Origin: a virus
Direction: 5' to 3' (one strand)
IMG/VR virus record: IMGVR_UViG_3300017917_003781
Location: 1-32,967 of that record
DNA length: 32,967 nt
Numbering within the stretch: the stretch's first letter is position 1; the number at the start of each line of letters is the position of its first letter. Under the pieces are notes generated by a model. The model made no database searches, was not told the DNA's origin, and worked only from the letters and a program-made list of their open reading frames with translations. Below are positions 1-32,967 of the stretch, in pieces. The translations under genes and the position numbers were made by a program.

Positions 1-2
1 AC

Positions 3-395
3 AAGATTCGCGAAGGCAACTACAAGGTGCTCAAATTCAGTGATGACCTGTATGAAGCCATGAAGCACTTGGACCTTGACGCTGAGTTGATAGCCAAAGA
101 AGGCTCAAACGGTCGTACCATCAAGATCATTGTGAAACCTGCGCCTGGAGAAAAACTGCCCAAAGGTGAAAATAAACTGTGTCAATTCCGCACACAAAAA
201 ATGGGCAATGCCTATCGCAATTACTACGAGATTGGTCCCATGATGGAAAAACTTACCCAACTTCCATCTAGAACAGGTGTGGATCAAGATGATCAGGCAT
301 CTGGCAGATTGTCTGGCCCTGGAGTGCGGGCCGCTAAAACTGGCAGAGATCCAGACTTCAGCCCGGACATTACTGGTAGATCACGCAGAGGATAA
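3..395 (+). CDS. Unknown protein, C-terminal part (5' end outside window)
   Basis: An open frame enters from the left edge (first whole codon at 3) and stops with TAA at 393-395, so only the last 130 residues are visible. A GTG at 27 lies in frame, but the frame stays open upstream and the gene probably starts outside the window. The visible part is mixed alpha/beta in composition. It ends in a Gly/Arg/Asp-rich, probably disordered tail of about 50 residues. I do not recognise the family. It converges with clpP on the other strand, one base separating the two stop codons. Confidence 0.6.
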   Translation, partial: KIREGNYKVLKFSDDLYEAMKHLDLDAELIAKEGSNGRTIKIIVKPAPGEKLPKGENKLCQFRTQKMGNAYRNYYEIGPMMEKLTQLPSRTGVDQDDQASGRLSGPGVRAAKTGRDPDFSPDITGRSRRG

Positions 396-396
396 G

Positions 397-975
397 TTAG
401 TGTTTGGCCACAGTTGAAATGTGGTCGCAAATGCCCAGGTCCAAGGCTTCTTTGGCACTAAGCCAAATATCCTGTGGTGGCAACAAGTGCTTGCGAATTT
501 GTTCAATATCTAAGCCTGTGCAAGTTTCATAGTGTGCAAGCATCCTGGCCTGTGTGAGTTCAAACTCTCGCATGGTAGCAAATAACTCATGTGCCTTGCC
601 TTCACTGCTCCAACTGAACTGATGGCTCAGGATGGATGTGTTGGGTGTGAGAACTCTGCGGCCCCGGCTACCGGCAATGAATATGAGTAATCCAGCACTG
701 GCTATCACTCCCAGGCCCACAGTCTTTACAGGTATGAGTGAACTGTGCATGACATCAATCAGTGCAAAGGCAGCACCCATATCACCACCTTCAGAGCACA
801 CCATCAATAGCAGTTCTTTTTTCTTTTTCTTGACCACGTGGTTTTCGTGCAAGATCCATTCTATGATGGGCTTGATGTTTTCTTCATCTACATCTCCCAT
901 AAAAACATATATTCCTGCGTCAGCCAATGCTTGGCTGTGTGATTGCTCAAGTTCTGTGGTGTTGTCAGTTGGCAT
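397..975 (-). CDS. clpP: ClpP-like serine protease
   Basis: A 192-residue ClpP-fold peptidase, close to the usual length of about 195-210. The catalytic triad can be read directly: Ser93 in the IASAG nucleophile elbow, His118 in ILSHQF and Asp169 in PPQDIWLSAKEA. The oxyanion-strand SEGGD motif is near residue 61. In the family, ClpP forms a tetradecameric chamber fed by an AAA+ unfoldase. This window also encodes ClpX with its ClpP-docking IGF loop and ClpS, so the phage could build a dedicated ClpXP or modify the host one. A T4-like late promoter (TATAAATA, 1013-1020) and a hairpin sit just upstream. The substrate is unknown; prohead processing or host-protein turnover are possible. Confidence 0.9.
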   Translation of the reverse strand: MPTDNTTELEQSHSQALADAGIYVFMGDVDEENIKPIIEWILHENHVVKKKKKELLLMVCSEGGDMGAAFALIDVMHSSLIPVKTVGLGVIASAGLLIFIAGSRGRRVLTPNTSILSHQFSWSSEGKAHELFATMREFELTQARMLAHYETCTGLDIEQIRKHLLPPQDIWLSAKEALDLGICDHISTVAKH

Positions 976-989
976 GATTTGGATATGAG

Positions 990-1013
990 AAAAGGCAGCC
1001 TCAGCTGCCTTTT
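990..1013 (-). terminator. Hairpin between the LPP20-like gene and clpP
   Basis: A perfect 10-bp stem (990-999 with 1004-1013) and a 4-nt loop; the 3' arm ends in TTTT on the minus strand. It can act as an intrinsic terminator for the upstream lipoprotein gene. The overlapping late promoter would start RNA inside the 5' arm, so only read-through transcripts would form the hairpin. Confidence 0.6.
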
Positions 1014-1020
1014 ATTTATA
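1013..1020 (-). promoter_or_regulatory. T4-like late promoter for clpP
   Basis: TATAAATA on the minus strand, the exact T4 late consensus, 37 nt upstream of the clpP ATG and just after the stop codon of the upstream gene. It overlaps the base of the hairpin at 990-1013. The match alone is short, but two other exact copies lie upstream of genes in this window (11697 and 17383). Confidence 0.55.
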
Positions 1021-1026
1021 CGCCGT

Positions 1027-1872
1027 TTATTGCAGTGTAATTTGTCCAATCACTGCATTGGGTTTGGCTAGTGCTTCGGCCCGTTTGCGTTTGTATTCTT
1101 CGTTTTCCACATCTAGTAATCGTATATCTCCTTGTGATGTACTTACAGTTTCAACTGGTTTTACTTCAACTGGTTTTACTTCAAGTGGCTTAACTTCAAC
1201 TGGTTTTACCGGTTCAGGACGTGGTCCAATTTGTTCACGAAGTTGCCGATCTGCCCGTTCCTGCTGGGCCGCTTCTTCGGCTTGACTGCGTTCAAGATCT
1301 TGATGTGCTCGGGCGGCACGAAGTTCGCTTTCTTTACGTGCTTGAGATTGATCACGCTCTTTGCGCAGAATGTTGTTTTCTCCCAATGGGTAGCGAATAA
1401 GCACATAAACCTTGTAAACACGCCCATCATGTGTGGTTCGACTGTCCACACGTTGAGCGCCGATCAACTCACCACTGGCAGTTTTCTGGATGGTCTGCTC
1501 AAAACGTTCATTGAGTGTGTCGCCAGAATCTGCGCGATAACTTTTGGTTGATCCGCGTACTCGAGCAGTCATTGTTTCCACAAGTTTTTGTTCTGCAAAC
1601 ATTCTGGCTTTGTTGTAAGCCATTTGTTCATCCACTGATGTAGCAGTACCTGCCGCAAACATCATGTCAGCAGTATCTTCTGGCAACCGCACAAACCATT
1701 CTGGTGCAGGCACAATCACACGCTGTGGCTGAGCAGACATGGCATATGGATGCACAGGTGCTTGATAGGCCTGCGTTGCTGGCTGCGCCATTGGCATTTC
1801 GGCCTTTTGAGCATTAGCACATGCCACAAGGCTGGCACAGATTGCTAGGGTAGAAAGTTTAGCGAGTTTCAT
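1027..1872 (-). CDS. LPP20-like lipoprotein with VKPVE repeats
   Basis: A 281-residue lipoprotein. The N-terminus is a signal peptide ending in a lipobox (LVAC, Cys18). A central domain of about residues 55-165 has the PEWF...P start and the 'MAYNKARMFAEQKL' helix typical of LPP20/LipL41-type lipoproteins (established family resemblance, judged by eye). It is followed by a charged Glu/Arg/Ala coiled-coil stretch (about 170-215) and a Pro-Val-Lys-Glu repeat linker. SD-like AAAGG precedes the ATG. A consensus promoter (1905-1933) drives it separately from the lipoprotein cluster upstream. It probably reaches the outer membrane or periplasm of the infected cell. Envelope modification or superinfection exclusion are guesses. 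Confidence 0.75.
   Translation of the reverse strand: MKLAKLSTLAICASLVACANAQKAEMPMAQPATQAYQAPVHPYAMSAQPQRVIVPAPEWFVRLPEDTADMMFAAGTATSVDEQMAYNKARMFAEQKLVETMTARVRGSTKSYRADSGDTLNERFEQTIQKTASGELIGAQRVDSRTTHDGRVYKVYVLIRYPLGENNILRKERDQSQARKESELRAARAHQDLERSQAEEAAQQERADRQLREQIGPRPEPVKPVEVKPLEVKPVEVKPVETVSTSQGDIRLLDVENEEYKRKRAEALAKPNAVIGQITLQ
1149..1208 (-). repeat. Four tandem 15-nt repeats
   Basis: Four copies of a 15-nt unit (plus-strand form cttcaactggtttta, the third copy diverged) encode the in-frame repeat VKPVE/VKPLE in the lipoprotein linker. This may vary in number between strains by slippage. Confidence 0.8.
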
Positions 1873-1904
1873 ACATACCTTTCAGGTTAGTTAACGGATA
1901 AAGC

Positions 1905-1933
1905 ATTGTAGCAGATTGATTAAAATTTGTCAA
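1905..1933 (-). promoter_or_regulatory. Sigma70 promoter for the LPP20-like lipoprotein
   Basis: TTGACA, 17-nt spacer, TACAAT with an extended -10 TG. The predicted start is near 1898, giving a leader of about 26 nt. It overlaps the stop codon of the upstream secreted-protein gene. Confidence 0.75.
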
Positions 1934-2483
1934 CCACTACCCATTTGGAATCGTGAATTTTACAGATCACACCTTCGAAAGTTCGAATGTCATTGCGTAC
2001 ATAGGTACTATCCAAAAAGTATCTGCACGGCGCACCATTGTGCCAAAACTCTCGCGGTCGGTCAGGATGCGGGCGAAATTGAGCCAGTTCGCCAACAGTG
2101 CCTGGATTGGTTTGTCGCAATGTTTCCAAATCTGGATTGTCTCTACATATTAGGGCCTTTTCGCTGACCACTTGACTGCGGCCCACACGTTCGCGAACTG
2201 AATCCTCGGCACGTTTTACTGCCACAGCACAGGCTTCATCTCTGGGTCTATCGCCCGACCATTCATATTCGCCAAAGGCAGTGTGCCATTCGGCACCAAT
2301 CCTGGCTCTAAAGTTAACCATGCATTTGCGGCCTCCTGAGAATCCAGGAACAACTTCTGCGCGAAGTTCACTGCGTTCCGCAATTGTCACAGCGGCGCGA
2401 CTCACAGTATTTTCTTGAAGCACACACTGTTGGGCCACAGCCACAATAGGTGCCAGGCATAAGGCAATAACAGTTTTTTTCAT
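1920..2483 (-). CDS. Secreted cysteine-containing protein, unknown
   Basis: The chosen start (2483) gives 187 residues beginning with a clean signal peptide (MKKTVIALCLAPIVAVAQQ, cleavage after AVA). A longer frame exists upstream, but this ATG overlaps the previous stop as TGATG and has GAGGG upstream. The mature part has several Cys residues, which could form disulfides in the periplasm. I do not recognise the family. It is the last gene of a four-gene cluster of small envelope proteins (3099 to 1920) that appears to be one transcript. Confidence 0.7.
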   Translation of the reverse strand: MKKTVIALCLAPIVAVAQQCVLQENTVSRAAVTIAERSELRAEVVPGFSGGRKCMVNFRARIGAEWHTAFGEYEWSGDRPRDEACAVAVKRAEDSVRERVGRSQVVSEKALICRDNPDLETLRQTNPGTVGELAQFRPHPDRPREFWHNGAPCRYFLDSTYVRNDIRTFEGVICKIHDSKWVVVDKF

Positions 2484-2782
2484 CAGCAATAGTCCCTCAG
2501 GTAACGAATGTGCCAGTTTATCAACCAATTGGTTTTTTTGTCCTGCCCGGTCCAACCACTCATACTGAGTAATTGGTCATCGGCAGTTCTACGCATACTG
2601 TTCAACATGGCAATTTGTTGCGGAGCAATCCTACAGTCATATTGAAAGTATTCCAGGTCATCCATGCTCATGGCCTTGCGACTGGGTGTGCCTGTTGCAC
2701 AACCACTACACAGGCTGACAAACATAACGCATATTCCAAATTTTAGCACGGATTTGTCTGCGATGTCTTTGAAAGTTTTCAT
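2483..2782 (-). CDS. Small lipoprotein, paralogue of its upstream neighbour
   Basis: 99 residues from the ATG at 2782. A hydrophobic segment ends at CSGC (Cys28), an acceptable lipobox. The mature part holds a DCR...INW..RYL..YC pattern. The neighbouring lipoprotein (2706-2960) shows a similar DCR..IINWL...IWNMRYVC pattern, so the two look like diverged tandem duplicates. Its first 77 bases overlap that gene in another frame, and its stop overlaps the next start as TGATG. Function unknown. Confidence 0.6.
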   Translation of the reverse strand: MKTFKDIADKSVLKFGICVMFVSLCSGCATGTPSRKAMSMDDLEYFQYDCRIAPQQIAMLNSMRRTADDQLLSMSGWTGQDKKTNWLINWHIRYLRDYC

Positions 2783-2960
2783 CTGATTCCATTCTTTGTT
2801 GCGGAATAGCGGCTTGATCACTTAACCAATTTATGATTGCATCTCGATTTCTACAATCATTGGGCACCATAGCCACGTCGATAGGTGGCGATGTTTTTGG
2901 TGTCATGCAACCTGTGAGGGCCACAAGAGCCACAACAGGTGCTAGGTGTTTAATGTTCAT
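2706..2960 (-). CDS. Small lipoprotein, unknown
   Basis: 84 residues from the ATG at 2960: signal peptide MNIKHLAPVVALVALTGC with a textbook lipobox (LTGC, Cys18), then a short mature domain with two conserved Cys. The start was chosen because it puts the signal peptide at the N-terminus; an in-frame extension to 3014 adds no signal. It overlaps the gene before it by 11 nt and the gene after it by 77 nt. Function unknown; likely periplasm-facing. Confidence 0.6.
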   Translation of the reverse strand: MNIKHLAPVVALVALTGCMTPKTSPPIDVAMVPNDCRNRDAIINWLSDQAAIPQQRMESDENFQRHRRQIRAKIWNMRYVCQPV

Positions 2961-3099
2961 CACGTTGACGATGTTTGGGTCGGCGTTTATACTCAGTTTT
3001 GGGACGCTCCACACGCCCGCGGAACGGCAAGTCGCGATCGAATAGCACTCGATGGCGGCGTTCTTTTGCAGGTGGCAATGTAAAACTTAGTGTCTTCAT
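2950..3099 (-). CDS. Small basic protein, leaderless mRNA candidate
   Basis: 49 residues, very rich in Arg, Lys and His, with no membrane segment. The ATG at 3099 lies exactly where transcription from the promoter at 3106-3134 should begin, so the mRNA would have no 5' leader and no Shine-Dalgarno. The C-terminus overlaps the first lipoprotein gene. The basic character would suit nucleic-acid binding, but there is no direct evidence. It is the first gene of the envelope-protein cluster. Confidence 0.5.
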   Translation of the reverse strand: MKTLSFTLPPAKERRHRVLFDRDLPFRGRVERPKTEYKRRPKHRQRDEH

Positions 3100-3105
3100 G
3101 TGGTA

Positions 3106-3134
3106 ATTATAGCAAAATGCGATTATTTGGTCAA
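3106..3134 (-). promoter_or_regulatory. Early-type sigma70 promoter, extended -10
   Basis: TTGACC, 17-nt spacer ending TTTTGC, TATAAT. The same form occurs at 25895-25923 and 26026-26054. The predicted +1 is 3099, the A of the downstream ATG. It follows directly on the phasin terminator, a terminator-plus-promoter cassette like those described in T4-type phages. Confidence 0.85.
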
Positions 3135-3135
3135 G

Positions 3136-3164
3136 AAAAAGCCCCGCCAAATCAGCAGGGCTTT
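3136..3164 (-). terminator. Intrinsic terminator of the phasin-like gene
   Basis: A GC-rich hairpin (3138-3147 with 3155-3164, one mismatch) followed on the minus strand by TTTTT. It lies 17 nt after the phasin stop. Confidence 0.8.
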
Positions 3165-3181
3165 GCTGTAATACTTGAGTA

Positions 3182-3457
3182 TTACTTTTTGGCTGACTGT
3201 GCTGTGTAAGCCTTCATGATGCCTTCGCCAAATTTCACATAGTCAAATTTGGTGGCTTCTTGCATGGCCTTGACAGTTTCGCTCACAACTGTAGTTGCGG
3301 CGTCTGTTGTGGCTTTCACAGCCTTTTTGGTGTAGTCTGCTTGGTTGTCAATGAACTTGATCATTGCGTCCTTCATGGTTTCGTTGGTGACGAAAGTGTT
3401 AACCCAAGTCTTTTTACCGGTTTGTACGGTGTCGATAAGTGCGTCTGCTGTAAACAT
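3182..3457 (-). CDS. Phasin-like protein
   Basis: A 91-residue, almost wholly helical amphipathic protein. The 'NQADYTKKAVKATTDAATTVVSETVKAMQEATK' type of pattern resembles phasin family proteins that coat polyhydroxyalkanoate granules, although bacterial phasins are often longer (110-190 residues). It has a good SD (AGGAG) and its own consensus promoter (3518-3546) and terminator (3136-3164), so it is a strong monocistronic unit. It may act on host PHA granules, making stored carbon accessible, or simply be a chaperone-like helical protein. The family call rests on composition and pattern rather than on a catalytic motif. Confidence 0.65.
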   Translation of the reverse strand: MFTADALIDTVQTGKKTWVNTFVTNETMKDAMIKFIDNQADYTKKAVKATTDAATTVVSETVKAMQEATKFDYVKFGEGIMKAYTAQSAKK

Positions 3458-3517
3458 GTGTTTCTCCTATTAAGCGAGTTTACTACGGGACCCGGCCTAT
3501 CCAGCGCCCCATGTTCT

Positions 3518-3546
3518 ATTGTAACATTATTTACCTGGCAGTGCAA
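3518..3546 (-). promoter_or_regulatory. Sigma70 promoter for the phasin-like gene
   Basis: TTGCAC, 17-nt spacer, TACAAT with an extended -10 TG. The predicted start is about 3511, leaving a GC-rich leader of about 54 nt before the phasin ATG. Confidence 0.7.
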
Positions 3547-3634
3547 CATAATCTTAGTATTTCTACTAGTGAGCGGCCACTAAAAACGCCAAGTCAAAAA
3601 CGGCATACTAAATACAGGATAGGAGAATTTTATC

Positions 3635-3982
3635 ATGGAAATCGTAATTGCCGTAGTTGTTATTGGTTTGATTGTGTATTGGGGTTATACTCATTTCAAC
3701 AAAGAAAAAGCGGATGGGTCACACTTTTTAGACACGCTCACCAAACCGGTAGAAGTCGCACCTGTTGCTCAACCAGTCTCAACACCTGAGCCAGCCAAGT
3801 GTGGTTGCGGTCGCAGCCAAAGTGGATTGTGTGTGGGCTTGCATAAACTCACACCTGAGGAATGGTCCGTTCACAGTGACAACCCCAACAAGGTCAAGCC
3901 TGCCAAAAAAGCACCAGCCAAGAAACCGGCTGCGCCACGAGCACCAGCCAAGCCTAGAGCTAAAAAGAATCCAGCAAAATAA
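3635..3982 (+). CDS. Membrane-anchored protein with CDGSH-like Cys3His motif
   Basis: 115 residues. An N-terminal membrane helix (about 2-17) is followed by a Pro-rich linker. Next is a compact motif CGCGRSQSGLCVGLH (Cys56, Cys58, Cys66, His70), then KLTPEEW and a Lys/Ala/Pro-rich histone-like tail (about 88-115). The three Cys and one His fall in the order of CDGSH [2Fe-2S] proteins (C-x-C-xn-C-x3-H), but with x7 in place of x8 and without the DGS residues. It may therefore be a related cluster or a zinc site. SD (AGGAG) precedes the ATG. TAAATA at about 3608 may be a late-type promoter. Confidence 0.65.
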   Translation: MEIVIAVVVIGLIVYWGYTHFNKEKADGSHFLDTLTKPVEVAPVAQPVSTPEPAKCGCGRSQSGLCVGLHKLTPEEWSVHSDNPNKVKPAKKAPAKKPAAPRAPAKPRAKKNPAK

Positions 3983-4013
3983 GTTTAGATAACTTACAGT
4001 TTAATCTAACGCA

Positions 4014-4045
4014 AAGGCCTCGTAAATATAATACGGGGCTTTCTT
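4014..4045 (+). terminator. Probable terminator after the Cys3His protein gene
   Basis: An 11-pair hairpin with two G-T pairs (4014-4024 with 4032-4042, 7-nt loop) followed by a short U-rich tail, 30 nt after the stop codon. Confidence 0.55.
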
Positions 4046-4073
4046 ACGAAAGCGATCCTAGAATTATAAGAAT

Positions 4074-4856
4074 ATGGATCCACTTACACTCTTTGCACTG
4101 GCCAACGGAGCTGTCTCTGCAGTTAAGGCTGGCTGCAAACTCTACAAGGACATCAAAGGTGCGGCCGGAGAAGTGAAAGAAGTGCTGAAAGATTTGGATC
4201 AGCAGTTTCAAAAACTCCATCCCCCAGACAAGCCGCCTACTGTTGCACAGAAAAATGCCTACATAGAAGAAAAAAATCGAGTGATAGAGTTGAACAAAAA
4301 AGCCAACTCCGGACAACACACCAGCGTGTATCAAGAAATTGGCGAACATCTAGGCACATACTACGACAACTTTCACAAGTGTATGGCTGTGTTTGCAGAA
4401 GAAGAAAAACGTGCTCGCACACAAGTTTACACCGGCGATGACAGCATAGGGAAACGAGCACTCAACCGTGTGCTCATGCGCAAACAACTGCAACAGATGG
4501 AAGTGGAATTACGCGAACTCATGGTTTATCAATCACCTCCTGAACTGGGTGCATTGTATACCGAAGTGGAAGCAATGATGAAGCAGATGGGCGCGGAACA
4601 ACGAATATTGATTGCCCAACAAATGCAGGAGGACGAAATTAAGCGCAAACGCCGCCAACAGATGATGGATCGCTACTTTGTGGAAGGTGTGGCTGCTGTA
4701 GGCACTATTTTGATCTTGGGTTGTATTATTGCATTTATGTTTTATGTAGTGCAAGACCGTATAGAAAAGTATCCGCATTTGGGCACAGGGTGGATACCAA
4801 AAAGTGAACAACAACAAAGAAAGGAGGCCTTGGCACCGGTCTATATAGGAAGATAA
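4074..4856 (+). CDS. Coiled-coil protein with C-terminal membrane helix
   Basis: 260 residues. The N-terminus (2-20) is hydrophobic but Gly/Ala-rich. The middle (about 25-200) is highly charged and helical, suited to coiled coil. One clear membrane helix lies at about 203-228 (VAAVGTILILGCIIAFMFYVV). It ends in a short basic tail. Related-looking proteins are common in marine T4-type phages, but no function is known to me. The SD is weak. The next small membrane gene follows after 2 nt, suggesting coupled translation. Confidence 0.65.
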   Translation: MDPLTLFALANGAVSAVKAGCKLYKDIKGAAGEVKEVLKDLDQQFQKLHPPDKPPTVAQKNAYIEEKNRVIELNKKANSGQHTSVYQEIGEHLGTYYDNFHKCMAVFAEEEKRARTQVYTGDDSIGKRALNRVLMRKQLQQMEVELRELMVYQSPPELGALYTEVEAMMKQMGAEQRILIAQQMQEDEIKRKRRQQMMDRYFVEGVAAVGTILILGCIIAFMFYVVQDRIEKYPHLGTGWIPKSEQQQRKEALAPVYIGR

Positions 4857-4858
4857 AA

Positions 4859-5005
4859 ATGAAAAAGAAAAGAATTGTAGATATTTTAATGCGCTACGGA
4901 CTGGGCTTTGCTCTTACTTTTTTAGTTATAGTTTCACTGAGTATATCCTTAACGGTGTTCTTGGGCCTGGTAATAGCATGGGCCTGGTGGGAACAAGTGC
5001 GTTGA
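4859..5005 (+). CDS. Small membrane protein (48 aa)
   Basis: ATG at 4859, TGA at 5003-5005. A basic N-terminus (MKKKRIVDI) is followed by a long hydrophobic stretch (about 14-43) that could make one or two membrane helices, and a short tail. It starts two bases after the upstream stop. Small size and topology would suit a holin or an accessory membrane peptide, but nothing specific supports that. Confidence 0.5.
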   Translation: MKKKRIVDILMRYGLGFALTFLVIVSLSISLTVFLGLVIAWAWWEQVR

Positions 5006-5009
5006 GTCA

Positions 5010-5642
5010 CTACCGGCAAAACAGTTCATTTACAAAGGTCAACAGCAGTTGATTGTGTCGGCCCAGATGCCAGTGTGGTTTTAGATAATTTTTATCATAC
5101 CAAAACTGCTGGCTTTCTGGGTGGCATCCAATCAAGCCTATTCTGTCTTGCATGATGGCCATTGGATCTCCATTGGCATATCTGGCCACAGTTTCAAATC
5201 CTGAACCTATCAGCGCACATCCATCATAAAAATACATTCTGTCAGATTGACCACGCCAGGTTATAGGGCAGGCCTTGGCATGAGGTCGTCTGGTGTCTGT
5301 GCCAGGACGTTTGATGTATTGCACTGCTCGCACACCATTCAAAATGTTGAAGTAGTCTCGGTCTGCCCAGTATGCACCCATGCAGATGCCCAGATATCTG
5401 CCGCCGCGATCGACAAAGTTGCGTATGCGCGGCGCATTTTCTTTCATCATCCAATCATATGAATCTGAATCTCCCATGCCGCCCGGAAATGCCACGCAGT
5501 CAACATCGTCAAAGAATTCATCTTCCAATCGATGTCTGGTAAAAATTTTAAATCGATAGTGTGGAGTGAGTGATTGAATTATGCCGTTAGCACTTTGCAC
5601 TGAACACCTGGGTTGATGTACAAACAGTGCAATTGTTTTCAT
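5010..5642 (-). CDS. Class I glutamine amidotransferase-like (BPL-N type) protein
   Basis: 210 residues. The fold markers are an FPGG turn (52-55), a nucleophile elbow GICMGAYWA with Cys87, and a C-terminal GCHPESQ with the likely catalytic His. This matches the DJ-1/GATase1 superfamily, especially the BPL-N-like (biotin-ligase N-terminal) group; it lacks a synthetase domain. The substrate is unknown. Its ATG overlaps the stop of the upstream 43-residue gene as ATGA. It converges on the small membrane gene with a 4-nt gap. Confidence 0.65.
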   Translation of the reverse strand: MKTIALFVHQPRCSVQSANGIIQSLTPHYRFKIFTRHRLEDEFFDDVDCVAFPGGMGDSDSYDWMMKENAPRIRNFVDRGGRYLGICMGAYWADRDYFNILNGVRAVQYIKRPGTDTRRPHAKACPITWRGQSDRMYFYDGCALIGSGFETVARYANGDPMAIMQDRIGLIGCHPESQQFWYDKNYLKPHWHLGRHNQLLLTFVNELFCR

Positions 5643-5770
5643 TGAGCATTCTTTGTTAATGTTTGTTCTTGCTTGACTGGTTCAACATAATTGTCCCAGA
5701 CTTTTTGACCAGTGTTCCACCCAAACACTGTGAAAAACCCAATTGCAATATATGTTAAGATAAATTCCAT
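5639..5770 (-). CDS. Tiny membrane protein (43 aa)
   Basis: MEFILTYIAIGFFTVFGWNT opens the protein: one N-terminal membrane helix, then a polar tail ending KNAQ. The stop overlaps the amidotransferase-like start (ATGA), which supports real translation. It has no visible SD and starts 7 nt after the preceding small gene, so coupling is likely. Function unknown. Confidence 0.5.
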   Translation of the reverse strand: MEFILTYIAIGFFTVFGWNTGQKVWDNYVEPVKQEQTLTKNAQ

Positions 5771-5777
5771 CAATTAT

Positions 5778-5909
5778 TTATTGGGATTTTTTTGGAGCAG
5801 ATTCTTTAGATTTTTGCTTGGCTTTCTCCACAGCCGGACTTGATCGGTATGGTGTAGGGGTTGATGGTTTTGGGGGATATCGATTGGGGCTTCTTTTGAA
5901 CCAACTCAT
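5778..5909 (-). CDS. Tiny basic Pro/Ser/Lys-rich protein (43 aa)
   Basis: Begins MSWFKRSPNRYPPKPS and continues Pro/Thr/Ser/Lys-rich to the end, so it is probably disordered and basic. AAGGA lies about 10 nt upstream of the ATG. It leads into the next tiny gene with a 7-nt gap. I cannot assign a function. Confidence 0.4.
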   Translation of the reverse strand: MSWFKRSPNRYPPKPSTPTPYRSSPAVEKAKQKSKESAPKKSQ

Positions 5910-5965
5910 AGGCAGTATTCCTTTTGGGTATTTAACTGGGCTGTTTATTCAGTAATGTTGAGTGT

Positions 5966-6196
5966 TTATTTTTTGTTGTAGTTCCAGACCAGTCTGCGCT
6001 GTTCTTTGCGCACCCAGTGTATGCAATCTTCTTTGAGCGACAGGTTTTTGATTTTGTCGCAGTGATGAATACTTATTGTGGCCTGAGCCATGCAAAAGGC
6101 ATTTTGTTCAGGGTCTTTTACTTTGGTGCAGTCGTTTAGGTTTACGGCCCATGAAGTCATGGGCACAAATATAAGTACAAAAATTGTGGGCCACAT
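5966..6196 (-). CDS. Small secreted Cys-rich protein
   Basis: 76 residues: a signal peptide (1-17, ending SWA), then a mature part of about 59 residues with four Cys in a C..C..C..C arrangement and a basic C-terminus. It is likely exported to the periplasm and disulfide bonded. No SD is visible; GTAAATA lies only 4 nt before the ATG. Family unknown. Confidence 0.55.
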   Translation of the reverse strand: MWPTIFVLIFVPMTSWAVNLNDCTKVKDPEQNAFCMAQATISIHHCDKIKNLSLKEDCIHWVRKEQRRLVWNYNKK

Positions 6197-6211
6197 GCGT
6201 TATTTACGGCC

Positions 6212-6240
6212 AAAATAATAGGACTGTGTAGTCCTATTAT
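6212..6240 (-). terminator. Intrinsic terminator of pstS
   Basis: A perfect 11-bp stem (6215-6225 with 6230-6240) with a 4-nt loop, followed on the minus strand by TTTT. It lies about 46 nt after the pstS stop. Confidence 0.75.
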
Positions 6241-6286
6241 GCTGGTTACGAGTTCCAGCGCCACTCAATCGTTGTGGTCGGTTTGT

Positions 6287-7291
6287 TTACTTAATCTGAC
6301 TCCAAACTCTCTCGCGAATTTGTTTGGTCAGTGAGTCAGGTAAACTCACATAGTCCAATTCTTCTGCCATTTTCTTGCCGTTCTTGAATGACCAGTCAAA
6401 AAACTTTAACACTTCTGTGGATGTCGCTTTATCATCGGGATTCTTGTACATGATGATAAAACTGGCAGTAGATATGGGCCATACTGTGTCGCCCTTTTGA
6501 TTCACAATACTCACTCCCATGCCGGGTACCGAAAACCAATCAGCGCCTGCTGCCGCGGCAGCAAAAGTTAGGTCATCCGGACTTACATATTTTCCTGACC
6601 GATTTTGCAACTGCACAAAAGTCATGTTGTTTTTTTTAACATAGGCATATTCCACGTAACCAATGGCTCCTTTAACGCGAGTAACATTGGCCGCTACACC
6701 TTCATTGCCTTTACCACCCACTGATGAAGCGGCCGGCCACTTTACTGCGGCACCTTTGCCCACACGCTCAGCCCAGGGTTTTGATACTTCAGCAAGATAG
6801 TCTGTAAAGTTGAATGTTGTGCCTGAACCATCTGCACGATGCACCACTGTGATGGTTTGATCAGGTAAATTTTTACCAGGATTCAAAGCCAGCAATTTGG
6901 GGTCATTCCACTTTGCGATATCGCCCAAAAATACTTCAGCCAATACAGCACCTGTGATGCGCAACTCGCCTGGCTTGAAACCATCCAAGTTTACCACAGG
7001 AACTGTGCCGCCTATAATGGCAGGAAACTGCACTTGCCCATTCTTGTCAAGATCCACACCGCTTACAGGTGCATCGCTAGCACCAAAGGTCACTGTCTTG
7101 TTATTGATCTGGCGAATACCGCCTGATGAACCAATTGACTGATAGTTTAGTCCCACGCCAGTTTCTTTCTTGTAGGCTTCGGCCCATTTGGCGTAGATAG
7201 GATAAGGGAAAGTTGCACCTGCCCCTGTAATGTCGCCTGCTTGTGCTGTAACTGCAATGGCAGCCAGTAGTGTCAGAATAAGTTTTTTCAC
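6287..7291 (-). CDS. pstS: Phosphate-binding protein PstS
   Basis: 334 residues, the usual length. A signal peptide (about 1-18) is followed by the PstS hallmarks: GAGATFPYPIYAKW, the phosphate-loop GSSGGIRQI, FGASDAP, and the VVHRADGSGTTFNFTDYL segment whose Arg/Ser/Thr residues bind phosphate. It acts in the periplasm and passes phosphate to the host PstCAB transporter; no pstCAB genes are present here, as in phages that carry pstS alone. The start is GTG with AAGGAG upstream. A PHO-like promoter (7317-7351) lies in the 54-nt gap behind agt. Confidence 0.93.
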   Translation of the reverse strand: MKKLILTLLAAIAVTAQAGDITGAGATFPYPIYAKWAEAYKKETGVGLNYQSIGSSGGIRQINNKTVTFGASDAPVSGVDLDKNGQVQFPAIIGGTVPVVNLDGFKPGELRITGAVLAEVFLGDIAKWNDPKLLALNPGKNLPDQTITVVHRADGSGTTFNFTDYLAEVSKPWAERVGKGAAVKWPAASSVGGKGNEGVAANVTRVKGAIGYVEYAYVKKNNMTFVQLQNRSGKYVSPDDLTFAAAAAGADWFSVPGMGVSIVNQKGDTVWPISTASFIIMYKNPDDKATSTEVLKFFDWSFKNGKKMAEELDYVSLPDSLTKQIRERVWSQIK

Positions 7292-7316
7292 TGGTGTTCT
7301 CCTTGTTAGTGACTTT

Positions 7317-7351
7317 TATTTAATAACAATTATATTACAGTTTTGTTAAAC
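7317..7351 (-). promoter_or_regulatory. PHO-box-like promoter of pstS
   Basis: On the minus strand, repeats GTTTAAC-AAAA-CTGTAAT are followed by 11 nt and then TAAATA as -10. A third repeat, TTGTTAT, lies in the 11-nt spacer, so CTGTAAT-ATAA-TTGTTAT also reads as a PHO box (11 of 14 positions as CTGTCAT repeats). The layout matches the plcP promoter. PhoB control is an inference. Confidence 0.65.
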
Positions 7352-8341
7352 CAAGTTTGCTCGAAATATCTCCCAGGCTCGTTGCCAACTCCAACGCTGG
7401 CTTCCGTACCATACAGATTCTCTGTCCAGACCCATGCATTTGTATGTGGCAGTGACCAGACTTCTATCCATAACACCTGTGATGCCTGGATCGATCACAT
7501 CCAAAGGACCAGGTGCAGGATATGCCGCCACTGGTGTGCCACAAGCCATGGCTTCAATCATCACAAGACCAAATGTTTCCCAAGTGGATGGAAACACAAA
7601 CACATCTGCCTGAGCGTAATATTCGGCCAGTGCCTGACCTGTTTTGAATCCCACAAACTCCACATCAGGGTATTTTTGTTGCAGTTCTTTTCTGTATGGG
7701 CCATCACCCACCATGATTTTTCTAGCACCTGGATATTGCATGGCACAAAAATCGTCAAGGTTCTTTTCTTTTGAAACTCTGCTCACACACAATAGTATAG
7801 GGCGATCATTTTCTTCAGGATCACGCCATGTAGGCTTGAACACTTGTCTATCAACTCCGCGTGTCCAACTGATCACAGTGCCGTCAAACCCTTGATCTCT
7901 CAGTTCGTTAACCATGGTATCTGTTGTGGTCAAAACCTTGCCAGAATGCTTGTGAAACCAGCGAACATAGGCCCAGGTAATAAATTCAGGCACACCCACA
8001 AGTTTTTTTATGCCTTCAGGAAAGCGAGTATGATAAGCGGTATTATACCGTATACCGTCACGCTCAAACAAGTGTCGAGCAGACAGACCGAGAGGACCCT
8101 CTGTGGCGATATGGTAATGATCCGCACCCACCTGCGCAATCTTCTTGCGGAGCGACCGGGGATAGGCAATCTTGACTTCGTTGTAGCCAGGACAATCACG
8201 GTGGGGGAACTGCCCGGGATCAATATAAACAAGCTGATACCCATCCAAAAGAGCATGTGCCTCCAAATTCTTGTAGGTCGTGACCACGCCATTAATTTGA
8301 TCCGGCAAGTTGTCTGTTACTATCAGTATCTTCTTTGTCAT
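7346..8341 (-). CDS. agt: GT4 glycosyltransferase, Agt-like (diacylglycerol glycosylation)
   Basis: 331 residues. GT-B fold, family GT4 signs: N-terminal GVVTTYKNL loop, IATEGPLGLSAR, the TAYHTRFPEG segment, RGVDRQVF, and the EX7E donor motif (Glu255, Glu263) in TFGLVMIEAMACG. This set is that of the glycosyltransferase found beside plcP in phosphate-starvation operons (Agt), which uses UDP-glucose or UDP-glucuronate to glycosylate diacylglycerol at the inner membrane. It overlaps plcP by 50 nt, so the two are translated together. The lipid role is inferred from pairing and family; a role in modifying another acceptor remains possible. Confidence 0.85.
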   Translation of the reverse strand: MTKKILIVTDNLPDQINGVVTTYKNLEAHALLDGYQLVYIDPGQFPHRDCPGYNEVKIAYPRSLRKKIAQVGADHYHIATEGPLGLSARHLFERDGIRYNTAYHTRFPEGIKKLVGVPEFITWAYVRWFHKHSGKVLTTTDTMVNELRDQGFDGTVISWTRGVDRQVFKPTWRDPEENDRPILLCVSRVSKEKNLDDFCAMQYPGARKIMVGDGPYRKELQQKYPDVEFVGFKTGQALAEYYAQADVFVFPSTWETFGLVMIEAMACGTPVAAYPAPGPLDVIDPGITGVMDRSLVTATYKCMGLDRESVWYGSQRWSWQRAWEIFRANLV

Positions 8342-9086
8342 TTCGTTGAGTCCATGTTACAATTTCCCATGCACCGGAGTGATGTTCTACCAATGCTGTG
8401 CATGATTCAACCCAATCACCATCATTCATATAAATCACATCATCAATCTTTCTAATTTCAGCATGATGGATGTGCCCACATATCACACCATCGAATCCAC
8501 GCTTCCGGCAGTAGTCGGTGAGGTTGCGTTCAAATTGAAATATAAAATCTACAGCTTTTTTAACGCGATACTTAAGATACAGGCTAAGACTCCAGTACCC
8601 AAAACCCAAGCGGTGACGTATCCAATTAAACTTAGTATTGAGAAATAGTATGAAATCATAGGCCTTGTCTCCTAAAAAATTCAGCCAAGGTGCCAAACGT
8701 GTGATGCCATCAAACAAGTCGCCGTGTGTGACAAGGTAATGTCTGCCATCCGCACCCACATGTTCGCATTGATTGCGAACTTCTATATGTCCAAAAGTGA
8801 TACCATCAGGTATCATTGGGCGTAAAAATTCATCGTGATTGCCGGCCACATACACTACTCGTGTGCCGCGCTTGGCATGGCCGAGAATCCTGCGAACCAC
8901 ATTTGTATGGCTTTGCTTCCATCTCAATCGGTTCTGTTGAACCTTCCAGCCGTCAATGATATCGCCAACTAAGTAGAGAGATTCGCAGGTATTGTGCTTG
9001 AGAAAGTTGTTGAGACGATCAGCTTGACACTCTTTGGTGCCAAGATGAACATCGGAGATAAAGATGCTGCGATATGTTTTCTCCAT
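8292..9086 (-). CDS. plcP: PlcP-type metallophosphoesterase (phospholipase C-like)
   Basis: 264 residues with all five calcineurin-like motifs: DVHLG (Asp12, His14), GDIIDGW (Asp42), GNHDE (82-86), THGD (His121) and GHIHHAE (204-209). The IIDGW segment, YDFILFLN, YWSLSLYLK and the C-terminal NDGDWVESCTALVEHH are the pattern of PlcP rather than of the lipid A enzyme LpxH, a related COG2908 member. PlcP removes the head group from phosphatidylglycerol and phosphatidylethanolamine, feeding diacylglycerol to Agt during phosphate starvation. The pair overlaps (50 nt) and lies behind a PHO-like promoter. An LpxH-like role cannot be fully excluded by eye. Confidence 0.85.
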   Translation of the reverse strand: MEKTYRSIFISDVHLGTKECQADRLNNFLKHNTCESLYLVGDIIDGWKVQQNRLRWKQSHTNVVRRILGHAKRGTRVVYVAGNHDEFLRPMIPDGITFGHIEVRNQCEHVGADGRHYLVTHGDLFDGITRLAPWLNFLGDKAYDFILFLNTKFNWIRHRLGFGYWSLSLYLKYRVKKAVDFIFQFERNLTDYCRKRGFDGVICGHIHHAEIRKIDDVIYMNDGDWVESCTALVEHHSGAWEIVTWTQRNDKEDTDSNRQLAGSN

Positions 9087-9090
9087 AAAG

Positions 9091-9125
9091 TATTTACGGA
9101 GAAATCTGTTACGATTTTGTTACAA
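9091..9125 (-). promoter_or_regulatory. PHO-box-like promoter of plcP-agt
   Basis: Minus strand TTGTAAC-AAAA-TCGTAAC, then 11 nt, then TAAATA, the same layout as the pstS promoter (12 of 17 aligned bases identical over the repeat core). On the plus strand it also reads CTGTTAC-GATT-TTGTTAC. The -10 ends only 4 nt before the ATG, so the transcript would be essentially leaderless. Confidence 0.6.
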
Positions 9126-9410
9126 TGCCAACATGCGAATCAACGCAACGGAGTCAATAGTCGTGAGCAGAACATAGTTAGCCAGCATCCCAAAACTTCT
9201 GCGAGTCCAAGCAGCCCAGGCATAGATAGCGCAACCAGTGATCCACACAGGGTAAAGAGCAAGAAGGGGTGGATTTGGTACAGTGGAGGCCATTGTAACA
9301 CTGCAACCAATGCTGATAGCCCAAGCCAATACTTCCATGACAAACCTAAAAGGGTGAGTCTTGTAATCACTTTTGATCCAATCAAAGATGCCGGTTAAAA
9401 TATCATTCAT
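9120..9410 (-). CDS. Membrane protein, three predicted helices
   Basis: 96 residues from the ATG at 9410, which overlaps the uvsE stop as ATGA; this start is preferred over one five codons upstream. Hydrophobic segments at about 22-42, 46-66 and 74-92 suggest three membrane helices. It sits between UV endonuclease and the plcP promoter. The general look recalls small NMN-transporter-like phage proteins, but no diagnostic motif is visible, so the function is open. Confidence 0.6.
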   Translation of the reverse strand: MNDILTGIFDWIKSDYKTHPFRFVMEVLAWAISIGCSVTMASTVPNPPLLALYPVWITGCAIYAWAAWTRRSFGMLANYVLLTTIDSVALIRMLAL

Positions 9411-10438
9411 CGAGCATACAGCCATTGCTGGTACAGTTGATCGCGGGCCAAGTTCTTGCCTTTGGCCTCACACTGAATGTCCCACTGATCTGCAAAGGTC
9501 ATGGCCCAGTCATTTACGGCACTGTTCCAATAGAAGTCACTGTGTGCTCGCAGTTTTTGCTTTTTGTAACCTTGTGCCAACAGTGCGCTCAAGTCGGGTT
9601 TTACATTGGATACGTGATTGACGAGGCAGTCTTCACGAGATACTGAGTAATGAAGAACAGGACGCACACCACCCCAAGAGTCAATAACCCGTTGCGCACG
9701 TGGATCCGTGGGGGTAATGTATTCCCCGGTGTTGATCCAATGATGGTGGATATCCAAAGTGAGAGCCACATGATCAGCCACGGCCAGTGTAACGTCAAGT
9801 CCATTTGAAAGTTCGTCATTTTCTATTGCTATTAAGTTTCTTGCTTCTGTACTTAGCCTGCTTAAAGTTTGGAGAAACTTAGCAGGGCCGCCTTTGCCCG
9901 ATAAGTGAACGTTAATCTTAAAACCGTGATCGTGCCAGGCAGCACCGTAGCCCAGCCACCGTGCCATATCAGCATGGTATTCAAATTCAAGAATTGATCT
10001 CTCCACAATTTCATCCGATTCGCTTGCAAGAACACAAAACTGTCCTGGGTGGAATGATAACCGAACACCAAGTCGACGTGCAGCATCACCAACCGGAGCA
10101 AATATTCGTTCGCAATGATCTTGAATTTCACGTCGTTGCCACCAATCTATCCAGGAAGGTTCTGTGTAGCCCTGTAACATTTCACTGCCCAATCGCACCA
10201 CTCTGCGTTCGGGTTCCATAGCACCCACACGCTCAACCAGCTTGAGCGCCGCGGCAGCATTATGATTCATGATATCCCACTGACGCTGATCGGCTTCGGC
10301 AGCATGCTCGCGCAGCCAGCGCATGGTGGTTGATCTGCCGTTGATATCACGGTCCTTTGCATTCACTTTCATGCCCCCAGTTTCCTCGGGGTCATTGAGC
10401 CATTTGCAACAAAAGCCAAAACGAGATGTGTGTGTCAT
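9407..10438 (-). CDS. uvsE: UV-damage endonuclease UvsE/UVDE
   Basis: 343 residues. This TIM-barrel, metal-dependent nuclease nicks DNA 5' to UV photoproducts and some other lesions. Visible family marks are RFGFCCKWLN at the start, LSFHPGQF (His130), WHDHG, IENDE and LDIHHHWIN, which hold the metal-binding His/Glu/Asp residues. Length and start agree with the family. It gives the phage a repair route independent of light and of UvrABC. A promoter at 10446-10474 would place +1 one base before the ATG. Translation of the membrane protein downstream is coupled by ATGA. Confidence 0.92.
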   Translation of the reverse strand: MTHTSRFGFCCKWLNDPEETGGMKVNAKDRDINGRSTTMRWLREHAAEADQRQWDIMNHNAAAALKLVERVGAMEPERRVVRLGSEMLQGYTEPSWIDWWQRREIQDHCERIFAPVGDAARRLGVRLSFHPGQFCVLASESDEIVERSILEFEYHADMARWLGYGAAWHDHGFKINVHLSGKGGPAKFLQTLSRLSTEARNLIAIENDELSNGLDVTLAVADHVALTLDIHHHWINTGEYITPTDPRAQRVIDSWGGVRPVLHYSVSREDCLVNHVSNVKPDLSALLAQGYKKQKLRAHSDFYWNSAVNDWAMTFADQWDIQCEAKGKNLARDQLYQQWLYAR

Positions 10439-10445
10439 AAAAATT

Positions 10446-10474
10446 ATTATACACTATATATTATTCAACGTCTA
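10446..10474 (-). promoter_or_regulatory. Possible promoter of uvsE
   Basis: TAGACG, 17-nt spacer, TATAAT on the minus strand; predicted +1 at 10439, just ahead of the ATG, and no SD. The -35 is weak (4 of 6). A 9-bp inverted repeat (10449-10457 with 10489-10497) overlaps it and could be an operator shared with the divergent gene at 10514. Confidence 0.45.
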
Positions 10475-10513
10475 CCAAATTGAACTAAATAGTGTATCAA
10501 ATTGGAGAACATC

Positions 10514-10777
10514 ATGTGGAAAGTTATAACAAATGCAACTGACTGGGAAACATTTCCAGGCGAAGAACTAGCACTCATCAAAACCAAAATTGATCAACTG
10601 GCTGCCGCGGGATTCACAGATCCAGAATACATTCAAGTGCCAATATGGCTTCCTGGTGGAGCACAACAGAGACAAAGAAATTTTACCACATTAGAGTCAG
10701 CACAAGATTATGCTGATTTTATAAATGCATTGCCTGGTGATTTGGTCAATGTTATTGATATTATTGAAGTTCAATAA
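10514..10777 (+). CDS. Small protein, unknown
   Basis: 87 residues. ATG at 10514 has GGAG six bases upstream, so it is preferred over a TTG at 10502. The protein is acidic and soluble, beginning MWKVITNATDWETFPGEEL, with an LPGGAQQRQRNF loop and an acidic C-terminus. It is divergent from uvsE and overlaps the amidinotransferase stop tail-to-tail by 7 nt. No family recognised. Confidence 0.6.
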   Translation: MWKVITNATDWETFPGEELALIKTKIDQLAAAGFTDPEYIQVPIWLPGGAQQRQRNFTTLESAQDYADFINALPGDLVNVIDIIEVQ

Positions 10778-11691
10778 TTGCGACGTACTAGATCCAAAGT
10801 AACACAATGAAAGCCGCCTCCTAGAGTGCGGCTTTGTCTTAACCGCATGGGAATCACTTCAAAACTGTAACTTTTTAGTGTTTTGATCAATTCGGGCTGA
10901 TCAGCATCACAGATCACAGTGTGTGGATCCACCACCAACATGTTCATGGCAATCCATTTTGATGCATATGGATATCGGTAAAAATCTTGAGCCACAACAT
11001 CATGCACCCAAATCTTGTGCCAACCATCAAATACTTTGGGCACATTATCAAACCGCACTCTACTGCTGTTTAGCATGACCAAACCTTCACGAAGTGGCAC
11101 AATGGTTGAATCAATATGCACACCAGCATAAAAATTACACAACTCTATCTTTATATCTGGAAACTGCGCACACATCCAATCATAGGCTTTGCGGTTGCCT
11201 GATGCCGATTCTAAATACAACATACGATCGCCAAGACGGCATACATTGGCAGCATCTAAGGTCATGCCTTCGTTACGTGGCATGAATTTGTAGTTCTCAG
11301 CAGAGTCCACAATGCTATGATAGCATTGCAGTTCCATGTCTCTGCAGGGATACATCATGGCAGGATCCACAATAGTTGATCCGTATACAAGGAACCGGTC
11401 ACGCGGGCAATAGTTATACATGCCATCATGTGTTTGAAAGTTGAGTGGTTCTGGACGAACAACTTCTACGCCTAGACTGATCAGAGTGGTTGCAAGAGCA
11501 TCCAAATCCTCGTTGGCTTCATCTATAATACGTTGCGGCACTGGTCCACGCGGCACTGGTGTTTCTTTCCAAGTGGTCTTTTCTGACTCTCGAGAAAATA
11601 CCGGATCATTCACTGGCCAGTTGGCATCAGTGGCACTGCCAACAACTATCTTCTTGAGTGGGCTCCACTCATCGAATGTTAATATTGTCAT
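10771..11691 (-). CDS. Amidinotransferase (glycine amidinotransferase-like)
   Basis: 306 residues from the ATG at 11691; a longer in-frame start at 11760 lacks support. The GATM/StrB-type amidinotransferase fold is marked by CPRDRFLVYG, EGMTLDAANV (Asp146), GVHIDSTIVP (His192) and the C-terminal GGGFHCVTLDLVR (Cys296), that is, the Asp-His-Cys catalytic set. Family members move an amidino group from arginine to an amine such as glycine or an inosamine. The acceptor here is unknown. It is somewhat shorter than bacterial and animal GATM (about 350-420). It shares a 74-bp divergent region with the homing endonuclease. Confidence 0.8.
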   Translation of the reverse strand: MTILTFDEWSPLKKIVVGSATDANWPVNDPVFSRESEKTTWKETPVPRGPVPQRIIDEANEDLDALATTLISLGVEVVRPEPLNFQTHDGMYNYCPRDRFLVYGSTIVDPAMMYPCRDMELQCYHSIVDSAENYKFMPRNEGMTLDAANVCRLGDRMLYLESASGNRKAYDWMCAQFPDIKIELCNFYAGVHIDSTIVPLREGLVMLNSSRVRFDNVPKVFDGWHKIWVHDVVAQDFYRYPYASKWIAMNMLVVDPHTVICDADQPELIKTLKSYSFEVIPMRLRQSRTLGGGFHCVTLDLVRRNY

Positions 11692-11696
11692 ATTTT

Positions 11697-11704
11697 TATA
11701 AATA
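11697..11704 (+). promoter_or_regulatory. T4-like late promoter for the GIY-YIG gene
   Basis: TATAAATA on the plus strand, 61 nt upstream of the endonuclease ATG, in the divergent gap. The endonuclease thus seems to have its own late transcription, unlike its neighbour on the other strand. Confidence 0.5.
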
Positions 11705-11765
11705 AAGTTGCCAGTCGCGATGTTGGACGCATCCACCGGCTCTAACGCTACAAGGAGCAATCAGC

Positions 11766-12323
11766 ATGAATACTTATGAGTATTACGTTTACGCATACTT
11801 AAACGAAGATAACATTCCATATTATATAGGCAAAGGAAAAAATAAACGAGCCTTTGCAAAACATAGAGTCCCTGTTCCGTCAGATCACACTAAGATAGTA
11901 TTCTTGGAAAAAAATCTATCCGAAATTGGTGCAATAGCAATTGAACGCAAAATGATTGATTGGTATGGCAGGATAGACTTAAACACAGGCATACTGTTAA
12001 ATCGCAACGGATTCGGAGGCTTCTCGTGGACAGAAGAACAACGGTTGGCAATAAAGGGCCGCAAAGTTTCGGACGCTACAAAATCTAAACTTAGCGATGC
12101 TAACTTAGGGAAAAAAGCATCCAAAGAGACTCGAGAAAAACTTAGCAAGATGCGACTGGGCAAGAAACAAGCAAAATGCACTGAGCAAGGAAGAGCAAAT
12201 ATTAAAAAAGCAAACCAAGGCAAAAACATTGGCCGAATCCTTAGCGAAGAAACAAAGGCAAAAATTAGAGAGTCAAACAAGGCTACGTGGGCCAAGAAAA
12301 TGCTCTCTAAATATGGCCCGTGA
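11766..12323 (+). CDS. GIY-YIG homing endonuclease (Seg-like) with NUMOD3 motifs
   Basis: 185 residues. The N-terminal nuclease domain shows YVYAYL (8-12) and YYIGKG (19-24) in place of GIY...YIG, with the likely catalytic Arg28 and Glu60. The C-terminal half carries repeated NUMOD3-type DNA-binding units (S..TK.KLS.A..GKK, and SEETKAKIRES). Such free-standing enzymes cut intron-less or related phage DNA and spread by recombination. It is Lys-rich and more AT-rich than its neighbours, as expected of a mobile gene. AAGGAG lies 8 nt before the ATG. It overlaps the oxygenase-like gene tail-to-tail by 17 nt. Confidence 0.9.
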   Translation: MNTYEYYVYAYLNEDNIPYYIGKGKNKRAFAKHRVPVPSDHTKIVFLEKNLSEIGAIAIERKMIDWYGRIDLNTGILLNRNGFGGFSWTEEQRLAIKGRKVSDATKSKLSDANLGKKASKETREKLSKMRLGKKQAKCTEQGRANIKKANQGKNIGRILSEETKAKIRESNKATWAKKMLSKYGP

Positions 12324-12843
12324 TCTGAAGCGTATAACGGTCTTCTAACCCAATGTTGGCGGCCATGTGGGGCTCGTCATACGCCCACTCTATCACATCA
12401 CCTGCTTGCCAATTCACATAAGGCTTGCCGCCAACTTCAAGATAGTGCCCAGGTTTCCAGTCTTCTAACAACAGTAAAGCTCTACGAATTGAAAGTTCTT
12501 GGCCTTGTAGATTGAATATCTCAATATAACGCTTGTAAAGATCCTGGTGAACTGGCATAACTGTACCAGTGCTCATGCGATAAAATGATATGCCAATATC
12601 TTTCCATCCCCACTTTTCATAAATTTCAAAAAACTTGCCTGACCAGCTAGGTAGCTCGTGTCGCATGTCAGCAAGGTCACCACAGATTTTACTTTGATAC
12701 CCTTGTGAGATCCAACGTGCCACAGTATTTGGATCATTAAACGGTTCCTGGATGTAGTCTATTTTTTTAAACTCATCGTCCCAGAATCGTTCAATGTTAT
12801 ATTTAAAGGGGGCGGGTGTTGCCATAGTGAACAACTTTGACAC
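12307..12843 (-). CDS. 2OG-Fe(II) oxygenase-like protein
   Basis: 178 residues from a GTG at 12843; an ATG at 12825 would give 172 and neither start has a clear SD. Double-stranded beta-helix signs are VMPVHQD (His99, Asp101), the distal His in DEPHMAANIG (His159), and Arg169 in RYTLQITG, which would bind 2-oxoglutarate. Related phage oxygenases can hydroxylate small molecules, proteins or DNA bases. The gene overlaps the stop of the sugar dehydrogenase, so it likely acts in the same transcript and possibly on the same sugar pathway. Confidence 0.65.
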   Translation of the reverse strand: MSKLFTMATPAPFKYNIERFWDDEFKKIDYIQEPFNDPNTVARWISQGYQSKICGDLADMRHELPSWSGKFFEIYEKWGWKDIGISFYRMSTGTVMPVHQDLYKRYIEIFNLQGQELSIRRALLLLEDWKPGHYLEVGGKPYVNWQAGDVIEWAYDEPHMAANIGLEDRYTLQITGHI

Positions 12844-14047
12844 TACCGGTAGACTCTAATTTACGCCATGGATCCACAATCACACTGCCTGGTAAAATAT
12901 CACAATAAGGTTTGGTTTCTGGTTGATCGCCTGTGTACTCATAGGTTATTTTGCGATTGTGTGCCCACAAAAACACAGCGGCATGGTCAACATCTGCAAC
13001 CACATCAGTTGGATCATCTGCCAAAGGATCAACATACTTTAATCCAGCATGGCCATGTTTGGCAACATAGTGTCCTACCAAGGTTGAGTAACTGCCAATG
13101 CAGTAGCCTACATCAGGTTTGTATGCTTTGCCATGAATCACAATAGGCAAGTTACCGTTTTCTCTACTGACTTTGATTAGATACTTGGCAAGATTTTCTG
13201 CTTGGATTTCTCTAGCATGCATCACAGTGTCAAACAAATCGTAGCCAATTTCGTATTCTTGTGCCAACCAACGCAGAGCAATGTTGTCGCGTGGGTGGCA
13301 GGCGCCTGCATCGCCCATGCCAGCAGTCATGTATTTAGGTCCCATGATACGCATGGTACTGCGTGCCAGTGCGTTGGTGACCACATCTACGTTGATGTGG
13401 CCAATGCGCATGGCAAAATCTTGAATCATGTTCACCAGGCCGACTTTGGCAGAGATGAATGTGTTGTAGAAAATCTTGATGGCTTCGCACTCGTCCCATG
13501 TGCCAATTTCATAGCGTGGATTGTTCTGCATCACAGTATCATACAGCGCACGAAGTTCTCCAGCAAGTGCATTGGGATTGCCATCTTCTGTGCCAATCAT
13601 GATCATTTCAGGATTGACCATGTCCCACTTAACACTACCCATGGCAATCAAGTAAGGGTTGTATAGGAACTGATGTTTTTTGTCCAGCAAAGGATAAAAG
13701 TGTTTGCGAGTGGTGCCAGGTAATACTGTAGAGATCAACACAACTTTCTTGGACGACTCGGCGTATTTGTTCACATTGGTGATGGCATCAATTACAGCGG
13801 CATGACCAAAGTCTCTTGGTTCCATATGGCTCGATGGAACTGAACCGTCGTAGCCCTCTGCATGCGGAGTCGGTACTGCAATAAAAATCCACTCACTTTC
13901 GTTTACTAATTCTTCTATATCACATACTTTGACAGAGTCGCTGGTTCGTGGGTAAATATCGTATCCCCAGACTTGATGTTTTTCTGCCATTACTTCAGCA
14001 CAATCCAGGCCAAGTTTACCAATACCAATAAAACCAATTTTTGCCAT
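12803..14047 (-). CDS. UDP-glucose/GDP-mannose dehydrogenase family protein
   Basis: 414 residues from the ATG at 14047, chosen for AAGGA 7 nt upstream. A Rossmann start GFIGIGKLG (5-13), STVLPGTT (106-113), a central helix EAIKIFYNTFISAKVG (Lys191, Asn195) and the catalytic GMGDAGACHPRD (Cys250) are those of NAD-dependent four-electron nucleotide-sugar dehydrogenases. The product would be UDP-glucuronate or a related uronic acid; the exact sugar cannot be read. UDP-glucuronate is a possible donor for Agt. Its ATG shares bases with the divergent glycosyltransferase start (CATG, 14045-14048). Confidence 0.85.
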   Translation of the reverse strand: MAKIGFIGIGKLGLDCAEVMAEKHQVWGYDIYPRTSDSVKVCDIEELVNESEWIFIAVPTPHAEGYDGSVPSSHMEPRDFGHAAVIDAITNVNKYAESSKKVVLISTVLPGTTRKHFYPLLDKKHQFLYNPYLIAMGSVKWDMVNPEMIMIGTEDGNPNALAGELRALYDTVMQNNPRYEIGTWDECEAIKIFYNTFISAKVGLVNMIQDFAMRIGHINVDVVTNALARSTMRIMGPKYMTAGMGDAGACHPRDNIALRWLAQEYEIGYDLFDTVMHAREIQAENLAKYLIKVSRENGNLPIVIHGKAYKPDVGYCIGSYSTLVGHYVAKHGHAGLKYVDPLADDPTDVVADVDHAAVFLWAHNRKITYEYTGDQPETKPYCDILPGSVIVDPWRKLESTGSVKVVHYGNTRPL

Positions 14048-15332
14048 GAGCGTTCCTTTAGATAGATTATATAATTTTTTGCACGACTTGTGCAATCGCG
14101 ATATCATAATTTATGGCTTCAAACCATATGGCTCAAAAAAATTGTCTGATCTACAATTTTACCTAACAGACAGTGTGCCCTGGTTATATGGGCACACAAC
14201 TCCTGCTATCATTTTCCATGATCAAGAACCTCTACAATTTGATTTGTACAGCGAACAAGACATTGGTGCCTTGGCATTCGAAAGATTCAATCAACAGGCT
14301 CATCCTGAAATGTTAGCACAATTGTCCCAAATGCACATAAGAGGAGTCACTAAAACTCCGTATTCTGGCTACGATATGATGATGTTGTGCCACAGCGAAA
14401 AAAACAGTGCAGAAGTTGAAAAATATCAGTCTCGACATTTTGTGCCTGTGTATTACTGGAGTCATGCACTTATCGCTCGAGATTGGTTTAGATTTGCCGA
14501 GCATGATCCTGTGTTAGAACATAAAAATATTCAACAAGATTTTTTAATATACAATCGTGCTTGGTCTGGTACTAGAGAATACCGACTTAAATTTGCAGAA
14601 CTATTGGTCGCCAATGATCTAGTGGACTGTTGCAAAACAAGTTTCAACCCAGTTGATTCAGGCACACATTATCAAAAACACAAATATCAAAATAAGCAAT
14701 TTTCAATTTCAACTGCACTAGAATCTTACCTGCCAATGAACACACATTCTTCTACAGCCAGTGCAGATTACAATCATGATGACTACAGCAGTATTGGAAT
14801 TGAGGTGGTTTTAGAAACACTGTTTGATGATCAACGAAATCACCTAACAGAAAAACTGTTACGGCCCATAGCGTGTGGAGTACCATTTATTGCAGTTGCT
14901 ACTCCAGGAAGTTTGGCGTATTTAAGAGATTATGGCTTTAAAACATTTAGTCCAATCTTAAACGAAGACTATGATCAAGAACCAGATGCTGTAAAACGAC
15001 TGCACATGATCATAGCAGAAATGCTCAGGATAACCAACTTAGATACTGATGACAAAACTGCACTATGGGAAAAACTTTACGAAATTGCCAGGTACAACAA
15101 AAAATGGTTTTTTTCGTCTACGTTTCATGAAATGATTGTTGAAGAGTACAAGTACAATTTAAATAGGGCACTTGATACTATGGACCAGCACCGAACTGGC
15201 CTATGGTATAAACGCTTGGGTGAGATTGCCAGTCTACATCCTGAGATGGGAAAATATTACAACAATCCCAAACCAGGTAGAACACAAAAAGACCTAGACG
15301 ACTTTTATGCCTGGATCAATCAGGGTTCTTGA
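14046..15332 (+). CDS. Glycosyltransferase-like protein (exostosin/GT-B C-terminal type)
   Basis: Up to 428 residues. The C-terminal half carries LTEKLLRPIACGVPFIAVATPGSLAYLRDYGFKTF, split here only for description: the TEK..RPI..G.PF..V..PG.L..LR..GF.TF pattern of many phage and algal-virus glycosyltransferases. The ATG at 14046 has no SD, and the promoter of the divergent gene lies inside the first 17 codons, so translation may begin downstream, for example at a TTG near 14079. The donor and acceptor are unknown; glycosylation of virion protein or host envelope is possible. Confidence 0.65.
   Translation: MSVPLDRLYNFLHDLCNRDIIIYGFKPYGSKKLSDLQFYLTDSVPWLYGHTTPAIIFHDQEPLQFDLYSEQDIGALAFERFNQQAHPEMLAQLSQMHIRGVTKTPYSGYDMMMLCHSEKNSAEVEKYQSRHFVPVYYWSHALIARDWFRFAEHDPVLEHKNIQQDFLIYNRAWSGTREYRLKFAELLVANDLVDCCKTSFNPVDSGTHYQKHKYQNKQFSISTALESYLPMNTHSSTASADYNHDDYSSIGIEVVLETLFDDQRNHLTEKLLRPIACGVPFIAVATPGSLAYLRDYGFKTFSPILNEDYDQEPDAVKRLHMIIAEMLRITNLDTDDKTALWEKLYEIARYNKKWFFSSTFHEMIVEEYKYNLNRALDTMDQHRTGLWYKRLGEIASLHPEMGKYYNNPKPGRTQKDLDDFYAWINQGS
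14066..14095 (-). promoter_or_regulatory. Promoter of the sugar dehydrogenase, with palindrome
   Basis: TTGCAC, 18-nt spacer, TATAAT on the minus strand, followed by AAGGA and the ATG at 14047. A perfect 6-bp inverted repeat TTGCAC-N5-GTGCAA (14079-14095) covers the -35 and could be a regulator site. Confidence 0.6.
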
Positions 15333-15675
15333 CAATCCAGTATTGCCAGTTTGAGTCAGGTGGATTATCTACATATTGATCTAATCGCATGGACATGTGC
15401 TGATAAAATGTATCCATCTCACCATTCCAGCAGCCAATGAGGGTGTGCAAGGCACTGCGACAAAATTCCCAATTCTGCTGTCTATATTGCTCTATCAACT
15501 GTTGATGTATGGCTTTGTTGGCTTCCAATCTTGGAAACTCTGCCAATGGCAAGTTATCAATCACGCAATAGGTTTTTACCAACTGCTCCGATGGCATCAA
15601 TTTGAATGTATCTAGTTCCAAAACAGTGTGAGTGTTACTCACTTGTTCTACTGCATCGCCAAATATTATGTTCAT
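15316..15675 (-). CDS. Small protein, unknown
   Basis: 119 residues from the ATG at 15675, which has AAGGA 7 nt upstream (a TTG two codons earlier is not needed). Soluble, acidic, with several Trp near the C-terminus and a SALHTLIGCWNGEMDTFYQHM stretch in which a Trp and acidic residues may be conserved. It overlaps the glycosyltransferase tail-to-tail by 17 nt and is divergent from the phosphoesterase. No family recognised. Confidence 0.55.
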   Translation of the reverse strand: MNIIFGDAVEQVSNTHTVLELDTFKLMPSEQLVKTYCVIDNLPLAEFPRLEANKAIHQQLIEQYRQQNWEFCRSALHTLIGCWNGEMDTFYQHMSMRLDQYVDNPPDSNWQYWIVKNPD

Positions 15676-15700
15676 GATCAATTCCTTTTAAATATGTATC

Positions 15701-16492
15701 ATGCAATTAGCATTTGATTTAATTTCTGATTTACACATTGATTCTTGGGATAGAGACTTTGATTGGACTGGACAGGCCACCAGTCCACACTGCATTGTTG
15801 TGGGCGATGTCTGCCAAAATAGACAATTGTTGTACAAAACTCTTACACATCTCGGTCAGTGTTATCAAGCCGTGTTTTATGTTGATGGCAACGACGAACA
15901 TGTGAGATCTATTGACAATCTTGGCACCAGTTATCGAGATTTGGCCAAGCAAATTGAGAAAATACCCAATGTGGTATATCTACAAGACAACGTTGTGGTA
16001 ATAAACGGTGTGGCTGTTTTGGGTACCAATGGCTGGTGGGGATTTGATTTTGACAGTTCTTTAGATCCAGAAGAAGTTAGAGATTGGTGGTGCGACCATA
16101 ATTCATTAACACCGGAACATTACACTGCTGTTCGTAGAGCCAGCACTACAGATGCCAATTACATGATTGCCAGTGTAAGACGTTTACAGACTCACCAAGA
16201 TGTAAAGAAAATTGTCATGGTCACACATACAGTGCCCATGCCCGAACTTATCAGTCACGATATTGATTTGGCCAACAAACTCAAATTCAATATCATGGGC
16301 AACAGACACATGCTGAATGCGTTAGATGTAGACACTGAACGCAAGATAGATACCTGGTGCTTTGGCCACTATCATGGCAAAGTTGACCAGTATCGAGATG
16401 GCGTCCGGTATGTGAACAACTGCCGCGGTCGCGGTAATACCACATGGTCACAATATGTGTACCATCCCTTGCGTGTGGTTGTGGATTATTGA
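15701..16492 (+). CDS. Calcineurin-like metallophosphoesterase
   Basis: 263 residues with the metallophosphoesterase set: SDLHID (Asp10, His12), VVGDV (Asp36), GNDEH in place of GNHE, VTHTVP and GHYHG. These bind two metals for phosphomonoester or diester hydrolysis. It is distinct from the PlcP protein (no IIDGW or ESCTALVEHH). The substrate is unknown. No SD is visible, and the 25-nt gap to the divergent gene leaves its promoter inside that gene. It overlaps clpS tail-to-tail by 7 nt. Confidence 0.8.
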   Translation: MQLAFDLISDLHIDSWDRDFDWTGQATSPHCIVVGDVCQNRQLLYKTLTHLGQCYQAVFYVDGNDEHVRSIDNLGTSYRDLAKQIEKIPNVVYLQDNVVVINGVAVLGTNGWWGFDFDSSLDPEEVRDWWCDHNSLTPEHYTAVRRASTTDANYMIASVRRLQTHQDVKKIVMVTHTVPMPELISHDIDLANKLKFNIMGNRHMLNALDVDTERKIDTWCFGHYHGKVDQYRDGVRYVNNCRGRGNTTWSQYVYHPLRVVVDY

Positions 16493-16797
16493 ATTGTTTC
16501 GGGTTCCAGTTTGATCTGGAGAGGATAGTTTTGTGCTCTAGCACTCACAGTGACTTCAACACCTTTTTGTTCGGCAATTTCATAAGGCAGCACCGCCACA
16601 CAAGCAGAGCCTTCTTCGTGAATGTCGATGGTGATTTGTTCTGCTGTTTCAGGGGTGTATTCAAAATATTCAACCAAACTTTCAACCACAAATTCCATCG
16701 AAGTTGTGTTGTCATTTAGGTAGACCACGCGAAACATAGGTGGCTCTTTAACGGCCTCTGATGGTTTGATTCGTGTGCGGGTATCGCTCTGTGCCAT
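16486..16797 (-). CDS. clpS: ClpS adaptor protein
   Basis: 103 residues, the usual length for ClpS. The P.FRVVYLNDN.TSMEFVVESL..YF segment and C-terminal AEQKGVEV match the N-degron adaptor that delivers proteins with Leu, Phe, Tyr or Trp N-termini to a Clp unfoldase. In E. coli it works with ClpA, yet this window encodes ClpX and ClpP, so it may serve host ClpAP or be adapted to another partner. It lies downstream of hsp20 behind a strong hairpin. Confidence 0.9.
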   Translation of the reverse strand: MAQSDTRTRIKPSEAVKEPPMFRVVYLNDNTTSMEFVVESLVEYFEYTPETAEQITIDIHEEGSACVAVLPYEIAEQKGVEVTVSARAQNYPLQIKLEPETIQ

Positions 16798-16823
16798 TTC
16801 TATTCCTTGTTTTGCTATACAAT

Positions 16824-16856
16824 CAGTGGCAGCACGATTGCTGCCACTGTATTTAC
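16824..16856 (-). promoter_or_regulatory. Hairpin with late-type GTAAATA upstream of clpS
   Basis: GTAAATA (16850-16856, minus strand) leads directly into a perfect 11-bp hairpin (16824-16834 with 16839-16849, loop of 4). There is no T tract, so it is not a standard terminator. The arrangement resembles the TATAAATA-hairpin pairs ahead of clpP and hsp20. Confidence 0.5.
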
Positions 16857-16865
16857 ACTATTATA

Positions 16866-17318
16866 TTAGGAAGTGTAGGTGATCGCAATGGTCTTTGGCT
16901 TGGCGTCTTCGGGCACTTCACGCTTTAGGTGAACGCTTAGGATACCAAGTTCAAGATGAGCATTGGTGATTTCCATGTGATCCGCAAGTTGAAACTCACG
17001 ACGGAAATCTCTATTGCTGATACCTTTGTGCAGGTAGTTTGGCACAACCTTTTCGCTGTCGGGCTGGTACTCTTTGCCTTCAATGATCAAGAACTTTTTG
17101 TCCTTGGTAACTGAAAGATTGTCCAATCCAAATCCGGCCACCGCAAGACTGATCATGTACTCATCATCATTGATTTGTACAATGTTGTAGGGTGGATAGT
17201 TTGTCGAGGACTGTTGAGCACTCACACGCATGAGTTCATCAAACATGTTATCGAAACCGATACCAAATTTGGTGATTGCGGGAAGGTCGAAACTACGAAG
17301 GGTAAGAGTTTTTGTCAT
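16866..17318 (-). CDS. hsp20: Small heat-shock protein Hsp20/IbpA-like
   Basis: 150 residues. The alpha-crystallin domain (about 40-140) starts with YPPYNIVQINDDEYMISLAVAGF and includes LIIEGKEY and GILSVHLKREVPE, closely like IbpA and the Hsp20 of T4-type cyanophages. It is an ATP-independent holdase that keeps unfolded proteins soluble, plausibly for virion protein folding or as a partner of the Clp system. AAGGAG precedes the ATG. A late promoter TATAAATA (17383-17390) lies 64 nt upstream. Confidence 0.93.
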   Translation of the reverse strand: MTKTLTLRSFDLPAITKFGIGFDNMFDELMRVSAQQSSTNYPPYNIVQINDDEYMISLAVAGFGLDNLSVTKDKKFLIIEGKEYQPDSEKVVPNYLHKGISNRDFRREFQLADHMEITNAHLELGILSVHLKREVPEDAKPKTIAITYTS

Positions 17319-17352
17319 TTGTTTTCTCCTTTAATAAGCAAGATGACTTTAA

Positions 17353-17378
17353 TGTAGACCCCACCATGGGCATCTACA
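17353..17378 (-). other. Leader hairpin of hsp20
   Basis: TGTAGA (17353-17358) pairs with TCTACA (17373-17378), with an inner CCC/GGG step. It begins 4 nt after the late promoter, so it would sit at the very 5' end of the hsp20 mRNA and may stabilise it. Confidence 0.45.
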
Positions 17379-17382
17379 AGTG

Positions 17383-17390
17383 TATTTATA
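17383..17390 (-). promoter_or_regulatory. T4-like late promoter for hsp20
   Basis: TATAAATA on the minus strand, in the gap between the 82-residue gene and hsp20. The predicted start falls at the beginning of the leader hairpin. Confidence 0.55.
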
Positions 17391-17400
17391 CAGGAAATCT

Positions 17401-17649
17401 CTAATGTTGTCTAGTTTTCATTGGCTCAATCAGTCGGTATTCGAGCCACTTGTGTTGGGAGGCGTTCCACGTCATTGCAAAATAAGTGTAGAGTTTGTCG
17501 TCATCAAAAGTCACACGATGTTTGAGTTTTATTGTTTTTTCCGTGTACTTGATTCGATCATTTTGATTGGCCCATTTTACCAAATGGTATCTAATCAACA
17601 GCAAATTTGAAGAGGCTTGCTCTTGATCAAGTTCAAATTCAATGTACAT
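17401..17649 (-). CDS. Small conserved-looking phage protein, unknown
   Basis: 82 residues, beginning MYIEFELDQEQ and holding the stretch HRVTFDDDKLYTYFAMTW; it looks like a short alpha/beta protein. Its ATG overlaps the bS21 stop as TGATG, so it is coupled to the clpX-bS21 operon. I have the impression that similar proteins occur in T4-type phages but cannot name a family or a function. Confidence 0.6.
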   Translation of the reverse strand: MYIEFELDQEQASSNLLLIRYHLVKWANQNDRIKYTEKTIKLKHRVTFDDDKLYTYFAMTWNASQHKWLEYRLIEPMKTRQH

Positions 17650-17873
17650 CAGTACAGTTTTTTGGGCAGTGCTTGATCAGCCAATTGTCTGCGCCAGCGA
17701 TTTCGGGCAGCACTGCGTTTGAGTTTTCGAGCAGTAGTAGGTTTGGTGTAGAATTCACGATCACGTAAATCGTTAAGAATGCCCGACGTTTGAATTTTTT
17801 TCTTGAATTTGCGCAGGGCTTTTTCTACATTGCCATCAGCGACTAATACCGATCTTCCTCGCAATTTGTTCAT
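17649..17873 (-). CDS. rpsU: Ribosomal protein bS21
   Basis: 74 residues, the normal size for bS21. It shows the family pattern ADGNVEKALRKFKKKIQTSGIL, KPTTARKLKR and an Arg/Lys-rich C-terminus. bS21 sits on the 30S platform near the anti-Shine-Dalgarno end of 16S rRNA and helps initiation. Phage copies are known from large phages and may bias host ribosomes toward phage mRNA. The start lies inside the clpX end (38-nt overlap), giving tight coupling, and the stop overlaps the next start. Confidence 0.93.
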   Translation of the reverse strand: MNKLRGRSVLVADGNVEKALRKFKKKIQTSGILNDLRDREFYTKPTTARKLKRSAARNRWRRQLADQALPKKLY

Positions 17874-19068
17874 TGGGTGCCTTTAATTCTGTAGGAGTAT
17901 TTACCAGGTCGGTTGTGATTTGCACTTGGTCAATGCCTTGCTCTTTGTAAAGAGCCAAATTAAACATGTGTGGCAATAGCACTCGTTCAAGTTCGCTGTG
18001 CAAACCGCGAGCACCTGTTTTGTTTTTTAAGGTGTTTTTGGCCACTTGTTCCAGTGCAGATTTATCAAAGTCCAACGCAATTTGATCTTGTGCAAACAAC
18101 CACTGGTATTGCTCTACATAACTGTGTTTGATTTCTGTAAGGATGGAAATCAAATCTTCCAGTGCCAGTTCGTTGAGTGCAACCCAACTTGGAAATCTGC
18201 CCACAAATTCTGGTATCATACCAAATTTAACCAAGTCATCAGGGGTGACTTGATCTAGATCACCTGCACGATCAACCGACACTTCGGCCTGAAATCCAAT
18301 GGAGGTTCCACGAAGCCTAGTCTTCACAATATTATCCAGCCCTACAAATGCACCACCGGCAATGAACAAAATGTTGGTGGTATCAATTTCCACAGTTTCG
18401 CCATTGGGGTGTTTGCGTCCTCCGGTGGGTGTGATGCGGCATTTGGTGCCTTCTACCAATTTCAGCAGGGCCTGTTGCACGCCTTCACCTGATACATCTC
18501 GGGTGATGCTTTGACTTTCTGAGCGTCTGCTGATCTTGTCAATTTCATCCACAAACACAATACCTTGCTGTGTTTTTTCAACGTCGTTGCCTGATGCTGT
18601 GTACAAGCGACTAATCAAACTTTCAACATCATCGCCTACATATCCTGCTTCGGTCAAACTGGTAGCATCAGCAATCACAAAAGGCACGTCAAGATATCTT
18701 GCTACTGATCTTGCCAGCAGTGTTTTGCCTGATCCAGTGGGACCCAGCATGAGAATATTGACTTTTTCAATTTCAGTATTTTTGTCCTGATTGCGTATGC
18801 GTTTGTAGTGGTTGGCAATAGCCACACTCAATACCATTTTGGCTCGATCTTGCCCTATAACATATTGATTGAGATGTTTTAGGATTTCTCTTGGATCAAG
18901 ACTGACATTTTCTACTGCCTTTACTGCTGGATCATCTACCAAGAGTGTTTGGCAAAGTTCCACACATTCGTTGCAGATAGCAACATTTTCACCTACTATG
19001 AGTTTGACCACTGCATCTTTGTGCTTGCCACAAAAACTACAGTTATCAAGGGTTTCAGTTTGTTTCAT
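17836..19068 (-). CDS. clpX: ClpX, AAA+ unfoldase of ClpXP
   Basis: 410 residues, complete. The N-terminal zinc domain has Cys10, Cys13, Cys32 and Cys35. Next come Walker A GPTGSGKT (109-116), the pore loop GYVG (142-145), Walker B VFVDEID (171-177), the RKH loop (218-220), the IGF ClpP-docking loop (257-259), the arginine finger in IPEFVGRF and sensor-2 GARGL. All parts for unfolding, translocation and ClpP docking are intact. With the phage clpP it can plausibly form a complete protease. Its ATG overlaps the upstream stop as ATGA, and bS21 starts inside its end. Confidence 0.95.
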   Translation of the reverse strand: MKQTETLDNCSFCGKHKDAVVKLIVGENVAICNECVELCQTLLVDDPAVKAVENVSLDPREILKHLNQYVIGQDRAKMVLSVAIANHYKRIRNQDKNTEIEKVNILMLGPTGSGKTLLARSVARYLDVPFVIADATSLTEAGYVGDDVESLISRLYTASGNDVEKTQQGIVFVDEIDKISRRSESQSITRDVSGEGVQQALLKLVEGTKCRITPTGGRKHPNGETVEIDTTNILFIAGGAFVGLDNIVKTRLRGTSIGFQAEVSVDRAGDLDQVTPDDLVKFGMIPEFVGRFPSWVALNELALEDLISILTEIKHSYVEQYQWLFAQDQIALDFDKSALEQVAKNTLKNKTGARGLHSELERVLLPHMFNLALYKEQGIDQVQITTDLVNTPTELKAPNEQIARKIGISR

Positions 19069-20525
19069 GCGTTGTTATTGGTTTGGTTAAGGCGCTCAGC
19101 CACTTGTTCTCTCTCAATATCACTCAACAAATCTGGATCATATTCACCAGTGGAGATTTTGTTTATGAGATGATCAATGTATGCTGTGTCGTAAGTATAG
19201 TTATCTGTAGAATTTTTGTCAATAATAATCCACTCGTCTCCGTTGAACTTATACAACTGACTGGGCATGCGATCTGTTTTTACAAAAGTATCTCCGCGAT
19301 TGGGCGCCGCAGGAAATTCTCTTCCAAAACTGGTTTGGGTGTATTTTGGATCATTCCACGGCAATCGATCAATGTGGCCGCGGGCCAGTTTGGCTCTTTG
19401 TGCTTTAATTGTGTCATCGGGATTGGCGGCTTTCCAAGCCTTAATTGCTGCTTTTTCGGATTCAGTGATATCTGCATTCAATACCTCAACTTCTTCCGCA
19501 GTCCATGGGCGTGGTTCTACACTAGGTATTTGCTCTGGAGGCACGATGGCCATTGCGGCTTGATCTTCTTTGATAGGATCTGGCGCTACCATGGGTTTGA
19601 GATTTCCAAAATGCACAAACGGTCGGGCCAAATATGGATAGCGTTCATGCCACGGACGTTCATCTTTGGGGTGCTCCACACTGGCCTGAATCTGCTCCAC
19701 TTGTTGTTCAGAGAGTGGACCATCGTCTGGTTCATACTGAGGCTCGTCGTGTACAAATCCTCCGGTGCCTTGTCTTGCCCATTCAAACTGTTTGTTGGCT
19801 GCTAGGATCAGTGTGAGTGCCAATGGGTCAAACACCAACACAATCATTATGATCATCCAACGCACTGCTCGTTCCAACAAATTGGCATCAGGGTTGTCTC
19901 CGTAGAGCAATGCCGCAATATATTTTATTGGCCCTACTTCTGCTTCAACTTTGCGTACCTCGGCAGCAATAGGCGCACGGGCATCGCTAAGTTCCGCGAT
20001 AGACTTCTGCGACTGTGTGATTTCGGCCTGAAGTCTAGCACGTTCCTTCTGCTGGGAGCGACGTAGAGCCACTGCTTTGTCGGCACCTTTTTCATCTGTT
20101 GAGCGGCCCAATACTTGATCCACTCCTTCATCCATCTGTTTAAGTGCCTTACGGTTTGCTTCTATATTCTCTTTTTCAGTACGAATCTTTTCATCATATA
20201 TGGCAATCTTGCTGGTGACATCACCTGACACCAGGCTTTGATCCGAATGTGCCTTTGATAGGTATCCGAAGATACCCATGGAGGTCAGGATCATGAGAAA
20301 TGCCACTGCTGGTATCAAATACAGTTTGAACACAATACCGGCACGCCGCCAGTTGTTGTGCAACCATACGGTGGCAACAATTTTGCCCAATTCCAATGAA
20401 CCGCCCATGATGATCACAGGTATGGTGGCTGCTGAAAATATCGCAACCAAGCCGGCTACTGAATAATAAGCAGCCACGGCGCTTAATAGTAATGCGGTGG
20501 CTAAAATTCCAAGTCCAAATATCAT
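19065..20525 (-). CDS. Multi-pass membrane protein with coiled coil
   Basis: 486 residues. Membrane helices at about 3-25, 28-50 and 68-90 are followed by a long charged coiled coil (about 105-190), another helix at about 222-245 and a large acidic, Pro-rich cytoplasmic-type tail to 486. I recognise no domain, though proteins of this shape are common in T4-type phages. It lies directly before clpX in one operon (ATGA overlap), so it may be a partner or substrate of ClpXP, or simply a co-transcribed envelope protein. Confidence 0.65.
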   Translation of the reverse strand: MIFGLGILATALLLSAVAAYYSVAGLVAIFSAATIPVIIMGGSLELGKIVATVWLHNNWRRAGIVFKLYLIPAVAFLMILTSMGIFGYLSKAHSDQSLVSGDVTSKIAIYDEKIRTEKENIEANRKALKQMDEGVDQVLGRSTDEKGADKAVALRRSQQKERARLQAEITQSQKSIAELSDARAPIAAEVRKVEAEVGPIKYIAALLYGDNPDANLLERAVRWMIIMIVLVFDPLALTLILAANKQFEWARQGTGGFVHDEPQYEPDDGPLSEQQVEQIQASVEHPKDERPWHERYPYLARPFVHFGNLKPMVAPDPIKEDQAAMAIVPPEQIPSVEPRPWTAEEVEVLNADITESEKAAIKAWKAANPDDTIKAQRAKLARGHIDRLPWNDPKYTQTSFGREFPAAPNRGDTFVKTDRMPSQLYKFNGDEWIIIDKNSTDNYTYDTAYIDHLINKISTGEYDPDLLSDIEREQVAERLNQTNNNA

Positions 20526-20530
20526 AAAAT

Positions 20531-20854
20531 TTATTTACCGGGTGGTGCCGTGGAGATTACCGCATGCTTTACTGCCACCCATGTGGCAAAGGTCTTGTCT
20601 GGTACATCGAACCAAACTGGCACTGTTTGCGTGGGGTTCAACCCCCAAAGATTGTTGTGTTCCAATCTGCGTCTGACTCTGCTTTGAGTGCGCCAGTCGT
20701 TGCCAAACATCTTCCTTGCTTCGTTCATAATTGCATACCATTCTTTGGTAGAGTGCAATTGAAACCAAATACGGTGCATGACCAAAGGCGTTACTTTAAG
20801 TGAGTCAAGTGACTCAGGGATACTCAACGCAGAGCCCTCAATTTTGACAGTCAT
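20531..20854 (-). CDS. Small protein, unknown; first gene of the clpX operon
   Basis: 107 residues from the ATG at 20854 (AAGG seven bases upstream); a longer in-frame start at 20938 would run into the structured leader. Soluble, with MHRIWFQLHSTKEWYAIMNEARKMFG in the middle and a Pro/Gly C-terminus. It sits 5 nt ahead of the membrane protein gene. No family recognised. Confidence 0.55.
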   Translation of the reverse strand: MTVKIEGSALSIPESLDSLKVTPLVMHRIWFQLHSTKEWYAIMNEARKMFGNDWRTQSRVRRRLEHNNLWGLNPTQTVPVWFDVPDKTFATWVAVKHAVISTAPPGK

Positions 20855-20970
20855 TTCTAACCTTTCTAGATTTACCCTCTCGGCATACACCCAGGGTACC
20901 AGCCTGGGTTTTGATCCTAAGATCGAGGTCCTTGTCACAACCTACAGGATTTACGTCCACATGCCACGGT
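20855..20970 (-). other. Structured 5' leader of the clpX-bS21 operon
   Basis: No gene is seen here. The minus-strand RNA could form several hairpins: ACCCAGG with CCTGGGT (20889-20909 region), GATCTTAGGATC, and an outer pairing of GGCATGT with GTATGCC that would close about 80 nt into one domain. It lies directly between the 69-nt RNA/terminator and the first gene. It may regulate translation or stability; no known riboswitch class is recognised. Confidence 0.4.
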
Positions 20971-21008
20971 AAAAAAGCAGGCCCGGGTTATCGATTCACC
21001 CTGCTTTT
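20971..21008 (-). terminator. Strong intrinsic terminator
   Basis: A 9-bp perfect stem (20973-20981 with 21000-21008), an inner GGGT/ACCC pairing within the 18-nt loop, and TTTTTT on the minus strand. It could end both the ligase operon transcript and the short RNA from 21039. Confidence 0.8.
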
Positions 21009-21039
21009 CCATTAGACAACCCAACCTCTTTGATCATGC
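20971..21039 (-). ncRNA. Candidate ~69-nt RNA or leader peptide with attenuator
   Basis: A consensus promoter (21046-21074) would start RNA near 21039. An intrinsic terminator (stem AAAAGCAGG/CCTGCTTTT, 20973-21008, then T6 to 20971) would end it. The RNA contains a 13-codon frame (ATG 21037, TGA 20996-20998; MIKEVGLSNGKAG) whose last codons lie in the terminator stem. It could be a small RNA or an attenuator for the clpX operon. A GCAGG near the 5' end could compete with the same sequence in the stem. Confidence 0.45.
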
Positions 21040-21045
21040 CCTGCA

Positions 21046-21074
21046 ATTATAACAACACTCAACGTCATTGTCAA
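21046..21074 (-). promoter_or_regulatory. Consensus sigma70 promoter upstream of the short RNA
   Basis: TTGACA, 17-nt spacer, TATAAT with an extended -10 TG: both hexamers are perfect. It overlaps the stop codon of the 153-residue gene. The only element before the terminator is the short RNA. Confidence 0.85.
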
Positions 21075-21532
21075 GTGTTTTGTTTTTGTTTGACAAGATT
21101 GCACACAGTTTGAAACTGCTCATAAGCATCACGCACAGCCGGATGAGTCATCAACTGTTCTGCTTCATCTTGCAAGGCACGTATGCCTGCTTCTGCAATA
21201 TCTCTGGCACTGTTGATGTTAAGTGTAGCAAGGTCGTCGCCAAATTCTTTGGCCAACTTTTGCCACGCCTTTAATTGTCTTTGAGTCAAAGGTGTGCGAT
21301 GCGGACGCATTTCACTTGCTTTACGAATTGCATCACACATGGCATCTTCGGCAACACGGCCAGCCGCAATCAATGCCGCATGGTTAGGATTGATATTGTA
21401 TCTGCGACTTTGGCCGCCTGGATAACACATCACAATATGTGTGCCTTTGCTAAAACTATCTACCCATTCTTGGTTGTATTCAGCCACAGGTGCATACCTG
21501 CGACCTACTTTTTCGTAAAAGATTTTATTCAT
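21071..21532 (-). CDS. Conserved-looking phage protein, unknown
   Basis: 153 residues from the ATG at 21532, which has GGAG five bases upstream (a start eight codons earlier is less likely). Begins MNKIFYEKVGRRYAPVAEY, with MCYPGGQSRRY, GRVAEDAMCDAIRKASEM, and a helical, Ala-rich C-terminal half. It reminds me of phage proteins of unknown role; no catalytic motif is obvious. It overlaps the lipoprotein end by 8 nt and is the last gene of the long operon from 25863. Confidence 0.6.
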   Translation of the reverse strand: MNKIFYEKVGRRYAPVAEYNQEWVDSFSKGTHIVMCYPGGQSRRYNINPNHAALIAAGRVAEDAMCDAIRKASEMRPHRTPLTQRQLKAWQKLAKEFGDDLATLNINSARDIAEAGIRALQDEAEQLMTHPAVRDAYEQFQTVCNLVKQKQNT

Positions 21533-22865
21533 TAAAACTCCATTGTGTTCGAGCATATCCTACATAAACAGTATTTTTAAGCCAGGATACAGTGGCTATA
21601 ATAAAATTCCATCGGTCTTTTGTCTTAATTGGCAACATAATACCACTGATATTAGACTCTACACTGTTTGCCACCGCATGTTGGCTGGTCAAGGTGTCAA
21701 AGTCTTGCTTGCGGCTTTGTTTAAATTTTCCAGTACCGTCATTTATCCAAACTTGATTGCCGCTGTCTGTTTGGTTGGTATTCATCAACCAAATGTCTGG
21801 ATGGCCGTCACCATTAAAGTCAATAACCTTGGGAGTATAACTTGCCAGGGCACCTTTATTGTATCCTGTCATGCTGGTATCTGTTGCATCACTAAACACA
21901 TAACCGCCAAGATTGTAGTAGATTTGTACCATGCTTTGACTGCCTAGCACTCTGGTCACAGCATTGTCAAACAAATAACTTATCACTATCACATCTTTGC
22001 GACCGTCACCGTTCACATCCACAATTTGACAACTGACATCATGACTTCTATTCACCGCATCATCTGTGTTGTTTTTGTCAAAATATGGCACTGGCAAAGC
22101 ACTTTGGTATATGGGCTCCATTTTGCTGTTTATTTTGTAGATAAGTTGACTGGCGTGCAAGCCAACTTGGTCAGTCAGCACCACTTGCGGAGCACCTGAT
22201 CCATCTAAATCACCGGCACACACTCCTGACCCAGCAAACGGATAGTTGATGGTACGAAAGGTGTCTTTGGCTCTGTAAGTGAATCCATTGGATTGGTTGT
22301 TAATCCACATTTCACCGTTGCTGTTGATCACGTCCAGCCAACCATCCTGGTTCACATCCAGCACGGTGGTTCCGTGATTCCAAGTTAGTCCATCTAAATC
22401 TATTCGTTGATGACTCTGTCCAGGTCTGGAGAAAAACACCACTGATGCGTTATTTTCTAACAGATTAGGACCATCAGTAAATCCTGGAAAGAAAATATCA
22501 TCTATGCCGTCGTGGTTGAAGTCAGCCACTTGGGGATAATTAACTGACCACGCAAACTCACTGCCCAACACATCTGCGGTGGCATCTGTTGCTGTACCTG
22601 TACTAGGCAATTTATAGATTTTTACAGTGGATGTTGGAGAACTATTTGCCAGCCAACCACTCACTATCACATAACTTTCGCCTGTGGTATCAAACTTTCC
22701 AGCAGTTAGACTGGGCACATAAACACTAGATGTAGATATTGTGCCAGCGGCTACAAGTATAGCATTAACTGGTGTGTTGTCATTGGCGCTTGAGCCTCCG
22801 CCGCCGCCACCTCCACCACAACCTGTTAGAGCCACTGCCAGTGCAGGGATTACAAGTTTCCACAT
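21525..22865 (-). CDS. Surface lipoprotein with FG-GAP/VCBS calcium-binding repeats
   Basis: 446 residues. The signal peptide ends at the lipobox LTGC (Cys16), followed by a run of eight glycines as a flexible tether. The rest is a likely beta-propeller with DxNxDG-type motifs at about 115-123 (DFNHDGIDD), 170-178 (DVNQDGWLD), 219-, 283-291 (DVNGDGRKD) and 349-357 (DFNGDGHPD), typical of FG-GAP/integrin-like repeats that bind calcium. GGAG lies 6 nt upstream of the ATG. It is likely displayed on the outer membrane of the infected cell, possibly to block superinfection or mediate adhesion; a virion role is less likely for a lipoprotein. Confidence 0.85.
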   Translation of the reverse strand: MWKLVIPALAVALTGCGGGGGGGGSSANDNTPVNAILVAAGTISTSSVYVPSLTAGKFDTTGESYVIVSGWLANSSPTSTVKIYKLPSTGTATDATADVLGSEFAWSVNYPQVADFNHDGIDDIFFPGFTDGPNLLENNASVVFFSRPGQSHQRIDLDGLTWNHGTTVLDVNQDGWLDVINSNGEMWINNQSNGFTYRAKDTFRTINYPFAGSGVCAGDLDGSGAPQVVLTDQVGLHASQLIYKINSKMEPIYQSALPVPYFDKNNTDDAVNRSHDVSCQIVDVNGDGRKDVIVISYLFDNAVTRVLGSQSMVQIYYNLGGYVFSDATDTSMTGYNKGALASYTPKVIDFNGDGHPDIWLMNTNQTDSGNQVWINDGTGKFKQSRKQDFDTLTSQHAVANSVESNISGIMLPIKTKDRWNFIIATVSWLKNTVYVGYARTQWSFNE

Positions 22866-22878
22866 AGGAATCTCCTAG

Positions 22879-23106
22879 TTATTCAAACCATTTGATAAGT
22901 GTATTCATCGCTTCTACCAACTGCGTGTTCTTTGCCACATCCTCAGGATGCAGCCAATAACCAGCAGGGTTGGTTTCTGTCTTGGGATTCTTTTTCCACT
23001 CACTGAGTTCTTTTTTGAGATAGTTACGATGCTCTTTCAAGGTCAGCAAAGTAATACGATCAGCAGTCTCGCCGTCGATGGTAATGGGTCCAATTCGTTT
23101 ACTCAT
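22879..23106 (-). CDS. Small protein, unknown
   Basis: 75 residues, mostly helical and basic, with RITLLTLKEHRNYLKKELSEW in the middle. Its ATG overlaps the upstream stop as TAATG, and the lipoprotein gene follows after 13 nt. No family recognised. Confidence 0.6.
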   Translation of the reverse strand: MSKRIGPITIDGETADRITLLTLKEHRNYLKKELSEWKKNPKTETNPAGYWLHPEDVAKNTQLVEAMNTLIKWFE

Positions 23107-23513
23107 TAATATGTCCTATCCACTTTGATATTGGTCAGTCCAGCAACCATTTGGAACTTGTCCCAAGCGTCTTTCGCCGCGGGGTTGCGTTCCAGTTCTT
23201 CGTCAGGCAAGATAGTTTCCAACCAGTATTCAGATCTGCGATACGGACGAGATCCAAACTTGCGTGGTTGGTGGAACTTGCCCAAGTCCCACAAAGCAAG
23301 ACTGACTGATCGATAGTGATCCTCATCCTCATTCTGGCAAGCCCGCCACTCAGGGTTTGATCCAAAGCGATAGCCTTTCCAGATGTCCGACCATTGTTCA
23401 TCGTCATGCGGATCGAAGTCTGTGCGAGAGATCAACACCAACACATCGTCGATGTCCACACGACCTTCCACAATGTCTCGAACACATCGACTATAACTCA
23501 ATCCAATTTTCAT
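23106..23513 (-). CDS. Phage protein, unknown
   Basis: 135 residues, acidic and Trp-rich. Begins MKIGLSYSRCVRDIVEG, with a YRFGSNPEWRACQNEDEDHYR stretch and a YWLETILPDEE segment. Its ATG overlaps the ligase stop as ATGA and its stop overlaps the next start as TAATG, so translation is tightly linked to DNA ligase. No catalytic motif seen. Confidence 0.6.
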   Translation of the reverse strand: MKIGLSYSRCVRDIVEGRVDIDDVLVLISRTDFDPHDDEQWSDIWKGYRFGSNPEWRACQNEDEDHYRSVSLALWDLGKFHQPRKFGSRPYRRSEYWLETILPDEELERNPAAKDAWDKFQMVAGLTNIKVDRTY

Positions 23514-24883
23514 ACTTTTTCGCCTGCTTCAAAATCACGGAATCTCAAGAACCGGGGGAATCGGAGGCTGTATGTTCCGTCTTGGTTTTGGGTGACTGCG
23601 TCTGCTTGGACTTCAACCAAGTGACCAAGCAACTGATCCCTACTGGCCCAATACTCATCACGAAGAGTATCACTAAACCCACTGCCAACATTAACGCGAA
23701 TTCTACGGTCATTGTCATCTCCTTCACAAATTATAGCACCCAAGCGGTTTTTGTTCCTACCAGTTCCTTCTTCAAATCCCACAATGCTGAGATCAACTGA
23801 GATGGTGGGCTTCCATTTCATCCAGAAGTCGGACCGCTTGCACTGGTAAGGTGCATCCATGCTCTTGATCATGATGCCTTCGAAGCCACCTTCTACAGCG
23901 GCTTCCGCATAGCGTTGCATGATGTCATGTCCTTCTGCTGTGTCCAAATCCACTTCCAATCCGGGCATGATGCGCAAACAGTTGGTTTGCTCCAGGCCAG
24001 CACGAGCCGATTCCAACCATTCTAAACGTTTGTATTGCTGAACATTCCAGTGCCCTTCTTGAAAAGCATCAAGTGGAATGATATCAAAAATGTGATACAC
24101 CATGCCTGTGGTTTCAGCATTGCTTTTGCGATGTGCTTGGCGCATGAGTTGTTGAAAACTCTCGCCCACAATCTCACCGTCCAGCACATAATGTCCGCCT
24201 GTGCCACGACCGTGTTGAAAGTGCTTGCGAGCATCTTCAATGGCATCAGCAATCTGCGGAAAGTTTTCAAACTCTTTGCCATTGCGGCTGTACAGTGTGA
24301 CATTGGCGCCACTTACCACTGCCAACACACGCACGCCATCTAACTTGCACTCCAGGCGCTTGATACCCTTTAGTTTCTTGGGCTGATCTGTGGAGTCCTG
24401 TGCTAACTGACACGAGAAAATTGGAATGCGATAATCAGTCTTGCCCACAACCTTGTTGATGGTTTTTTCGGAGATGCCACACCGCAGGTCCTTGATCAGC
24501 ACACGTCGAGCCAGCCCGTTCCACTCTTCAGAGTCAAACTGCTGACTCATTTGCTCAATGGTTTCTCTTGCACGATTGCCAGTGATGTATCTGGTGCGCA
24601 GGGCTTCTAACATGGCCCAGAACTGTGTCCAAGGATTGTCACGGCCGGTAAGTCCTTCAGTCTCTGGCACTTGCCGGATGCCAAATACATAGAATGGATT
24701 GTAGGCTTGATAGCAGTTGAACAAAAAACACTGAGCATCGGCACTGCCCAACTTTGCGGCCATCAGGGCTTTTTCAATCACCTTCTCTTTGTGAATGCGA
24801 CTGTCTGAACTTTCAAGATCACGTATCCAGCCTGCGGCCACTACACCCTCGAATCTTTCATTGCTGTAATCAATTTCATCCAT
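23510..24883 (-). CDS. ATP-dependent DNA ligase (T4 gp30-like)
   Basis: 457 residues, similar to T4 ligase (487). An N-terminal helical part (1-150) includes LIKDLRCGISEKTINKV. The nucleotidyltransferase core has motif I ECKLDGVR (adenylated Lys180), motif III-like DGEIVG, motif IV EGIMIK and motif V WMKWKP. A C-terminal OB-fold follows. The enzyme seals nicks in phage DNA replication and repair using ATP. It lies 12 nt behind the MGLDMYAY gene and is coupled downstream by ATGA. Confidence 0.93.
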   Translation of the reverse strand: MDEIDYSNERFEGVVAAGWIRDLESSDSRIHKEKVIEKALMAAKLGSADAQCFLFNCYQAYNPFYVFGIRQVPETEGLTGRDNPWTQFWAMLEALRTRYITGNRARETIEQMSQQFDSEEWNGLARRVLIKDLRCGISEKTINKVVGKTDYRIPIFSCQLAQDSTDQPKKLKGIKRLECKLDGVRVLAVVSGANVTLYSRNGKEFENFPQIADAIEDARKHFQHGRGTGGHYVLDGEIVGESFQQLMRQAHRKSNAETTGMVYHIFDIIPLDAFQEGHWNVQQYKRLEWLESARAGLEQTNCLRIMPGLEVDLDTAEGHDIMQRYAEAAVEGGFEGIMIKSMDAPYQCKRSDFWMKWKPTISVDLSIVGFEEGTGRNKNRLGAIICEGDDNDRRIRVNVGSGFSDTLRDEYWASRDQLLGHLVEVQADAVTQNQDGTYSLRFPRFLRFRDFEAGEKV

Positions 24884-24895
24884 ATACTTAATGCC

Positions 24896-25309
24896 TTACC
24901 ACGATGAGTTATAGAACACTTTCAAACCCATGAACATTTCTGCTCGAGCAGTTTTGATAAACGCCAGGTCCTGATCGTAGTAGTGCTGATCCGAATTGTT
25001 GCCAAAGAAGAATCCAGTTGTGGGCGGCAGTTGGCGTTTCTTAACTGCCTTTTCAAGTTCGTCCAAGTCCTCAGCAGTGAGTTCCATTTCAACGCCGTTA
25101 AAACTGTCATAACTTAATTTTTTTTGTTCTGCTAGAGTTTCCATCCAACCATGCAGGTTAGGATGTTTGCGCCAGTAGGCAATTTCACGTGGCTTGCTGA
25201 CATTTTTGTTCACATACTCTTTGGCATTTTCGTCCCACTCAGCACCTTCATAGTAGTCATGTTGCTGACCTTCACGAGTGGCCACATAGGCATACATATC
25301 AAGACCCAT
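24896..25309 (-). CDS. MGLDMY family phage protein
   Basis: 137 residues from the ATG at 25309, preceded by AAGGAG; an in-frame start 34 codons upstream lacks an SD. MGLDMYAYVA, IAYWRKHPNLHGWM, GVEMELTAEDLDELEKAV, LPPTTGFFFG and the C-terminal FYNSSW make up a pattern common to uncharacterised phage and bacterial proteins. Function unknown. It starts inside the previous 55-residue gene (11-nt overlap). Confidence 0.7.
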   Translation of the reverse strand: MGLDMYAYVATREGQQHDYYEGAEWDENAKEYVNKNVSKPREIAYWRKHPNLHGWMETLAEQKKLSYDSFNGVEMELTAEDLDELEKAVKKRQLPPTTGFFFGNNSDQHYYDQDLAFIKTARAEMFMGLKVFYNSSW

Positions 25310-25466
25310 TTTTTTCTCCTTGTTGATGACGATATTCGCGTTTGAGCCAATATTTGTATCTGTTGAAATATTCTTGCGGAGTTGCAGTTGGCTCATGGCC
25401 ATTCCATGCAAGGGATTCCTCTACATGCTGGAACCACATTTCCTTACACCAAATACGGAATTTCAT
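25299..25466 (-). CDS. Small phage protein (55 aa)
   Basis: Start at 25466 chosen for GGAG five bases upstream; it also overlaps the upstream stop as ATGA. Begins MKFRIWCKEMWFQHVEES and has a Tyr/Arg-rich C-terminal half. No function assigned. Confidence 0.55.
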   Translation of the reverse strand: MKFRIWCKEMWFQHVEESLAWNGHEPTATPQEYFNRYKYWLKREYRHQQGEKNGS

Positions 25467-25582
25467 AGCATCTCCCATGTGATGGCTCGGGGATTCAACG
25501 CTCGGCGGGCTTGCCAGTAAGGCAGTGCCCATGCCACATTGGATTCAACCACAATCAGTCGTTTGTTGAAATATACTTTCAT
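25463..25582 (-). CDS. Very small protein (39 aa)
   Basis: ATG at 25580-25582, TGA at 25463-25465. Sequence begins MKVYFNKRLIVVESNVAW. It overlaps the genes on both sides by ATGA, which is the main evidence that it is translated. Function unknown. Confidence 0.5.
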   Translation of the reverse strand: MKVYFNKRLIVVESNVAWALPYWQARRALNPRAITWEML

Positions 25583-25863
25583 ACTGCCTCCAACATGTTG
25601 GCAGGCACTTTCCATAAGCCCTGTGGAGTACGAACCGTCACATATTTGATAGCAATCTTGCTCACGGTGCCCGACATGGTCATGCCACGTTTGGTGCTGG
25701 TAAACTTTACCTGATCACCACAGGCAAACTGACGGATATTGTGTTTGCGTAAACTGGCCTTGGCAAATTTCACTGCGTCGATGATGCTGTCGAGTTCGGC
25801 GTTTGTAAACTCGCCAAACATGATCTTAGAGTTAACTTGCTGGATTGTGCTAAGTCTTTCCAT
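25579..25863 (-). CDS. Small protein with KOW/SH3-like C-terminal half, unknown
   Basis: 94 residues. The first half is helical (MFGEFTNAELDSIIDAVKFAK). The second half looks like a small beta barrel with a GDQVKFTS...GMTMSGTVSKI...KYVTV pattern resembling SH3/KOW folds that bind RNA or protein. AAGGAG precedes the ATG, and it is driven by the promoter at 25895-25923 with a ~25-nt leader. It heads a long operon that includes DNA ligase. Confidence 0.65.
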   Translation of the reverse strand: MERLSTIQQVNSKIMFGEFTNAELDSIIDAVKFAKASLRKHNIRQFACGDQVKFTSTKRGMTMSGTVSKIAIKYVTVRTPQGLWKVPANMLEAV

Positions 25864-25890
25864 TTCGGGCTCCTTTGTTGCTTACTATGC

Positions 25891-26019
25891 CTAAATTATA
25901 GCAAAAACGGCTTTTCTGGTCAACCAAAATAATAACCCTACAATCACTAGGACTTCTACTACCGTAAAATTAGTACGATAGTAGTATTTCTGTATTTGGC
26001 GTTGTATTTTGGTCCACAT
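25891..26019 (-). CDS. Tiny membrane protein (42 aa), leaderless mRNA candidate
   Basis: ATG at 26017-26019, TAG at 25891-25893. MWTKIQRQIQKYYYRTNFTV leads into a membrane helix (about 20-34, VVEVLVIVGLLFW) and a basic end. The promoter at 26026-26054 places +1 exactly on the ATG, so it has no leader or SD. The next promoter (25895-25923) is embedded in its 3' end. Function unknown. Confidence 0.5.
   Translation of the reverse strand: MWTKIQRQIQKYYYRTNFTVVEVLVIVGLLFWLTRKAVFAII
25895..25923 (-). promoter_or_regulatory. Early-type sigma70 promoter of the ligase operon
   Basis: TTGACC, 17-nt spacer ending TTTTTGC, TATAAT. A member of the family also found at 3106 and 26026, here with a normal leader and SD. 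Confidence 0.85.
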
Positions 26020-26025
26020 GCGCCG

Positions 26026-26054
26026 ATTATAGCAAATAGGGCATTATTGGTCAA
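26026..26054 (-). promoter_or_regulatory. Early-type sigma70 promoter of the 42-aa gene
   Basis: TTGACC, 17-nt spacer ending ATTTGC, TATAAT, then 6 nt to the ATG. Identical geometry to the promoter at 3106-3134. Confidence 0.85.
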
Positions 26055-26072
26055 CCAGCAAAAATGTATACT

Positions 26073-28097
26073 TTAGTATACAGGAGTCACAGCAGGCACA
26101 GGAGTCACTGCTAGGGTAGCACTGGGGGTGGTATTGAGGTCCAATCTTGCGGCACCAAGCACTTGATTGTTTTGGCCCTCACGTAAGGCGCCCACAATGG
26201 CCTGGCCACCAATAATGCTGGTGTTGGCCACTTGTTCAAGAAAGTATGCAGGACCACAGGAATCGGTTTGGGTGCCATATAATGGAAGTTGTTGAACAAA
26301 GCCCATGGTACTCACACGCTCGCCGGCTTGAAGATTGGTGTAGTCAATACCAGCGTATGTTTGATAAGTTTTTTCTGTGCTGAGTACATTGCCAATTACC
26401 GACCATGCTGTATTCAATGCTGTTACATTGGCCACGACTTGAGCGTTAGCATTGTTGTAAATATTTGTAATGTTGCCATTGGCTCTGGTAATGTTAGTAA
26501 CTACCACTGTGGCGTTGGCTGCGCCAGCAATTGCCACATAAGCAGAATTGATGTTGGCAATGTTACTGGCATCCAACGTCACAATATTGGCCATGGCAGA
26601 TGTTGCTACAGCCAGTTGGGCCGCAATATTACTGCTATCAATTGCTGTACCTATAACATCACAAGTAGTAATAGTACCATCAGGGCCAGTACCTGTGGCT
26701 ACATTACTGGAATAGAAACTGGCCACTGACGAATCTATGGCTGTGGTCTGTGCTTGAATTAATGGCAATCCACTCATGGTATTGAGTCCACTAATGGTTG
26801 TGGGTAACCAGTAATTGGTGTCGATAATGTTGGTACCAGCAGGCACATCTTGTTGAGCACGATAAAAAACTGTGGTCGGACTCAATTGTGCCAGGCCATT
26901 TACTGCTGGTGCATTGGCAACCACAGCATTGGCCAAATAGGCTTTATTGATATCCCAGGGTGTTCTTGGCGTGGTATTGATTGTGGCAGACAATGCAGGT
27001 AAGGTGCTGTTGGTAATATTAGTTATTTGTTCAAACGCCACTTGCACCGCTTTGTTGGCCACTGCTTGTGCTGGTGGTATTACTTTGCTTAGATCTTCAC
27101 AACCGTTGGGTGATGCTAGATATGCTGACACATTGTCAGATAGATTCATGTTTACGGAACCGTCTGTACCATACACTGGCACTGGACCTTCTGGAGTGGG
27201 TGTCTGTAATGTGGTGTAACTGTTTGGAAATATCTTGGTTTGGTCCAGCAGGTCTGCCATTGAAGTTATACCAGGAGTTGTCACTTGCAGTATACTTAAT
27301 ACCTGTTGCAAGTCAGTGCCAGTCACATTGGCCATACCTTGATAAGCCAATCGTTGTAACCGCAAATATTCATTGTCTGAAACTGTGCCAGGTCCTGCCA
27401 ATAATGTTTGTATTTCTTTGGTTGAAAGTCCTGCAGCCAACAGTGGTGTTTGCACAGGGCCAAACACTCCTCCGACCATGTTACCTTCAGCGGCCAATTG
27501 ACGCAACAGTCCAGCCGGTGTGCCATACAATTTGAGATCGTTCAAGTTGCTCAAATTACCTTGGTTGGCCAAGTCAATGGAAAAATTACCAAAATCTGGA
27601 TTGACATCACTAATGCTATTTGTGGTCAGGGCATCCATGTTGGTAAAAGTAGGACCGAGATATGTTTGAGCGTTAACTGCACTATTGATATATTGGTTTG
27701 TAGTATTAATGTAACCTTGCACAGCCATGAAGCCTTGCGAAAAACGACCTGCGTCACTGTTGCCCAAATAGTTGTTGCCAGTCTGCTGGATCAGTCCAGC
27801 AAATCCTGCAGGTGTGGTTGTTACTGGAGTTAGATTGGTAAATGCAGCAGGAATGCTGTCGCCCAGCGCGGGTATGGTTGTATTACCAATTGTCATCAAT
27901 GAAGATAGTGTTGTGGCATTAGCAAATGATGCCGCAGTGTAGTTGGCCACAGCAGTGAGAAAATTAGCAACAGGAGAGGCAGCATTGAATGTTGCAATAG
28001 CAGTGGTCAATGCAGATGGCAATGGATTTATGCCAGTGTTATTCAGTAAGGCTGACGCCGCTGTCAACTGCAATGGAGTTAAAACACCTTGTGCCAT
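26073..28097 (-). CDS. Virion/tail protein with carbohydrate-binding-like module
   Basis: 674 residues, rich in Asn, Thr, Ala and Gly, with few charges, as in virion proteins. The N-terminal 250 residues (…GYINTTNQYINSAVNAQTYLG…, LANQGNLSNLNDL) resemble proteins next to the PAAR spike in T4-type phages. At about 379-432 a TPWDINKAY...FYRAQQDVPAGTNIIDTNYW stretch looks like a CBM5/12-type module common in tail fibres. The rest (450-640) is a repetitive Ala/Asn/Ile helix or beta-rich region. Overlaps the PAAR gene as TAATG, so it probably belongs to the baseplate or tail tip; receptor binding is a guess. Confidence 0.65.
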   Translation of the reverse strand: MAQGVLTPLQLTAASALLNNTGINPLPSALTTAIATFNAASPVANFLTAVANYTAASFANATTLSSLMTIGNTTIPALGDSIPAAFTNLTPVTTTPAGFAGLIQQTGNNYLGNSDAGRFSQGFMAVQGYINTTNQYINSAVNAQTYLGPTFTNMDALTTNSISDVNPDFGNFSIDLANQGNLSNLNDLKLYGTPAGLLRQLAAEGNMVGGVFGPVQTPLLAAGLSTKEIQTLLAGPGTVSDNEYLRLQRLAYQGMANVTGTDLQQVLSILQVTTPGITSMADLLDQTKIFPNSYTTLQTPTPEGPVPVYGTDGSVNMNLSDNVSAYLASPNGCEDLSKVIPPAQAVANKAVQVAFEQITNITNSTLPALSATINTTPRTPWDINKAYLANAVVANAPAVNGLAQLSPTTVFYRAQQDVPAGTNIIDTNYWLPTTISGLNTMSGLPLIQAQTTAIDSSVASFYSSNVATGTGPDGTITTCDVIGTAIDSSNIAAQLAVATSAMANIVTLDASNIANINSAYVAIAGAANATVVVTNITRANGNITNIYNNANAQVVANVTALNTAWSVIGNVLSTEKTYQTYAGIDYTNLQAGERVSTMGFVQQLPLYGTQTDSCGPAYFLEQVANTSIIGGQAIVGALREGQNNQVLGAARLDLNTTPSATLAVTPVPAVTPVY

Positions 28098-28390
28098 TAT
28101 GCCGCCACTCCAACATTGCTTGATCCGCCTGATCTAGCATGACCGCAAGTGTCAACATCACCAGTCAATACCATGGCAATACCATTTGCTCTTACTGTGG
28201 TTGAGGACCCAACAGTTGTGGCATAACAATGAATAGGAGGGCATCCTCTACGCCCGCAACAGGGATGTGGAGATACAGAGTCGCCGCTCAGCGATACAGA
28301 ACGACCATTAATGCGCACATTTGGACTTCCGGGTCCGGTGATTACTCCACCGGCTCCGTTTGCATCACCTACTCGTTGTATTCCTGCCAT
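28097..28390 (-). CDS. PAAR-repeat spike-tip protein (gp5.4-like)
   Basis: 97 residues, Gly-rich, with the PAAR-type pattern (…GAGGVITGPGSPNVRINGRSVSLSGDSVSPHPCC…, then VGSSTTVRANGIAMVLTGDVDTCGH…). PAAR proteins form a sharp metal-stabilised cone on the baseplate spike and pierce the outer membrane. His and Cys residues that could hold the metal are visible. It is coupled to the 674-residue virion gene. Confidence 0.85.
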   Translation of the reverse strand: MAGIQRVGDANGAGGVITGPGSPNVRINGRSVSLSGDSVSPHPCCGRRGCPPIHCYATTVGSSTTVRANGIAMVLTGDVDTCGHARSGGSSNVGVAA

Positions 28391-28391
28391 T

Positions 28392-28685
28392 TTATCCCAC
28401 TAATATTTTCTTTTCTGGCACCTTGATGCCTGTGGTTGCTTCAATGTATTTCATACGCACATTTTCGTCTGTTAACGAAGAGATAGCAACACAGTTCATA
28501 TTTAGCCGGGGATTTTTTTCAGGATCTGCGGTAAACAGGCTGGGCACAAGTCCCATGCCTTGAGGGCCGGGGGCCACACTTACAGGGTCCTGTAGCATGG
28601 CATAGCCTTCGCCGGCTTCTGTCACCTTGGCGATCATTTCTTCGCCAGAATTCAATTTGAATGTGTAAACTTTTCCAATTTCCAT
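28392..28685 (-). CDS. Small SH3/Sm-like phage protein, unknown
   Basis: 97 residues. The start MEIGKVYTFKLNSGEEMIAKVTEAGEGYAMLQDPVSV suggests a small beta barrel (SH3 or Sm-like). Such small proteins occur in T4-type phages near nrd or tail genes; function unknown. It overlaps glutaredoxin as TAATG and is 1 nt from the PAAR start. Confidence 0.6.
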   Translation of the reverse strand: MEIGKVYTFKLNSGEEMIAKVTEAGEGYAMLQDPVSVAPGPQGMGLVPSLFTADPEKNPRLNMNCVAISSLTDENVRMKYIEATTGIKVPEKKILVG

Positions 28686-28915
28686 TATTTGCTTTCTGTT
28701 AGTTTTGTTCTGAGTTCAGTGAACCCGCCTACCAGTTGATCGTCTAAAAAGATCTGTGGTACTGTGCGAGCATTTGGTACTGCTTCTAGTAGTTGTTCCT
28801 TGGTCCAGCCATGCTGGATGTTGCGTTCTTCAAATTCAATATTGCGTGATTTGAGCAAAGCCTTGGCTTGGTCGCAGTAGGGGCATTGGTCTTTGGACCA
28901 TACAATTGCTTTCAT
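28685..28915 (-). CDS. Glutaredoxin
   Basis: 76 residues, typical glutaredoxin length. The active site CPYC (Cys11, Cys14), the cis-Pro TVPQIF and GGFTEL (glutathione-binding) segments are all present. It would reduce the phage ribonucleotide reductase with host glutathione, as in T4. It lies between nrdB and the tail genes, joined by ATGA and TAATG overlaps. Confidence 0.92.
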   Translation of the reverse strand: MKAIVWSKDQCPYCDQAKALLKSRNIEFEERNIQHGWTKEQLLEAVPNARTVPQIFLDDQLVGGFTELRTKLTESK

Positions 28916-29121
28916 TTTAGTTTTCCTTTTAGTCTGTAAAGTGTGTGTTCGTGGCGATGATTCCAGATTCTAATAACTACTGGATCGCCGGGCCCTGTGA
29001 TAAAATTAGTGCCACGAACGTGACGTCCCCATATCCATCTACCACTGAGATCACAACGACGGGGGATCAATGCGAATGTTTCCTTCCATTCCGCACGTTC
29101 ATAATACCATTCACTCATCAT
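28912..29121 (-). CDS. Small conserved-looking phage protein
   Basis: 69 residues (or 68 from the second Met). Shows RRCDLSGRWIWG, GTNFITGPGDPVV and HRHEHTLYRLKG, a rigid pattern I associate with short T4-type phage proteins without a known role. Starts at the nrdB stop and overlaps glutaredoxin, both as ATGA. Confidence 0.6.
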   Translation of the reverse strand: MMSEWYYERAEWKETFALIPRRCDLSGRWIWGRHVRGTNFITGPGDPVVIRIWNHRHEHTLYRLKGKLK

Positions 29122-30218
29122 AGATTGGGCAGTTCGTCATAGTCGATAGCATCACTCATCACGCCAATAACATAGTTAGTTGATTCATTTTCCTGTAAGG
29201 CAGTTTGTTTCTTGCTGGTGTCCACATGCTTGTTGAACCATGGAATGGGTGTGCTTCTGGGTGCTGGTTCATGATACTTGATGCCAATCTCTTTGAGTGC
29301 GTTGGCTGCTGTGTAGTCCACAAAGTCTTTTAGGATTTGTGCATTGAGACCAATCACTGGTCCTTTGTTGAACAAGTAGTCAGCCCATTCTTTTTCTTCA
29401 CGGATCACATCCAGGTACATTTGATATACTTCAGCCTCGCATTCTGCTTTGGCAGCGGCAAAGCGAGGATCTTCTTTCACAACCTGATTGATGATCCAGG
29501 CAGTCCATTCCTTGTGTAAGATTTCGTCTTGCAGGATCAACTGAATAATGTTGCCGTTGCCAATAAAGATTTTGTTTTCAACCATGGCCAAACTGGTGGC
29601 AAATGAAACCATAAAGCGGAATGCTTCTAAGGCATACGAAGCATTGAGTGCCAGCCAAATTGCTTTGATATGTGAGTGATCCTTTACAGGAACTTCCAGT
29701 TCTTTTTCGCAGTTGACCATGTGCAAGTGATCGTAATAACGGCCCACACTTGACGCCATGTCCACAATCTCTTTGGTGTCATGGATGGTGTTGAACACAT
29801 CCTTGGGCACATTGTAGATGTTGCGAATGATGTGGCTATAACTGCGGCTATGAATGTTGGTTTCAAAGAAACTCCAGTTATACATCAATGCTTCCAGTTC
29901 AGGTATGCCTACTACAGGAGTAAACACTTGTGCTGGTCCTCGACCTTGCAAACTGTCTAGGGCTGTTTGACGCAAGAGATTGCTGGTAAAGATGTGTTTG
30001 ACTGTGTCACTTGCGTCTTTGAAATCATTGGCATCTTTGGTTAATGAAATTTCTTCTGGCACCCAAAAGAAACCACGAGCCTCTTGCTCAAACTTCACCA
30101 GCTTATTGTATTTGACTTCTTCAAACCGTTGAATGGTCACAGGACCAGCAGGATCTAAAAACATCTTGCGATGCAAGTAATCTGTTTTTGTAGATAGATT
30201 GTATTGTGCTTGACTCAT
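29118..30218 (-). CDS. nrdB: Ribonucleotide reductase class Ia small subunit NrdB
   Basis: 366 residues. The di-iron and radical site is readable: FFETNIHSRSYSHI gives Glu119, His123 and the radical Tyr127, matching E. coli Glu115/His118/Tyr122. SLTKDANDFKDASD and EILHKEWTAW hold the other iron ligands. It makes deoxynucleotides for phage DNA with NrdA. It is separated from nrdA by isocitrate lyase and a small membrane gene, an unusual arrangement. Confidence 0.95.
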   Translation of the reverse strand: MSQAQYNLSTKTDYLHRKMFLDPAGPVTIQRFEEVKYNKLVKFEQEARGFFWVPEEISLTKDANDFKDASDTVKHIFTSNLLRQTALDSLQGRGPAQVFTPVVGIPELEALMYNWSFFETNIHSRSYSHIIRNIYNVPKDVFNTIHDTKEIVDMASSVGRYYDHLHMVNCEKELEVPVKDHSHIKAIWLALNASYALEAFRFMVSFATSLAMVENKIFIGNGNIIQLILQDEILHKEWTAWIINQVVKEDPRFAAAKAECEAEVYQMYLDVIREEKEWADYLFNKGPVIGLNAQILKDFVDYTAANALKEIGIKYHEPAPRSTPIPWFNKHVDTSKKQTALQENESTNYVIGVMSDAIDYDELPNL

Positions 30219-30219
30219 A

Positions 30220-30411
30220 TTACCAATGCCTAATTGTGTTTGCTATGATAAACCCACAGGTTATCACATGTATTATAACCCAAAACGTTTTGAAAAACAA
30301 GGCCCATCGAGCTTCACGCAAGGTTAAAATGGGCACATCTGGACGATCATCGTCTGTGTGCCCCATTAGGTGGCCTGTGGCTCGCGCCCAAATTTTTTCA
30401 AAACTGTTCAA
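30220..30411 (-). CDS. Small membrane protein (63 aa)
   Basis: A soluble N-terminal half with a [11 protein letters not shown] motif, then one membrane helix (about 38-58). ATG overlaps the isocitrate lyase stop as ATGA; nrdB starts 1 nt after its stop. Similar proteins seem common in marine T4-type phages. Function unknown. Confidence 0.6.
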
Positions 30412-31619
30412 TGGAATTGATCCGTTTCAGTTGAGTGTGCCATGGCCGCAGTTGATGTGGCTCCTACCGCTGTAGAGATGGCATCAAAGTAAGGTACACC
30501 TGCTTCGGATTGATGTTTCACTGTGGTAAATCCTCGGTTGGCAGCCGCAAACTCCAATTGTTGCAAATCAGCGTATGCTGCCATGCCACGTTCTTTGTAT
30601 TGTTCTGCTAAACTAAAGGTAGCAAGGTTAACTGAGTGGAATCCTGCCAGTGTAATGAACTGGAACTTGTAACCCAATTCACCAAGCTCACGCTGGAATG
30701 TTTCACATTCATCTTCGCTCAAGAACTTGCGCCAGTTGAAACTGGGCGAGCAGTTGTAAGCCAACATTTGATCCGGAAACTGATCGTGAATGGCATTGGC
30801 AAACAGTCTGGCCTGTTGAATGTCTGGGGTTGAAGTTTCGAACCACAACAGGTCAGCATAAGGAGCATAGGCTAGGCCACGAGCAATACAAGCATCAATG
30901 CCATTGCGGAAGTGATAGAAGCCTTCTTCTGTGCGAGGACGATCTATAATAAAGTCTTTGTCTAACGGATCATGATCACTTGTGATCAAGGAAGCAGCCT
31001 CGGCATCTGTACGAGCCATGATCACTGTGTCGACGCCTGCTACATCGGCAGCCAAGCGAGCGGCGTTGAGTGTGCGAATCATTTGTGAAGTAGGCACAAG
31101 TACTTTACCACCTAGATGACCACATTTCTTTTCTGACGCTAATTGATCTTCAAAGTGTACACCGCCGGCGCCCGCTTCGATCATGTGGTACATCAACTCG
31201 TATGCGTTCAATGCTCCACCGAAACCAGCCTCAGCGTCGGCCACAATAGGAAGATAGTAATCAATATCACCTTCACCAGTTAGTGCTTGCATTTGATCAG
31301 CACGACGGAAAGCATTGTTGATGCCTTTTACTACCTTGGGCACTGAGTCCACAGGATACAGTGATTGGTCAGGGTATGTGGTGTTGGCTGTGTTGTTGGC
31401 AGCGGCCACTTGCCAGCCACTCAAGTAAATGGCTTTGAGTCCAGCCTTGGCATGTTGCACAGCCATTTGACCATTGTATGCACCCAATGTGTTCACATAT
31501 GGTTCGTTGGCCAGTAGTTCACGCAACTTGTGCGCCCCACGTCGGGCCAATGTGTGTTCAATTTGTAATTAGCCTTGTAATATTTTGACCACTTCTGGTC
31601 CGTAGTTTCGTTTCTTCAT
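30408..31619 (-). pseudogene. aceA: Isocitrate lyase with an in-frame stop near the N-terminus
   Basis: The core from 31550 down is intact: [18 protein letters not shown], the catalytic KKCGH loop, [17 protein letters not shown] and ITLAG. Isocitrate lyase cleaves isocitrate to glyoxylate and succinate in the glyoxylate shunt. The natural start appears to be ATG 31619 (AAAGG, 10 nt after nrdA). Its frame reads MKKRNYGPEVVKILQG, then TAA (31569-31571), then [18 protein letters not shown], which aligns with the E. coli RPYSAEDVVKLRGSVNPECTLAQLG region across the stop. A TTG at 31550 could restart translation but has no SD. It may be a real nonsense mutation, a sequence error or recoding. Confidence 0.85.
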
Positions 31620-31628
31620 GGTATACCT

Positions 31629-32967
31629 TTATAATTTACATGCTTCGCAGTCTTCTTCAAGATCAAAATCTATTTCCTGCATGGGTGTGGGTGCTTCTTC
31701 TTTGACCATCTTGCTGCCGGCTTTGTTGATAAGACTGTAGTAGAATGTTTTGAGTCCCCAGTAGTGTGCCTGCATCAAGTTTCTAGCAATCAGTGTGGTA
31801 GGCACCTTGCGATCGGGCCAGTGTGCTGGATTGTAGAAGGTGTTGGTGGAGATGGACTGGTCAATGTATGCAGCCAACACACACGCAGTTTTCAAATAGC
31901 CCACACAGTCTTTTTGTGCCCACATCAATTGATACTTGTTTTTCAACTTGTGATACTCAGGCACCACTTGTGTGAGTGATCCTGCTTTTGATTCCTTCAC
32001 TGTGATCAAACTCATGGGCATTTCAATGCCATTGGTTGAGTTGATCACCACAGAACTGGACTCCACAGGCGCCACTGCCATTAGTGTGGCGTTGCGCACG
32101 CCGTGTTCTTTCATGAGTGCCCGTAGCGGTTCCCAGTCTAACTCAGGTGAAAAGTCAGTGAGTTCGTTGACTCCGGTGCTACGTCTCTCCCAAGGAAATA
32201 CACCTTTACCGTACCAGGTGCGGTCAGAATCTTTGCAACGGCCTCTTTCCTTTGCAAGTTCAACTGTTGCTTCGGTGAGGTAGAAGGCTTGGTGTTCCAT
32301 CCAGGATTTAACTTCGGCCAAAGCGTCCTTATCACCGTATAGGAGGCCGCGCTTGGCATGCCAGTAAGCCAAGTTAGTAATACCGATACCAAGCGGCTGG
32401 ATTTCGTCATTGGATAGTTGGCTTTGGATTGAGAGGAAGTCTTGGTAGTCAAGGATATTACACAAGGATCTTTGAAGAATGCGACAAGCACGCCGCATGT
32501 CTTCAGGATTCCTGAAGGCACCCCAATTGATACTCCCAAGTGTACAGAGTGCGATACGGCCATTATCGTCGTCCAAGCGTTTGAAAGGTCGGGTAGGTAA
32601 GAGAATTTCACAGCAAAGGTTACTCTGGTAAATGGTGTGATACTCAGGATCAAATGGTCCTTGATTCATCACGTTGTCAATGAACACTAGATAGATACGA
32701 CCAGTGTCTGTTCGCTCCTTAAGTATACCTGATTTGAACACTTCCTCAGCAGACATAGTCTTCTTCCGGAGGTCAGATCTAGCTTCATATTTGACATAAA
32801 GATCTTCAAAAAGAGCAGTGTCTCGGTAGAATGCCTCGTATAAATCCGGCACTTCGTTAGGGTCAAAAAACGTGATCGCTTGTTTGTTTTTAAATCTACG
32901 CCAGAAAAAAGCAGAAAGCACCACCCCATAGTCCATATGTCGGACACGGGTCTCTTCTGTTCCTTGA
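31629..32967 (-). CDS. nrdA: Ribonucleotide reductase class Ia large subunit NrdA, C-terminal part
   Basis: 446 visible residues; the frame runs off the right edge (an apparent Met at 32936 is internal, after RVRHMDYG). NLCCEI carries the thiyl-radical Cys and Glu, ALCTLGSIN the redox Cys, and KTFYY the Tyr pair that relays the radical from NrdB. The C-terminal swinging tail ends CEACKL, that is CxxC rather than the CxxxxC of E. coli. It reduces ribonucleoside diphosphates. isocitrate lyase follows after 9 nt. Confidence 0.95.
   Translation of the reverse strand, partial: QGTEETRVRHMDYGVVLSAFFWRRFKNKQAITFFDPNEVPDLYEAFYRDTALFEDLYVKYEARSDLRKKTMSAEEVFKSGILKERTDTGRIYLVFIDNVMNQGPFDPEYHTIYQSNLCCEILLPTRPFKRLDDDNGRIALCTLGSINWGAFRNPEDMRRACRILQRSLCNILDYQDFLSIQSQLSNDEIQPLGIGITNLAYWHAKRGLLYGDKDALAEVKSWMEHQAFYLTEATVELAKERGRCKDSDRTWYGKGVFPWERRSTGVNELTDFSPELDWEPLRALMKEHGVRNATLMAVAPVESSSVVINSTNGIEMPMSLITVKESKAGSLTQVVPEYHKLKNKYQLMWAQKDCVGYLKTACVLAAYIDQSISTNTFYNPAHWPDRKVPTTLIARNLMQAHYWGLKTFYYSLINKAGSKMVKEEAPTPMQEIDFDLEEDCEACKL

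Follow-up and report, generated by a model that had tools for sequence, protein, structure and literature searches.

A conserved structured leader RNA ahead of a 107-aa gene and clpX in uncultivated large phages

The clpX operon and its promoter

The window of this study, which is the whole analyzed stretch of 32,967 nucleotides from an IMG/VR virus record, carries on its minus strand a gene cluster headed by a gene for a basic protein of 107 amino acid residues (20531-20854). This gene is followed by one for a 486-aa protein whose N-terminal part is hydrophobic (19065-20525), by clpX (17836-19068; NCBIfam ClpX, E 2e-158) and by genes whose products matched PHROG families for ribosomal protein S21 (17649-17873), Hsp20 (16866-17318) and a ClpS-like protein (16486-16797), all on the minus strand. 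Comparison of the operon context in 51 non-identical copies showed that the 486-aa gene and clpX were downstream in all of them and that the order 107aa-486aa-clpX was constant (51/51). The S21, Hsp20 and ClpS-like genes were found downstream in 48, 46 and 44 of the 51 copies, respectively. On the other side of the locus, the gene upstream in the window had a homolog in just 28 of the 51 copies.

Several other genes of the window are also on the minus strand. A ClpP-like gene (397-975) joins those for ClpS-like protein, ClpX, Hsp20 and S21 as a phage set. A gene for isocitrate lyase (30408-31550; NCBIfam equivalog, E 6.6e-192) is an unusual metabolic gene beside ribonucleotide reductase genes. 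As its match begins at model position 48, the gene may start farther upstream or its product may have a short N-terminus. In addition, the window encodes a PstS phosphate-binding protein (6287-7291; NCBIfam equivalog, E 7.8e-121), a PAAR-repeat spike-tip protein (28097-28390) and a homolog of the UV-damage endonuclease UvdE (9407-10438).

Ahead of the clpX operon, the initial annotation had reported a perfect sigma70-type promoter, TTGACA-17-TATAAT. This promoter (21046-21074, minus strand) agrees with the consensus at 12 of 12 positions and is the sole such match within 15000-27000. It is nearly invariant among 88 distinct relatives, of which 79 have TTGACA, 78 have TATAAT and 76 have the 17-nt spacer. 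To this extent the results bear out the initial annotation: a strong promoter precedes the clpX operon and makes an RNA that looks regulatory. An imperfect inverted repeat, AACACT...AGTGTT, extends across the -35 box and the spacer (21053-21079, minus strand) and may be an operator; only part of the close relatives retain it. Elsewhere in the window, two near-perfect promoters of the form TTGACC-17-TATAAT are found about 130 bp apart on the minus strand (26054-26026 and 25923-25895). Both have TG before the -10 box and they have TTTGCTATAAT in common. The first of them would transcribe a small ORF, whose end contains the second.

In 88 distinct copies, the gap between the -10 box and an invariant GCATG was 6 or 8 bases, and the window sequence after the promoter begins with GGGCATG. 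The transcript start is therefore expected at GCATG or slightly 5' of it.

Extent, fold and covariation of the leader RNA

The related loci were gathered from IMG/VR by searches with the 107-aa gene and the gene next to it. In these loci the stretch from the promoter to the start codon is conserved as a whole. Within it, a conserved structured leader RNA of about 185 nt (20855-21039, minus strand; covariance model R1, 180 bits, E 8e-44) begins with the invariant GCATG, where the transcript is predicted to start, and ends at the base preceding the ATG of the 107-aa gene. In the numbering of this element, position p corresponds to position 21040-p of the window. The phage contigs of IMG/VR contained 99 distinct versions of the RNA, or 105 when the gene was included in the comparison, and 88-89 distinct copies were aligned. 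The 14 larger phage records had a single copy each, while one record without the 107-aa gene had none.

The feature placed by the initial annotation at 20971-21074 is present, but this interval covers just the 5' third of the element, as the RNA reaches 20855. That annotation had interpreted it as a 13-codon frame followed by a strong terminator, which would form an attenuator or a short stand-alone small RNA. A frame of 13 codons, MIKEVGLSNGKAG, can indeed be read from the ATG at 21037; in the 88 distinct copies, however, the frame from the equivalent ATG reaches a stop after 6 to 62 codons, and no peptide frame is conserved. The stem AAAAGCAGG/CCTGCTTTT ends in the window with six T's (20976-20971), which is the observation that favors attenuation. 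The terminator scan of the window did not call this stem and T-run because the loop is longer than the limit of the scan. Among the 88 distinct copies the T-run after the stem is found in the window only, where it aligns as the window's own version of the 3' arm of a conserved helix, P2. Most of its T's form this 3' arm in the fold, leaving no free U-tract. Moreover, the 71-nt RNA that reaches to the T-run has a folding z of -0.46, and 61 of 200 shuffled sequences folded as well. What did hold up is the GCAGG stem, that is, P2, which is maintained through compensatory changes across the 88 distinct relatives.

Given that the U-run occurs in the window alone and that the frame is not conserved, an intrinsic terminator and attenuation were rejected. 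The conserved RNA runs on into the next gene, and no 3' end of its own is apparent before that gene. Transcription that ends at 20971 in the absence of leader-peptide translation, or a short terminated small RNA, is consequently regarded as highly improbable.

The structure was examined on two alignments. A sequence-only MAFFT alignment of the 88 distinct copies (A2) served for the first covariation scan, which was made free of structural assumptions; the other was a covariance-model alignment (A3). The top covarying pairs of the structure-free scan trace the helices. There are nine of these, eight of them nested and the ninth, P1', a proposed pseudoknot between two domains; all coordinates below refer to the minus strand.

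Domain 1 (20945-21023) is formed by S1b (21023-21020/20948-20945) and S1a (21017-21013/20959-20955), which surround helices B (21012-21009/20969-20966) and P2 (21008-21000/20981-20973). B and P2 together occupy 20966-21012, and P2 is the suspected terminator stem. S1b and S1a were paired in 90.7 and 94.6% of cells, respectively, and pairs 21-113 and 27-99 of A3 exceeded a tree-aware null, in which substitutions were redistributed branch by branch along the tree. Of the 9 pairs of P2, 8 had changes on both sides and two were significant against the same null.

Domain 2 (20866-20934) is formed by D (20934-20930/20870-20866) and D' (20928-20925/20879-20876), which surround hairpins E and F. Three pairs of D and D' were significant against the tree-aware null (131-218, 132-217, and 138-204 of A3). 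In the clade of the window, helix D is short and has one mismatch. Hairpin E, GATC/GATC (20913-20924), was paired in 98% of cells with many double changes, and its pair 142-153 was significant. Hairpin F, CCCAGG/CCTGGG (20890-20908), has a conserved loop, CTGGTAC, and both sides changed at 5 of its 6 pairs.

The proposed pseudoknot P1' (20882-20965) pairs GGCA of domain 1 (20965-20962) with TGCC of domain 2 (20885-20882). It was paired in 99.2% of cells and is mostly invariant; its outermost pair was GC in 62 copies, GU in 20 and AU in 5. This near-invariance and the changes of the outermost pair lend moderate support to a pseudoknot that would join the two domains. None of helices B, F, and P1' was individually significant against the tree-aware null. 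An alternative closing helix, GCATG/TATGC, would join the TGC used by P1' to the 5' GCATG. It is just as possible and can always pair, yet it is invariant and hence uninformative. As GCATG/TATGC and GGCA/TGCC are mutually exclusive, a switch between the two could be possible.

Across the proposed helices of A2, 88.8% of cells were paired compared with 78.4% after shuffling, and there were 503 double-changed cells compared with 172.5. Sliding the partner by 1 to 3 columns lowered the double-changed cells to 53 to 139. The corresponding figures for A3 were 92.6 and 77.8% paired and 630 and 198 double-changed cells; these lean toward the proposed structure because A3 was fitted to it. Kinship among sequences inflates such counts, for which reason the tree-aware null was run. 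All significant pairs, 4 of 4 in A2 and 10 of 10 in A3, were in or beside the proposed helices and none was found elsewhere. The helices with significant pairs were E, S1b, and D in A2 and E, S1b, S1a, D', P2, and D in A3. The structure is thus conserved by compensatory changes, as expected of a structured cis-regulatory leader. Folding energy alone was unexceptional (median z -0.08), and thermodynamic folding was not significant. Finally, several unpaired stretches are highly conserved, which are GCATGANCA, TAGGNTGNGACA, AAAACC, and CTGGTACC.

The possibility that the structure reaches into the coding region was considered and rejected, as the covarying pairs there resemble clade noise. At codons 2 and 8 of the 107-aa gene (20831-20854, minus strand), the third base is identical in 89 of 89 aligned copies, and the early coding region of this gene may be under extra constraint.

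The 107-aa gene and comparison with known RNAs

The Shine-Dalgarno sequence AAGG (20861-20864, minus strand) forms the 3' edge of the conserved RNA. It precedes the ATG by a few bases and is kept in 88 of 88 aligned copies. The RNA was directly upstream of the 107-aa gene in 275 of 275 loci that have the gene and enough upstream sequence, a number that comes from overlapping fetches. Across genomes it therefore lies in the 5' UTR of one and the same gene, which is also expected of a cis-regulatory leader. Similarly, RNA copies identified with a DNA pattern independent of the gene were followed by the 107-aa gene except where the stretch ends first; every RNA copy on a long enough contig has it. 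Moreover, seven loci with the 486-aa gene but with no 107-aa gene directly ahead of it had no RNA (L086, L088-L090, L095, L096, and L100).

So strict a tie to one gene is also compatible with a small-molecule sensor, or with an RNA that is the partner in a ribonucleoprotein. In the latter case the RNA would act in trans, for example joined to the 107-aa protein in such a particle, and would be co-transcribed with the gene of this protein and perhaps processed from the mRNA. Its single copy, its strong structure and the one-to-one co-occurrence with a small basic protein are all in keeping with this explanation. However, neither a terminator nor a processing signal lies between the RNA and the ATG, the conservation ends at the Shine-Dalgarno sequence itself, and the operon context is constant. 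We thus consider a trans-acting RNA unlikely.

Searches for known RNA families with the window returned zero matches to the 4227 families of Rfam 15 at the gathering threshold. Permissive Rfam searches with the window and six diverged loci gave matches at chance level only, far below threshold, and neither a tRNA nor a tmRNA was found. The manA model RF01745 had no match at E up to 10. In the reverse direction, model R1 gave noise of at most 3.6 bits on the stretch of S-CREM1 that holds manA and wcaG and no match on the whole S-CREM1 record. No credible copy of the RNA was found in three isolated-phage records, where one match of 14 bits (E 0.096) was treated as noise. No description of the leader element was found in the literature, within open-licence papers. 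As no known RNA family matches it, the leader RNA is probably a new gene-control RNA. As far as the searches reach, it appears to be confined to uncultivated large phages.

The nearest kinds of known elements are the autogenous operators of phages and the leader motifs of phages and metagenomes, such as manA and wcaG. The latter two are structured RNA motifs that occur in potential 5' UTRs of cyanophages and metagenomes, and ibpA chaperones are among the genes that manA RNAs are reported to precede (PMC2864571, PMC9964418). Similar to the leader RNA, they are structured phage RNAs in a 5' UTR position with no assigned ligand. Different from the leader RNA, which accompanies a single gene type, manA and wcaG accompany several.

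The comparison with riboswitches bears on whether the two-domain, pseudoknotted RNA regulates the operon's translation in cis by binding a small metabolite or an ion. Its size, its conserved multi-helix architecture, the proposed pseudoknot, and the conserved unpaired stretches and loops directly before the Shine-Dalgarno sequence are all riboswitch-like. Most riboswitch classes control several types of genes and occur in bacteria. In contrast, this RNA is tied to one gene family, was found in phages only and has no assigned ligand. Together with the result for Rfam, this makes a riboswitch a possible but rather doubtful explanation.

Large lake phages with S21 and Clp/chaperone genes are also known from the bS21-encoding huge phages (PMC9723584). 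In these phages, S21 is on the reverse strand between structural genes, whereas in the window clpX precedes it on the same strand. The words "noncoding," "promoter," and "RNA structure" are absent from the text of PMC9723584.

Proposed control of the operon and its meaning

The 107-aa protein has a pI of 10.0, and the median pI of its family is 9.6. The family also has a conserved basic helix, WRxQxxVKRRL. Both features would suit nucleic-acid binding. No relative of the protein was found in Pfam, PHROG, NCBIfam or among PDB sequences, and no relative of its gene was found among isolated phages or among the host genomes of the genome collection. The AlphaFold2 model shows a small alpha/beta fold (mean pLDDT 79.8) with no significant structural match in PDB or BFVD. 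The best Foldseek match to it, a V/A-ATPase subunit, was not significant (E 0.057). VIA-align on an earlier model gave Z of up to 6.6, which is in the range that this tool calls common. As the model has no significant structural match, binding of RNA by the 107-aa protein is a guess.

From the computed fold, promoter, position, one-to-one gene link, and operon, we infer a control of translation, its direction and its effector. In the reading that we favor, to which we give close to an even chance, the RNA is a cis-acting leader that controls translation of the 107aa-486aa-clpX-S21-Hsp20-ClpS operon with the 107-aa protein as the effector. Transcription would begin at GCATG or within two bases of it, and the RNA would fold into two domains, of which the first is a long hairpin with bulges (S1b-S1a-B-P2) and the second, D-D', holds hairpins E and F. 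The two domains would probably be locked together by the GGCA/TGCC pseudoknot. The 3' strand of helix D stops one base short of the Shine-Dalgarno sequence, which would put the folded state within the ribosome footprint, so that translation of the 107-aa gene would start more or less easily depending on whether the fold is held or released. Coupling would then pass this control to the genes behind it. Since the 107-aa protein is basic and co-occurs one-to-one with the RNA, its action as an autogenous translational repressor is our first guess for the effector, and a metabolite is the second.

Given that the Shine-Dalgarno sequence is predicted to be mostly unpaired in pseudoknot-free folds of 24 diverse copies at 37 C (median 0.71), no simple sequestration was seen. 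At this temperature, the result also weighs against an RNA thermometer, which could be imagined ahead of an operon that encodes Hsp20, ClpX, and ClpS. Known thermometers are also far less elaborate and conserved in structure, and none of their Rfam families matches. A thermometer ahead of this chaperone/protease operon is thus very improbable.

Control by the protein's own binding has a precedent in gene 32 of phages T4 and RB69, in which gp32 represses its own synthesis at a translational operator (PMC535899; post-transcriptional control in T4 is reviewed in PMC3014915). Similar to the leader RNA, this operator is a structured phage mRNA leader adjoining the ribosome-binding site, and the product of the gene behind it is the binder, as is proposed for the 107-aa protein. 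However, gp32 of T4 is a known single-stranded DNA-binding protein, whereas here a two-domain RNA of about 185 nt is found with an uncharacterized protein. The operator of T4 gene 32 is also much smaller than the leader RNA.

Our results add an RNA family that has good statistical support, a proposed pseudoknot and no entry in Rfam, and they link an unannotated 107-aa protein family to a specific RNA. The RNA is a candidate phage-only riboswitch or autogenous operator, for which short synthetic RNAs suffice and phage culture is not needed. We suggest tentatively that it represents a new phage-confined riboswitch class or a new RNA-protein regulatory pair that might time a takeover operon of Clp, Hsp20, and S21. 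The operon that the leader RNA heads would give the phage control of protein quality and ribosomes through ClpX, ClpS, Hsp20, and S21, and the RNA would thus be a concrete handle on the timing of host takeover by such phages.
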